The notes beneath the pieces are model-generated. The model ran no database searches. It was given only the letters and a program-made list of their open reading frames with translations, and was not told where the DNA came from. Below are positions 1-49,449 of a stretch of 49,449 nt of DNA, piece by piece. The position numbers and the translations under genes are program-made. The stretch is from a virus. Each line of letters opens with the position of its first letter. Position 1 is the stretch's first letter. The stretch lies in IMG/VR virus record IMGVR_UViG_3300021961_000145, positions 1 to 49,449 of that record; one strand, 5' to 3'.

Positions 1-105
1 AATTGTGAATTATTAGATAAAAAAGGTTTTTATATACCAAATCATCAAGACTTATCAAAAAAAGATATGGATAAAATAATAAATATAATTAACAAATATG
101 AGTAA
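1..105 (+). CDS. C-terminal end of a probable DegT-type sugar aminotransferase (5' truncated)
   Basis: The reading frame is open from the first base and stops at 103-105, giving 34 residues. The sequence contains GFYIPNHQDLSKKDMDKII. This resembles the C-terminal end of DegT/DnrJ/EryC1 PLP-dependent sugar aminotransferases, where a 'GLYLP....LT.E.I..V...I' pattern is usual. It overlaps the GDP-mannose dehydratase start by 8 bases. If the call is right, the pair could supply GDP-perosamine or a similar 4-amino sugar. The catalytic part lies outside the window, so the family assignment is tentative; the frame itself is clear. Confidence 0.55.
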   Translation, partial: NCELLDKKGFYIPNHQDLSKKDMDKIINIINKYE

Positions 106-1072
106 AAAGGCACTAATAACAGGTATTAACGGGCAAGATGGTTCTTATCTTGCAGAGTTTTTATTAGAAAAGGGATATGAGGTTTGGGGCGTAGTTAAAA
201 GAAACTCTGTGTCAGAAACACAATCCGTAAGAATTGATCATATTTTTGAGAAATTAAATTTAGAGTATGCAGATTTAACTGATATGGCGTCTTTAGTTAG
301 TGTCTTACAAAAAGTACAACCAGATGAAATATATAATTTAGCTGCACAATCTCATGTTAGAGTAAGTTTTGATCAACCACTATATACTGCAAACGCCACA
401 GGATTGGGAACACTTAATTTATTGGAGTCAGTTAGAATGGTTTCACCGAACTCTAAAATATATCAGGCATCATCATCTGAGATGTTTGGTAATAATATTG
501 ATGAAGACGGGTACCAAAGGGAAACGACACCTATGAATCCTGTATCACCATATGGTTGTGCGAAAGTTTTTTCATATAACATTTGTAGAAATTATAGAAA
601 TTCATATGGGATGAAAATATGGAATGGTATATTATTTAATCACGAATCTCCTCGTAGAGGTACTAATTTTGTCACAAATAAGGTTGTTAAGGCTGCGGTA
701 AGAATTAAATTAGGTTTACAAGGTAACCTACATTTAGGTAATTTAGGGTCAACAAGAGACTGGGGACACGCTAAAGATTATGTTGAAGCGATGTGGATGA
801 TGTTACAAACAGATGAACCTAACGATTATGTTTGTGCGACAGGCGTATCACATTCTGTGAGAGAACTTTGTGAATATGTCTTCACTAAATTAAATTTAAA
901 ATACAAAGATTACATTGTTATTTCTGGTAAACATATGAGACCTGAGGAACTAAATGATTTAAAAGGGGATTCCACTAAATTAAGAAATGAATTGGGGTGG
1001 GTACCTAAATATAGTTTTGAGACTATGTTAGATGAAATGATAGAATATTGGTTAAAATATTATAGTAAATAA
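98..1072 (+). CDS. gmd: GDP-mannose 4,6-dehydratase
   Basis: This short-chain dehydrogenase-type sugar-nucleotide enzyme converts GDP-D-mannose to GDP-4-keto-6-deoxy-D-mannose. The N-terminal NAD(P)-binding loop GINGQDG is at residues 9-15. The catalytic Ser/Glu are in SSSEMFG (125-131) and the Tyr-x-x-x-Lys pair is Y152/K156. The RRG and NFV motifs after residue 185 fit the substrate site. At 324 residues it is close to the usual 320-370 of the family. The start overlaps the previous stop, implying translational coupling. With the aminotransferase remnant and the downstream glycosyltransferases it suggests that the phage alters a surface glycan or decorates its own virion. Confidence 0.93.
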   Translation: MSKKALITGINGQDGSYLAEFLLEKGYEVWGVVKRNSVSETQSVRIDHIFEKLNLEYADLTDMASLVSVLQKVQPDEIYNLAAQSHVRVSFDQPLYTANATGLGTLNLLESVRMVSPNSKIYQASSSEMFGNNIDEDGYQRETTPMNPVSPYGCAKVFSYNICRNYRNSYGMKIWNGILFNHESPRRGTNFVTNKVVKAAVRIKLGLQGNLHLGNLGSTRDWGHAKDYVEAMWMMLQTDEPNDYVCATGVSHSVRELCEYVFTKLNLKYKDYIVISGKHMRPEELNDLKGDSTKLRNELGWVPKYSFETMLDEMIEYWLKYYSK

Positions 1073-1092
1073 ACTTTAATTATTATAATTAT

Positions 1093-1108
1093 ATAATAAA
1101 TTTATTAT
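1093..1108. repeat. 16-bp perfect palindrome abutting the phoH start
   Basis: ATAATAAATTTATTAT is its own reverse complement and ends at the base before the phoH ATG. It lies in the only gap between gmd and phoH. It could be a promoter or operator element, but in DNA this AT-rich chance palindromes are expected. Confidence 0.35.
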
Positions 1109-1861
1109 ATGAGTAGAAGAAGAAATAAACAAATTCCTGAAGAAGATATTATCGAAATGCAGGAATTCCTTAACAGGAGAAACGTAGAAGAGGAGAAGTT
1201 ATTTAAAACAATATCCATTAACGTAAAATGTAAAACAGAAAACCAAAAAAAATTAATAGACTCTATTAGAAATAATGAAATAACAATATGTAGTGGATTA
1301 CCGGGATCAGGAAAGACATTTTTATCTTGTGCGGAGGCAATAAAGTTAGTGACTACTAAAGAAAGGTATAAAAGAATTGTTTTAGTTAAATCTATTACCC
1401 CACTTAAAAATGAAGAAATTGGACACTTACCTGGTGATTTAAAAGAAAAGATGGCACCTATTATGGAATCCTTTACTGATAATATTAGAAAATTAATCGG
1501 TAAAAGTAGAATGGAAAAACTAATAGAGTTAGGTGTAATAGAAATAGTTCCCATTGCATTTGCCAGAGGTAGAAGTATTGACAACTCAATTATATTAATT
1601 GATGAGGCACAAAATATCACATTAGAAAATATTAGAACCCTTATGACGAGAATTGGTGATAATTCTAAAATGGTTATTATGGGTGATGTCAAACAAAAAG
1701 ACTTAAGAAATAAAAAAGAAAGTTCATTAGAAGTAGTTATTGAAAAATTTAAGGATATCGAAGGTTTCGGTTGTGTAGAACTTAGAAACCCTGAAGATGT
1801 TGTAAGAAACCCAATAATTAAAACAATCGAAGAAATTTTTGAAACTTTAGAACCCCAATAA
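1109..1861 (+). CDS. phoH: PhoH-like P-loop ATPase
   Basis: This is a cytoplasmic PhoH-family NTPase, related to the helicase superfamily I core. Walker A is GLPGSGKT (63-70) and Walker B is IILIDEAQN (161-169). A conserved GDVKQKDL segment follows, as in PhoH of T4-like phages. At 250 residues it contains only the ATPase domain, like most phage versions. Its exact role in phage is unsettled; nucleotide or phosphate-stress functions have been proposed. The start follows a palindrome and an AT-only gap, and a 57-residue gene begins 4 bases after the stop. Confidence 0.92.
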   Translation: MSRRRNKQIPEEDIIEMQEFLNRRNVEEEKLFKTISINVKCKTENQKKLIDSIRNNEITICSGLPGSGKTFLSCAEAIKLVTTKERYKRIVLVKSITPLKNEEIGHLPGDLKEKMAPIMESFTDNIRKLIGKSRMEKLIELGVIEIVPIAFARGRSIDNSIILIDEAQNITLENIRTLMTRIGDNSKMVIMGDVKQKDLRNKKESSLEVVIEKFKDIEGFGCVELRNPEDVVRNPIIKTIEEIFETLEPQ

Positions 1862-1864
1862 AAA

Positions 1865-2038
1865 ATGAGTGATAAAAAATATACTTTAAAAACAAAAGAT
1901 AATGAATGTATTAATTCTGTAGAATGTTATTCTTATGAATTTGCATTAGAATATTTTAGTCTTATAAAAAAATTAGACAAAAGACAATTATTAGAAATTT
2001 ATACAATAGAAAAAGATGAGAATAGGGATAACCGTTGA
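1865..2038 (+). CDS. small hypothetical protein, 57 aa
   Basis: The frame opens with an ATG three bases after the phoH stop and ends with TGA at 2036-2038, overlapping the next gene start (2016) by 23 bases. It encodes MSDKKYTLKTKDNECI... with a helical, charged second half (residues 26-57). The tight fit between phoH and the next gene supports a real gene. No family is recognised. Confidence 0.6.
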   Translation: MSDKKYTLKTKDNECINSVECYSYEFALEYFSLIKKLDKRQLLEIYTIEKDENRDNR

Positions 2039-2633
2039 CGGTGTAGTCAGAGACTTTATTACTAAATTTGAGTCTGTTTATGATAAGTATTATCCAGTAG
2101 AATTAGAAGAAGGTGAAGAATCCCCTAAAAGAGACATTAAAGATTTAGATCTTTTAAAGTGGTTTAAATTTACTGGTGGTACTGAAGAACTTAATAGATT
2201 TATGTATGTAGATTCATCTTTAGAGATTTTTGGACACGCTGGAGAAACCAAAATTAATTCAGTAGAACATTTAAATCAATTACATAATTTAATTGAAGAT
2301 TTAGGTCATGAACCTATTATTATCAGTAAAGAACTTAATAATAGTAAACCATCTACTCTATTCTTTTTATCTAAGTTATCTTGTAAAGTTAATACAATAA
2401 AGTTTGTTAGAAATTACTCAGATAAATGGGATCATGTGGATGTTTTAATTACTGCGTCACCAGATACTTTAGTTTCTAAACCATTAGATAAAGTTTCTAT
2501 AAAAGTAATTAATACTTACAATAAAATGTGTAATTCTGATTATACTATTGTGGATTTAAAAGAATTATTAGACGATAAAAAATTGTTAGGTAAAATATTA
2601 GGTACAGAAACTATAGAGTTCGAGGACGTTTAA
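2016..2633 (+). CDS. HAD-like fold protein with degenerate nucleophile motif
   Basis: The 205-residue product begins MRIGITVDGVVRDF, which matches motif I of 5'-nucleotidase-type HAD phosphatases (hhhDxDGVhxDF). The nucleophilic first Asp is replaced by Thr5 while the second Asp (D7) is kept. A mid-region hhhhSKE (PIIISKELNNSK) fits HAD motif II/III spacing with S and K present. Loss of the nucleophile suggests a non-catalytic or altered-function member. It overlaps the preceding small gene, so the two are probably co-translated. HAD assignment is inferred from motif shape only. Confidence 0.5.
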   Translation: MRIGITVDGVVRDFITKFESVYDKYYPVELEEGEESPKRDIKDLDLLKWFKFTGGTEELNRFMYVDSSLEIFGHAGETKINSVEHLNQLHNLIEDLGHEPIIISKELNNSKPSTLFFLSKLSCKVNTIKFVRNYSDKWDHVDVLITASPDTLVSKPLDKVSIKVINTYNKMCNSDYTIVDLKELLDDKKLLGKILGTETIEFEDV

Positions 2634-2678
2634 TATTTACTTATTACAAAAATAAAGTTAAATTAATAAAAAAATCAT

Positions 2679-3008
2679 ATGGATAATTTACTATTAGAAA
2701 TTGGAGGTAAAGAATTATACCTCGACATCGACAGATTGTCAGAAATAGTTCGAATAGAACAAGAACCACTTCCAATAAAAGTAAATGAAGGAAAAGATGG
2801 TGATGATGAAGAACCTATTACCGATACAGGTGGGTTACATATTGACGTAACTAAATACGAGATGTATAGGGAACTGATAGGTGGTATAATGATGTACAAC
2901 GAAGAAGTAGATAATAAAATGGGTGTTGTTGCACTTAACAACGCAACTATACCTTTTAAGATTGCCTTTAACACTCTGTTGATGAAAGGAATTCTTAAAG
3001 AATTATAA
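2679..3008 (+). CDS. hypothetical protein, 109 aa
   Basis: The frame is preceded by an A-rich leader and followed 20 bases later by the glycosyltransferase. The N-terminal half is acidic (KVNEGKDGDDEEPITD around residues 36-51). The C-terminal half (MGVVALNNATIPFKIAFNTL) is hydrophobic but too short and mixed for a clear membrane segment. Position in the + strand operon and uniform codon use support a real gene. No family is recognised. Confidence 0.75.
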   Translation: MDNLLLEIGGKELYLDIDRLSEIVRIEQEPLPIKVNEGKDGDDEEPITDTGGLHIDVTKYEMYRELIGGIMMYNEEVDNKMGVVALNNATIPFKIAFNTLLMKGILKEL

Positions 3009-3028
3009 TAATAAAAAGTAATAATGTT

Positions 3029-4168
3029 ATGAGTGAACAATTAGACAGAATTAAGAATAGTATCGAAAAAATTAACAACAAAGATTTTGGTATTTATTTC
3101 TTTACTATCGACACCAAAGGTAACCCAACCGCAGGTGTTGCGACAATTTACGAACACGTAAAAAAATTAAGAGATTTAGGGTACAACGCTCAAATTCTTC
3201 ATGATAAGAATGATTATAAACTTAGAGAAGATGAAGAAGGTATGGGTATCGCAGAATGGTTAGGTGAAGAATATGCAAACCTACCACACGTTTCTATCGA
3301 ATCACAAAAATTACAAGTTGGTCCTTCTGACTTTGTTGTAGTACCTGAAGCATTTGCAAGTATTATTAAACAAACCGCAAACTTCCCTTGTAAAAGAATT
3401 GTATTTGTACAATCATATGAATACATATTTGAAATGTTGGAGATCGGTGAAGGTTGGGAACAATTTGGTATTAGAGATGTGATTACTACGAATCAAAACC
3501 TTAGTAATTATGTTAATTCAGTTTTTAGAGGTATGAGAACTGATATCGTACCTGTGGGAATCCCATCTTTCTTTAAAGATAGTGATAAACCTAAAATCCC
3601 TACAGTGGCGATGGTTGCGAGAGATAAAAGAGAATTACTTAAAATTGTGAAAGTATTCTATCAAAAGTATCCACACTACAGATTTGTAACATTTAGAGAT
3701 ATGTCAGGATTACCTAGAGAAACGTTCGCAAAAGAATTGGGTCAATCTTTCTTAGGTGTTTGGGTTGATGAACTTTCTAGTTTTGGTACATTCCCATTAG
3801 AATGTATGAAATCTAACACACCTGTAATTGGTAAAATTCCTAGAATGGTACCAGAATGGATGGGTAATATTGATGAGAATGGTAATTTAAATCTTGTTGA
3901 TAATGGTATTTGGACTCCTAATATGAACGCAATTCCTGATATTATCGCAACTATGGTTGGGTTGTACTTAGAAGACGCTCTTCCTGAAAATGTGATGAAT
4001 GGTATGAAAGAATGGGGTGATAAATATAGTGTAGAAGATTCTGATAAAGTTCTTTCTGAAGTTTATGATGGTATTTTTAAAAGGAGGGTAGTTGAATTAG
4101 AAACCACATATACCCAACTTAAAGAAAAAGAGGAAGTAACAACTGAAAATAACGAAACAAATGGCTAA
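3029..4168 (+). CDS. GT-B type glycosyltransferase (GT4-like)
   Basis: The 379-residue product has a two-domain GT-B layout. The N-terminal acceptor half opens with FGIYFFTIDTKGNPTAGV, which includes the Gly-rich loop typical of GT4 enzymes. The C-terminal donor half carries SFGTFPLECMKSNTPVIG (251-268), equivalent to the 'EGFGLPPLEAMACGTPVV' sugar-nucleotide site. The Glu of that motif (E258) is the expected nucleotide-ribose ligand. No signal peptide or membrane segment is seen, so it acts in the cytoplasm. Beside a GT-A enzyme and gmd it probably glycosylates a phage or host structure; substrate unknown. Confidence 0.8.
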   Translation: MSEQLDRIKNSIEKINNKDFGIYFFTIDTKGNPTAGVATIYEHVKKLRDLGYNAQILHDKNDYKLREDEEGMGIAEWLGEEYANLPHVSIESQKLQVGPSDFVVVPEAFASIIKQTANFPCKRIVFVQSYEYIFEMLEIGEGWEQFGIRDVITTNQNLSNYVNSVFRGMRTDIVPVGIPSFFKDSDKPKIPTVAMVARDKRELLKIVKVFYQKYPHYRFVTFRDMSGLPRETFAKELGQSFLGVWVDELSSFGTFPLECMKSNTPVIGKIPRMVPEWMGNIDENGNLNLVDNGIWTPNMNAIPDIIATMVGLYLEDALPENVMNGMKEWGDKYSVEDSDKVLSEVYDGIFKRRVVELETTYTQLKEKEEVTTENNETNG

Positions 4169-4295
4169 AGGACAAGTTAATTCGTACTCACCTAACCCAA
4201 GAAGGAAAAGAAAAGGAGTACACTCAAAAACAAAACGAAGTAAATTAAAAACTAGTAAACTTTATAAAAAAAAATATAGAGGACAAGGTAGATAA
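4161..4295 (+). CDS. small very basic protein, 44 aa
   Basis: The ATG lies inside the last codons of the preceding glycosyltransferase (8-base overlap ATGGCTAA) and the frame runs to TAA at 4293-4295. The product starts MAKGQVNSYSPNPRRKRKGV and ends YKKKYRGQGR, with about 40% Lys/Arg and no acidic residue. The strong base bias, coupled start and clean length argue for a real gene. A nucleic-acid-binding or ribosome-associated role is plausible but not shown. Confidence 0.7.
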   Translation: MAKGQVNSYSPNPRRKRKGVHSKTKRSKLKTSKLYKKKYRGQGR

Positions 4296-4317
4296 CAATT
4301 AAAAAATAAAATATAAA

Positions 4318-5094
4318 ATGGCGAATATTACAGTAATAGTACCAGTACACAAATTAGAAGAAAGTTATATTGTAGGATGTATTGAGAGTATTAAAGGACA
4401 AAGGGTTAAACCTTCAGAAGTTTTGTTTGTTACATCAAACGATGAGGCAATAAAAAACTATTTAAATAATTACGACTTTGGAGATTTAAAAGACGTAACT
4501 AAAGTAATTGAAAACGAGACAGGTAATTATGATTTCCAATCACAAATTAATTATGGTGTTGAAAAAAGTACTGGAGATTATTTTACTTTTGTAGAATATG
4601 ATGATGAAGTGTCTCCTATTTGGATTAAAAATGGGTTAGATTATATTAAATCATATCCTGAAGTGGGGGTATTTTTACCAATAGTATATGAAACTGATGA
4701 AAATGGTAGATTTATTTCATTTACTAACGAAAGTGTTTGGGCTAAAGACTTTTCTGAACAAATTGGTTATCTAGATAATAATACATTACAAAGAGTACAA
4801 AATTTTAACTTCGATGGGATGATTGTTAAACGAGAAACATTCTTAGAAAATGGTGGACTAAAATCTAATATGAAACTTACATTCACCTACGAATTCTTAT
4901 TAAGAATGTCTTATCTTTCTATCCCTATTATGGTTATCCCTAAATTGGGTTACAAACATACTAACAATAGAGAAGGTTCTTTATTCGTAGAATATAAGAC
5001 TACTATCGATGTTTTAGAAAGTAAATTTTGGGTAAACAAAGCAAAGAAAGAATATTTTTTCACTGAAGACAGAGAAATAACATATGAGGTATAA
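4318..5094 (+). CDS. GT-A type glycosyltransferase (family 2-like)
   Basis: The 258-residue product opens with ANITVIVPVHKLEESYIVGC, the first beta strand and nucleotide-binding region of GT2 enzymes. The metal/nucleotide-sugar acidic motif is YDDE (94-97), in place of the usual DxD. The remainder fits a single GT-A domain without membrane helices. It is the second glycosyltransferase of this operon and probably works with the GT-B enzyme on one glycan. Donor and acceptor are unknown. Confidence 0.8.
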   Translation: MANITVIVPVHKLEESYIVGCIESIKGQRVKPSEVLFVTSNDEAIKNYLNNYDFGDLKDVTKVIENETGNYDFQSQINYGVEKSTGDYFTFVEYDDEVSPIWIKNGLDYIKSYPEVGVFLPIVYETDENGRFISFTNESVWAKDFSEQIGYLDNNTLQRVQNFNFDGMIVKRETFLENGGLKSNMKLTFTYEFLLRMSYLSIPIMVIPKLGYKHTNNREGSLFVEYKTTIDVLESKFWVNKAKKEYFFTEDREITYEV

Positions 5095-5102
5095 TAAAAA
5101 TT

Positions 5103-5840
5103 ATGATGTCGGAAGAACCCAAAAAAAGGGGTCGGAAGAGAACATCGAATTTATATTTTGGACCTGATCAGGAGGAAGCAGTAGTTAAGTTTTTAACAAG
5201 TGAGTCATATAGTGAAAGAAATAAAATTTACAATGAATTTCTAAAAGACCCAATAAACAAGATGGTTGAGTCCATCATACGAAGGTATAAGTTATATAGA
5301 AAAGAATACGAATACGAAGACGTACACGCAGACACACTTTCTTTTTTAATTACTAAAATGCATAATTTTAAACCTACTAAGAATAAAAAAGCTTATTCTT
5401 ATTTTGGTACAATCTGTAAACATTATCTTTTAGGTCAACTTATTAAGGATGATAAAAAGATAAAATCTGATGTTTCTTATGAAGATGTATATAACACAGT
5501 AGAGGCAATGGATGAACAAATGTATAGTATTGATGATCAAAAAATGCAATTAGATGACTTTATTAAAGAAATATCTGCAAGCATAAAGGCGGAAATACAA
5601 CATACTAAAGTTTCTGAAACAGAATATAAGGTTGGTGATGCATTAATTAAAATTTTAGATAATTGGGAAACAATATTTGAGCAAATAGAAAGTGGTAATA
5701 AGTACAATAAAAATTTAATACTTTCTTACGTCAGAGAAATAACCGATTTATCGACAAAAGACATAAGAGTTGGTATGAGGAGATTTAAAAAGATGTACGT
5801 ACTCATCAAAAATGACAAAATAGATGACGATTTGTTATAA
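5103..5840 (+). CDS. T4 gp55-like late-transcription sigma factor
   Basis: The segment at residues 73-119 (DVHADTLSFLITKMHNFKP...KAYSYFGTICKHYLLGQLIKDDKK) matches T4 gp55 in the region that corresponds to sigma region 2. In T4 that region has 'EMIADGIEASIKGLHNFDE...[23 protein letters not shown]'. The N-terminus has an AT-hook-like KKRGRKR. The product is longer than T4 gp55 (245 versus 185 residues). Gp55 directs RNA polymerase to short late promoters, so the ATATTTAT boxes in this window are its likely targets. A second Met (5106) is an equally good start. Confidence 0.7.
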   Translation: MMSEEPKKRGRKRTSNLYFGPDQEEAVVKFLTSESYSERNKIYNEFLKDPINKMVESIIRRYKLYRKEYEYEDVHADTLSFLITKMHNFKPTKNKKAYSYFGTICKHYLLGQLIKDDKKIKSDVSYEDVYNTVEAMDEQMYSIDDQKMQLDDFIKEISASIKAEIQHTKVSETEYKVGDALIKILDNWETIFEQIESGNKYNKNLILSYVREITDLSTKDIRVGMRRFKKMYVLIKNDKIDDDLL

Positions 5841-5855
5841 AAAAATAAAGGAAAG

Positions 5856-5863
5856 ATATTTAT
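5856..5863 (+). promoter_or_regulatory. ATATTTAT box (putative phage late promoter)
   Basis: GATATTTATAATAAAA ends 15 bases before the ATG at 5879. It is one of at least 19 copies placed just upstream of gene starts in sense orientation. Confidence 0.5.
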
Positions 5864-5878
5864 AATAAAACAAATGTT

Positions 5879-6259
5879 ATGTCAAGGCCTAAAAAAACTA
5901 AAATTAATTTAGATAAAGATAGTTTACAAGAATTAATGCAGGAAATTTATAATGATTGTAATAACATTATGAATAGTGCTCGTAGAGAACTAAATGAAAG
6001 AAAAAGTAGAGCAGAGATTGAAGACAATAATGATGAATACCAAATAGGTAAAGTCAATAATGAAACTATAAAAATTATTGAGAGTACTGTCGACAAAAAA
6101 ATTGCACTAGCAAAATTACAAAGTCAGATATTAGGTAGTAAATCTGACGACACAAATAAAACTTCAGATAACAGTATTACTGAAGAAGATAAAAGTATTC
6201 TTAGAGAATTATTTAAAGAAAAATCTGAAAACAAAAATACAGAATACGACATAGAATAA
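5879..6259 (+). CDS. hypothetical coiled-coil protein, 126 aa
   Basis: The product is highly charged and predicted to be almost entirely helical, with heptad-like stretches (residues 12-45 and 55-85). It is preceded by an ATATTTAT box and followed 6 bases later by a virion gene, so it is probably late. Small terminase subunits of T4-like phages are short coiled-coil proteins, but no specific motif supports that here and the large subunit is 13 kb away. Function unassigned. Confidence 0.75.
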   Translation: MSRPKKTKINLDKDSLQELMQEIYNDCNNIMNSARRELNERKSRAEIEDNNDEYQIGKVNNETIKIIESTVDKKIALAKLQSQILGSKSDDTNKTSDNSITEEDKSILRELFKEKSENKNTEYDIE

Positions 6260-6265
6260 TTAATT

Positions 6266-7981
6266 ATGAGCGATAAGTTTAGGAATGTTGTATGTAAACC
6301 TGGAGATTTAATCACAGACACTAAGAGGCAGATATTAGAATTAATATCCCTTAACCAAACAATATGTAATAATTTACCTGACTTAAGTGTCCCAAATTTA
6401 ATACCTGAGGTTCCAGATTTAAACCCAAGTCAAAAAGTTATGGACTTTTTGGCTGATATTTTAGCACTAATTTCAGGAATTAACTTTGAAGAAATGCGTT
6501 TACAACTAATTAGTTGGTTAGTTGAACAATTACAACCATTATCAGAAGACCTATCTATAAATTTCATAAATTCAATTAAAAGTTGTTATGCATGCAAAAT
6601 AAACCCTAAAATACCTGAATGGTTATATCAGATACAACCGTCTACCATTGTTTATGATCAAAATAACCAACCTATCCCAAATAGTGGGACAAATGGTGTT
6701 GGATTTAATGTTGAGTTAAATAAAATAGACTTAACTTGTATTTTTGCTGCTGATCCAAATACTGACATAGGTAAATTATTTTATGATGGTAATTCCACCA
6801 CCGACATCAATGCATTTTTATGGGAGGTGATACAATTAAATGGTAGTCCTTTAATTTGGAGTGACCCGACAAATGGAAAACAAATATTAGAGGTACGATA
6901 TTACGAAAATAGTCCTATCGCGTTTACACAAAGAGACGGTACAGTAGCATACCAAAATATAGAACCTAGACCTAGAGTTTTTAATTTTAGAGTAATTAAT
7001 CAAACATATTATAATAAAACCTTAATTAACGTATTAATTGATTATTTTAATAGTCAACAACCTCTTTTTGATGTAGATAAAGTCATACCAAACGTAATTG
7101 ACTTATTGTATGGTACACTTACAAATAAAATCGATTTGCCAGATGAATGTTTAAATAGAGTTGTTGAAATGGAAGCTTCCATAAATGACTATTTAGATAA
7201 TGGTGTTGGAAATGGTAATACAGAATTCACTTTTGATGATAGTTTTTATACTTTTGATAGTAATCAACTATCGAATATAAAACAAAAAGTAAAAGAAAAA
7301 AAATTAGGTATAAAAGAATATAAAAATTGTTGTGGTAAAAATATAAGCTCAATATCCTTCGACACCGTTTTAAAAATAAATGACGAAATTAAAAATAGTG
7401 TGGGATTACAACAAAGAATAAATACATATAATAAAGCTTTAGATGATTTAATTAATGAATCTGTCGATAAAGTAAAATCTTTAGAGAAAGATGCTGCTGC
7501 GGGAGAATTTCTATCAAATTTTATTACCTCATTACAAATTGCTTTGGCTAAATTAGTATTATCACCAAAGAACCTACTAATGTTAAATCTCTTTTATTTT
7601 TTAGTAAATGGTAAACCTGTTACTGAAATTAGTATAAAAAAGATATTAAAGGAATTTGAATGTATAATAGTAGATATATTAAGTGAACTTTTAAGAAAAT
7701 TAATTTATGAATATTTATTACCTTTAGTTATTAAGGCATTAAAAAATTTAGTTAAATGTGTTATCACAAAAAAAATTAAAGAAAAAAATATAAACTATTT
7801 GAAATCAAAACTTAGTCTATTACCTGGATTTGTTAACGATAAAATAGAAGATGTTAATAATTTATTTGGTAAATCTGAAAAGGTGGTAGATAAAGTGAGA
7901 GGGTTTACTGATAAAGTTAATTTAAACTCTTTAAATAATATTAATCTACAATCTAAAAAAGGTGGTAGATTCTGTGATTAA
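6266..7981 (+). CDS. probable virion structural protein (baseplate region), 571 aa
   Basis: Residues 1-110 are helical and leucine-rich; the middle (about 125-275) is a beta-rich region with many Asn, Gly and aromatic residues; the C-terminal third (from about 360) is helical. Near residue 450 lies a hydrophobic stretch (LAKLVLSPKNLLMLNLFYFLV), and another follows at about 475-500. There is no signal peptide. It heads a tight run ending in a gp5-like protein, which points to a baseplate or tail role. No family is recognised. Confidence 0.75.
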   Translation: MSDKFRNVVCKPGDLITDTKRQILELISLNQTICNNLPDLSVPNLIPEVPDLNPSQKVMDFLADILALISGINFEEMRLQLISWLVEQLQPLSEDLSINFINSIKSCYACKINPKIPEWLYQIQPSTIVYDQNNQPIPNSGTNGVGFNVELNKIDLTCIFAADPNTDIGKLFYDGNSTTDINAFLWEVIQLNGSPLIWSDPTNGKQILEVRYYENSPIAFTQRDGTVAYQNIEPRPRVFNFRVINQTYYNKTLINVLIDYFNSQQPLFDVDKVIPNVIDLLYGTLTNKIDLPDECLNRVVEMEASINDYLDNGVGNGNTEFTFDDSFYTFDSNQLSNIKQKVKEKKLGIKEYKNCCGKNISSISFDTVLKINDEIKNSVGLQQRINTYNKALDDLINESVDKVKSLEKDAAAGEFLSNFITSLQIALAKLVLSPKNLLMLNLFYFLVNGKPVTEISIKKILKEFECIIVDILSELLRKLIYEYLLPLVIKALKNLVKCVITKKIKEKNINYLKSKLSLLPGFVNDKIEDVNNLFGKSEKVVDKVRGFTDKVNLNSLNNINLQSKKGGRFCD

Positions 7982-7992
7982 AAAATAAAATT

Positions 7993-8397
7993 ATGGCAAA
8001 CGGATTAATTACATCAATAGAAGCAATTGCGGGGATATTTAAAAACTTATTTACCCCCTCAACACCATTACAACCAATTACAAAAGAAGAAATTCTTATT
8101 GGTACTAAATTTAGAGAAGGATTAAGTGCAATTGATATTGCATCTAAAATAATTGAACGTAAAAAGGAGATTGGGGTCGGAATTGGTCCACTACCCAGTG
8201 GTGCAGAAAATATAGATCTACAAATGGAAATTATAAGGGTTGAGGAAATATTAAACGCTTTATTAACAAAGGCGAAGATTGAAGTTGCCATACCTCCAGG
8301 TACTTTAGTACAGGCAACTGGTGGTAATGCTGGGGGCCCAATAGTTGTTGTAGGAACAACGACATCAATAAGTAAAGGGGAGGGTATTATTAGATAA
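7993..8397 (+). CDS. hypothetical virion-associated protein, 134 aa
   Basis: The product has a helical N-terminal half and a glycine/valine-rich C-terminal half (LVQATGGNAGGPIVVVG). It lies 11 bases after the 571-aa structural gene and 4 bases before the next small gene. Location suggests a minor tail or baseplate component. No family is recognised. Confidence 0.7.
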   Translation: MANGLITSIEAIAGIFKNLFTPSTPLQPITKEEILIGTKFREGLSAIDIASKIIERKKEIGVGIGPLPSGAENIDLQMEIIRVEEILNALLTKAKIEVAIPPGTLVQATGGNAGGPIVVVGTTTSISKGEGIIR

Positions 8398-8401
8398 ATG
8401 T

Positions 8402-8590
8402 ATGGAAAATAGTGCAGTAAATTGGGAAAATATGAATAACGCATCAATAAAAATGCATTTAGAAGAATTATTAAATCAACAGAAAAGTATTAAAGATAAG
8501 ATAATAAAATTATCTGAGAAATTAGAATCTGTTGAAAAGGAATACTTATATGGTAATAAAATTTTAAGTAAAAGATATAGTGGAGAATAA
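8402..8590 (+). CDS. small coiled-coil protein, 62 aa
   Basis: The product is a single amphipathic helix (residues 14-52, heptad pattern of Leu/Ile). An overlapping ATG at 8398 runs into a stop after four codons, so 8402 is the start. The stop is followed by the gp5-like gene after two bases, indicating co-translation. It may be a tail chaperone or small structural protein; this is inference from position. Confidence 0.65.
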   Translation: MENSAVNWENMNNASIKMHLEELLNQQKSIKDKIIKLSEKLESVEKEYLYGNKILSKRYSGE

Positions 8591-8592
8591 AT

Positions 8593-9906
8593 ATGAGCAA
8601 TTATTATAGTGATAGCACCAATACTAACGTAATACCTATTATTAGAATGGGTGAGGTTGTTTCTATTATAGATAGTACTAAATCAGGTAGAATACAAGTT
8701 AGAATAACAGGTATTGATGATAAAGAATCTAATCAAAGTCTAATTAAATGTGTACCATTATTACCAAAATACCTAATAACGCTACCAAAAGTAGGGGAGT
8801 CTGTTTTTGTGTTCCAATACGAAAATAATAGTTCCTCACCCACGTCTTCATTTAAAACTAAAAGATTTTGGATTGGGCCATTAATTACCCAACCTACAAA
8901 ACTTGAGGGTGAACCTTATAATTCTTCTTTATCTATATTACCTGATGGATACACTAAATTAAAAGACCCTAACTTAGAAATAGGTACATATGGTGAAGAT
9001 GAAGATATTATTTTACAAGGTAGGTACAATACCGATATAATACAAAAAGACAGACAAATTTGGTTAAGAGTAGGTAAATATATAGACGAATCACCAAATA
9101 AATTCAACGGTAAAAATTTAGGGTACATTCAATTAAAGTACGGTGGGGAAAAATTAAAAAGGGAAATTGTAGAAAAAGAAGTTGTTAATTATGTTTCTGA
9201 AACATATACTGTAGTAATAACAGTTAAAATTAATACTATAACTAATTCTGGATTTATTTTGTCTGGTAATCTACCTAAAGATAGTTATAGGCAAGGTGAT
9301 ATAAATAGAACAGAATTATTCGTCACAGTTAACGATGCAGAAAATTCTAATGTTTTAACTACATTTCAAGATTTAAATTCTTTTACTGGTGTAGAATCTA
9401 GAGATCAAGCATTAACAAAGGCAAAAGAATTTGTTGATTACTTTACATCATCCAACCCAAAATGGAAAATTAAATCTACCGCAGAAGATTTTATAAAAAT
9501 ATATGGTGGTAACGATGGAGTTGCGATTTTTAGATCTCAACCTATAGAAGTAAAAAAGAAAATTAAAGATATAAAAATAACAAAAAAAGAATCTGTAAAT
9601 AGTAGTGTTATTAATGTAGTTGCAAATAAAATTAATTTATTAAGTCATGACTCAAAATCACAGACATTTAATTTAACCGACCCTAAAGGTTTAATAACTG
9701 ATGAAGAACAAGTAAAAATAAATAATAAAGCACATCCAGTTGTTTATGGTGATAATTTAGTAGAATTTTTAGAGTTAATTAAAAAATTTGTATCATCTCA
9801 TGTTCACCCATACAATGGTTTACCCCCTGATCCTAGTACTATTACTACAGATGTTTTACGTTTTGATTTAAATACTATATTAAATAAGAACATTAATACT
9901 AATTAA
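8593..9906 (+). CDS. gp5-like baseplate hub/spike protein with OB fold
   Basis: Residues 17-90 (MGEVVSIIDSTKSGRIQVRI... followed by LPKVGESVFVF) fit the N-terminal OB domain of T4 gp5/VgrG-type baseplate proteins, in which a short beta barrel caps the tail tube. The end carries an H-x-H stretch, SSHVHPYNGLPPDPST, like the metal-binding tips of phage spikes. No lysozyme domain is visible, unlike T4 gp5. At 437 residues it is shorter than T4 gp5 (575). It follows other probable baseplate genes. The OB call is good; spike tip is inference. Confidence 0.7.
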   Translation: MSNYYSDSTNTNVIPIIRMGEVVSIIDSTKSGRIQVRITGIDDKESNQSLIKCVPLLPKYLITLPKVGESVFVFQYENNSSSPTSSFKTKRFWIGPLITQPTKLEGEPYNSSLSILPDGYTKLKDPNLEIGTYGEDEDIILQGRYNTDIIQKDRQIWLRVGKYIDESPNKFNGKNLGYIQLKYGGEKLKREIVEKEVVNYVSETYTVVITVKINTITNSGFILSGNLPKDSYRQGDINRTELFVTVNDAENSNVLTTFQDLNSFTGVESRDQALTKAKEFVDYFTSSNPKWKIKSTAEDFIKIYGGNDGVAIFRSQPIEVKKKIKDIKITKKESVNSSVINVVANKINLLSHDSKSQTFNLTDPKGLITDEEQVKINNKAHPVVYGDNLVEFLELIKKFVSSHVHPYNGLPPDPSTITTDVLRFDLNTILNKNINTN

Positions 9907-9907
9907 G

Positions 9908-9915
9908 ATATTTAT
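9908..9915 (+). promoter_or_regulatory. ATATTTAT box (putative phage late promoter)
   Basis: GATATTTATTAATAAAAAG ends 12 bases before the ATG at 9928 and lies between two virion genes. Confidence 0.5.
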
Positions 9916-9927
9916 TAATAAAAAGAT

Positions 9928-11334
9928 ATGGTAACTAGAACTTACGTAGATAAAAACAACACAATTATATTTGGAACACAAGTCAACACTGGTAGAAATC
10001 CTATTGCTCAATTATATTATGGTGGTAAAGAAACGCAAGAAGATTATACAAGACATCTACTATATTTTGACGTTACAGATTTACAGGAAAAATATAATAA
10101 TGGTGAGTTAGGTGATTTATCTAATGTAACCCATACTTTAAGAATGACAAATACTTCATTTTTTGATCAAGATTTACAGGCGCAGAAATTATTAGATGGT
10201 AAACAAAGAACTTCTTCATTCGATTTAAATTTATTTAGAATTAATAAATTTTGGGATGAGGGGTGTGGATATGATTACGAAAAATTTATTAGTATTCATC
10301 CTAGTGACGATATTACATTTGTAGAATCTGCGAGTAATTGGATTAACGCCACTACAACAGATTTTTGGGATGAACCAGGTGTGTATTCAGGTTCACCTTC
10401 TGGAATTACAGTAGCGACACAACATTTTGATAAGGGCAATGAAAATATTGAAATGGATATTACTGATGAAGTAAATAGTTTAATTACAGGTGGTACAACA
10501 AATTATGGTTATGGTTTATCATTCGAAAGAGATTTAGAAACTAAATTAGTCGTCCCTTCACAATATGTGGGATTTTTTACTAGACACACACAAACATATT
10601 ATGAACCATTTGTAGAAACAAATTATAACAACCCAATTAAAGACGACAGGAAGAACTTTTATAGAGGAAAGGTTAATAGACTATACTTTTACACTAATCT
10701 AGGTACAGATCCCACTAATTTAGATTCTAAACCATCTGTAACCATTAATGACGGAAATGGTGCTATATTTTCTTCGTTCACGAGTAATGACGTAGTACAA
10801 CAAACACAAGGTGTTTATTATATAGAACTATTTGTACCTATATCATCTTCAGATTGTACAATATTTACAGATACTTGGTCAGATATTACAATCAATGGGA
10901 TTAATCGTCCAGATGTGACTCTACAATTTGAAATTAAAGATGATACCGAATATTACAATTTTGGGGATGATGAGGGTGTTCCTATTGAATATACAGTTAA
11001 TTTAAGTGGTATTAGGAGAGATGAAAAAATTAAAAGGGGTGATTATAGAAAAGTATTTGTAAATGCTAGAATACCTTATTCAGTAAATGAAAGTTCTGTT
11101 ATAGATGGTTTACAATACAGATTATACATTAAAGAAGGCCCAACTGAAGTTAATGTTATTGAATGGAATGATGTTAATAGAACCTATCTTAAAAATTATT
11201 TTATATTAGATACTTCTTGGATGATTCCTAATGAATACTTTATAGATATAAAATTAACTTCTAATCAGTTAGTTAAAACATATACTAATACATTGAAATT
11301 TAATATAGTTAATCAAGTTGACTATCTACATTAA
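9928..11334 (+). CDS. probable tail fibre/virion surface protein with DNRLRE-like beta sandwich
   Basis: The 468-residue product is beta-rich throughout. Its first 200 residues have the order seen in DNRLRE-type beta-sandwich domains: RHLLYFDVTDL, then THTLRMTN, then FRINKFWDEG, then EMDITDEVNSLI, then YGYGLSFERD. Such domains usually sit on surface proteins and bind carbohydrate. The rest is repeated beta strands without recognised catalytic motifs. It has its own ATATTTAT box. Its last 26 bases overlap the opposing gene that ends at 11309. Structural role is likely; the fibre call is inference. Confidence 0.6.
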   Translation: MVTRTYVDKNNTIIFGTQVNTGRNPIAQLYYGGKETQEDYTRHLLYFDVTDLQEKYNNGELGDLSNVTHTLRMTNTSFFDQDLQAQKLLDGKQRTSSFDLNLFRINKFWDEGCGYDYEKFISIHPSDDITFVESASNWINATTTDFWDEPGVYSGSPSGITVATQHFDKGNENIEMDITDEVNSLITGGTTNYGYGLSFERDLETKLVVPSQYVGFFTRHTQTYYEPFVETNYNNPIKDDRKNFYRGKVNRLYFYTNLGTDPTNLDSKPSVTINDGNGAIFSSFTSNDVVQQTQGVYYIELFVPISSSDCTIFTDTWSDITINGINRPDVTLQFEIKDDTEYYNFGDDEGVPIEYTVNLSGIRRDEKIKRGDYRKVFVNARIPYSVNESSVIDGLQYRLYIKEGPTEVNVIEWNDVNRTYLKNYFILDTSWMIPNEYFIDIKLTSNQLVKTYTNTLKFNIVNQVDYLH

Positions 11335-12148
11335 TACTTTCTATATTACTAGGTAATTTAAAGGTAGTCTTAGAGATTTTTTCAATAACGTCATCTGCAA
11401 TACCTAAAATAACTTTCTCAAAATTATCATATGTTAGTGGTTTAGGATATGGGGCCTCAAATACCATTAACTCTTCATCTACTCTAGATTCATCTTCACC
11501 AAACTCAGTAAAAACTTGCACCATAAAATTATTTTGATTAACATCATTTTCCCAAGATTCTTCACTTATATATTTATCTACTTTTATACCTTCTTTATCC
11601 ATTGCGAAGAAAAGAATTCGAACCATAATCATTCTTTTACGTCCCTCTGAAGTGTATACATAACGATTACCAATATCCCCATTAGTAAATGGAATGTATA
11701 AAGTAAAACCTCTATATCCACTCCATAACCTTACTTCTCTGTCATCATCAAATCCCGAATCCCTATCGATGTTTATTCTAACATTGTCATATGCTACATT
11801 GTCATATTTTTTAACTAAATTTTCCATTAAGTTACTAAAGTGTTCAAAAAACAGATAAGGTATAGGTGAATTTTTTCTTAATGTCCTAATTTCACCGAAT
11901 AATCTATTATAATTCCAAAAATATGTTTTACTTAACCCATATGCATCTTCATATGGTAAATTTAATGTTTCTATTAACCAAGCCGCAACCTCCCATTGAT
12001 TAAAGTTCTTTTTACCTTCTTCATCTTTCATAGGGTCACCATAATGTTTATTTAACATTTTGAAAATTTTCTTTTCTACTGGTGTAAACTCGTTGGTAAC
12101 ATCTATTAATAAAGATTCTAATAGTACGTGTTTCTTTTTGATTCTCAT
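11309..12148 (-). CDS. hypothetical protein with N-terminal (I/L)xE leader, 279 aa
   Basis: The start is taken at the ATG at 12148, giving MRIKKKHVLLESLLIDVTNE. Longer upstream readings would translate through the promoter into a hydrophobic string, so they are rejected. The basic leader with LLE (9-11) matches the tag seen on other - strand proteins here. The body is rich in acidic and aromatic residues with no recognised domain; residues 37-60 look helical. A host-type promoter and an ATATTTAT box precede it. The 3' end overlaps the opposing virion gene by 26 bases. Confidence 0.75.
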   Translation of the reverse strand: MRIKKKHVLLESLLIDVTNEFTPVEKKIFKMLNKHYGDPMKDEEGKKNFNQWEVAAWLIETLNLPYEDAYGLSKTYFWNYNRLFGEIRTLRKNSPIPYLFFEHFSNLMENLVKKYDNVAYDNVRINIDRDSGFDDDREVRLWSGYRGFTLYIPFTNGDIGNRYVYTSEGRKRMIMVRILFFAMDKEGIKVDKYISEESWENDVNQNNFMVQVFTEFGEDESRVDEELMVFEAPYPKPLTYDNFEKVILGIADDVIEKISKTTFKLPSNIESINVDSQLD

Positions 12149-12156
12149 ATACAATA

Positions 12157-12188
12157 CAAATATAATAATAAATATGTAGTAAAACAAA
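12157..12188 (-). promoter_or_regulatory. Bacteroidota-type promoter for the 12148 gene
   Basis: On the - strand, TTTG (12185-12188) is separated by 20 bp from TATATTTG (12157-12164). This fits the Bacteroidota consensus TTTG-N19-21-TAnnTTTG. The ATG is 8 bases downstream, so the transcript would be nearly leaderless. The upstream half overlaps the capsid terminator. Confidence 0.7.
12168..12175 (-). promoter_or_regulatory. ATATTTAT box (putative phage late promoter)
   Basis: The box sits 19 bases upstream of the ATG at 12148, inside the spacer of the host-type promoter, so the gene may be read both early and late. Confidence 0.4.
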
Positions 12189-12216
12189 AAAAGGGTAGAA
12201 AAAATCTACCCTTTTA
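12186..12216 (-). terminator. intrinsic terminator after the major capsid gene
   Basis: GGGTAGA (12193-12199) pairs with TCTACCC (12205-12211) around a 5-nt loop, flanked by A/T tracts. Read on the - strand the hairpin is followed by seven T. It lies 20-40 bases past the capsid stop codon. Confidence 0.85.
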
Positions 12217-12235
12217 GTAACATATATAAAATTGA

Positions 12236-14005
12236 TTATCTCAATTCGTTAATGTCAAACGTTTGAACTCCGTCAACTGTTACAACACCATAGAAACGGT
12301 TGTTAACCATTTTCTTAGCGTATCTAGTCATGATACCCTTAGTCGGTGCGAAGTTGAATGGATTTTGTAACGTAGGAGTCAATTGTAGTGGTACGTAAGG
12401 TGCGTAAATGTACCCAGTATCCAACAATGACTTACCTTTATGTCCAATGATGATTGAGTTAGCCGGTGCATATGGATCACGATATACAGTATATCTTCCT
12501 CCTAATGAACCAATTTTCTCAATACCCATATTGTACTGATCTTGCTCAGGATTAGCGTTTGATACGTGGAAGTACTCCAAATCATCAAAGATAGCAGAAA
12601 CTTCAGACGAAACTACGATGAAGTTAGCACCACCTCTAAGAGTTGATTTATGAATTTGAGCTGAGATTTGGTTGATTTTAGTAATCAACGTTTGATTCCA
12701 CTCTTTTTGAGTATAAGCGTTGAAACCTCCACTTGAAGTTCTCTTCCATCCGTTGTAATCCCATCTCAATTGCCAAGCTGAACCAACTCTCAAGTCTCTT
12801 AGGATCTCTCTATCGATTTCCGCCGCAACTTGCTCAGACAATAATGCCGTAAGTTCTGCTTCTGCATCAATGTTATGGAATGCACTAACGTCTTGTGCCA
12901 ATTCTGGTGACCAAGTAGCTCTTAGTTTTCTTTCTGTTACAGAAACCACAACTTCATCAAGTTCGAAAGATACTTCTCCCATTTCAGTTGCGAATTCTAA
13001 TGACTCATATTGTCTCCAAGATACAGTTAAACCTGTAAGTGGTGAACCTGAAGCTGCACCCACATATCCATCAAAGTTAGCAGATGAACAATCGATACAT
13101 GCTGGGTGAGTTAAATCTAACTCAACCAATAGACAATCATCAGGTGTACAGATTGACCCATTTCCACTTGAACCTGGATTGTAATCTACAATACCTCTTC
13201 CGTATTTTTGAGCTACCAATCTAAATGGAATAGCACCACCAGCTGAGATAATTGTGTTTCCGTCAGCATCTAAAATAGCATCAGGAGTAGTAATAGTTAA
13301 TGAAGCTAAGAAAGTTTCACTATCCATTTCATTTCCATCAGGTCCAGTTAATCTTCCTGCGTTAGTATCTGAGAAACCAGTAACACACATTTTAACTTGT
13401 CTGTGTGAACCATCTGATGCTAATGGCTGCGAAGTCAATGCAGTTGGGGTTTGAGTTCCGTCTGAATTAAGAACAACACCATAGTAACCTTTAGTAGTTA
13501 ATACTGTTTGTCTACCTTTAGATTTATCATATAAACCATCGTTATAAAATAAATCATAAAGAGATTTAGTTTCAAACGAAGTCAAAGTAGTACCATTACA
13601 AGCTGAAATAGTACACTCAGGAAGTGCCCCATTACCATCTAAGTTAGAACCATTTAAAGGTACTTGTGTAGTTGATGTTTTAGGTACAAAGAAGAATAAT
13701 TTTCCAATTGGCATGTTCATCGCTTGTACCGATACGATATCGTTAGCCAATAATTTAGAGAATACTCTACGTACAATTGGGAAAACTACTGTCTCGAATG
13801 AACCTGATGAATCAGCCGAAGTTGACTCATTAAGTAAAGAAGACGCTTGGTTTTCGTACAATTGTGCGATGTTCTCTTTTACGTGACCTTTCAACCCTTC
13901 TAGGAAACCTAATTTGTTCCACTTAGAAATAGTTTTAGATCTGATTTGCTTTAGGTGCTCAAGTCCGATGTTTCCGACTTCACCTGAATTTAACAAATGT
14001 CCCAT
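12236..14005 (-). CDS. major capsid protein, T4 gp23-like
   Basis: The 589-residue product aligns in pattern with T4 gp23: after an N-terminal helical propeptide comes FETVVFPIVRRVFSKLLANDIVSVQAMNMPIGKLFFFV, matching gp23's 'FDPVLISLVRRAMPNLIAYDICGVQPMTGPTGLIFAM'. The propeptide ends in SLLNE (56-60), which fits the (I/L)xE site of the prohead protease and lies near T4's cleavage after residue 65. The C-terminal region (GIMTRYAKKMVNNRFYG) is also gp23-like. It is the last gene of a scaffold-capsid unit and is followed by a strong terminator. It forms the hexamers of the head. Confidence 0.95.
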   Translation of the reverse strand: MGHLLNSGEVGNIGLEHLKQIRSKTISKWNKLGFLEGLKGHVKENIAQLYENQASSLLNESTSADSSGSFETVVFPIVRRVFSKLLANDIVSVQAMNMPIGKLFFFVPKTSTTQVPLNGSNLDGNGALPECTISACNGTTLTSFETKSLYDLFYNDGLYDKSKGRQTVLTTKGYYGVVLNSDGTQTPTALTSQPLASDGSHRQVKMCVTGFSDTNAGRLTGPDGNEMDSETFLASLTITTPDAILDADGNTIISAGGAIPFRLVAQKYGRGIVDYNPGSSGNGSICTPDDCLLVELDLTHPACIDCSSANFDGYVGAASGSPLTGLTVSWRQYESLEFATEMGEVSFELDEVVVSVTERKLRATWSPELAQDVSAFHNIDAEAELTALLSEQVAAEIDREILRDLRVGSAWQLRWDYNGWKRTSSGGFNAYTQKEWNQTLITKINQISAQIHKSTLRGGANFIVVSSEVSAIFDDLEYFHVSNANPEQDQYNMGIEKIGSLGGRYTVYRDPYAPANSIIIGHKGKSLLDTGYIYAPYVPLQLTPTLQNPFNFAPTKGIMTRYAKKMVNNRFYGVVTVDGVQTFDINELR

Positions 14006-14040
14006 TTTTATTTTTTTTAGTTTTTGTTATTTAATTATTA

Positions 14041-15417
14041 TTATGAGATTCTTCTCATTAAATCTTTAATTGCCGTAATCTGTGGATCTACATATGCAGT
14101 AGACTCATTAAGATTAGTCGACTTTGAAGATTCTATAGTCTTATTAACTTTTCTTTCAATAGACTCGTTAATTGGTTTCGCGTTATCCAACTCAGTCTTA
14201 ATTGTTTTGTAAATGTTCTTAGACTCTTTAATCGACTCTGCATTGTCAAACCTTTTAAGGATATCCATTTTTTCTTTTTTAGTTGTCGAATGCTCGGTGA
14301 ATAGTCTATTCACATACGCTAAGTTTGTGTTGAACAAAGCAACTTCATTAAGTTTGTCTTTGAATACATTGAGTGCTTTCTTGTACTCTTCGTTTTTAGA
14401 TTTTAACTCTCTGTATTCTTTCATTATCTTAGTTTCAGAAACTGTAGATGTCTTTGGTTTTCTATTGACAACTGGTTTAACAGTTCTCTTAGATTCTGTA
14501 ATGATAGGTTTACGAACTTTTCTAGATTCAGAAAATCTTGACCCGTCTCTACGTGTTGGATTGTGTGATGCACCATGTCTACGATTTCCTTGTCTAGCAT
14601 AACCTCTAGTTCTTGCAAGACCTTCTTCTATTTCATCTTCTTCAGACTCATCTTCCATAGATCCCATCATTTCCATCAAATCAGAATCATCATCTAATTC
14701 GATTTCATACATCGTCTCATCCTCACCTAAAAAGTCTTGTTGCATTTCGTCATCTTCATACATTGCACCATCACCACATTCGTAACAGTCACCTTCGTCC
14801 ATAGAATCCCACATTTCATCCATAGATTCCTTAATGTAATACTCTGCTCCCGTTTTGTTATCTGTCAAATGAATACCATCTGCGTCTTTAACTACTTCTA
14901 CTTCATCATCGTCAGAGAGTTTTTTGAAAACTTTAACAACTTCTGCGTCAGACGCACCTGTTAAGTCCATTACTTCTTCTCCTCCAGTATCAGAAGGTAA
15001 TTCAAAATCAAATTCTAGTTCATCACCTCCCTCAACTTCTTCACCTTCACCAGCATCTAAATCTAGATCAGTGTCTAAGTCAAGTTCAACGTCATCAACC
15101 TCATCAGATTCTTCAGAATCCAAATCCAATTCTTCTTCATCAGATTCTTCTTCATCATCGACATCTAATTCAACGTCTTCTTCTTCATCATCGGACCCTT
15201 CAACTTCAATATCGTCCATTTCCATCTCGTCTTCATCAGAGATTTCTTCTTCTTCGTCTTCCTCTTTTTGTTCTCTTAAAGACGACTTAACGATACTTTC
15301 AAATTCCTTGGACATATGTGCCGCAAGCATTTCTTTCGTATTGGCTTTTAAGGCATCCTCTAAAGACTTTGCTTCTAGTAAAGCCTCTTCGATGATTGAT
15401 TTCTTTTTTTCAGCCAT
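14041..15417 (-). CDS. prohead core scaffold protein, T4 gp22-like
   Basis: The 458-residue product opens with MAEKKKSIIEEALLEAKSLE, followed by a very acidic stretch (Asp/Glu runs, residues 50-150) and a basic, helical C-terminal region. Several potential protease sites are present (IIE, LLE, LNE). T4 gp22 is an acidic helical core protein that gp21 degrades to peptides. Position between protease and capsid genes, as in T4 (21-22-23), supports the call. The acidic part is longer than in T4. A 17-bp dyad lies in its leader. Confidence 0.78.
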   Translation of the reverse strand: MAEKKKSIIEEALLEAKSLEDALKANTKEMLAAHMSKEFESIVKSSLREQKEEDEEEEISDEDEMEMDDIEVEGSDDEEEDVELDVDDEEESDEEELDLDSEESDEVDDVELDLDTDLDLDAGEGEEVEGGDELEFDFELPSDTGGEEVMDLTGASDAEVVKVFKKLSDDDEVEVVKDADGIHLTDNKTGAEYYIKESMDEMWDSMDEGDCYECGDGAMYEDDEMQQDFLGEDETMYEIELDDDSDLMEMMGSMEDESEEDEIEEGLARTRGYARQGNRRHGASHNPTRRDGSRFSESRKVRKPIITESKRTVKPVVNRKPKTSTVSETKIMKEYRELKSKNEEYKKALNVFKDKLNEVALFNTNLAYVNRLFTEHSTTKKEKMDILKRFDNAESIKESKNIYKTIKTELDNAKPINESIERKVNKTIESSKSTNLNESTAYVDPQITAIKDLMRRIS

Positions 15418-15456
15418 TTTACTTTTGTTTTTTATTTTGTTATTAAATTATTATTT

Positions 15457-15473
15457 ATGCACTAATAGTGCAT
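15457..15473. promoter_or_regulatory. 17-bp dyad in the scaffold-capsid leader
   Basis: ATGCACTAATAGTGCAT is a perfect inverted repeat with a one-base centre. It sits between the ATATTTAT box and the scaffold ATG. It could be an operator for a dimeric regulator. Confidence 0.45.
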
Positions 15474-15479
15474 TTTCTA

Positions 15480-15487
15480 ATAAATAT
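15480..15487 (-). promoter_or_regulatory. ATATTTAT box (putative phage late promoter) for scaffold-capsid
   Basis: The box is 62 bases upstream of the scaffold ATG, leaving a longer leader than at other genes; the leader contains the 17-bp dyad. Confidence 0.45.
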
Positions 15488-15518
15488 GCAATATTTCCTA
15501 AAAGTGTTAAATATTTTA

Positions 15519-16208
15519 CTAATCGAGTAAAAAATTATTTAGTGAGTCTTTTAGGTTTATAGTTTCTTCTTTAGATTTTGATTCAGACATTTGTTGTTCT
15601 CTACTAGGTTCTTCACTATAAATCCAAGAACCTGGTGTAGATGGTGAGGTAACAATATCCCAACAAATTAACTCAAAGTCATCTTGTACCATATTCTTAC
15701 CACCTTCTTTTTCCAAAGAACCTACACCCCTAGATGATACGCCAATCTTTAATCCTTTTCTTAAATAATTTGCTACTCTGTCACCTTCACAAGATATGAT
15801 TCCCTGATTTACGAATCCTGGTGACATAATGATTTCTAGTTTACCCATAAGTACATTACCTTCCCACCATAAGTCTACCACATTATGGGAAATTCTACTT
15901 ACTGCAACAATAGATGATTCTGGATGATCCGCCTCACCTAATGCCCTTTTCTCTTTAACTAATTTAAGGTAATTTTCCGCCTCTCTTCTAAGGATTGCCT
16001 CAGGGTATACTCTTTCGTTTCTGTTTTCCACCCCATACTTTTGCATTACTGCATAAACAACCAAAGGTTCCTCTATAATAGGTTGACCTTTGGTTAAGTT
16101 TGACATTTCACTAATAAAGTGCCGATTATCTTTTGGAGAAATGTATCCTGCATCATATTCGATAAGGATACCTTTCTTTTTTATCTCATTCTTTTTTAAT
16201 ATTTCCAT
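15519..16208 (-). CDS. prohead maturation protease, T4 gp21-like
   Basis: This serine protease cleaves capsid, scaffold and internal proteins inside the prohead. The catalytic His is in LGEADHPESS (H95) and the nucleophile in KIGVSSRGVGSL (S158 or S159), as in T4 gp21 and related herpes-fold proteases. WDIVTSPSTPGSW near residue 185 is also conserved. Its own N-terminus holds an LIE (15-17), a possible self-processing site. The specificity of the family, (I/L)-x-E, matches sites in the capsid and in many proteins of this window. At 229 residues it is close to T4 gp21 (212). Confidence 0.93.
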   Translation of the reverse strand: MEILKKNEIKKKGILIEYDAGYISPKDNRHFISEMSNLTKGQPIIEEPLVVYAVMQKYGVENRNERVYPEAILRREAENYLKLVKEKRALGEADHPESSIVAVSRISHNVVDLWWEGNVLMGKLEIIMSPGFVNQGIISCEGDRVANYLRKGLKIGVSSRGVGSLEKEGGKNMVQDDFELICWDIVTSPSTPGSWIYSEEPSREQQMSESKSKEETINLKDSLNNFLLD

Positions 16209-16228
16209 AATAATGATATACTTTATTT

Positions 16229-16236
16229 ATAAATAT
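16229..16236 (-). promoter_or_regulatory. ATATTTAT box (putative phage late promoter) for the protease
   Basis: TATATTTATAAATAAAG lies 20 bases upstream of the protease ATG. The longer context TATTTATA is the reverse complement of the T4 late box TATAAATA. Confidence 0.5.
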
Positions 16237-16253
16237 ACCACTATGTTAAAAAA

Positions 16254-16691
16254 TTACTTTTTTCTCTTATGGAAAGTAAAAACGGAATTGTTTTCTAAAC
16301 AATCGTTAACAATATCACTAATGATTTTTTTTGTACTCTCTACTATTCTAGGTCTGTTTATAGGTAAGTGTCTCTTTTGGTAGAGTGTTATTTCACAAGA
16401 CATAAAACTTCTTTTTTCTACTGATAATCCCGAAGTTCTCATATCTAAATCTACGATATATTTATCATCGTAGAATAATTCTTCGTTTAAAGAATTGTTT
16501 AGTTTTTGTTTTATTTTTTTTCTTATGTTACTTAAAAAGTAATCATAATTCATATTCTCATCTAATTTATCTAATTGTCCCCACGCAGATAAATTAATAT
16601 ATAGACTCTTTGATTCTTTGTTATTAACGGTACCGATTTTAGTTTTATAGTTTTCTAATAAATCTAACTTGATTTCTTTTCCTAATTTCAT
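16254..16691 (-). CDS. hypothetical protein, 145 aa
   Basis: The start ATG follows an in-frame TGA, which fixes it. The product is basic at both ends and mixed alpha/beta, with KKIKQKLNNSLNEELF in the middle (an internal LNE). It lies between protease and portal genes and has its own upstream promoter, so a role in head assembly is possible. No family is recognised. Confidence 0.7.
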   Translation of the reverse strand: MKLGKEIKLDLLENYKTKIGTVNNKESKSLYINLSAWGQLDKLDENMNYDYFLSNIRKKIKQKLNNSLNEELFYDDKYIVDLDMRTSGLSVEKRSFMSCEITLYQKRHLPINRPRIVESTKKIISDIVNDCLENNSVFTFHKRKK

Positions 16692-16736
16692 TCATAATTT
16701 CTTTCATATAATGTTATTTTTAAAGTTTGTATTACA

Positions 16737-16766
16737 ATTATAGTAATTGAATCGCGAAATGTCAAA
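16737..16766 (-). promoter_or_regulatory. promoter matching both sigma70 and Bacteroidota consensus
   Basis: On the - strand TTGACA (16760-16765) and TATAAT (16737-16742) are separated by exactly 17 bp, a perfect sigma70 consensus. The same bases read as TTTG-N20-TATAATTG, one mismatch from the Bacteroidota consensus. The gene starting at 16691 is about 45 bases downstream. Confidence 0.7.
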
Positions 16767-16774
16767 TTTGGGAA

Positions 16775-16810
16775 TAAAAAAACCCACTATAGTAGCGAAC
16801 TTTAGTGGGT
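16775..16810 (-). terminator. intrinsic terminator after the 255-aa gene
   Basis: ACCCACTA (16782-16789) pairs with TAGTGGGT (16803-16810). On the - strand the stem is followed by seven T (from the A run at 16776-16782). Confidence 0.85.
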
Positions 16811-16815
16811 AATAA

Positions 16816-16848
16816 ATTGTCCGTAGACAATAACGGTCCTAATCCGTT
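16816..16848 (-). other. two stem-loops between stop codon and terminator
   Basis: Directly after the stop of the 255-aa gene, AACGG/CCGTT (16832-16848) forms a small stem. Next, ATTGTC/GACAAT (16816-16831) closes a TACG loop, a C(UNCG)G-type tetraloop in the - strand RNA. With the terminator this gives three stems in a row. Confidence 0.5.
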
Positions 16849-17616
16849 TTATTTTATAGATCCGTTTAAGTCATAAATCTTACTAATATCTGTACTGAAA
16901 GTATCTAAACTATAATTAGTATTTAACAATTTATCTTTAACTTTTAATAATTTATCTTTTAAATCTAAATCAGAAGATTCATTTAATTTATTATCTATTG
17001 TATCAATACACTCTCTTTTAAGTTTTTTGAAAATGTTTTCTTTATCTTTGTTAGATCCGTTAAGTACAGTTTTAATGATTTCTTTTTCAGATTCTGAAAT
17101 GTTAGAATATCTTGAATTAAATTTATTAACCGCCAATTTTGTTAATACGCTAGGTGGTAAGTCAACACTTTCTGTAACAACCTCTTCAGTATCTTCTTTT
17201 TCTAACATTACTTTAATAATGTTATTAATAGATTCATTTATCTTATTAATATTAGAAGGAGTTTTTTTTGTATTTACTAAATAAAGAACATCTTTATAGA
17301 AAGAATCATTTTCTTTTACTATTTTATTACCTTTAAGTAATTTTAAAAAGAATTCATTACCCCTCTTAATGTGAGTTTCATTTAATGATTTTAATAGGGA
17401 AATGTTTTCTTTAACATATTCTCTCGCCTCAACGGAGTCATCAAACTTAGTATTTTGTAAATTACTATAAATTAAGTATTGATCCTTAAGAGTTTTATTT
17501 TCTTTGATTATTTTTAAAAACTTAGAAAATAGTTTTTTACCCTTATCATTTTTTTTAATTACAGATTCTATAACTAAATTTTTAAAGGTATCTTTAATAT
17601 TACCAAAATTGTTCAT
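16849..17616 (-). CDS. hypothetical Lys/Asn-rich helical protein, 255 aa
   Basis: The product is almost wholly helical and rich in Lys, Asn, Glu and Ser, with repeated INES/LNES motifs (KINESINN, KLNESSDL) that fit the prohead protease signature. It begins MNNFGNIKDTFKNLVIES. Position just downstream of the portal gene and the multiple candidate cleavage sites make it a possible second core or internal head protein. This is inference; no family is recognised. Confidence 0.7.
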   Translation of the reverse strand: MNNFGNIKDTFKNLVIESVIKKNDKGKKLFSKFLKIIKENKTLKDQYLIYSNLQNTKFDDSVEAREYVKENISLLKSLNETHIKRGNEFFLKLLKGNKIVKENDSFYKDVLYLVNTKKTPSNINKINESINNIIKVMLEKEDTEEVVTESVDLPPSVLTKLAVNKFNSRYSNISESEKEIIKTVLNGSNKDKENIFKKLKRECIDTIDNKLNESSDLDLKDKLLKVKDKLLNTNYSLDTFSTDISKIYDLNGSIK

Positions 17617-17630
17617 ATTCTTTTTTATTA

Positions 17631-17638
17631 ATAAATAT
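17631..17638 (-). promoter_or_regulatory. ATATTTAT box (putative phage late promoter)
   Basis: GAATATTTATTAATAAAAAAG lies 14 bases upstream of the ATG at 17616 and is nearly identical to the box context at 9908 and 23433. Confidence 0.5.
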
Positions 17639-17658
17639 TCTAAATTTATAAAAAAGTT

Positions 17659-19581
17659 CTATTTTGTTAAATTATCAATTTCTTTTGTTATATCATTAAT
17701 TTTAGAGTTAAGTATTTCAGTATCTTTTTCTACATCATCTAAGTTAAATAATTTTTCATTTTTATCTAAACTTTCCATAAGCCTATTAAGGTAAATGTTT
17801 TGGTACTTCTTTACTTTTTCTTCGTATTTTCTTTTTTCTTGTTCTAATAAAAGATTTTCTGTTTTCTTAATTGATTCTTCTGTTGGTGCTGGTTCCGCAG
17901 CAGGTTCTTCACCACCACCTGTATCCGCTCCAAATCCACCTAAATCACCACCTGTATCGCCACCTAATCCACCGCCTGTATCACCACCTAATCCACCACC
18001 TGTATCATCTCCCTCTGCAGGTGCACCCCCCGCTATAGCGGAGAAGTCGCCATAGAGTTTGTCTACTCTATCAAAGATACCAGTTTTCTTAATTATAGTT
18101 GCAGTTTGTTCCATCTCAGCTGCGGCTGCTTTTTCTAATCTTTGTTGTTCTAAATCATTTCTGATTTCTTCTTCTGACATACCTAAAATTTCTTTCTTTG
18201 CTCTTGTCATAGACATTGCACCAAACCCATTTCCTGCATCAGCGACTGCATCTTTATAAAGTGTTACTTTTAATTGGGTTTGCTCCACCTTTAACATTTC
18301 CGCCTGTGTAGAAGGATTATTAAGCGTTAAGGTAAAGTTCTCCAACTCATCCTCTAACCCTAAAATATATAAATGAATAATTGCAATTTTATTTAATTCT
18401 TGCAACATTGCCTGTTGTATTCTATTTATAGTCCTAGCAAATCTAATATCTTGTAATGCTAAATTTTTTCCTTCACCATTAACTTCTTCAAAACCTAAAA
18501 ATGGTTTTGGTACTCTAAGTGCGGTAAATAATTTTTTCTGTAGATATTGAATATCTGCTATCTCAGATAGGTTAGTCGCACCCGCTAATGTATCTATTGG
18601 TGAGGGTGCGTTTGCGTCTCTAACGGGAATGAAGTAATCTTGATCCTGTGCCATCTGATTATATCTAGTATCTATTTGTCCTGTGTTCTGATCAATAACA
18701 GGACTCCTCTTAAAGTTATTTGCAATTTGGTTAACATACGCAGGTACATCTTTTTCGTCTATATTACCGACAAATATTTTAAATATTCTCCTTTCTGGTG
18801 CTCTTGTTACTCTATATATTAACATTGCGTCTTCAGAAAGTAATAATTGCTTCCATATCCTTCTTGCTTTTTCTAACATAGAAGTACCATAAGGTAATCT
18901 TCTGTCATCACCTAATAATCTAAAATGTGCAATTTGCCAAGCATTAAATTCAATATCTCTTTGACCCCAAACAAACTTAACTGGATTAAATTTATCTGTT
19001 TGTTTATTCATAGAATTCTCACCAAAACCCTCATTCTCCTTCCTACTAATCTCAATATTGGGTAATTGTTTAACACCTGTGATACCATCTTCACTATCAA
19101 TATTTAAATAAAGAAAATCGTCCCCATACTTACAAACATTTCTAGTCCACATTGGTAATGATGTGTGTATATCTAATCTATTAAAAAACAAATCCTCTAA
19201 TATTCTTCTAACCCTTCTACTTTCAGAAAATATATTAATTACTTTATTTTCTGAATTTAATGTAGTAGACTCTTCCATCATAATATCTAAAGCCGCTGCA
19301 ATTTCAGGAAAAAATTCCATACCCTCAAAATCTGCGTAAGACGCCAATCTAGTTGTTTCATAATAAATTGAATGTTGGTAAATTTCATTATCTACCTTTT
19401 GCCATTGATTCGCTAAATAAGCATCTTGTTGTCTCTTAAGTTTCTCAAACTCATACTCTTCTTTAGACTTAGTTTTTAGAAGTTCTTTATCGTTTATAGA
19501 ATATCTAGATTTATTTTGTGGTCTGTTTATCTCTGGACCGAATAAATCATTTAATTGTTGGAATATCGTTTTTCTCGCCAT
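17659..19581 (-). CDS. portal vertex protein, T4 gp20-like
   Basis: The 640-residue product has the gp20 pattern: YADFEGMEFFPEIAAALDIM near residue 80, then VRRILEDLFFNRLDIH, KYGDDFLYLNI, and LLGDDRRLPYGTSML in the middle. T4 gp20 is 524 residues; the extra length is mainly a C-terminal extension of Gly/Asp/Thr repeats (about 525-545) followed by a charged helical tail. The portal is the dodecameric DNA entry channel and the starting point of head assembly. Its gene lies just downstream of the terminase on the same strand. Confidence 0.93.
   Translation of the reverse strand: MARKTIFQQLNDLFGPEINRPQNKSRYSINDKELLKTKSKEEYEFEKLKRQQDAYLANQWQKVDNEIYQHSIYYETTRLASYADFEGMEFFPEIAAALDIMMEESTTLNSENKVINIFSESRRVRRILEDLFFNRLDIHTSLPMWTRNVCKYGDDFLYLNIDSEDGITGVKQLPNIEISRKENEGFGENSMNKQTDKFNPVKFVWGQRDIEFNAWQIAHFRLLGDDRRLPYGTSMLEKARRIWKQLLLSEDAMLIYRVTRAPERRIFKIFVGNIDEKDVPAYVNQIANNFKRSPVIDQNTGQIDTRYNQMAQDQDYFIPVRDANAPSPIDTLAGATNLSEIADIQYLQKKLFTALRVPKPFLGFEEVNGEGKNLALQDIRFARTINRIQQAMLQELNKIAIIHLYILGLEDELENFTLTLNNPSTQAEMLKVEQTQLKVTLYKDAVADAGNGFGAMSMTRAKKEILGMSEEEIRNDLEQQRLEKAAAAEMEQTATIIKKTGIFDRVDKLYGDFSAIAGGAPAEGDDTGGGLGGDTGGGLGGDTGGDLGGFGADTGGGEEPAAEPAPTEESIKKTENLLLEQEKRKYEEKVKKYQNIYLNRLMESLDKNEKLFNLDDVEKDTEILNSKINDITKEIDNLTK
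17951..18006 (-). repeat. 24-bp tandem repeats in the portal C-terminus
   Basis: Two nearly exact 24-bp units (17951-17974, 17975-17998) and a partial third encode the octapeptide DTGGGLGG in tandem, forming a flexible Gly-rich linker. Confidence 0.85.
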
Positions 19582-19610
19582 TTTATTAAATATACTTTGT
19601 TACTATTATA

Positions 19611-19618
19611 ATAAATAT
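19611..19618 (-). promoter_or_regulatory. ATATTTAT box (putative phage late promoter) for the portal
   Basis: GATATATTTATTATAATAG lies 29 bases upstream of the portal ATG, in the short gap after the terminase gene. Confidence 0.45.
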
Positions 19619-19634
19619 ATCAAAAATCTAAATA

Positions 19635-21440
19635 CTATTTAAATCCGAATAACCAATTATATTCACCATTATCGTTATTACCATTATTTGGTTGTTTTGG
19701 GTGATAGGTGGGAGTATTTGTGTAAAAAGGATTTACATGTTGTTGTTCACTAAATAATGGTTTAGTATTTTTATTTGACACATTTACCCAACTCTCTAAC
19801 ATTGCCTTAGTCTGTTTCTCAACCTGTTCTAATTTCTTAAAAGAAGTTTGTATTATGAATATTGCCATAGAATAAGCCATAATAATATCATCATGATACC
19901 CTTCCATATGATCTGGCCTACCACCTTTATAAACAAAAGTCCTAAGTTCAGATATCATTCTTTGTGAACGTATAATAGTTTTATTTTCTCTAACATGTTC
20001 TTCTAATTCAGAAACCATTTGTAAACGAGTATTACCGACATTAAATCCGGGTACCTTATCACCCTCTTTGTATACTGTTTTTGCATATTTCTCAGATAAC
20101 TTTCTACTTTTAGGGTCATCGTAATGAAGATGTTTATACTCCATTTCTAAAAGTTTTAACACAGTTGCAACACCCATACCACCTGTAATATCTACCACAG
20201 TATATGCGTTATACATATTACCATACTTATATACTATTTCTGCTAAAATATCTGGAGGTAATTTATGTTTAAATTCCGCAACTTGTTCTAAATTCTCAAA
20301 GTCCAATATTACAATAGTGGAACTATCTTTACCATCACCCCTACTAACATCAACACCCATTATATATTTATGTCCCACTTCAGGTTTTTTCCATATCCAC
20401 ATACTTTTTTCTACCTCAGCCGCAAATTCTGGATCCTTTACAAAATTTTCTTCGTGATATGTAATATATTCATCATCTACTACATTACCCCCTGAACCAA
20501 TAAATGAAACATCGAGTTCTTGTGCGATTTTCTTAGGGTCACCCATATCTGCTGCCATCTCCTCATACCAAGGAGATAATGGTTTCCAACCATCTTTTAC
20601 CATAACTTCATAATACTCTATAGTAGATTCATCTGTCTCATATATATTATCCATATATTCCCAACGTAATTTAGTTCTACCAACAGTATCACACACTATC
20701 TTTTCTTCTTTTTCGTCCTCACCCCTAGTCCAATAAAGACCTCTGTTATAACGGATATCGTGATACCACTTCATCTCTACTACATTGAAGTTGTTATCAC
20801 CTGTTTTAGATTTGTCGTAAGTTTTGTAATACAATGGATCCATACCATTAGGCGTAGATATTAGTGCAATCTTACCACCTGTACCTAATGACGCTAAAGC
20901 TGCACCAAAAACTTCATCCCCATTATCGATGAAGGCTGCCTCGTCCATAACTAAGAATGTTGGTGTAAAACCCCTTAATGCATCTTTGGATGTTGCTAGT
21001 GCTCTAATCTCACACCCATTTGATTTTAATTTAAGGTGCCCTTTTGAATTTATCTCTAAATAATCTGATCCCTCATTTAATCCCCAAACCCAATATGGTA
21101 TCTGATCTAAAAAGTCTTTAACCTTTTTTAAGAATTCTTGTGCTAATGTTTGTTTGTTAGCCAATATCAATACTTTATGTGGATTATCTGGATCACCAAA
21201 TGCAGTTTTAACTGCAATATATGCTGCGGTAGTTGTAGAAACACCAGCCTGTCGAGGTTTAGTTACCAAATTACGATTGTGTTCTTCATATGATCTAATG
21301 ATTTCTTTTTGTTTGTAAAATAACTTAAAAGGAACCATTCCCTTTTGTGTTAAATCAAATGTCTTTAAAAACGTTTCTATCGCATACGATGGATCACCTA
21401 AACAACGGGCAAATATCTTTAATTGTTCCGCTCTATCCAT
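19635..21440 (-). CDS. large terminase subunit, T4 gp17-like
   Basis: This is the packaging motor: an N-terminal ATPase and a C-terminal RNase H-like nuclease. The ATPase P-loop is KPRQAGVSTT (61-70), where the usual Lys before S/T is Val. Walker B is TFLVMDEAAFID (161-172), followed by the coupling motif ALISTPNG. The nuclease acidic residues are in GVDVSRGDGKDSS (D364), VVDITGG (D417) and YHDDIIMAYSM near the C-terminus. At 601 residues it is close to T4 gp17 (610). A short polar C-terminal tail follows. It lies upstream of the portal gene under its own box. Confidence 0.95.
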   Translation of the reverse strand: MDRAEQLKIFARCLGDPSYAIETFLKTFDLTQKGMVPFKLFYKQKEIIRSYEEHNRNLVTKPRQAGVSTTTAAYIAVKTAFGDPDNPHKVLILANKQTLAQEFLKKVKDFLDQIPYWVWGLNEGSDYLEINSKGHLKLKSNGCEIRALATSKDALRGFTPTFLVMDEAAFIDNGDEVFGAALASLGTGGKIALISTPNGMDPLYYKTYDKSKTGDNNFNVVEMKWYHDIRYNRGLYWTRGEDEKEEKIVCDTVGRTKLRWEYMDNIYETDESTIEYYEVMVKDGWKPLSPWYEEMAADMGDPKKIAQELDVSFIGSGGNVVDDEYITYHEENFVKDPEFAAEVEKSMWIWKKPEVGHKYIMGVDVSRGDGKDSSTIVILDFENLEQVAEFKHKLPPDILAEIVYKYGNMYNAYTVVDITGGMGVATVLKLLEMEYKHLHYDDPKSRKLSEKYAKTVYKEGDKVPGFNVGNTRLQMVSELEEHVRENKTIIRSQRMISELRTFVYKGGRPDHMEGYHDDIIMAYSMAIFIIQTSFKKLEQVEKQTKAMLESWVNVSNKNTKPLFSEQQHVNPFYTNTPTYHPKQPNNGNNDNGEYNWLFGFK

Positions 21441-21453
21441 AATTCTTTTTTAT

Positions 21454-21461
21454 ATAAATAT
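21454..21461 (-). promoter_or_regulatory. ATATTTAT box (putative phage late promoter) for the terminase
   Basis: CATATTTATATAAAAAAG lies 13 bases upstream of the terminase ATG. Confidence 0.5.
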
Positions 21462-21471
21462 GATTAAATGG

Positions 21472-22323
21472 TTAAAATGCAACTGTTTTACCTTCTTCCC
21501 ACGCTTTGTAGTTTGGGCCTAACTGATAAGTTACATTATTACCACCCCCAACTTTTTGTATGATACCAGCCTTATTGACTGCACTCCAAAAAGTAGAATA
21601 TTGACCAGCACCATAATCACTTCCAATATAATTTAAAAACCCTCTTTTAGTTTTTTGTGGTATGTCTCTCATATAGTTTATTAAATCTCTAATCATAGTT
21701 TCTTCCCCTCTTTGGAATGTGTAACCACTATGTTTTGGTATTAATGTTAAACCATTTTTTTCTGCAAAATCTTTAACTATAGACTCTACAGACTTAAACT
21801 TACGACTACCCATTTTATCTTTTAATAAAGAAGCTTGTCTAATTGCTTCTTTAGGTTCATATTGTTTAAATAAATCCTCTACTGCGTCATATATTAATCC
21901 ATCGCCCACTTCTGATAAAGTTTTTGTTTTATCACTACTATAATGCCAAGGAAATAATTTTTCTAAATTAATAATTGCGTTTAGTTTTTGATAACCGTTT
22001 CTATCACTACTAACTATTCCGTCTAACTCCCTTTCAATAACTAAATCAAATAGAGAATATATTCCTTTATTTATGCCGTGTAAACTCGATTGATTACCTA
22101 CAAATTTTGGGAGAATTATGTATCTAAACCAGTCATAGATTTTTTTACTATGTTCCATCATACGTACATCAAAACCAAAATCTCTAAAATAAACATCTAA
22201 TGCGTCTTTATAATCTAAATTTTTAACCCTATCAAAAAACATATTTAAAAAACGTTCTTCTTTATCATTAAGATTTTCACTTATGATTTTACCGTATTGA
22301 CTCTCTGTTAGTTTAATCTTCAT
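21472..22323 (-). CDS. tagged hypothetical protein, 283 aa
   Basis: The N-terminus MKIKLTESQYGKIISENLND is a clear member of the shared leader family, with (I/L)xE sites LTE (5-7) and ISE (14-16). The body is helical with no known domain. Residues 210-283 (RDLINYMRDIPQKTKRGFLNY..., GIIQKVGGGNNVTYQLG) have a winged-helix-like helix-helix-strand pattern. The stop codon of the upstream 364-aa gene is one base from this start. I infer an internal virion protein with possible DNA binding. Confidence 0.75.
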   Translation of the reverse strand: MKIKLTESQYGKIISENLNDKEERFLNMFFDRVKNLDYKDALDVYFRDFGFDVRMMEHSKKIYDWFRYIILPKFVGNQSSLHGINKGIYSLFDLVIERELDGIVSSDRNGYQKLNAIINLEKLFPWHYSSDKTKTLSEVGDGLIYDAVEDLFKQYEPKEAIRQASLLKDKMGSRKFKSVESIVKDFAEKNGLTLIPKHSGYTFQRGEETMIRDLINYMRDIPQKTKRGFLNYIGSDYGAGQYSTFWSAVNKAGIIQKVGGGNNVTYQLGPNYKAWEEGKTVAF

Positions 22324-22324
22324 A

Positions 22325-23419
22325 TTATAAATTACCTAATACATTATAATTTAAATGTTCCCCAATCTTTGTTGAGTCGGGATAGAAATATCCCATATCT
22401 GGAGTATTTAACATGTCACCCATACAATACAAATAATCTTGAATAACATCTAAAAAGTAACTTTCTTCATACTGTGGAAATTCTCCTTTACATCCTAAAT
22501 AATCAATATTATACCTCATAAACTTATCTGTCACATCAAATTTAAGAACATGTTTATCAGAACCACCTTCTTTTTTTGATTTTACCATATCCCATTCACC
22601 GTCAGAACCGATAAGTGAAACTATTTCATTTTTTATATCACTAAACAACTCATCTTCTGCCGCAGATTCATATGCCCATCTATAAAAATTTTCCAACTCA
22701 CTCTTTAAGTCATTAAACATACTTTCGTTATCAATTAATTGACCCAATAAACCATTATCTTTTAACATATCTACTCTTAATCCACCATCATCTGGATCTT
22801 CATCATAATCTAACGGTTTCCCTATAAAATCATTTTCTATAATATATTCTTTTATATGTTGTAAAGATTTTTCATCTAAATTATTCCAAACATCATCCTC
22901 AAAATCTACATCAAACCAACCATATAACTCTCCCCAATCTTCACCTAACACCCTTTCGGCTAAATCTCTATCATCTCTATTAAACAATATTGAAAATTCG
23001 CTCCAATGATCACAAATTAAAAATAATTTATTACCCTCTACCTTAATATCACCATAAACTGATTTAGATTCTGTATGTGTATTAAATTTTGATGGGTGTA
23101 TAATAAATGTATCTAATGTAAAATATTTATCCATCCAACCACTATCGTTTAATATTTTAATAATAGTGTCACCATAAAAATTATTTATTAAGAATCTGTC
23201 CTCTGCTTCAGTATAGTCAAAGGGATCTTCACCTATTTCATTGGTTATAAAATTCCATATACCAAACACCCTTTCTTGAAATGAAAAACTATCTTTACCT
23301 AATAAACTTTCTAATTCTTTAGATAAATCATAAATGTCAATATCGTAGTCTTTATGTTTATTCCATAATTTACGCAATATTTTGTTAAATAATTTTATTT
23401 CTGTTGAATCTAATAACAT
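22325..23419 (-). CDS. acidic hypothetical protein, 364 aa
   Basis: The product is very acidic (many D/E/W/Y) and begins MLLDSTEIKLFNKILRKLWN. This opening resembles the basic helical leaders of neighbouring proteins but has no clear (I/L)xE site. No motifs are recognised. The composition resembles the 43711-44508 and 46468-47496 products (acidic, aromatic-rich, 'DYDEDPDDGG'-type loops). It is the first gene of a two-gene unit under an ATATTTAT box. Confidence 0.75.
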   Translation of the reverse strand: MLLDSTEIKLFNKILRKLWNKHKDYDIDIYDLSKELESLLGKDSFSFQERVFGIWNFITNEIGEDPFDYTEAEDRFLINNFYGDTIIKILNDSGWMDKYFTLDTFIIHPSKFNTHTESKSVYGDIKVEGNKLFLICDHWSEFSILFNRDDRDLAERVLGEDWGELYGWFDVDFEDDVWNNLDEKSLQHIKEYIIENDFIGKPLDYDEDPDDGGLRVDMLKDNGLLGQLIDNESMFNDLKSELENFYRWAYESAAEDELFSDIKNEIVSLIGSDGEWDMVKSKKEGGSDKHVLKFDVTDKFMRYNIDYLGCKGEFPQYEESYFLDVIQDYLYCMGDMLNTPDMGYFYPDSTKIGEHLNYNVLGNL

Positions 23420-23432
23420 TTGTTTTTTATTA

Positions 23433-23440
23433 ATAAATAT
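23433..23440 (-). promoter_or_regulatory. ATATTTAT box (putative phage late promoter)
   Basis: CAATATTTATTAATAAAAAAC lies 13 bases upstream of the ATG at 23419. Confidence 0.5.
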
Positions 23441-23450
23441 TGGTTTAAAA

Positions 23451-23477
23451 TAAAAAATCCCACCTATGTGATGGGAT
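23451..23477 (-). terminator. intrinsic terminator after the 475-aa gene
   Basis: ATCCCA (23457-23462) pairs with TGGGAT (23472-23477) around a 9-nt loop; on the - strand the stem is followed by TTTTTTATTTT. It separates the upstream unit from the box at 23433. Confidence 0.8.
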
Positions 23478-23500
23478 TAATTATAATTTAATTTAATTGA

Positions 23501-24928
23501 TTATAAGTATTTGTGAAGTTTCGCAACAGTATCAAAGTCACCATTGTCTAATGCGTCATCTATTAACCCTTGTATTTCTCTAGGTGACATTTGAGAATAA
23601 TCTATTTCTTGTGGTTCAGTTGTCCCCGTAATATCATCATCTTCTTCATTACCTAAATTATCTAAGATATCATCCATATCGTCATATCCTGTATCATCAA
23701 ACATATCATCTAAACTTTGTGAAGGATCTTCTTCATGTAAGTCTTTTAGTGTTTGAATAACTTCTTTACACTTTTGACTACCGCTTAAAATTTCTTTCAT
23801 AAACTCGTGAAATTGTTTTGCGGGTAATTTAGTTAATTCACGAAATAACCATTGTTTTATATCATAGTTTTCCGCACCAACACAATCTAAAAATTTTTCC
23901 CACATACCTGGACCTAATCTCATTCCCCATATTTCACCTTCTACCGTATCTGCCCTTTTAATAACTTCTGACTGTTCTTCAAAATCTAAGTGACCATCCG
24001 CCCAATTTATTGCAGATAATTCTAATGCTCCTTTAATAAGTTCATGTACCAATAATGGAAATATCCATGCCTTTGCAACAACCACAGGAATATCATCACC
24101 CTCCTCAACATTAACCTTTTCCATTTCTTCTTCTTCATCAGAATCTTCAGGTGCTTCTGCTTTTCTCCATTCTATTTTTTCTACACCACCTGCTTGCCCA
24201 GACATTGTAGAATCAGGTATCACCCAATATTGGAAATCTGCCAATGACATAAGTTTACCATAAAGTCCCATAAGTCTAGGATCAATAGCATCTAACTCAT
24301 CTGCAACCATGTGGAAAATATAATGTCCCTTTTTGGATGCCCCTTGCATTAATGCGTTTATCATTCTCCTTTTGTCAACCTCTAATTCCAATTCCTCCAT
24401 TCTTTCCGCACTTTTTGGTGGTTTTGGTGTGTCAAAATCGGACCCATAATCTTCTTCTTCCTCCTCATCACCCTCAAACCCTAAGTCAGAACCTGGAGGT
24501 GAAAGGGTTGCTTCTAACATTTGATCAGGAATATCAAACTCTTCAGATACAATATCAATTGCCAATTGTTCTAATGCCTCTTTGTGTCTGGTTTCTATTT
24601 GACTAACCTCACTCATAATCTGAAACATTTGTTGCATCATCATTGGGTTGATGTTTTGTACTCCATGATATCTTTTAACCTTACTGATAATTTCTTTAAA
24701 TCTCTTACCTGCCAATTTTTCAGAATAGTTTTGAGAGTCAGAACCTACAGGTAAAGATTTACTTTTACCAAATACATGTTCACCACTACGTAATTTACCT
24801 TCTATTCCTGGATGCATTCTCTCAGGATGTTCTGGATCATATTCTATAGCTTCAGTAATTCTATTGATTCTTAATTTTTCATTAAGAACTCTTTTTGTAA
24901 CTTCGTTTATTATATTTTTTCTTTTCAT
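23501..24928 (-). CDS. tagged acidic protein, 475 aa
   Basis: The start is set at 24928 (MKRKNIINEVTKRVLNEKLR); the in-frame extension upstream runs into the neighbouring stop region and reads as low-complexity Ile. The leader has INE, LNE and, at about 22-24, ITE. The middle (residues 90-160) is helical; acidic loops occur near 165-180 and 275-290; the C-terminus is acidic and helical. No enzymatic motif is recognised. It begins 15 bases after the preceding gene in a five-gene unit and ends at a strong terminator. Likely an internal or structural virion protein. Confidence 0.75.
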   Translation of the reverse strand: MKRKNIINEVTKRVLNEKLRINRITEAIEYDPEHPERMHPGIEGKLRSGEHVFGKSKSLPVGSDSQNYSEKLAGKRFKEIISKVKRYHGVQNINPMMMQQMFQIMSEVSQIETRHKEALEQLAIDIVSEEFDIPDQMLEATLSPPGSDLGFEGDEEEEEDYGSDFDTPKPPKSAERMEELELEVDKRRMINALMQGASKKGHYIFHMVADELDAIDPRLMGLYGKLMSLADFQYWVIPDSTMSGQAGGVEKIEWRKAEAPEDSDEEEEMEKVNVEEGDDIPVVVAKAWIFPLLVHELIKGALELSAINWADGHLDFEEQSEVIKRADTVEGEIWGMRLGPGMWEKFLDCVGAENYDIKQWLFRELTKLPAKQFHEFMKEILSGSQKCKEVIQTLKDLHEEDPSQSLDDMFDDTGYDDMDDILDNLGNEEDDDITGTTEPQEIDYSQMSPREIQGLIDDALDNGDFDTVAKLHKYL

Positions 24929-24942
24929 AATAATTATTTTTA

Positions 24943-25644
24943 TTATCCATATACTACAGATGTCCACATAAGGAAAGCCTCTTTAGCCATTTTTTCAAAT
25001 ACCCTTTGAACGTTTCGTAATTCATGATCACCACTGGTATTATCAATCCTTTTTAATGCACCCCTAATTAATACATCCCTAACCGCTTGTTTCTTTTCTA
25101 ATAAATATTGTATAGTTTCTAATTGGCGTGTCATGCTCTCTATCTCAGAATCATTTTCACCATCCTCGTTATCATATTCTAACTCCTCTATTTGTTCTTC
25201 TATAGACTCAGGATCTTGTTTTTGTCCATATAACCATCTATGTAAATCATCCGCAGTCCAATTTAACATAGGAGAACATCCAAACATATTAATAACACCA
25301 CTCTCCCTAAGTTTTTCTAACCAACCTACAATAATACTAAAATCTTTTCTATCAAACTCTCTAACTATGTGAATATTTTTATTCTCGTTGATTGTTTTTT
25401 TAGAATTAATATATTCTATTAAGTCCCCTTTTTTCATTTTAGGGTTAACGGATTCTTTTTTTCTTTTAGAAACTTTTTCAGGTAATTTGTCAAAATCGGT
25501 ATCATCAGAAAATTCTTTTGCCCATTTCTTAAACTTTTTACCTTTATTTGTATCATTGTCTGCCATAGCATAAAAATATCTCTGTTGCGCTTTTGATGCG
25601 AATTTCTCAGAGATTATTTTTTTTACTATTTGTCTTTTTTTCAC
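24943..25644 (-). CDS. tagged protein with phage 'SKAQQRYF' segment, 233 aa
   Basis: The start is GTG (25644), overlapping the previous stop by one base (TAGTG). The leader MKKRQIVKKIISEKF carries ISE (11-13). It is followed by FASKAQQRYFYAMAD and KGKKFKKWAKEFSDDTDF, a small basic module seen in other phage proteins. The rest (about 75-233) is helical and includes a WTADDLHRWLYGQ segment. The basic module could bind nucleic acid. Function is unassigned; an internal head protein is inferred from the leader. Confidence 0.75.
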   Translation of the reverse strand: MKKRQIVKKIISEKFASKAQQRYFYAMADNDTNKGKKFKKWAKEFSDDTDFDKLPEKVSKRKKESVNPKMKKGDLIEYINSKKTINENKNIHIVREFDRKDFSIIVGWLEKLRESGVINMFGCSPMLNWTADDLHRWLYGQKQDPESIEEQIEELEYDNEDGENDSEIESMTRQLETIQYLLEKKQAVRDVLIRGALKRIDNTSGDHELRNVQRVFEKMAKEAFLMWTSVVYG

Positions 25645-26177
25645 TATTTTCTGTTTAAGAATCTTTTAAAAAGTTTTTGTGTCGACTCATTGTTCCTAGT
25701 AAAAGTACCAATAGTTCCTTTATCATCTAATGTTACACCAAATCTACCATTAGGTTCTACTTTAGAAAGATCAGGTGTTTCTCCTTTACCATAAACAGTC
25801 ATTTCTTCTGCCTCATCAATATAGTAATCCTCTTCGTCATATTGATCACTAACATCTATTGGGTCTGGATAGTCTCTATAATCAGGTTGTACAGGTGCGT
25901 GTCTCATATAGATTTCTGGATATAACTTCGCCAATCTTCTCAATACATGATCAGGATTCTTTCTCATATATCTAATAACTACAGGTGGGATATCTTGTCC
26001 ATACATATCACCAAATACTCCCATTACATCCTTTTCTCTAGGTGTAGGAGTAAAGTCTTTTCTATGAAATGCACCACTCATTTCTTGATTGTCTTCTTCT
26101 TCTAAATAAGACTCCATTAATTTTCGTCTAGTTGCCCTTTTAATTTCAGACTCGTAAATTCTAATTTTATTTTTCAT
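25644..26177 (-). CDS. tagged hypothetical protein, 177 aa
   Basis: The opening MKNKIRIYESEIKRATRRKL followed by MES and LEE resembles 'IRITESQLKR' of other tagged proteins, with LME (20-22) and LEE as candidate cleavage sites. The middle contains DVMGVFGDMYGQDIPPVVIR and a Tyr/Asp-rich loop (about 98-120). The C-terminal end (GRFGVTLDDKGTIGTF) looks like a beta hairpin. Neighbours on both sides overlap or nearly touch, so it is part of one operon. No family is recognised. Confidence 0.75.
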   Translation of the reverse strand: MKNKIRIYESEIKRATRRKLMESYLEEEDNQEMSGAFHRKDFTPTPREKDVMGVFGDMYGQDIPPVVIRYMRKNPDHVLRRLAKLYPEIYMRHAPVQPDYRDYPDPIDVSDQYDEEDYYIDEAEEMTVYGKGETPDLSKVEPNGRFGVTLDDKGTIGTFTRNNESTQKLFKRFLNRK

Positions 26178-26180
26178 AAC

Positions 26181-26579
26181 TTAAGTATTAATTGTTTGTT
26201 TTTCATATGTTATTACCATATCTTTTTCATATAGTTTATCTTCTACCGAAGAAATATCTTCCCCAAATGAAAAATATAATCTTTTTTCAGGATATTCATC
26301 ATATCCTTCCATATTCTCCCAAGCCATTGCAACGATTCCGTCAACTGCGTCCCACATTGCAAATGAATCAGACTCTTGTACTAAATCTAATTTCATATCA
26401 GTATTTAATACGCCCGACTTCTTTATAAATTTTCCTTCTGGTGGTTCTGGATTTCCAGACGATGGGTACGAATCCCACCCTTCACCATCAATATCTTCTA
26501 ATATATCTGAAAAGAGGAATTCATAAATATAATTCCCCTTCCAGTTTTGTCCTATTTTATTTATATAAACTAAGTTCAT
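26181..26579 (-). CDS. conserved-looking hypothetical protein, 132 aa
   Basis: The product opens MNLVYINKIGQNWKGNYIYE, then FLFSDILEDIDGEGWDSYPS and PPEGKFIKKSGVL, an alpha/beta pattern I associate with a small conserved protein of T4-like phages; its role is unknown. It lacks the (I/L)xE leader of its neighbours. Its ATG overlaps the stop of the 646-aa gene (TAATG), indicating coupled translation. It is probably not packaged by the route proposed for its neighbours. Confidence 0.75.
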   Translation of the reverse strand: MNLVYINKIGQNWKGNYIYEFLFSDILEDIDGEGWDSYPSSGNPEPPEGKFIKKSGVLNTDMKLDLVQESDSFAMWDAVDGIVAMAWENMEGYDEYPEKRLYFSFGEDISSVEDKLYEKDMVITYEKQTINT

Positions 26580-28519
26580 TATCTAAACATACCTCTTCTT
26601 CTATAAGATGGTTTTGGTTTGTCCATATCCGCCTTAGGTCTAGGATCTACTTTAGGTCTTTTAATAGTTCTCCACTTATCACCTTCACCTGGTCTAGTTG
26701 TAGGTGTAGTAGTAGTTCTTTCTTTTTCTTTAGTACCTGGACCACTATTTCTTAAGAAATCAATATCTAATTCGATGAAGTCATCACCTCTATTATTCAT
26801 CGCAAAATCTAATTCTCCATCACTATCGTTGTCTAAGTCTAATCTGTTAGGAATACCATCGAAATCTCTGTCTAAATCACCAGTTGCAGATAAATATCCT
26901 TGTCCAGTTGAGATAGCGTCCATAACCCCCATTTCTTCTTCATCTATATTACGTCTTCTATCTTTTCTACCTTTACGTAACATTCTAAAATCCTCAGCGT
27001 CAATTTTACCATTTCTATTACGATCTATCCTATCTTGATTACCAACAAGTTTTTCGTACATCATTTCCTCATCCATAATGTACGCTTCTTTATCGTAATG
27101 TGGATATCTATCATAAGTTGCTTTAGAACCCATATGGTGTTCATTCATACCACATTCCATACACATTCCTTCATTCATTCTACCACCACATTCTTCACAA
27201 AGTTCTCTTCTTTCTTTTAATACTCTCTTTAAAGATTTTTTAGTTTCTCTTCTTAAGAAAGACTCCATTAATTGTTTTTTGGAAAATACTCTACCTTCGT
27301 TAGTTTCCTTTTTCCCTTCTTTGTATTTTAGTGTTACATCACCACAATCACATTTACCTTTTTCATGTAACATATTCATTTGTTTTTTAGAAATGAATAC
27401 ACATTCTTTTTTAGTTTCGGCAATTTTATCTAATAAAACTGAATCTTTAACATCTGATTCTCTATATACCAAACATTTATTACCACATTCACAAATACCT
27501 TTCTCATGTAACATGCCCATTTGTTTTTCTGTGATGTTAACAACTTCTTTTTTAGACATTCTATCATCATCTTCAGATAATTCTTCCGTATCTTCTTCTG
27601 TACCTTCTTCTGGCGTTTCTTCTTCTGAGTCTAAATCTACATCCACTTCTTCTTCTCCACCCTCAGTATCGAATTCATCACCTTCTTCCTCTTCACCTTC
27701 TAATTTTGCTATAATATCTTCTTTATCACCTTCATCCATTTCGTCTAAATGCATTGCCGATATAATTGAGTTGATTACATACTTTTCTAAGTCAGAATCT
27801 ACTTCATCCATATCTCTTAACATCTGCCCGATTTTACCTGTATACTTTTGTATTTTTTTAGTATTATCATCTCCTTCTTCATCACCCATATCTTCTTCAT
27901 CACCCATATCTTCTTCATCACCAAAATCAACATCTGCGGCATCACCACTATCATCAATCTCTACCTCATCTTCTACTTCATCTTCTACTGGGGCTTCAGG
28001 TGTTTCCGCTTTAGGAGCATCAACTTTAAGAACTTTCTTTTGTTCTTCTAAGTCATCATCAGAATCAGAAATAATTTGTTCTTTACCTTCTTCATCTTCA
28101 TCTTCCTCCATAACAAACCCAAATCCAACACCACCACCAAAGGCAACACCGTCAGATTCAAAAAGATTAGTATATTCTTCAATACCATAAGATTCATTTA
28201 ACATATCAAATTTCATGTTCAGATGTTTCAACGCTTCTGCATAAGATCGATATCTCTCATCGTATTTATTTTTTAAGCCACCTACATATTCAAAATCTTC
28301 CGCCAAAAATCTACCTGAAGATTTTCTAGATGTTTTAATGAAGTAATCGTGATTTTCTCTTACGATACCATACACAACTCCGTTTGGTCCTTTTTTAATA
28401 AATTCTAATTCTGAAAATGATTTACTTTCATTTAATGTATTCATTTTACCCATAAGGTCTAGCATCCTATTTAGTTTATCTTGACCTTTTAGTGTTTTTG
28501 GATTAATATTTTTTCTCAT
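26579..28519 (-). CDS. multi-domain tagged protein with EF-hand-like Ca sites and Cys clusters, 646 aa
   Basis: The leader (MRKNINPKTLKGQDKLNRML, then LNE at about 29-31) precedes an acidic linker (140-320). Two similar modules follow: NITEKQMGMLHEKGICECG (about 326-344) and FISKKQMNMLHEKGKCDCG (about 376-394). Their 'ITEKQM..LHE' resembles the N-terminal tag of other proteins. FSKKQLMESFLRRE is a third, weaker copy. CEECGGRMNEGMCMECG (about 440-456) looks like a zinc ribbon. DRNRNGKIDAEDF (about 497) and DLDRDFDGIPNRLDLDND (about 545) are EF-hand or thrombospondin-type Ca loops. Function unknown; packaging is inferred. Confidence 0.75.
   Translation of the reverse strand: MRKNINPKTLKGQDKLNRMLDLMGKMNTLNESKSFSELEFIKKGPNGVVYGIVRENHDYFIKTSRKSSGRFLAEDFEYVGGLKNKYDERYRSYAEALKHLNMKFDMLNESYGIEEYTNLFESDGVAFGGGVGFGFVMEEDEDEEGKEQIISDSDDDLEEQKKVLKVDAPKAETPEAPVEDEVEDEVEIDDSGDAADVDFGDEEDMGDEEDMGDEEGDDNTKKIQKYTGKIGQMLRDMDEVDSDLEKYVINSIISAMHLDEMDEGDKEDIIAKLEGEEEEGDEFDTEGGEEEVDVDLDSEEETPEEGTEEDTEELSEDDDRMSKKEVVNITEKQMGMLHEKGICECGNKCLVYRESDVKDSVLLDKIAETKKECVFISKKQMNMLHEKGKCDCGDVTLKYKEGKKETNEGRVFSKKQLMESFLRRETKKSLKRVLKERRELCEECGGRMNEGMCMECGMNEHHMGSKATYDRYPHYDKEAYIMDEEMMYEKLVGNQDRIDRNRNGKIDAEDFRMLRKGRKDRRRNIDEEEMGVMDAISTGQGYLSATGDLDRDFDGIPNRLDLDNDSDGELDFAMNNRGDDFIELDIDFLRNSGPGTKEKERTTTTPTTRPGEGDKWRTIKRPKVDPRPKADMDKPKPSYRRRGMFR
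27874..27922 (-). repeat. 18-bp tandem repeats in the acidic linker
   Basis: Two exact 18-bp units (27874-27891, 27892-27909) and a partial third encode the hexapeptide EEDMGD in tandem. Confidence 0.8.
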
Positions 28520-28539
28520 TTTTTTATATTTATTTCGTT

Positions 28540-28857
28540 TTATCCGTTAGTTGGTAAACCTGTTTTTATGTTTACAAATTGATATTGTTCAGTACCACCA
28601 GTTGCGGTAATTAAACCTGTTTTAAATAGTCCTGCAGGCTTTGGGTTTCCTAATAGTAGATATCCAGTACTTAAAGTAGTGTTTGTCTCCTGTACAATAA
28701 TATCTAGTGTTTCACCTGCGACTCCTGTTACACTAGCACCATTAATTGTGTATGTTGCACCAGAATTAAAGTATACTGCACTATAAACAAAATTGTCAAA
28801 GTCCGCGGTGCCTAATGTATGTAATACTGAGTATGTCCCCGTTAAATATGTTCCCAT
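28540..28857 (-). CDS. small beta-rich protein, 105 aa
   Basis: The product is Gly/Thr/Ser-rich with alternating hydrophobic residues (YLTGTYSVLHTLGTADFDNF, then AVYFNSGATYTINGA), typical of small virion decoration or fibre proteins. It has no signal peptide, no charged clusters and no (I/L)xE leader. An ATATTTAT box lies upstream. A head- or tail-decoration role is inferred from composition only. Confidence 0.7.
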   Translation of the reverse strand: MGTYLTGTYSVLHTLGTADFDNFVYSAVYFNSGATYTINGASVTGVAGETLDIIVQETNTTLSTGYLLLGNPKPAGLFKTGLITATGGTEQYQFVNIKTGLPTNG

Positions 28858-28873
28858 AATTATGTTTTATTAA

Positions 28874-28881
28874 ATAAATAT
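28874..28881 (-). promoter_or_regulatory. ATATTTAT box (putative phage late promoter)
   Basis: CAATATTTATTTAATAAAAC lies 16 bases upstream of the ATG at 28857. Confidence 0.5.
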
Positions 28882-28905
28882 TGCATTTTTTATAAAAAAA
28901 CGCAA
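28881..28905 (-). terminator. possible hairpin after the nucleotidyltransferase gene
   Basis: In the - strand RNA, TTGCGTTTTTT can pair with AAAAAATGCAA (one G.U pair) around a 3-nt loop, just after the stop at 28912. There is no clean T tract after it, so it may only stabilise the 3' end. Confidence 0.35.
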
Positions 28906-28911
28906 ATTAAA

Positions 28912-29709
28912 TTATAATATATTTTTAAGTCTTATTTTGGATTCATCTAAAGTAAGTGATTTGTCATATGCTTTGGTTTCGATATCACTTAATTTATCTA
29001 AATACATAGTTCTTCTCAATACTTTAAACGCAATATTTTCGAATGAATATTCCCCTTCACGATCCAAACCTGTTTGTCTCATCTTCTTAATTTTTTCTTT
29101 TAGATTTTTAATCATCCTTATTGTTTTATCGTATTCTTCATGTTTATACATATAATAAATGTCATATACACCATCTATTATATTATTAACTTTTTGTTCT
29201 ACCTTTTTAGAATCTATTTCTTTTTTAGTTGAGTCTGGTTGAACAACCCACCCATCCCATAATATAGAATATACACCACTAGAAACGTGTGGTTCTTCAG
29301 TATCTTGCATATATAATTCCACGTCATAACCTTTGATTGTTATATCGTGTTTATCATTCCATAAATTCTTTTTGGAGTTGAAGTATTCTTTTACTAATTC
29401 TTCGTTTTCGTCTACTTCTCCGAAATCGACTAATATGTGTAAGTCCACATCAGAAAATTTTGACCAATTAAAGTTCGCTAAACTACCTGTTAATATGATA
29501 TCATCTATATCTACCCACCCTACATTTAACGTTTCAAAGAAATCATCTGCAATCATAAGAAGTCTTCTTCTTACATCGTCATGCATATGTTGTTCTTTAT
29601 CGAATATTTTTGGATTTAATGTTGACTGAACTTCAAAAGAAGACAAATCAATATCTTCTTTTTGTATAATATCATTTACTTCTTGTTCTGAGATTCTTTT
29701 TATATCCAT
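28912..29709 (-). CDS. tagged nucleotidyltransferase (DNA polymerase beta superfamily)
   Basis: The Pol-beta-type signature is complete: LTGSLANFNWSKFSDVDLHI has the G-S pair (75-76) and the two metal-binding Asp (D87, D89). The third acid is probably E131 in YDVELYM. Such enzymes add nucleotides to RNA, proteins or small molecules. The N-terminus MDIKRISEQEVNDIIQKED matches the shared leader, with ISE at 6-8. If packaged and processed, it would be an ejected enzyme acting on a host target early in infection, as T4 Alt does by ADP-ribosylation. The substrate is unknown. Confidence 0.8.
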   Translation of the reverse strand: MDIKRISEQEVNDIIQKEDIDLSSFEVQSTLNPKIFDKEQHMHDDVRRRLLMIADDFFETLNVGWVDIDDIILTGSLANFNWSKFSDVDLHILVDFGEVDENEELVKEYFNSKKNLWNDKHDITIKGYDVELYMQDTEEPHVSSGVYSILWDGWVVQPDSTKKEIDSKKVEQKVNNIIDGVYDIYYMYKHEEYDKTIRMIKNLKEKIKKMRQTGLDREGEYSFENIAFKVLRRTMYLDKLSDIETKAYDKSLTLDESKIRLKNIL

Positions 29710-29713
29710 AATA

Positions 29714-29741
29714 ATAAATATCTTTCTTTATGGATAAATAT
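29714..29741 (-). promoter_or_regulatory. two ATATTTAT boxes upstream of the nucleotidyltransferase
   Basis: Copies lie at 29714-29721 (4 bases from the ATG) and 29734-29741 (24 bases from the ATG). The distal copy has the more usual spacing. Confidence 0.45.
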
Positions 29742-29773
29742 ATTAAAAAATAAAAAACGGGCGTAATCTTATT

Positions 29774-30163
29774 TTAATCAGTTAATAATTCCTTATCTTT
29801 GTTTAAACAAAATTTAGGATTATTAATTAGTTTATCTATTCTTGAATCGGTATAACTTATAGACTCTCTGTGTAAGTCATCTAAAACTCTTCTTTGATTC
29901 CCCATATTATTATCAACGACTCTATAAACTTCATCAAGTCTATGATGTATGGTATCGTGTACTTTATTTATTTCATCCGAATAATGATGTTCGGAATTGT
30001 CCATTCTTTGTGATAGAGATCTTTCTATATTTAAAAGACTTTCTATCATATTATTTTGTTCTTTAATTATTTCTTTTACTCTAAGCAAAACCCATATCAG
30101 AGCAACTACAATTAATAGTACCCCAACAGAAGCCGCACCCAAAGCGAATGATAATGTTTCCAT
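29774..30163 (-). CDS. single-pass membrane protein with coiled coil, 129 aa
   Basis: Residues 6-27 (FALGAASVGVLLIVVALIWV) form one transmembrane helix directly after a very short N-terminus. A long charged helical region follows (about 30-110) with heptad-like spacing. No signal cleavage site is apparent, so it is probably anchored with the coiled coil on one side of the inner membrane. A role in lysis control, superinfection exclusion or host-membrane remodelling is possible; nothing in the sequence chooses among them. Confidence 0.75.
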   Translation of the reverse strand: METLSFALGAASVGVLLIVVALIWVLLRVKEIIKEQNNMIESLLNIERSLSQRMDNSEHHYSDEINKVHDTIHHRLDEVYRVVDNNMGNQRRVLDDLHRESISYTDSRIDKLINNPKFCLNKDKELLTD

Positions 30164-30209
30164 AACTTTGTGTTTTTATTTTAAATTGTTATTATTGAAA
30201 CGCCCGTTT

Positions 30210-30401
30210 CTATTTATTTATTAATGTAATGATTTCGTATCTCCACCCACTATCTGAATTAGTATTTAATAATTCACACATTTTAGTAACCTCACCTATG
30301 CATGGACTTTCATATACCTCACCTTGTGAGTTTAACAAAATAACGTGTTGAGGTTTTCCTCCTTTAATCATAATTTTTTTAATCTGATATGTCTTTGTCA
30401 T
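30210..30401 (-). CDS. small hypothetical protein, 63 aa
   Basis: The product begins MTKTYQIKKIMIKGGKPQHV, then ILLNSQGEVYES, a beta-hairpin-rich pattern. Its ATG overlaps the stop of the KTSC gene by four bases. Third and last gene of a short operon under a host-type promoter. No family is recognised. Confidence 0.7.
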   Translation of the reverse strand: MTKTYQIKKIMIKGGKPQHVILLNSQGEVYESPCIGEVTKMCELLNTNSDSGWRYEIITLINK

Positions 30402-30694
30402 AATGTACTTTTTATTTCTTCTATTTGTTCTACTAAAGGAGTTACATCCACAAGTTCTTTTGATTGTGAATAAGAATATTTTTTAATTACTGAGTGTAAT
30501 AATTTACCTTGACTTTCACCACCCTCAAACTTACTATAATCTGTAAGTGTTACTCCTTCATAAATATATTGTCTACCAGAGTTAAAAATAATTGCCAATT
30601 TTTTTTCATTAACAATGTACTTAGATCCTAAGATGTTTGTTGAGTCATATAGACACTCTATCGACCCATTCTCTTCATGTTTAATTAAAACCAT
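30398..30694 (-). CDS. KTSC-domain protein, 98 aa
   Basis: The segment STNILGSKYIVNEKKLAIIF, then NSGRQYIYEGVTLTDYSKFE and SQGKLLHSVIKKYSY, fits the KTSC domain (short alpha/beta domain named for a Lys-Thr-Ser-Cys-like motif), whose usual form is 'S.nI..v.Yd...L.V.F..G..Y.Y..V....' followed by 'S.G.y.n..I...Y'. The exact KTSC tetrapeptide is not kept. The molecular role of the domain is unknown. It is the middle gene of the operon starting at 30921. Confidence 0.8.
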   Translation of the reverse strand: MVLIKHEENGSIECLYDSTNILGSKYIVNEKKLAIIFNSGRQYIYEGVTLTDYSKFEGGESQGKLLHSVIKKYSYSQSKELVDVTPLVEQIEEIKSTL

Positions 30695-30696
30695 AA

Positions 30697-30921
30697 TTAA
30701 TCTTTTAAAAGTTTATATGAATGTATATTTTTTAGTTCGTAAACTTCACCCTTTATTTCAGATGGTTCACTTATCGAAACTCTTTTTTCTTCAGTTATTA
30801 AAACATAATTACCTGTTATAATCATCGCAGAATCTTCATATTCCATTTTAGTTACAGGTTTACCTTCTTCATCTTTAATGAGTAAAACTATTTTTCTAAA
30901 TGTCGGTGCACTTGGTATCAT
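30697..30921 (-). CDS. small hypothetical protein, 74 aa
   Basis: The product is beta-rich (FRKIVLLIKDEEGKPVTKME, then YVLITEEKRVSISE). It is the first gene of a three-gene operon and its ATG lies four bases after a TATATTTG element, so translation is probably from a leaderless or near-leaderless transcript. No family is recognised. Confidence 0.7.
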   Translation of the reverse strand: MIPSAPTFRKIVLLIKDEEGKPVTKMEYEDSAMIITGNYVLITEEKRVSISEPSEIKGEVYELKNIHSYKLLKD

Positions 30922-30925
30922 ATTA

Positions 30926-30957
30926 CAAATATAAATATATTTTTTTATTTAATCAAA
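30926..30957 (-). promoter_or_regulatory. Bacteroidota-type promoter for the KTSC operon
   Basis: TTTG (30954-30957) and TATATTTG (30926-30933) on the - strand are separated by 20 bp. Confidence 0.75.
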
Positions 30958-30965
30958 TTAAATAT

Positions 30966-31003
30966 AAAAAAAATCCACAACTTGTAAAGTTATGGATCTT
31001 TTT
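30966..31003. terminator. bidirectional terminator after the Hsp20 gene
   Basis: ATCCACAACTT (30973-30983) pairs with AAGTTATGGAT (30987-30997) with one mismatch and a 3-nt loop. An A run on the left and a T run on the right allow termination on both strands. It follows the Hsp20 stop at 31022. Confidence 0.8.
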
Positions 31004-31021
31004 TGTTGGTAGTAGTTAATA

Positions 31022-31480
31022 CTAATCTATATTTACCTTTCTTTTATAGGACTTTGTTTTTGTTGGTTTTTCTTTTGGTAAGTAAATAGTTGTAATCCCA
31101 TTCTCTGTTTTAGCGTAAATATCTTCACTAACTACATTAGATGGAATATCAAACGATCGCTCAAATTTGTTATAACGGTATTCTTTAGTGATGTAATCAC
31201 CCTTCTCTACCTTTTCTTCTTTTTTCTCACCTTTAAAAACCAATGTATCACCATTAATGTCGATAGATAAATCATCTTTTGTTAAACCAGGTGTTACAAT
31301 CTCAAACTTATACACCCACTCATCCTCAAAAACATTAGTGGAAGGTAAATTACTATTTAAATCAGTTTTTAATGTAGATAAAGGTTTATACCTAACCCTT
31401 AAATTATTGTACGTTGGGAAAGACTCCTCACCAAACATACTCTCAAAATCTCTAATTAAATTTAAAAAATTTTTACTCAT
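31022..31480 (-). CDS. small heat-shock protein, Hsp20/alpha-crystallin family
   Basis: The start is taken as the ATG at 31480 (MSKNFLNLIRDFESMF). The alpha-crystallin domain covers about residues 42-140: YKFEIVTPGLTKDDLSIDIN, LVFKGEKKEE, YNKFERSFDIPSNV, and TENGITTIYLPK, the last equivalent to the 'ENGVL.I.hPK' strand. An I-x-I-type C-terminal anchor is not obvious. At 152 residues it is typical. It would hold unfolding proteins, possibly virion proteins during assembly. Phage Hsp20 genes are known in T4-like cyanophages. It sits near a ClpC-like unfoldase. Confidence 0.9.
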   Translation of the reverse strand: MSKNFLNLIRDFESMFGEESFPTYNNLRVRYKPLSTLKTDLNSNLPSTNVFEDEWVYKFEIVTPGLTKDDLSIDINGDTLVFKGEKKEEKVEKGDYITKEYRYNKFERSFDIPSNVVSEDIYAKTENGITTIYLPKEKPTKTKSYKRKVNID

Positions 31481-31557
31481 TTTAATTTTTTTTACGATGT
31501 TATTATTTAACCACAATTAGTCAAACAATGTACCATTAGATAAATTATGACAAAATG

Positions 31558-32481
31558 TCAGGGGTTGTTAATATGTTTACCTTTAATTTTGTAATAATTG
31601 ACATCTATACCTTTTTCGTCTAATATATTTTTAGGAATATATGTCTCACCAGTCTCTAAATAGTGATTCATTCTTTTTCTACCAAAATTAATATTAAACT
31701 CAACTAGGTCCATACCAACAAAACGTCTATTGTTTTTAAGTGCGGCGACACCTGTAGTGGATGATCCAGCAAATGGGTCCATAACTAAATCACCCTCATC
31801 ACTACCTATCTTAACAAACCATTCCGCCAATTCAACAGTAAATGGTGCAGGATGTAGGATGCTAGGATTAGATTCTGCCGCAGCAATAACTACATTATGA
31901 GGTAAAGAACCTTTTTCATTTAACTCTCTCATTTGCGAATCATATACACCATCTCTAGAATTAATTGTAGTCACAGGTTTTTCAAATCTCTTCTTAGTTA
32001 CCTCAGAGTGTTCTGTCCTACAATTATCTGCCCTAAATTTAGGTTTGTTAGAGTTAGAAAAATGGAACACATATTCATACCTATCTATTGCTCTATATTT
32101 ACAATTAGTAGGTACCGCATTTTTCTTAAACCATATATAAGGTTTTGCAACCATATACCACCCTTGCTTTCTCATCTTATATCTAAGTTCATCTAATACT
32201 GGGTGAACAACTCCATTATCTATCTTGTCGTTGATGTTAAGAAAAAAACTACCGTTGGGTTTTAATACTTTAAGAAACAACTCTGTAAATTCTAAAAACC
32301 AATCAGCGTAATCGTCTACATGTATAGAACCAATTTCACCATCATCATTTCCACTGTAGTTTTTTCTCATAGAGAAATAAGGTGGGGAAGTAAATATCAT
32401 ATCAACCCTCTCCCCTTTTTTGATCATCTCATTTAGTATGATTTTTGTATCACCTAAATGTAATTTGTATTGACTTTCCAT
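31558..32481 (-). CDS. site-specific DNA methyltransferase (N4/N6 amino type, beta class)
   Basis: Catalytic motif IV is TSPPYF (31-36); SPPY is more typical of N4-cytosine enzymes, though N6-adenine is possible. The AdoMet-binding motif I is DPFAGSSTTG (235-244), followed by FVGMDL. Motif IV before motif I makes it a beta-class enzyme of the DNA_methylase N4/N6 family. At 307 residues it is a complete stand-alone enzyme with no endonuclease beside it, so it probably protects phage DNA from host restriction. It is driven by a host-type promoter divergent from clp. Confidence 0.9.
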   Translation of the reverse strand: MESQYKLHLGDTKIILNEMIKKGERVDMIFTSPPYFSMRKNYSGNDDGEIGSIHVDDYADWFLEFTELFLKVLKPNGSFFLNINDKIDNGVVHPVLDELRYKMRKQGWYMVAKPYIWFKKNAVPTNCKYRAIDRYEYVFHFSNSNKPKFRADNCRTEHSEVTKKRFEKPVTTINSRDGVYDSQMRELNEKGSLPHNVVIAAAESNPSILHPAPFTVELAEWFVKIGSDEGDLVMDPFAGSSTTGVAALKNNRRFVGMDLVEFNINFGRKRMNHYLETGETYIPKNILDEKGIDVNYYKIKGKHINNP

Positions 32482-32500
32482 AATATTATAATTAACTTTG
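32470..32500 (+). promoter_or_regulatory. Bacteroidota-type promoter for clp
   Basis: TTG (32470-32472) and TAACTTTG (32493-32500) are separated by 20 bp. The -7 element abuts the -7 element of the opposing promoter. Confidence 0.65.
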
Positions 32501-32503
32501 AAA

Positions 32504-32535
32504 CAAAGATAATGATATTTATATAAAAAAACAAA
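32504..32535 (-). promoter_or_regulatory. Bacteroidota-type promoter for the methyltransferase
   Basis: On the - strand TTTG (32532-32535) and TATCTTTG (32504-32511) are separated by 20 bp. CTTTGAAACAAAG at the junction is a dyad joining the two divergent -7 elements. Confidence 0.7.
32515..32522 (+). promoter_or_regulatory. ATATTTAT box (putative phage late promoter) for clp
   Basis: GATATTTATATAAAAAAAC lies 19 bases upstream of the clp ATG, in addition to the host-type promoter. Confidence 0.45.
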
Positions 32536-32541
32536 TTTATT

Positions 32542-35007
32542 ATGAAAAAGGTGTTGCCAAAAGTTAAAAGAATCATAAATATGTCCTTAAAACAAGCGAA
32601 ATTTTATGGTGACGATGTAGTTAGAATAGAACACATTATAATATCATTAATAAATGACTATAATAACAATGCAATTAAAACATTGTTAAAAATGGGTGTT
32701 GATGTTGACAAACTACATAAAAAAATAGAAACAAAACTTATAAAAGAGAAGGATGACTTTGTTGAAGTTAAAATCAACTCAAAAGATATCCCGCTAGATG
32801 ATATTACAGAAAATATATTAAAAGGTGCAGAAAAAGAGTGTGATAGTTTAAATGATACCTACTTAGACACACAACACATATTACTTGCATCAGTTAAAGT
32901 TAAAAGTGATATCAGTAGTATATTAAAGAGTATGAAAGTTTCTTATAAAAATTTAAAAAGTAATATCGTAAGTTCTATTGAACCTATGGAGTCTGAAGAT
33001 GAAAATAATAAATTTAAAAAGAATAAAAATAAAACGGGTAATAAAAATGAGCAAACCCCAATATTAGACAACTTTTCAATAGATGTTACAAAGAGAGCCA
33101 TTGAAGGTAAGATTGATCCTGTTATCGGTAGAGATGATGCAATAATGAGAGTTGCACAAATTTTAGCTAGAAAGAAAAAAAACAACCCTGTTATTATAGG
33201 TGATCCTGGTGTTGGTAAGACCACAATAGTAGAAGGGTTAGCGTTAAAGATTATACAAGGAGATGCACCTAGAACGTTATTAGATAAAAGAATTGTATCA
33301 TTAGATTTAACTTCTTTAGTTGCTGGTACAAAATATAGAGGTCAATTTGAGGAAAGAATTAAGGGTGTTGTCGATGAATTAATGGAAGTTGATAACGTTA
33401 TTCTTTTTATTGATGAGGTTCATAACGTAGTAGGTGCGGGAAATAGTAGTGGTTCTATGGATGCGGCGAATGTACTTAAACCCGCATTAGCGAGAGGTGA
33501 CTTACAATTGATTGGTGCAACAACATTAGATGAATTTAGGGAACATATTGAGAAGGACGGTGCATTAACAAGAAGATTTCAACAAGTGATTATCGACCCA
33601 CCTTCAGTAGAAGACACTATTAAGATATTGACTAAAATAAAAGAGTCTTACGAATCTTATCATAAAGTATCATATTCACAAGAAACCATAGAACAATGTG
33701 TTAAAATGGCAGATAGGTATATTACCGATAGAGAGTTTCCTGATAAAGCTATAGATATTATGGATGAAGTAGGATCTAGAAGTCAGATTAATATTAAACC
33801 ACCTAAAACTATTAGTAAGTTAGAAGAACAAATTTTAGAGATTAAAGTAAAAAAGGGTGAGGTTGTAAAAAAACAAAAATATGAAGAGGCGGCGAGACTT
33901 AGAGATGAGGAAAGAATCGTTAATGAAAAGTTAGAAATAGAAAAAGATAAGTGGTTAGATAGTTTAAATATAGAAAAAACTGAGATAACACCTGAAGATG
34001 TTAATGAAGTTGTTGCTAGTATGACTGGTATTCCACTAAAAAGAATCAGTGGGGATCAAGGAAAAAGAATGTTAGAGATGGAATCAGAAATGAAAAAATC
34101 TATAATAGGTCAAGAAATGGCGTTAGATAAGATTGCAAAATCTTTAAGAAGAAATAGAGTAGGTATTAGAAATCCTAAAAAACCAATTGGTTCATTTATG
34201 TTCTTAGGCCCAACAGGTGTTGGTAAAACTCATATTGCGAAAAAATTGGCGGAATATATGTTTGGAGATGAAGATTCCCTTATTAGATTAGATATGTCTG
34301 AGTTTCAAGAAAAACATTCAATTTCTAGATTAATAGGTTCTCCTCCCGGATATGTGGGACATGAAGATGGTGGACAACTTACTGAAAAAGTAAGAAGAAA
34401 ACCATACTCTATTGTGTTATTCGATGAGATAGAAAAGGCTCACAGAGAAATTTATAATACACTATTACAAATGTTAGATGATGGACAATTAACAGATAGT
34501 GCGGGTAGAAGAGTAAACTTTAAAAATTGTATGGTTATTATGACATCTAATGTAGGTGTTAAAAAATTACAAGACTTTGGAACTGGTGTTGGTTTTGGTA
34601 CTAAATCTAAATTGGAAAAACAAGATGAGATTAAAGAAAGTATGTTAACCGATGAACTCAAAAAACAATTTACACCAGAATTCTTAAATAGATTGGATGA
34701 TGTTATTATATTTAAATCTCTCACTAAAGAACAAATAAGTAGTATTGTAGATTTAGAAATAGATAAATTAGTGAAAAGAGTGTCTGAAATTGGATTTACT
34801 TTACAAATAAATAAAACTGCGAAAGATTATTTGGTAGATGTTGGGTACGATGAGGAATATGGTGCAAGACCTTTAAATAGGGCAATACAAAAACATATTG
34901 AAGATCCTTTATCTGAAGAAATTTTAAGTGGTAGAGCGGAAGAAGGACAAACAATAAAGGTTAGTTATTCTAAGTCAAAAGAGGAAATTGTAATAAAAAT
35001 CTCTTAA
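32542..35007 (+). CDS. ClpC/ClpA-family AAA+ unfoldase
   Basis: The 821-residue Hsp100 protein has an N-domain (about 1-150), AAA-1 with GDPGVGKT (220-227) and ILFIDEVHN (287-295), a short middle domain with a UVR-like helix KYEEAARLRDEE (446-457), and AAA-2 with GPTGVGKT (556-563) and VLFDEIEKA. The short M domain makes it ClpC/ClpA-like, not a ClpB disaggregase. In AAA-2 the GTGVGFG loop (680-686) matches the VGF loop by which ClpC docks on ClpP. No phage ClpP is seen here, so it may recruit host ClpP to degrade chosen proteins. A full-length Clp unfoldase is unusual in a phage. Confidence 0.93.
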   Translation: MKKVLPKVKRIINMSLKQAKFYGDDVVRIEHIIISLINDYNNNAIKTLLKMGVDVDKLHKKIETKLIKEKDDFVEVKINSKDIPLDDITENILKGAEKECDSLNDTYLDTQHILLASVKVKSDISSILKSMKVSYKNLKSNIVSSIEPMESEDENNKFKKNKNKTGNKNEQTPILDNFSIDVTKRAIEGKIDPVIGRDDAIMRVAQILARKKKNNPVIIGDPGVGKTTIVEGLALKIIQGDAPRTLLDKRIVSLDLTSLVAGTKYRGQFEERIKGVVDELMEVDNVILFIDEVHNVVGAGNSSGSMDAANVLKPALARGDLQLIGATTLDEFREHIEKDGALTRRFQQVIIDPPSVEDTIKILTKIKESYESYHKVSYSQETIEQCVKMADRYITDREFPDKAIDIMDEVGSRSQINIKPPKTISKLEEQILEIKVKKGEVVKKQKYEEAARLRDEERIVNEKLEIEKDKWLDSLNIEKTEITPEDVNEVVASMTGIPLKRISGDQGKRMLEMESEMKKSIIGQEMALDKIAKSLRRNRVGIRNPKKPIGSFMFLGPTGVGKTHIAKKLAEYMFGDEDSLIRLDMSEFQEKHSISRLIGSPPGYVGHEDGGQLTEKVRRKPYSIVLFDEIEKAHREIYNTLLQMLDDGQLTDSAGRRVNFKNCMVIMTSNVGVKKLQDFGTGVGFGTKSKLEKQDEIKESMLTDELKKQFTPEFLNRLDDVIIFKSLTKEQISSIVDLEIDKLVKRVSEIGFTLQINKTAKDYLVDVGYDEEYGARPLNRAIQKHIEDPLSEEILSGRAEEGQTIKVSYSKSKEEIVIKIS

Positions 35008-35011
35008 AAAT

Positions 35012-35042
35012 TTTGTAGATTAAAAACTTTTTACTATATTTG
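35012..35042 (+). promoter_or_regulatory. Bacteroidota-type promoter for the first CAP-like gene
   Basis: TTTG (35012-35015) and TATATTTG (35035-35042) are separated by 19 bp; the ATG at 35059 follows after 16 bases. Confidence 0.8.
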
Positions 35043-35058
35043 TTTAAAATCAAACAAT

Positions 35059-35631
35059 ATGAAAAAGGTAATGACATTATTAATAGTATTCATACCACTA
35101 TTTATCTATTCACAAAATAATCCCGCAAAATTTTATGATAAAAATAAAACTTCTTACCCGATAGATGGAGAAATACTTAATTTATGTTCTAATTTTGCGA
35201 AAAGTGAAATAAATAAAGATAGTTTAATAAATGAAATTTATGTTTTATTTAATGAATATAGAAAATACGTTGGTCTGGACACCTTGATTTTAGACACCAA
35301 CCTATCTAAAGCTGCGGAAATACAATCTAAATACTGTCTATCTATTAAAGAAGTAACTCATGAAAACAAAAATTTCCCCACACCCAAAGATAGGTTAAAT
35401 AAAACTGTAAATGGTGATATAAAATGGACAGGTGAAATAATAACTATTTCTGATTTTTTAATTGGGTTATGTAGAAATAGGAGTTTAAGTGAGAGTGTCT
35501 TAGATAGTTTTTTTAATAGTTCGGCACATAAAAATATTATAGAACAAAGTGATTCTACGAAAATTGGGATTTCAGTACAAAAATTTAAAGATATAGTTTA
35601 TACGGTAATAATATTTGGTAAAAATAAATAA
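35059..35631 (+). CDS. exported CAP/SCP-like protein, 190 aa
   Basis: The N-terminus MKKVMTLLIVFIPLFIYSQN is a signal peptide with likely cleavage near YSQ. The mature part has CAP-superfamily features: FNEYRKYVGLDTLILDTNL with KAAEIQSKYC, then THEN, the central TGEIIT, and FFNSSAHKNIIEQS near the C-terminus, the last matching the 'W..S.gH..ni' element. CAP proteins are secreted and act on lipids, membranes or other proteins. It has its own host-type promoter. Promoter, leader and signal peptide are almost identical to the gene at 37927, so the two are paralogues. Confidence 0.7.
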   Translation: MKKVMTLLIVFIPLFIYSQNNPAKFYDKNKTSYPIDGEILNLCSNFAKSEINKDSLINEIYVLFNEYRKYVGLDTLILDTNLSKAAEIQSKYCLSIKEVTHENKNFPTPKDRLNKTVNGDIKWTGEIITISDFLIGLCRNRSLSESVLDSFFNSSAHKNIIEQSDSTKIGISVQKFKDIVYTVIIFGKNK

Positions 35632-35639
35632 TAATAATC

Positions 35640-37820
35640 CTATCCACCATAAGCTTCTGGACAAACCTTAGTTTTTTTAGGTTTACTTTGATTTACCCCC
35701 CCTTCAACACCACCATTTTTAGGTAATTTAAATCTTAATCTTAATTCCGCACCTATAATTGGTATTTTTATTTGACCTTTATATTTTGGGGGTGACGCAA
35801 ATGTTACTGGATAGTCACCACCTGATATAATCTCAACAATACCATTATCTTTTTCCGGTTTGGGGGGTATTTCTTTAACACCATTAAATACTACAGTAAT
35901 ACTAACTTTAGTGTATTTATATTTTTCATAATCCTCTCTATTGGAATGTGGTTCGCCATATTCATCACGGCTACCCTTAACTCTTTTAGCACCGTCACCT
36001 GTTGAATATCCTGTTTTGTTGCCAGTAATGTAGTTTGTCATTGGTTGGTCACCTTTAGGTATAAATTTAAATCCTGAAGGTGGGTTTGGCCCACTAGTCC
36101 CATCACCGTTTGATCCCTTCCAGTCTAATTCTATTTTAGTACCTGAGTCCATAACTAAACCATCATCTTTTAATTTCCCCAAAGTCTCCTCAATGTAGTC
36201 TTTAGCAGTTTTCATTCGTTCATTAGCTAATTGTGCAAATGTCATGTCTTCCGCTCCACCTGTGTTCCTAAACCTAGATGCTGAAGAAATTATTTTAATT
36301 TCGCTAACATATCCTCTCCATCCGTTTTCCCATTTAACAGCTGCCATATTATCTAGTTGTAATTTAATTCTTTCTGCAATACTGTTTACCCCCTCTACTA
36401 ATTTTGGCGCATCTTTTAATTCATATCTATTATCTACAAACATCTGAATTGGGGTTTCTCCTTCAGGTATAGTAAAATCGACAGAAATATTTTCTCCTGT
36501 ATTTTCATCTCCCGGATCTTCTATATCTGTCATCCATTTTAAATTACCTACCCTAACATATTTCCAATCATATTTTTCTAAACCTTCTAAATATCTTTGT
36601 ATTACATATACAGTATATTCTTTATAACCATCTTCTCTTGTGTCATTTGGATCATCAGGTTCTCCCGTCAACTCCGCCCAATTAGTTTTGGATGTAGAGT
36701 CCATTTTTTGTTTTAAAAACTTTTCATTTTCTTTAATATACGCATCCCATTGATCTTGTGGGATAGTTATTTTTGTAGATTCATCACCAATTTTCTTTAA
36801 GTAAACAGTTTGACCTTCTTTTTTTATACTACCCTTACCAATAGTTTTGTACTTTGTAACACCAATTCTTAATCGACTACCCTGAAAAGATCCCTTACCT
36901 TTTTTATCTACCCAAACCTTAATAAATCTTTTATATTTTTTTGGTCTTTTTTTGAACCATTGTTTAAATTTTTTCTTAAGCCATTTAATTGCATTAGCAA
37001 TACCTTTTGCTGCTGCCTCTAATAGTTTCCAAAGTCCTACACCTGCAGTCCAAACAATCATAGTAGGGAACATAGCAGAGTCAACTATTCTTCTCCAAAA
37101 CCAAACAAGAACTTTACTGAGTCCACAACAAGCTTTATTTTTTCTTGAACAATTACAAATGGTAAAAAGTATTTGGTTATATCTTTTATTCTGCCAAATA
37201 AATAAATCTGCGCCCCTTTGTCGCCATACACAATTACTATCTTTTAAACAAATCATGTCTTTCCAGTACTCCTTATAATCCCACTCTCTGTTATCTATAC
37301 CATATTCATTAATTAAATCAAAACTTTCGTTTGTTTGCGTATCACCACTTGTTTGCGTATCACCACTTGTTTGTGTACCCATTTCTCCAGCATTTTCTAT
37401 TGTAAAATAACCAAAAGTACCATCTTTTTCATTTGCAGTTAATATTATTTTACCTATTAACTTATCCATATCTTGAGAATCTTTAATTTCGACATTTGAA
37501 ACGTTTGGTTCTATAAGTTCTTTCATAAATTCCTCAAACTCTGGAGTATCCATAATTTCTTCGTCAGGGATTTCCTCAAACTCTTTGTCTTCCACAGTTT
37601 GCACTTGATTTTGTTCTTCTTGTTCCATTAACAACAAATCTTTTTTCCAATCAAAGTCGTCCTCTTCTGTTAATAAAAAACTATTGTTTATTTTTTCCTT
37701 TATAAAGGATTCTTCAACCAATGTATCAAACGAAGTAGTATTTTCCACATATTCTTTAGAATCGAAGTTCATTAACTTCCTCATTCTATATATTTCTTCT
37801 GTTAAATTTTGTTTTTTCAT
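35640..37820 (-). CDS. tagged protein with OmpA-like domain, 726 aa
   Basis: The leader MKKQNLTEEIYRMRKLMNFD has LTE (6-8) and the form '(I/L)xEE(I/L)xxM(K/R)(K/R)LMxF' shared with the 661-aa protein. Cys-rich residues near 205-235 precede a hydrophobic segment (about 240-270, FPTMIVWTAGVGLWKLLEAA) and a very basic stretch. Residues about 490-650 resemble an OmpA-like domain: IKIISSASRFRNTGG, then TFAQLANERMKTAKDYIE. It may insert in or span the envelope and bind peptidoglycan during DNA entry. It is the convergent partner of the first CAP-like gene. Confidence 0.65.
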   Translation of the reverse strand: MKKQNLTEEIYRMRKLMNFDSKEYVENTTSFDTLVEESFIKEKINNSFLLTEEDDFDWKKDLLLMEQEEQNQVQTVEDKEFEEIPDEEIMDTPEFEEFMKELIEPNVSNVEIKDSQDMDKLIGKIILTANEKDGTFGYFTIENAGEMGTQTSGDTQTSGDTQTNESFDLINEYGIDNREWDYKEYWKDMICLKDSNCVWRQRGADLFIWQNKRYNQILFTICNCSRKNKACCGLSKVLVWFWRRIVDSAMFPTMIVWTAGVGLWKLLEAAAKGIANAIKWLKKKFKQWFKKRPKKYKRFIKVWVDKKGKGSFQGSRLRIGVTKYKTIGKGSIKKEGQTVYLKKIGDESTKITIPQDQWDAYIKENEKFLKQKMDSTSKTNWAELTGEPDDPNDTREDGYKEYTVYVIQRYLEGLEKYDWKYVRVGNLKWMTDIEDPGDENTGENISVDFTIPEGETPIQMFVDNRYELKDAPKLVEGVNSIAERIKLQLDNMAAVKWENGWRGYVSEIKIISSASRFRNTGGAEDMTFAQLANERMKTAKDYIEETLGKLKDDGLVMDSGTKIELDWKGSNGDGTSGPNPPSGFKFIPKGDQPMTNYITGNKTGYSTGDGAKRVKGSRDEYGEPHSNREDYEKYKYTKVSITVVFNGVKEIPPKPEKDNGIVEIISGGDYPVTFASPPKYKGQIKIPIIGAELRLRFKLPKNGGVEGGVNQSKPKKTKVCPEAYGG
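37333..37380 (-). repeat. 18-bp tandem repeats in the OmpA-like gene
   Basis: Two exact 18-bp units (37333-37350, 37351-37368) and a partial third encode the hexapeptide DTQTSG repeated, a short flexible linker. Confidence 0.85.
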
Positions 37821-37839
37821 ATTTTAAATAATATATATT

Positions 37840-37847
37840 ATAAATAT
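37840..37847 (-). promoter_or_regulatory. ATATTTAT box (putative phage late promoter)
   Basis: CAATATATTTATAATATAT lies 19 bases upstream of the ATG at 37820. Confidence 0.45.
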
Positions 37848-37878
37848 ATTGTAATCTTAAAAAAAAAACATTGTTTTA

Positions 37879-37910
37879 TTTGTTTTATAAGATTATTTGT
37901 TTTATATTTG
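37879..37910 (+). promoter_or_regulatory. Bacteroidota-type promoter for the second CAP-like gene
   Basis: TTTG (37879-37882) and TATATTTG (37903-37910) are separated by 20 bp; 16 bases follow to the ATG at 37927, the same spacing as at 35059. Confidence 0.8.
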
Positions 37911-37926
37911 TATAAAATCAAACAAT

Positions 37927-38538
37927 ATGAAAAAGGTAATGACATTATTATTAGTATTAGTAACCTTAAATGGTTATAGTCAAACCAAAATAGATAACTC
38001 TAAAATAGAAAGATTATGTTTTGAGTTACATAATAGCCACAGAGATACTTCTCACCAAAGAAAAATTTCGAAAGATTGTAAAAAAGCAACTGATTATCAA
38101 ATTGATTATCTATTCAAAAATAATTTAGTTAGTCATGAAAATCCAAATTATGGATTTAAAAAACCATCAGAAAGATATTCTAAATTTAATACAGATAGTA
38201 TAAAAATTAAATCATTACAAAATAAAAGAGGTTGGGTTAAATTTGAAAAGACTTCTTATGCTGGTGAGATAATAACTATGGGCTCTGGTCATATTTACAA
38301 AAAAGATTCTCTTTTGGAAATCAGCATATCAAAACAAATAATAAAAAATTTTGTTTCTTGTCCAGGTCATTACTATATAATGAAAGACGTTTCATATGAA
38401 ACAATTCGAGAGTTTGGTTATTTTTCTGTAAGAACAAAAATATTAGAGGAAACTAATGACACTGTAAAAGTATATTTTTTATGTGTTGGTATGTTTGGTA
38501 GTGAGATGTATACAAACCCTGAATGGATTGTAAAATAA
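37927..38538 (+). CDS. exported CAP-like protein, paralogue of the 35059 gene, 203 aa
   Basis: The start is the ATG at 37927, not an upstream TTG inside the promoter. MKKVMTLLLVLVTLNGYSQT is a signal peptide differing from the first paralogue at few positions. The mature part keeps VSHEN, AGEIITMGSG and IIKNFVSCPGHYYIM, which align with THEN, TGEIIT and FFNSSAHKNII of the paralogue, but is otherwise diverged and has extra Lys-rich loops. Both are probably secreted effectors acting in the periplasm or on the surface. A G/C hairpin follows the stop. Confidence 0.7.
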   Translation: MKKVMTLLLVLVTLNGYSQTKIDNSKIERLCFELHNSHRDTSHQRKISKDCKKATDYQIDYLFKNNLVSHENPNYGFKKPSERYSKFNTDSIKIKSLQNKRGWVKFEKTSYAGEIITMGSGHIYKKDSLLEISISKQIIKNFVSCPGHYYIMKDVSYETIREFGYFSVRTKILEETNDTVKVYFLCVGMFGSEMYTNPEWIVK

Positions 38539-38542
38539 AAAA

Positions 38543-38561
38543 GGGGGTATAACCAACCCCC
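38543..38561. terminator. bidirectional terminator between convergent genes
   Basis: GGGGG (38543-38547) pairs with CCCCC (38557-38561). On the - strand it is followed by TTTTTTATTTT, serving the 661-aa gene; on the + strand a weaker T-rich stretch follows. Confidence 0.8.
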
Positions 38562-38594
38562 TTATTTGTCTATTTGTTATTAATATAATCCTGT

Positions 38595-40580
38595 TTAATC
38601 TCTACGTTTTCGATCATTGATATCCATTTGGATATCATACAATTTTATTTCTTCTTTTCTACGAAGTTGTTCTAAATTTTTTAAGTCTTTACCTATTGCT
38701 TTTTGAACTTTTTTACCTAAATATCTTAATTGTTTATCACTATATCTAGGTTCAGAACTTAACATATCCATTATTATTTTTTTCTTACTAGGTGGTGATG
38801 ATGTTTTATTAGTACACCCCATAGGTATCAAACTATAAGTAAATCCGTACAATCTATAATATGTTTCATTTTTTACATTTATAACATCTTCAGGTTTATA
38901 CGCATAAAATGCATCTTTATTGGGTTTAGGAAAACATATGCCGGCCACCTCTAAAAATTCATAATCACAAAATGGGTACCATGTTTGAAAAAATGATTTT
39001 TGGGAACCGGCAATCATAGCATTCCCTCTATTTCCTTTTTCACCTTCTAAAGTTACATCACCAGCACTTGTCTTTATAACTAAATTATATCCCTCTAAAG
39101 ATGCCTTTACACCGTATGAATATTTATGTAACATATTTATTGTTCCTCTATCAGGTGAATCTTTTTTCATAAAAATATTATTTTCACTAACGTATACTTC
39201 TTCACCTTTTCTTAAAACAGTGAATTTTTTTACACCTGAAGGAGTATTGATGTTAGCTAATTCGACAGAATATCCAGCACTTTCTAAATCATCAATTAAT
39301 ATTTTAATGGGGGTTGAATCTTGTCTATTTATGTTATTATATCTATGTAAAGGAGCGTTAAATCGTAATTGTATACTTCTATATTGTTCACCACGATATT
39401 GTTCTCCCTTCCCATAATATTCTATAGAGGGTAATTCTTTTATAACTAAATCAACTCCTAATTTTTCTTTAACTCTTTGTAAAAAAACTTTTTTATATTC
39501 AGTTGCCCTATTAGTCGCTAAAAATTTATTCATATCGTGTTTCATTTGTACACTTCTTTCCTTTCTCGGTAACTTTTCAATACCGCCATAGTCATGATCT
39601 AACCCGCCAGTACAAGGTGGACCAGGTAACCATCCAGGTGCTGCGGCATCTGCTTGACCTAATATTGTAATATTTGTTAGTTTAGAAAGTGCCGTTTTCC
39701 CTTCAACATCTGGTGGAGCGGATATATATTTTTTTAATCTTTCTATAATTATATCCATTTCTCTTACCACATCAGGATCTGACATATTTGGTTTTATCAT
39801 ATTATCACAATATGTTTTAACCGTTTTATTTATATCTACATCATCAAAAGTAATATCTACAAATTCTTGTGGGTCAGGATTAGGTGATAATTTTGTGGAC
39901 CCTGGTTTTGTTATTGCTTCTAATAAATTTAATCTTCTTGCTTCAGGAAATTCAGTATTAGGGTTTGGTATATTATACGCATTTGCATATGTTTGAGAAT
40001 CTCCAATATCTAAAATAATGCTCCCTGTGGTGTTGCCATTCCAATTACTTCCTTTAGAAATAGATTCTCTATTTTTTAATTCTTCTTTGTAGTTTAAGTT
40101 ATCTTCAATAATTGACTCAACATAATCGTCAAGTTCAACATCTGAAACAATTCTTTCAGAATTTCCAAACTCATCCACTCTGACAGAACGTAATTTTTTA
40201 AATTTCTCATTCTCTTTTAATTGAGAAAAAAGTAACACATCACCTGTAGTATTAAAAAGTTTATTACCCTCCTTTGTTGGTAAAAATTTTCCAGTTTCAA
40301 CCTTTAATGTCCCAATTTCTATTAATTTTGGTTTTCCATTTTTTTTAAAAATCATAAGAAAATACTTATCTTCACCAAAAAAATCGACAGATTCATTTAG
40401 TCTTTGACTTTCTATTTTATTCAACCCCTTTTCCAATAAAATATTTTTTACTTCAGTACTCTTATTGAAATTTTCTTCCGCTAATGAATCATGAGAATTT
40501 TCATTAATGCTAAATGACATTAATCTCTTCATTTTATTAAGTTCTTCGTTAATATTTTGTGGGGACTTACCTCTTCTCAT
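38595..40580 (-). CDS. tagged protein with OmpA-like segment, 661 aa
   Basis: The leader MRRGKSPQNINEELNKMKRL then MSFSINEN carries INE twice and LAE further on, and has the same 'xEExxxMKRLMxF' form as the 726-aa protein. Residues about 300-365 resemble an OmpA-like core: TNITILGQADAAAPG, then KFLATNRATEYKKVFLQRVK, equivalent to 'I.G.TD....N..LS..RA..V...L'. The C-terminal helical end is charged. It is the convergent partner of the second CAP-like gene, repeating the layout 35059-37820. I infer an internal protein acting at the envelope. Confidence 0.65.
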   Translation of the reverse strand: MRRGKSPQNINEELNKMKRLMSFSINENSHDSLAEENFNKSTEVKNILLEKGLNKIESQRLNESVDFFGEDKYFLMIFKKNGKPKLIEIGTLKVETGKFLPTKEGNKLFNTTGDVLLFSQLKENEKFKKLRSVRVDEFGNSERIVSDVELDDYVESIIEDNLNYKEELKNRESISKGSNWNGNTTGSIILDIGDSQTYANAYNIPNPNTEFPEARRLNLLEAITKPGSTKLSPNPDPQEFVDITFDDVDINKTVKTYCDNMIKPNMSDPDVVREMDIIIERLKKYISAPPDVEGKTALSKLTNITILGQADAAAPGWLPGPPCTGGLDHDYGGIEKLPRKERSVQMKHDMNKFLATNRATEYKKVFLQRVKEKLGVDLVIKELPSIEYYGKGEQYRGEQYRSIQLRFNAPLHRYNNINRQDSTPIKILIDDLESAGYSVELANINTPSGVKKFTVLRKGEEVYVSENNIFMKKDSPDRGTINMLHKYSYGVKASLEGYNLVIKTSAGDVTLEGEKGNRGNAMIAGSQKSFFQTWYPFCDYEFLEVAGICFPKPNKDAFYAYKPEDVINVKNETYYRLYGFTYSLIPMGCTNKTSSPPSKKKIIMDMLSSEPRYSDKQLRYLGKKVQKAIGKDLKNLEQLRRKEEIKLYDIQMDINDRKRRD

Positions 40581-40591
40581 AAAAATATTTT

Positions 40592-40744
40592 TTATCCTCT
40601 ACGTCTTCTTGGTGAGGGTGCAGTTCTTCTACGTGATTCTGAAATTTGATTTCTTTTTTCTCTTTTTACTTCATTAACGATTCTTTCAATCATTGACACC
40701 ATTTCTGATTCTGTAAGTCTAATAGTTTTTTTACCTCTTCTCAT
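40592..40744 (-). CDS. 50-aa tagged protamine-like peptide
   Basis: The frame ATG 40742-40744 to TAA 40592-40594 encodes MRRGKKTIRLTESEMVSMIE, then RIVNEVKRE and a tail ending RRRTAPSPRRRRG. The first half is a clear copy of the shared leader, with LTE and VNE. The rest after that site is extremely Arg-rich, like DNA-condensing protamines. After cleavage only about 20 basic residues would remain, a good candidate for neutralising packaged DNA. The gene fills the gap between two tagged genes. It is too small for default gene callers. Confidence 0.7.
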   Translation of the reverse strand: MRRGKKTIRLTESEMVSMIERIVNEVKREKRNQISESRRRTAPSPRRRRG

Positions 40745-40769
40745 TTTTTTATTATTTTATTTTTTATTA

Positions 40770-42416
40770 TTATCTTGATGTAATTAATGCCCCTAAAGAT
40801 CCTTTCAATAATTCCTGATACTCCGCTTTATTCTCAGGTGATAAATTCTCAATAGCGTTATCATCAATACCAAATCGAATAAAATCATCCAAACTCAACA
40901 ATTTTTCGATAACACCAACATTTACTTTAGTAATTGGGTTACCTTTTACATTTATTGAAAATAGGTTTGGTAATTTTTCATATCCTTCTAGTGGTGCTTC
41001 TTTAATGTTATTGTTTTGGAATGACATCATAGTTAATGGTGCATCCAATGGTAGATGATTAATCGGTGGAAGTTCATTAACATTTGACCCTTCCGCCAAT
41101 ATCGCATCTAAATTCTTAAATTTACTTAAATCAGGTAATTTACCTATATTCATACCACTAAAGTCTAATCTATCTGTAGTTTCTGGATCTAAGAAATCTG
41201 TTACTACAACACCTTCAGTATTTTCCATTAACCATTTTAAGTATTTGTTTTGTTGTAAAGGAACATTTTGTTCACCCGCCAATTTTTTAATGTTTGCAAC
41301 TCCCTTATTAAACGATTCTTTACTGATATGATCTTCAGCCCTACCACCGAATTTATTAAGATATTTAATATATGGACTATCCATTAACCCTGTACCTCTT
41401 GTCACATCCATCTCTACTAATGCGCCCAACTCTCTTTTAAAGAAATCTCTAAGCCCTGAAAATCTACTTAAAATTTCGTCCAATTTTCCACCACGCTCAA
41501 TAGATGAGTTATTTTTATCGTGTAACTGACCAGACTCAAAATGGAATTGTAATGGGAATACACCACCTTCATCGTCTCCATCAAAAAGTTTCTTAGGCAT
41601 TACCACATAGTAATCAGATATTGAACCATCTGGTTTAGGATTATTTCTTCTATAATTATCGAAGAAACTATTACCTGGTCTTCTAGTACACCAACCAGCC
41701 ATATGTTCTAGTGGATCACAACTAGATTCAAGAGTTAATGGTGTGTAAACCAATACGTCATTATCTCTATACGCCAATCTAGCTTCACCTAAATCAATAT
41801 ACTTTTTAAGTTTTTTCCATAATTTACTTTCACCATCATCATCTTCATCATCTTCTGCACCAACAAATGGACTCACAATAGAATAAAGATGTGCTAGATC
41901 ACTATACTGATTAATGTCTGTAACATTCTGAGGTGCATTTGGTCTATTTGGCGCACTTCTCTTAAATACTTTTTTGTTCTTAACTTTGTCAAAGACACCT
42001 AAGAATTCGTTTGCCTCTGGTAAATCTTCCGCTAAAAATCTAACCGCTTGATCAATATCCCCATCTTTAATGTGATTTAAGAATACCTGAATCATCCACT
42101 GCACATATTGTTTGTTACTTGATGGATCCGCATCGACTATATCTTGAAATATTGGTTCCGTTAATTTAATAGATTGTTTATTGTTCCTATTCGTTACAAT
42201 ATATGCGATATCAATACCCTCATGATTTTCAATAGGTTCTACAGTAGTTCCTCTACGTCTACCGCCACCTTCTGGTCTTTCATCCTCTCTTTCGTTTTCA
42301 CCTTCCACTGCTTGATCTAAAATCTCCTGACTAATAACATTTTGGTTTCTTAGATAATCAACCCTATCTTCTCTTAATAAAATCTTATACTGATTTTCAG
42401 AAATAATGTATTTCAT
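40770..42416 (-). CDS. tagged protein with WCT-type and leucine-rich repeat domains, 548 aa
   Basis: The leader MKYIISENQYKILLREDRVD has ISE (5-7) and LRE. Residues about 215-320 (VLVYTPLTLESSCDPLEHMA, GWCTRRPGNSFFDNY, then FPLQFHFESGQLHDKNNSS) resemble a phage domain marked by 'G..TKWCTA' and a late 'fmDenD'; its activity is unknown. Residues about 410-520 contain degenerate leucine-rich repeats (LDFSGMNIGKLPDLSKFKNL; FSINVKGNPITKV). LRRs normally bind proteins, which would suit an ejected effector. An ATATTTAT box lies upstream. Confidence 0.7.
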   Translation of the reverse strand: MKYIISENQYKILLREDRVDYLRNQNVISQEILDQAVEGENEREDERPEGGGRRRGTTVEPIENHEGIDIAYIVTNRNNKQSIKLTEPIFQDIVDADPSSNKQYVQWMIQVFLNHIKDGDIDQAVRFLAEDLPEANEFLGVFDKVKNKKVFKRSAPNRPNAPQNVTDINQYSDLAHLYSIVSPFVGAEDDEDDDGESKLWKKLKKYIDLGEARLAYRDNDVLVYTPLTLESSCDPLEHMAGWCTRRPGNSFFDNYRRNNPKPDGSISDYYVVMPKKLFDGDDEGGVFPLQFHFESGQLHDKNNSSIERGGKLDEILSRFSGLRDFFKRELGALVEMDVTRGTGLMDSPYIKYLNKFGGRAEDHISKESFNKGVANIKKLAGEQNVPLQQNKYLKWLMENTEGVVVTDFLDPETTDRLDFSGMNIGKLPDLSKFKNLDAILAEGSNVNELPPINHLPLDAPLTMMSFQNNNIKEAPLEGYEKLPNLFSINVKGNPITKVNVGVIEKLLSLDDFIRFGIDDNAIENLSPENKAEYQELLKGSLGALITSR

Positions 42417-42433
42417 AATTTAATTTTTATTAT

Positions 42434-42441
42434 ATAAATAT
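42434..42441 (-). promoter_or_regulatory. ATATTTAT box (putative phage late promoter)
   Basis: GATATATTTATATAATAAAA lies 17 bases upstream of the ATG at 42416. Confidence 0.5.
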
Positions 42442-42459
42442 ATCGTTTTTATTAAAAAT

Positions 42460-43275
42460 TTATTTATTTTTTTTCTTGACCACATTACCAAATATATGGT
42501 TACCAATAGTCACAGTTTTTTTCCAAGTGGTCGTATCACTTTCTTTTGTCCAGTTAGGTGTTACATAATTTGCATAATAATAATTAGCTCCTTTTGTTAT
42601 ATCTTTAATAGAGTCTATAGATTTTGCAATACTAATTGCAATTTCCATTTTATCATGATTAATATATTTTTTATAAACATCTTCTAAAGTTTCTTTACCA
42701 CTATTATATTTATTCCACATAGAAAATTGTTTATTAGCTAATGCCTGTGAAGTTACAGTAGTACCTTTACTTAAATGATTGCTTTCTGCTCTATTTCTAA
42801 GTACGTTCGCTACTGCTTGCATACCTTTTTGGTAATCAGATTCACCTCCCGCCTCACCAATAAGTGTACAAACAATTATTTTTTCACTTTTAGTTAGTTT
42901 ATTAAATAAAGATTCGGGAGTATTACCTTCTTTTTCTTCTTTTTCTTCTTTTAATTTTTTAATTGCGTTTTTACCTACTTTAATAGTTTTTTCACATTCT
43001 TCATATCCTAAAAAATCACAAAGTGCCTCTAAAGTCTTTTCACCAAAGTAACCCATTTTACCATCCCATTTTAAATTACCAGCAGATTTTAATTTTTTCT
43101 GTACAAATACTATTGCAGAATTACTAGATCCATTACAATAACCCAATTCCAATGTTTTACCCTCTTCTATATCCTCCAAAGTAATTAATTTATCTTCTTT
43201 TTCACCATTTGGACATGGAGACTCACTTTCTAAAATTATTTTTCTTAATTGTCTTTCTGTAATTATAATTTTCAT
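42460..43275 (-). CDS. tagged peptidoglycan hydrolase, SleB domain
   Basis: Leader MKIIITERQLRKIILESESP has ITE (5-7) and ILE (14-16). Residues about 48-90 (SNSAIVFVQKKLKSAG, GYFGEKTLEALCDFLG) look like a peptidoglycan-binding domain. Residues 130-265 match the SleB cell-wall hydrolase family: TLIGEAGGESDYQKGMQAVA with catalytic Glu probably E141, then NVLRNRAE, KQFSMW, and a C-terminal TIGNHIFG. It cleaves glycan strands. No signal peptide or holin is present. With the tag this suggests a virion-borne hydrolase that opens the cell wall for DNA entry, not a lysis endolysin. Confidence 0.85.
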   Translation of the reverse strand: MKIIITERQLRKIILESESPCPNGEKEDKLITLEDIEEGKTLELGYCNGSSNSAIVFVQKKLKSAGNLKWDGKMGYFGEKTLEALCDFLGYEECEKTIKVGKNAIKKLKEEKEEKEGNTPESLFNKLTKSEKIIVCTLIGEAGGESDYQKGMQAVANVLRNRAESNHLSKGTTVTSQALANKQFSMWNKYNSGKETLEDVYKKYINHDKMEIAISIAKSIDSIKDITKGANYYYANYVTPNWTKESDTTTWKKTVTIGNHIFGNVVKKKNK

Positions 43276-43287
43276 ATTTATAAATAT
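43274..43287. promoter_or_regulatory. palindromic ATATTTAT box serving two divergent genes
   Basis: ATATTTATAAATAT is a perfect 14-bp palindrome containing one ATATTTAT box on each strand. The ATGs of the hydrolase (43275, -) and the HNH gene (43288, +) sit at its two ends. Confidence 0.5.
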
Positions 43288-43722
43288 ATGAAATTACCAT
43301 TAAAAAACAATAAAAGTAAGAAAAAACGTTTAAAAACTAGTAATTTGTCAACAGATTCGACAAAAAACAACAAATTAAAGTATTTAATACGTAAAATTAC
43401 AAAAAAATACCCTAAAATCAAACAAAAAATCAAAAATATTAAAGATTTAGAGAAAAAATTGTATTATGCGATGGTTTGGGAGGTTACAGAACAACAACCT
43501 TTGTATATTTTAGAAAATTCTGACAAAAGAGGGTGGAAAAACTACCATATTGATCATATTTATCCCATTTCTATGGGGTATAAAGACAAAATACCACCAG
43601 AGAGGATTGGAAACATCAAAAATTTACGATTTATTCACTATACGGAGAACTTAGATAAAGGATCTAAGATAACAAATGAGTCCAGAAACGCATTAAGAAG
43701 AATAAAAAGGTTAAAGAAATAA
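43288..43722 (+). CDS. HNH endonuclease-like protein, 144 aa
   Basis: The start is the ATG at 43288; an upstream reading would run back into the divergent gene. Residues 1-60 are very basic. The HNH-like core is YHIDHIYPISMG (86-97; H87, D89, H90), KNLRFIHYTENLDKGSK (111-127), the latter equivalent to 'NLq.lc..cN..KG'. Zinc-binding Cys pairs are absent. It may be a free-standing homing or packaging-associated nuclease, or a host-DNA nuclease. It overlaps the next opposing gene by 12 bases. Confidence 0.7.
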   Translation: MKLPLKNNKSKKKRLKTSNLSTDSTKNNKLKYLIRKITKKYPKIKQKIKNIKDLEKKLYYAMVWEVTEQQPLYILENSDKRGWKNYHIDHIYPISMGYKDKIPPERIGNIKNLRFIHYTENLDKGSKITNESRNALRRIKRLKK

Positions 43723-44508
43723 TCCTTTATGGATAATAATGTAAAACTGACCATCAACAAAGACTTTTTGAATTTTAGGTGTCTTATAAAATTTCAAAAT
43801 ACCATATAGTTTATCTCCACCACCCATTTCTAAAATATCTTTATAATACTCACACAAATCACCCCTATTCCATCCTAAAGAATCTATAGGGTAATGCCAA
43901 TATGAATAAAAGTAAGATTTTTCCCTATCTAACCCATCAAAAGTTACACCATTTTCCTCTTGCCATTCTTCATCTTCCATCTTTTCCACAACTTCGGGTA
44001 AAATATCTTCCCACATCCTATCTTTTAATCCCTCACTCCATTGATTAGTTTTAACAAAGTAATTATCCCATACAAACTCAAAAAAATTATCATCACAAAG
44101 GAAAATATTATCGTTTACATACGACCAAAATTCTTTTTCTAATATTACATCTGCAACCTCTATTTTCTTACCACCATTTTTATAGTTTATTATAAACTCA
44201 TATAACCATTTAATAGTTTCTTCAGTATAAAAACCTTTTAATAATGGATTTTCTACTTCACCTACACCATTAAAAAGGATTTGTAAAACATCATCGACAT
44301 CTTTTTTTATTTCGTTACTTAGTCTAGAGATAAAATCATCTAATGTTTCACCCGGCCAATCTTTAACATCCCTATTTTCTAAAGAATTAATGTAGTTATA
44401 TATACGTCTATATGAAAACTTTAAAACCCCTAATGCAAATTTATTTTGTGCATTAGGGGTTAGGTTTTCTTCGTTTAAAATTTTTCGTATATTCTTCTTT
44501 AATGACAT
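43711..44508 (-). CDS. tagged acidic protein, 265 aa
   Basis: The leader MSLKKNIRKILNEENLTPNA has LNE (11-13) and matches the 'IRKILKEE' type. The body is acidic and rich in Trp, Tyr and Phe (FWSYVNDNIFLCDDNFFEFV), resembling the 364-aa and 342-aa products in composition. No catalytic motif is recognised. A strong inverted repeat lies within codons 16-28. The downstream gene overlaps convergently by 12 bases. Confidence 0.75.
   Translation of the reverse strand: MSLKKNIRKILNEENLTPNAQNKFALGVLKFSYRRIYNYINSLENRDVKDWPGETLDDFISRLSNEIKKDVDDVLQILFNGVGEVENPLLKGFYTEETIKWLYEFIINYKNGGKKIEVADVILEKEFWSYVNDNIFLCDDNFFEFVWDNYFVKTNQWSEGLKDRMWEDILPEVVEKMEDEEWQEENGVTFDGLDREKSYFYSYWHYPIDSLGWNRGDLCEYYKDILEMGGGDKLYGILKFYKTPKIQKVFVDGQFYIIIHKGLFL
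44425..44461 (-). repeat. 13-bp inverted repeat inside a coding 5' end
   Basis: AACCCCTAATGCA (44425-44437) and TGCATTAGGGGTT (44449-44461) are perfect complements with an 11-nt loop. In the - strand RNA the stem is followed by UUUU and lies about 48 nt after the start codon of the 265-aa gene. It could attenuate transcription. Confidence 0.6.
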
Positions 44509-44509
44509 A

Positions 44510-44704
44510 TTAAGAATTCATAAGAGAGATAGCCTGTCTTACCAATTCCTCCTTCTGTTGTTCTAAAAGTTGTACTTTAGCCTTTTGGGTATCATTTAGT
44601 TCTGATCCCGCAGCTTCTGACTTAATGTCTGAGATTTGACCATCTAATTTGTCATGTCTCAACAACAAAGAATGGTATAATTGTGCTTTTTGTTCGTTAT
44701 TCAT
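44510..44704 (-). CDS. small coiled-coil protein, 64 aa
   Basis: The product MNNEQKAQLYHSLLLRHDKL... is two amphipathic helices joined near residue 32-38 (AGSELNDT). The stop is adjacent to the next ATG (44508), so it is co-translated with the 265-aa gene. It lacks the tag. No family is recognised. Confidence 0.7.
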   Translation of the reverse strand: MNNEQKAQLYHSLLLRHDKLDGQISDIKSEAAGSELNDTQKAKVQLLEQQKEELVRQAISLMNS

Positions 44705-44731
44705 AATTTTTATTTTTTAAAAACGTTATTA

Positions 44732-45244
44732 TTAGTTTATACCTAATCTATTTCTATACCTATTATGTACAGTTCCAAACATCTTAGACATCTTAGATAT
44801 CATATCCTGCATACTTTCTATCTGATTTAAAATAGACATAACTAATTCTTGTTTAGTCATATCATATGATAACCCAGTATCCCCAGAGTATAATAATCTT
44901 AAATAGTTTTGTAACTTCTTTAATACTAATTTATAGTCACCTATTAAATTTTTAAAGTCATTATCTAAATAAATTTCATTTTCTAAATTATTGATCATAT
45001 CAATATCAATATTTAATTTATGGGTTAAATTAGAAATAAAATTAGTTATCATTTGTTTATTTTCTAATTTACCACTCATAGACATTTCTATAAATGTATT
45101 AAGTATTTCTACTGTAGTTGCTAATGTTTGTAATAAAGGTGATTGCACACTTTGTGCGTGTATATTCATAATATCTTTATCATCATATCCACCTACTTCA
45201 TTAAGTACTCTTTTTAGTTGTGATTCTGTAATTCTTATTTTCAT
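44732..45244 (-). CDS. tagged helical protein, 170 aa
   Basis: The ATG at 45244 gives MKIRITESQLKRVLNEVGGY, the clearest example of the shared leader, with ITE (5-7) and LNE (14-16). A longer upstream reading would include the ATATTTAT box and is rejected. The rest is wholly helical and Met/Leu/Ile/Asn-rich, like T4 internal proteins. No enzymatic motif is seen. It is a strong candidate for an abundant internal head protein. Confidence 0.78.
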   Translation of the reverse strand: MKIRITESQLKRVLNEVGGYDDKDIMNIHAQSVQSPLLQTLATTVEILNTFIEMSMSGKLENKQMITNFISNLTHKLNIDIDMINNLENEIYLDNDFKNLIGDYKLVLKKLQNYLRLLYSGDTGLSYDMTKQELVMSILNQIESMQDMISKMSKMFGTVHNRYRNRLGIN

Positions 45245-45249
45245 ACTAT

Positions 45250-45257
45250 ATAAATAT
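45250..45257 (-). promoter_or_regulatory. ATATTTAT box (putative phage late promoter)
   Basis: AATATATTTATATAG ends 5 bases before the ATG at 45244; such short spacing would give a near-leaderless mRNA. Confidence 0.45.
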
Positions 45258-45274
45258 ATTTTTTTTATAAAAAG

Positions 45275-45306
45275 TTTGTGCAATCCAAATTTTATTATTA
45301 TATTTG
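45275..45306 (+). promoter_or_regulatory. Bacteroidota-type promoter for the 174-aa exported protein
   Basis: TTTG (45275-45278) and TATATTTG (45299-45306) are separated by 20 bp; the ATG is only 4 bases further on, implying leaderless translation. Confidence 0.8.
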
Positions 45307-45310
45307 TTTT

Positions 45311-45835
45311 ATGAAAAAATACATTTTAATATTAATAACAATAGTTTTAACTAGTTTAACGACATTTTCTCAAACAAAATGGGACGGTAAGTTTCCTTGG
45401 TATTCTGCAGATAGATATGGGGATATAAGAAGGGGGATATCATTATCTAGTTCTTCTACAGAAGTTTATTACCTCGATGAAGTTAAAAATATGAATAAGT
45501 TTCAAAAATCAGTGGATACTTTAATATTTTCAGAAAATGATAAATTTTTAAAGTATTTTTTTGATTTTGAAAATAAAAAAGTTACAGCAATTAACCTTCG
45601 ATCTAAAACTATGGAGGTTTATGATGTGTTAAGGATAAAAAAACGTAAAATCAATAAGGAAAAAACGGAAGGTGTCTTTACTTTAAAAATAAAAAAAGGA
45701 AAGACTAAAATTAATTACTATGTGAATACCTATGATAGATACTTCTGTAAGGTAATATATTCTAAAGAAGAAAAAATGGGTGTTGTACTTTCTAACGATA
45801 TAGATGGTTGGGGATATAAAACCGATGAGGATTAA
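45311..45835 (+). CDS. exported hypothetical protein, 174 aa
   Basis: The start is the ATG at 45311. MKKYILILITIVLTSLTTFS followed by QTKWDG is a signal peptide with likely cleavage near FSQ. The mature part is basic and beta-rich (DVLRIKKRKINKEKTEGVFT), with no recognised domain. It is the third exported gene in this window with a host-type promoter and, like the others, stands alone between late genes. A strong terminator overlaps its stop codon. Possible envelope-modifying or superinfection-exclusion factor. Confidence 0.72.
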   Translation: MKKYILILITIVLTSLTTFSQTKWDGKFPWYSADRYGDIRRGISLSSSSTEVYYLDEVKNMNKFQKSVDTLIFSENDKFLKYFFDFENKKVTAINLRSKTMEVYDVLRIKKRKINKEKTEGVFTLKIKKGKTKINYYVNTYDRYFCKVIYSKEEKMGVVLSNDIDGWGYKTDED

Positions 45836-45848
45836 TCATCGGTTTTTT
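45821..45848. terminator. bidirectional terminator overlapping two stop codons
   Basis: ACCGATGA (45821-45828) pairs with TCATCGGT (45836-45843) with a 7-nt loop, followed by TTTTTT on the + strand. The stem includes the ends of both convergent genes (stops at 45833-45835 + and 45832-45834 -). Confidence 0.85.
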
Positions 45849-46017
45849 CTTGTACTTCTACCTCCTCTATTTCCATTTGTCGATTTCTGAGTTTTTCTAT
45901 TTCTTTCATAAACTCTTCTTGAAATAATTTTTGAACTCTCTTTTGCTCAGACTTAATTCTTTCTGTTCTAATCTTTGATTTTTGTTTTTGGTTTTTTCTG
46001 TGTCTACTTTTTGGCAT
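45832..46017 (-). CDS. small charged protein, 61 aa
   Basis: The product MPKSRHRKNQKQKSKIRTER... is strongly basic in residues 1-28 and acidic in 40-61, with one long helix between. A basic N-terminus with an acidic tail suggests a nucleic-acid or ribosome contact regulated by the tail. It overlaps the opposing gene by four bases and shares its terminator. No family name can be given with certainty. Confidence 0.7.
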   Translation of the reverse strand: MPKSRHRKNQKQKSKIRTERIKSEQKRVQKLFQEEFMKEIEKLRNRQMEIEEVEVQEKTDD

Positions 46018-46066
46018 AATGTAAATTTTTATATTTTAATATTAATGAAATTTTGTAATAATGTCA

Positions 46067-46074
46067 ATATTTAT
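46067..46074 (+). promoter_or_regulatory. ATATTTAT box that decides the start of the DUF192 gene
   Basis: CAATATTTATTGATATG places the box 4 bases before the ATG at 46079. An alternative ATG at 46061 would put the promoter inside the gene, so 46079 is preferred. Confidence 0.45.
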
Positions 46075-46078
46075 TGAT

Positions 46079-46480
46079 ATGAAATTATTAGATTTAATAT
46101 TAAAAGATGTTTCTGCACCATTTAAAGAATCTTGTGTGTTAACTATTACTAACACTAACGGTGAAGAAGTGGTTGTCGATTGTGAGGTACCATCTACGGA
46201 TGAAGAAAAAATGACTGGGTTAATGTACAGAGATAGTCTATGTGATAATTGTGGTATGTTTTATGATTATGTTGATGGTGGTTTTTGGATGAAGAATGTT
46301 AATTTCCCAATAGAAATGGTCTTTATTAATGGAGATAAAATAGTGGACATTCAAAAAGCGTTACCACACGATGAAACTTCTATACAACCATCTGTAGAAT
46401 CTGACGGCAACTTAGAAGTTAATGAAGGTTTTTGTGAATCTAATAATATATCTGTAGGAAATAAAGTTTACAGATCATAA
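46079..46480 (+). CDS. DUF192 family protein, 133 aa
   Basis: The product has the DUF192 pattern: CEVPSTDEEKMTGLMYRDSL, then GMFYDY, GGFWMKNVNFPIEMVFI, and KIVDIQKALPHDE. The usual family form is 'GLM.R..L....GMlF.f....fWMknt.ipLDi.fid'. The function of the family is unknown; its core is a small beta barrel. It has no signal peptide, unlike many bacterial members. The last 13 bases overlap the opposing metalloprotease gene. Confidence 0.85.
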   Translation: MKLLDLILKDVSAPFKESCVLTITNTNGEEVVVDCEVPSTDEEKMTGLMYRDSLCDNCGMFYDYVDGGFWMKNVNFPIEMVFINGDKIVDIQKALPHDETSIQPSVESDGNLEVNEGFCESNNISVGNKVYRS

Positions 46481-47496
46481 ATCTCTGGATTAATTTTCCC
46501 AAATTTTCTAACTAACACTCCCGCTTTGGAGTTTGCTTCATCCTCCCAAGGAGAACCATCCTCACCCTCTTCTGGGTTACCCCTTAAATCTCCTCTACTA
46601 TTTTGTTTGTGATGAACCATTTCATGTGCAATAGATCTGATAATATCAGGTATCGCCCTACCCTTTGTTAGAACGTTTATTTCTCCATCTATCATATCAT
46701 AACTCGCAAGAGTCTCAATATCGTCTCCATTACTTGTTAAATTAACTCTAAAGTCATCACCTAAAGATAATTCTCCCCTACCAAATTCAATAAAATCATC
46801 AATAACTGACTCATTTAATTTTTTTATCGTTGGGGATTCATCATAATTATCCAAACCTAACTCTGAGAGTCTTTCTGGTAACTTACTATAAAATGAATCT
46901 AATATATATTCATACATGTCAGTATCCCCAATCCCATAAGACTTATTTAGTGAATCCATTATTTTCAACCTATCACTAGAATTACTTTTACATAGATGAC
47001 TGTATGAATCACTAACAAAGTTATATCTTATTGGACATAAAAAATATGGTATATGTTTGATTTTCATATTTAAATCTTTTTGCGGTAATATCCATTCCCC
47101 ATATTCACCCGAATTCTCGTCATACCCTATTATATCTTGATCCACTAAACTATGTAACCAATCATATAACACTTCTAACTGAAATTCATCATAACTATAA
47201 AAATCATTAGGTTTATCTATACGATAATATTCTCCTTCATCATACGGATCTTCTTCATCAACACTATACCACCAACCTAATTTTTGAAAAACTTTATCGT
47301 TGTGTATTACTTCATCCATTTCAGATTCTAATATACCCATATCCATTAATTCCCCAACACTACCAAAAGACATCTGTCGGTTTTTATTGTTTTCCAAATA
47401 AACATCAGATAAAAGTCTGTTCACAACCTTGTCGCAGAATTTTTTATCAACTACTTCTAACTCTTCTTTTAATATTTTCCTAATTAATCTTTTCAT
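46468..47496 (-). CDS. tagged zinc metalloprotease-like protein, 342 aa
   Basis: The leader MKRLIRKILKEELEVVDKKF has LKE (9-11). The C-terminal region holds an HExxH zinc motif, IAHEMVHHKQ (HEMVH at 291-295), and a downstream SPWEDEANSKAG (E318/E320) that can supply the third ligand, as in gluzincins. Residues about 240-285 (EFGRGELSLGDDFRVNL) lead into the motif. The N-terminal 200 residues are acidic and aromatic. As an ejected protease it could cut a host protein at the start of infection. Target unknown. Confidence 0.75.
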   Translation of the reverse strand: MKRLIRKILKEELEVVDKKFCDKVVNRLLSDVYLENNKNRQMSFGSVGELMDMGILESEMDEVIHNDKVFQKLGWWYSVDEEDPYDEGEYYRIDKPNDFYSYDEFQLEVLYDWLHSLVDQDIIGYDENSGEYGEWILPQKDLNMKIKHIPYFLCPIRYNFVSDSYSHLCKSNSSDRLKIMDSLNKSYGIGDTDMYEYILDSFYSKLPERLSELGLDNYDESPTIKKLNESVIDDFIEFGRGELSLGDDFRVNLTSNGDDIETLASYDMIDGEINVLTKGRAIPDIIRSIAHEMVHHKQNSRGDLRGNPEEGEDGSPWEDEANSKAGVLVRKFGKINPEIYDL

Positions 47497-47991
47497 TTAG
47501 TGTTTCCAAAAATGTTCTTGTTTATGGTGATCCGCCATAATTTTACAAAATTTTGCCAATTTTTTATACTGTTCTATTATTGATAGTTCATCAGTCAATT
47601 CATAATCGTCATACATCATATTAATAAACCCATCAACCAACCCCACTGAATGTAATGAAGCCAACTCTTCTTTAGTGTTAACATTTTGTACATCTACTTG
47701 ACTAAATAATTCTGAGTTCACTGGTTTATCGTAAAAAGGTAACTCAAACCCTACTATTTGTAACTTACCAACACCAATTGGACTTAGTAAAGGTCTTATT
47801 TCGCGTTTAACTTCTTTAGTTATCCATTCCATAACTTCTGGTTCAGTAGATGGTTTCCATATAAATTCTCTATTTTCATCATCCCATGTCGCAAAATGTC
47901 TTATAGGACTATGTCTCATCTTTTTTAGTTTGGACATTTTACCCATACCCTCACTTTCCTCTTTTAATATTTTCTTTATTATATTTTTCAT
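47497..47991 (-). CDS. tagged hypothetical protein, 164 aa
   Basis: The leader MKNIIKKILKEESEGMGKMS has LKE (9-11) and is nearly the same as that of the adjacent metalloprotease (MKRLIRKILKEELE). The body is alpha/beta with EVMEWITKEVKREIRPLLSP and a C-terminal DHHKQEHFWKH that is His-rich. Metal binding by this tail is possible. The stop codon is directly adjacent to the metalloprotease start. No family is recognised. Confidence 0.72.
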   Translation of the reverse strand: MKNIIKKILKEESEGMGKMSKLKKMRHSPIRHFATWDDENREFIWKPSTEPEVMEWITKEVKREIRPLLSPIGVGKLQIVGFELPFYDKPVNSELFSQVDVQNVNTKEELASLHSVGLVDGFINMMYDDYELTDELSIIEQYKKLAKFCKIMADHHKQEHFWKH

Positions 47992-48440
47992 TATTGTGTA
48001 AATGAAGAAGTATTATCTGGTTCAATAACCTCAAACTCATCCGTACCCACTAATAGACTCAGTGTCCTACCATTGTCCCATTGAACGTCTAAATGATCTT
48101 CACCGAACATATAAACAGTACTTACTTTTTTAACTGTTCCTGTAGTATTTGGTTCAATGGGGTTAGGATCGTCTGTCATTTTTATTAGTCTTATTCTATC
48201 ACCAGGTAACGCCAATTTACCATTACCATAATTATCCCTAATCCATCTTCTAACTATTTTATAATATAAATCACTGTTTTCTTCTATACCATATTTCTCA
48301 ATTTCATCACTAACATAGTCCATTGATAAATCTAATACTGAATTGAATAAGTTCATTTCTTTTTTAGGCCATTTCTCTTTATTAAATCTTTGATTTAACC
48401 TACTAACTACCTTATCAACAAATCTACTTTCTGCGTCCAT
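47991..48440 (-). CDS. DUF4314-domain protein, 149 aa
   Basis: Residues about 78-140 (LPGDRIRLIKMTDDPNPIEP, TGTVKKV, LDVQWDNGRTLSLLVGTDEF) match the DUF4314 pattern 'GdRI.Li.M.DDp.pi..G..GtV......i.V.WDnG..L.l..g.D', a small SH3-like barrel. The N-terminus FVDKVVSRLNQRF resembles residues 20-30 of the metalloprotease (FCDKVVNRLLSDV). No clear (I/L)xE leader is present. Start and stop overlap neighbours by one base (TAATG type), so it is in one operon. Confidence 0.8.
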   Translation of the reverse strand: MDAESRFVDKVVSRLNQRFNKEKWPKKEMNLFNSVLDLSMDYVSDEIEKYGIEENSDLYYKIVRRWIRDNYGNGKLALPGDRIRLIKMTDDPNPIEPNTTGTVKKVSTVYMFGEDHLDVQWDNGRTLSLLVGTDEFEVIEPDNTSSFTQ

Positions 48441-48441
48441 A

Positions 48442-49083
48442 TTACATAGGGTTGTATTCTCCCATTTTAAATGGTTCTAAAACAGGATTAATTGCGTGTA
48501 GGGAGTAACTTCCATCTGGACGATATTCTGCGTACACAAACTCCGCACCCAATACTTTATGTGTCCCATCCGCAGTATGAAAGAAATCAGAAATAAAAGG
48601 ATTATACTTTATTTCTTCCGCCATATCTTTTAATGTTACAGGATCATCGGGTAGTTCTTGTACCACACCACCAACACCAACAACTTGTGAACGTTTTGAC
48701 ATTTCGCCAGCGTCTTTAGTAGTTCTCATAATGTTATGATATCCGGGACTAATATCAAAATTAATATTCCCACCTATTAATAAATCATTTGTATAACCTA
48801 TAATACCGGGAGTACTATGTTTTCTCCCACTTTTAGTTCTACCATAGACCCCAAACGCACCATTCTTATTGTGCATTATATTATGTCTGTTTGTGTGAAA
48901 CCAAACCTCTTTTCCCAATAATTCTGGTGAATCACCTTCTAAATAACCATGTTGTGCTTTTGGTGCAACAACAGGTTCTCCCATTTCAGGATAATAAGGT
49001 GGTGTTTCATTTATTAAATGACCCCTCATCTCCATTAAAAGGTTAACCTTTTTTATATTGTTTCTTTTATCTTTTGTTCTCAT
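48442..49083 (-). CDS. tagged hypothetical protein, 213 aa
   Basis: The leader MRTKDKRNNIKKVNLLMEMR is basic with LME (16-18), then LINE (24-26: INE). The body includes LGKEVWFHTNRHNIMHNKNG and GAEFVYAEYRPDGSYSLHAI, an alpha/beta pattern I cannot assign. It starts 5 bases after an ATATTTAT box, the first gene of a four-gene unit ending with the metalloprotease. Internal virion protein by inference. Confidence 0.72.
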   Translation of the reverse strand: MRTKDKRNNIKKVNLLMEMRGHLINETPPYYPEMGEPVVAPKAQHGYLEGDSPELLGKEVWFHTNRHNIMHNKNGAFGVYGRTKSGRKHSTPGIIGYTNDLLIGGNINFDISPGYHNIMRTTKDAGEMSKRSQVVGVGGVVQELPDDPVTLKDMAEEIKYNPFISDFFHTADGTHKVLGAEFVYAEYRPDGSYSLHAINPVLEPFKMGEYNPM

Positions 49084-49088
49084 ATTCT

Positions 49089-49096
49089 ATAAATAT
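49089..49096 (-). promoter_or_regulatory. ATATTTAT box (putative phage late promoter)
   Basis: GTATATTTATAGAATATG places the box 5 bases upstream of the ATG at 49083, in the gap after the partial last gene. Confidence 0.45.
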
Positions 49097-49106
49097 ACAA
49101 ATTTTT

Positions 49107-49449
49107 TTAATAATAAGATAACTTATCGTTTAAAATTTCATTAAAGTATCCCCAATCAATATCTCCCGCACCACCATATCTAAAATGTCTATCGGTATTT
49201 ATTGATATACATTCTTCTGGTAAAAAATAATTATATTGTGAGTTCTTCCAACCATCTCTTTCTTCCTCCAATATAGAATCTAAAATATCGTCAAATGTAG
49301 GATAACCACGTTCTAAATGTGCATAAAGAAAATCCTTAAAATGTTCAGAAGATGCAATGTCACCCAACTCCACTTCTCCTACATATTCTAACCCAAATCC
49401 TTTATTACCTTCTTTATCTACTGGTGGTTGTAATTTACCATTAAAATTA
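49107..49449 (-). CDS. 3' part of a hypothetical acidic protein (5' end outside window)
   Basis: The frame stays open from the stop at 49107 to the window edge. A GTG at 49371-49373 is not the likely start, because upstream codons continue as coding-like sequence (NGKLQPPVDKEGNKGFGLEY). The visible 113 residues are acidic and aromatic (YPTFDDILDSILEEERDGWK). No family is recognised. Confidence 0.6.
   Translation of the reverse strand, partial: NFNGKLQPPVDKEGNKGFGLEYVGEVELGDIASSEHFKDFLYAHLERGYPTFDDILDSILEEERDGWKNSQYNYFLPEECISINTDRHFRYGGAGDIDWGYFNEILNDKLSYY

Follow-up and report, generated by a model that had tools for sequence, protein, structure and literature searches.

Does a peptidoglycan hydrolase gene in a T4-like phage encode an ordinary lysis enzyme, or does the short leader at its N-terminus direct the product into the phage head? 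The window analysed here (the whole stretch, 49,449 bp) is a fragment of a T4-like genome whose gp23 major capsid protein, gp20 portal and S77 head protease matches are all well above cut-offs, and the gene in question is an intact open reading frame (ORF) with an ATG start at 42460–43275 on the minus strand, 271 amino acids long. The first-pass annotation had described its product as a complete peptidoglycan-binding plus SleB hydrolase behind a textbook leader. The hydrolase half of that description holds: Hydrolase_2 (PF07486, Pfam) matches residues 149–262 (42490–42831) with 50.9 bits against a cut-off of 27, the ORF falls into PHROG 938 (endolysin), and a Foldseek search with an AlphaFold2 model of moderate confidence (six-sequence alignment, mean pLDDT 73) returned the SleB catalytic domains 4fet and 4f55 as the three best PDB matches (E 0.003–0.009, probability 1.00). 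Glu141 (42853–42855), invariant among six tagged (leader-bearing) SleB relatives that include a divergent pair, is a candidate catalytic glutamate by analogy with the SleB family. The binding half is weaker than claimed; residues 52–88 (43012–43122) are a probable peptidoglycan-binding region, but their PG_binding_1 score is 14.4 bits against a cut-off of 23 (22.5 bits in the relative L234). A sequence search of solved structures gave no match to the protein, and annotated phage records matched its catalytic domain only, none reaching 80% query coverage.

The leader is present as described: codons 1–16 (43228–43275, minus strand) read MKIIITERQLRKIILE and end in IILE followed by Ser, with a predicted cut after Glu16, and in the AlphaFold2 model residues 1–17 form, at low confidence, a short helix apart from the remaining structure. 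DNA coding for ITERQLR has a single mismatch-free site in the window, which is this leader. A degenerate DNA pattern for MKIIITExQ detects at least 120 stretches in viral contigs. Leader-type starts were found on 201 ORFs of the fetched contigs (130 after near-duplicate removal), counts that do not represent independent events because the contigs share ancestry and are fragments, some of them fetched because they bear the leader; it is common to more than 100 otherwise unrelated proteins. An [ILVMF]xE motif with its Glu at residues 14–17 occurs in 77 of the 130 non-redundant leaders (59%), compared with 13.6% after shuffling of residues 10–24 and 8.9% for internal windows, and these controls rule out a chance origin of the [I/L]xE leader ends, even though a single match means little (T4 lysozyme e also has IDE near its start). 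Position P3 is Ile or Leu in 72 of the 77 motif-bearing leaders and the following residue is most often Ser; the other 41% of the non-redundant set have no [ILVMF]xE at residues 14–17. Codon entropy is the same in the leader as in the protein bodies, which argues for selection on amino acids rather than on DNA, and together with an Rfam search of 35000–49449 that gave no match it rules out a DNA or RNA element behind the conservation.

How does this leader compare with those of T4? The T4 ipII and ipIII leaders end in IAE and the gp23 site is LTE, and cleavage at these sites is known in T4. The window encodes a T4 gp21-like prohead protease of the Peptidase_S77 family (15519–16208, minus strand; Pfam 83.2 bits; PHROG 207, head maturation protease) and a gp23-like major capsid protein (12236–14005, minus strand; Pfam Gp23, 244 bits) whose putative propeptide ends in LLNE followed by STS; in a 36-sequence alignment that includes the window, this end is conserved as [LI][LI][NTSC]E and then [SAT]. 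An acidic ORF between the two (14041–15417, minus strand), for which Pfam and PHROGs gave no family match, is a candidate scaffold gene by its position. The protease itself begins with MEILKKNEIKKKGILIE followed by YDAG, and ILIE followed by YDAG is kept in the likely protease of G021, a near-complete 294-kb relative, a pattern that is consistent with self-processing. T4 leaders of 10–20 residues load unrelated, even foreign, proteins (PMC5694885), and the features of the T4-type capsid-targeting sequence (CTS) recur here: a propeptide of that length, an [I/L]xE end, the same leader on unrelated proteins and an encoded S77 protease. The idea that this leader is a capsid-targeting peptide of the T4 type is thereby well supported at the level of sequence, by its recurrence, its [I/L]xE end, the presence of S77 and gp23, selection on its amino acids and the exchange of the body behind it (below); delivery of the enzyme from the head, which the first-pass annotation attached to that idea, is a prediction from the same comparisons.

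Leaders of this general kind are frequent in the window. By one fixed rule, simple enough to yield false positives, the tagged ORFs number 16 of 35 on the minus strand and 2 of 19 on the plus strand, against 8.1% in an internal control. Examples, all on the minus strand, are the ORFs at 43711–44508 (MSLKKNIRKILNE), 44732–45244 (MKIRITESQLKRVLNE), 46468–47496 (MKRLIRKILKE), 47497–47991 (MKNIIKKILKE) and 21472–22323 (MKIKLTESQYGKIISE). G021 has 20% tagged ORFs against 5.9% in the control, clustered in some regions and almost lacking at 120–180 kb. The 24 large leader-bearing contigs include 15 with S77 and 14 with gp23, and all seven that exceed 250 kb have both.

The best evidence that the enzyme may be a head lysin comes from comparison of its slot among related contigs. 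In G035, whose major capsid protein is 82% identical, a GH24 lysozyme with the leader MKIIITENQLKRLIIE occupies the SleB position. The exchange can be followed at the DNA level in L217: window positions 43223–43672 and L217 1961–2411 form a 78% alignment that spans the upstream flank and the leader and stops within codon 18, homology restarts at the stop codon (42300–42461 against L217 1301–1462, 83%), and the bodies between these aligned flanks are unrelated. The slot is bordered downstream by a conserved tagged protein with a weak leucine-rich-repeat match (40770–42416, minus strand) and on its other side by a conserved divergent HNH-like ORF (43288–43722, plus strand) that matches PHROG 5104 (E 3.6e-10; function unassigned), has weak HNH/endonuclease VII matches and is also present in L217, L222 and L235. 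A divergent tagged SleB lies between the same two neighbours in G028 and L235. Another set of contigs also shows alternation, of SleB (L001, L114) with GH24 (L134, L145, L149, L182, L194), beside one neighbour family. The simplest reading of these arrangements is that selection maintains a leader plus a peptidoglycan hydrolase in the slot while the enzyme may be exchanged; the HNH-like ORF, if a homing-type nuclease, could drive the swaps.

Which hydrolases carry the leader, and which do not? A scan of the 130 tagged proteins identified GH24 Phage_lysozyme in 14, LysM in 10, Hydrolase_2 in three and ECF sigma factors in three. The analysis yielded six distinct tagged SleB proteins, from the window, L001, L114 (the same one in L233), L234, L235 and L222, and tagged M23 proteins from G019 (two), G073 and probably G021. 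Tag status follows enzyme family: SleB is tagged in 6/6 cases and Amidase_2 in 0/8 (Fisher 3e-4, kinship ignored), GH24 is usually tagged and M23 is tagged in some cases. The untagged Amidase_2 genes are in G002, G003, G008, G019, G020, G021, G072 and G074, and all of these contigs except G020 also have a tagged SleB or GH24, giving seven in which tagged and untagged hydrolases coexist; G021, moreover, has both an untagged 152-aa and a tagged 298-aa lysozyme. This coexistence argues against reading the tagged enzyme as just the endolysin. L242, L244 and L247 encode an untagged peptidoglycan-binding domain plus amidase. A shorter Amidase_2 group of 200 aa has weak matches (32–45 bits), and some of its members may be inactive or degenerate. 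One SleB and one M23/VanY protein, both tagged, were found in the 128-kb G073, where the families searched gave no untagged hydrolase.

Several observations concern the lysis genes of these phages more generally. The family of ~200-aa Amidase_2-like proteins (L246, 1372–1971, minus strand; L248, 1435–2034, plus strand; L243, L245 and L249) seems to lack the first zinc-ligand histidine in some members, and in several large contigs its genes are flanked by membrane-protein and secreted-protein genes, a neighbourhood that is a candidate lysis cassette. In G015 a tagged GH24 gene adjoins a membrane-protein gene that is also found near untagged amidases, and this locus is possibly a lysis cassette as well. 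Other potential lysins were discarded: the 'lysozyme' annotated in Flavobacterium phage vB_FspM_immuto, a cultured relative with this type of leader, matches only DUF7936, and this phage gave no GH24, SleB, M15, M23 or Amidase_2 match, while PF13539 matched once, in G066, and PF08291 not at all.

We propose, with a probability of about 0.6, that the SleB ORF encodes a lysin that is packaged in the head, processed by the head protease and ejected. Its leader, like a T4 capsid-targeting sequence, would carry the newly made enzyme into the prohead core, and the phage S77 protease would cut it after Glu16; the processed 28.6-kDa enzyme would remain in the head alongside the DNA, exit via the tail at infection and cut peptidoglycan at the phage entry site by SleB-type lytic transglycosylation. 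Packaging and cleavage are predicted from sequence, and ejection and the timing and place of action are predictions as well; action at entry is less certain than packaging and cleavage, since in T4 the internal proteins end up in the cytoplasm, and the proposal raises the question of how a contractile-phage head protein would reach peptidoglycan. The head-lysin proposal is also weakened by the 41% of leaders that have no motif at residues 14–17, by the possible lysis cassette in G015, by the weak scores of the 200-aa amidases and by the set of hydrolases found in G073. We hold more tentatively, at a little under even odds, the wider view that T4-like Bacteroidota phages have an exchangeable ejected-lysin slot, in which a constant head-targeting leader is joined to interchangeable hydrolases with unrelated folds (SleB, GH24 or M23) and ECF sigma factors are additional cargo, and use separate untagged amidases or lysozymes for lysis.

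Internal head lysins are on record for T7, SP6, phiKMV and phi29, all podoviruses, and the T4 gp5 and phiKZ gp181 enzymes are in the baseplate (PMC5380687). The SleB protein would share with T7 gp16, SP6 gp36 and phi29 gp3 the property of being a peptidoglycan hydrolase that is held in the head and ejected (PMC5380687), but the podoviral lysins, except gp3, are large parts of an extensible tail, whereas this is a separate 28.6-kDa enzyme that has a T4-type leader and belongs to a phage whose head is of the gp23/gp20/gp21 kind; it would be a T4-type-tagged myovirus variant of them. With gp5 and gp181 it would have virion-borne wall opening in common, although those two are leaderless baseplate proteins. 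It resembles T4 ipII, ipIII and Alt in the short [I/L]xE-ending leader found on unrelated proteins and in the accompanying gp21-type protease and gp23 (PMC5694885), and differs from them in its peptidoglycan hydrolase cargo, in the sequence of the leader and in that its packaging and cleavage are predicted. Other SleB/Hydrolase_2 hydrolases, the PHROG 938 endolysins included, have the same catalytic family and fold, but a signal peptide or a free N-terminus in place of a capsid-type leader. An N-terminal signal also loads DarB into the head of the myovirus P1, but no consensus leader was found to be common to the P1 Dar proteins, and the cargo is an antirestriction protein (PMC9024508). In a literature search of incomplete coverage, no myovirus lysin with a natural capsid tag came up.

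Could the SleB protein instead be an ordinary endolysin that acts late, with a holin encoded elsewhere, its leader being incidental or simply carried along in leader-mediated recombination? Its PHROG class, the usual endolysin plan of a binding plus a catalytic domain, the lack of a second visible lysin in the 49,449-bp fragment and the membrane-protein gene beside the tagged lysozyme of G015 would all fit. Against this explanation, the leader is kept while the enzyme is swapped, the tag separates SleB from Amidase_2, and seven related contigs with a tagged hydrolase encode an untagged one too. Nor is there a holin-like neighbour: as the first-pass annotation had noted, the SleB ORF has no export signal, and no signal-peptide-like or transmembrane stretch is present in it or in its minus-strand neighbours, so that the adjacent holin or membrane lysis gene of a canonical lysis cassette is not seen in this partial contig. 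The closest ORFs with a signal-peptide-like stretch, at 45311 and 37927, lie on the opposite strand. Since the window is a fragment, the absence of a second lysin or a holin from the phage is not to be concluded from it. Overall we consider the endolysin explanation unlikely, though worth serious attention. (Plus-strand ORFs with signal-peptide-like starts, at 35059–35631, 37927–38538 and 45311–45835, lie amid the minus-strand tagged genes, and that at 35059–35631 matches a PHROG named sporulation protein.)

The leader might also be an N-terminal signal of another kind that the head protease leaves uncut, serving for instance membrane or assembly-site targeting or protein stability, but this is rather improbable. 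The leaders without [ILVMF]xE at residues 14–17 and the great dissimilarity of the tagged proteins, ECF sigma factors among them, could be accommodated in this way, but the strong [I/L]xE enrichment at the leader end, its match to the capsid protein propeptide and to T4 CTS, the S77 gene in all seven of the largest leader-bearing contigs and the T4 precedent of CTS leaders on unrelated internal proteins (PMC5694885) argue against it. Least probable is a tail or baseplate lysin that replaces the gp5 lysozyme domain. The gp5-like protein of the window (8593–9906, plus strand) indeed has no visible lysozyme domain, as had been remarked: its sole match is to an OB domain and stays under the cut-off (Phage_base_V, 17.5 bits), none was found to the lysozyme families of Pfam and PHROGs, and its single-sequence structure model (mean pLDDT 30) is unusable. 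A lysozyme gene does adjoin the tail sheath gene in the related contig G034, but it has no tag, the tagged slot has accessory genes rather than tail genes around it, and plus-strand genes, the gp5-like one included, are seldom tagged. The more specific suggestion that wall opening moved from gp5 to the SleB protein is not supported, given this tail-side lysozyme, the location of most of the tail region outside the contig and the precedent of phage P1, which also lacks a gp5 lysozyme and in which the tape measure is thought to serve instead (PMC9024508).

The best matches of the major capsid protein include Flavobacterium and Rhodothermus phages, and the gene set resembles that of freshwater phages for which Bacteroidota hosts are predicted (PMC9723584), so the host is probably a member of the Bacteroidota. 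If the head-lysin proposal is correct, there would be a group of contractile-tailed phages whose entry lysin is in the head and not on the tail, one leader would be able to load very different enzymes, and many genes annotated as 'endolysin' in environmental phage contigs would encode entry enzymes. Injected proteins of large phages, of which few are in culture, would become predictable by a sequence rule, and chosen enzymes could be packed into phage heads by means of a natural leader.

The same leader is found on ECF-type sigma-70 factors (L170, 6780–7346; L174, 8108–8668; L195, 6533–7093; all minus strand), and if it is capsid-targeting there, a sigma factor would be injected together with the DNA of these phages. 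Tagged DHH-type phosphoesterase-like proteins of ~500 aa with an FHQDLDGVTT motif (L088, L091, L175, L180, L186 and L205) are a further candidate family of injected enzymes. Finally, ATATTTAT occurs 39 times in the window against 17 expected, a number that none of 100 shuffles reached, often just upstream of a start codon, in tagged as well as untagged genes (for example at 43280–43287, 42434–42441, 45250–45257 and 49089–49096), and may serve this phage as a late promoter or as a start-region signal.
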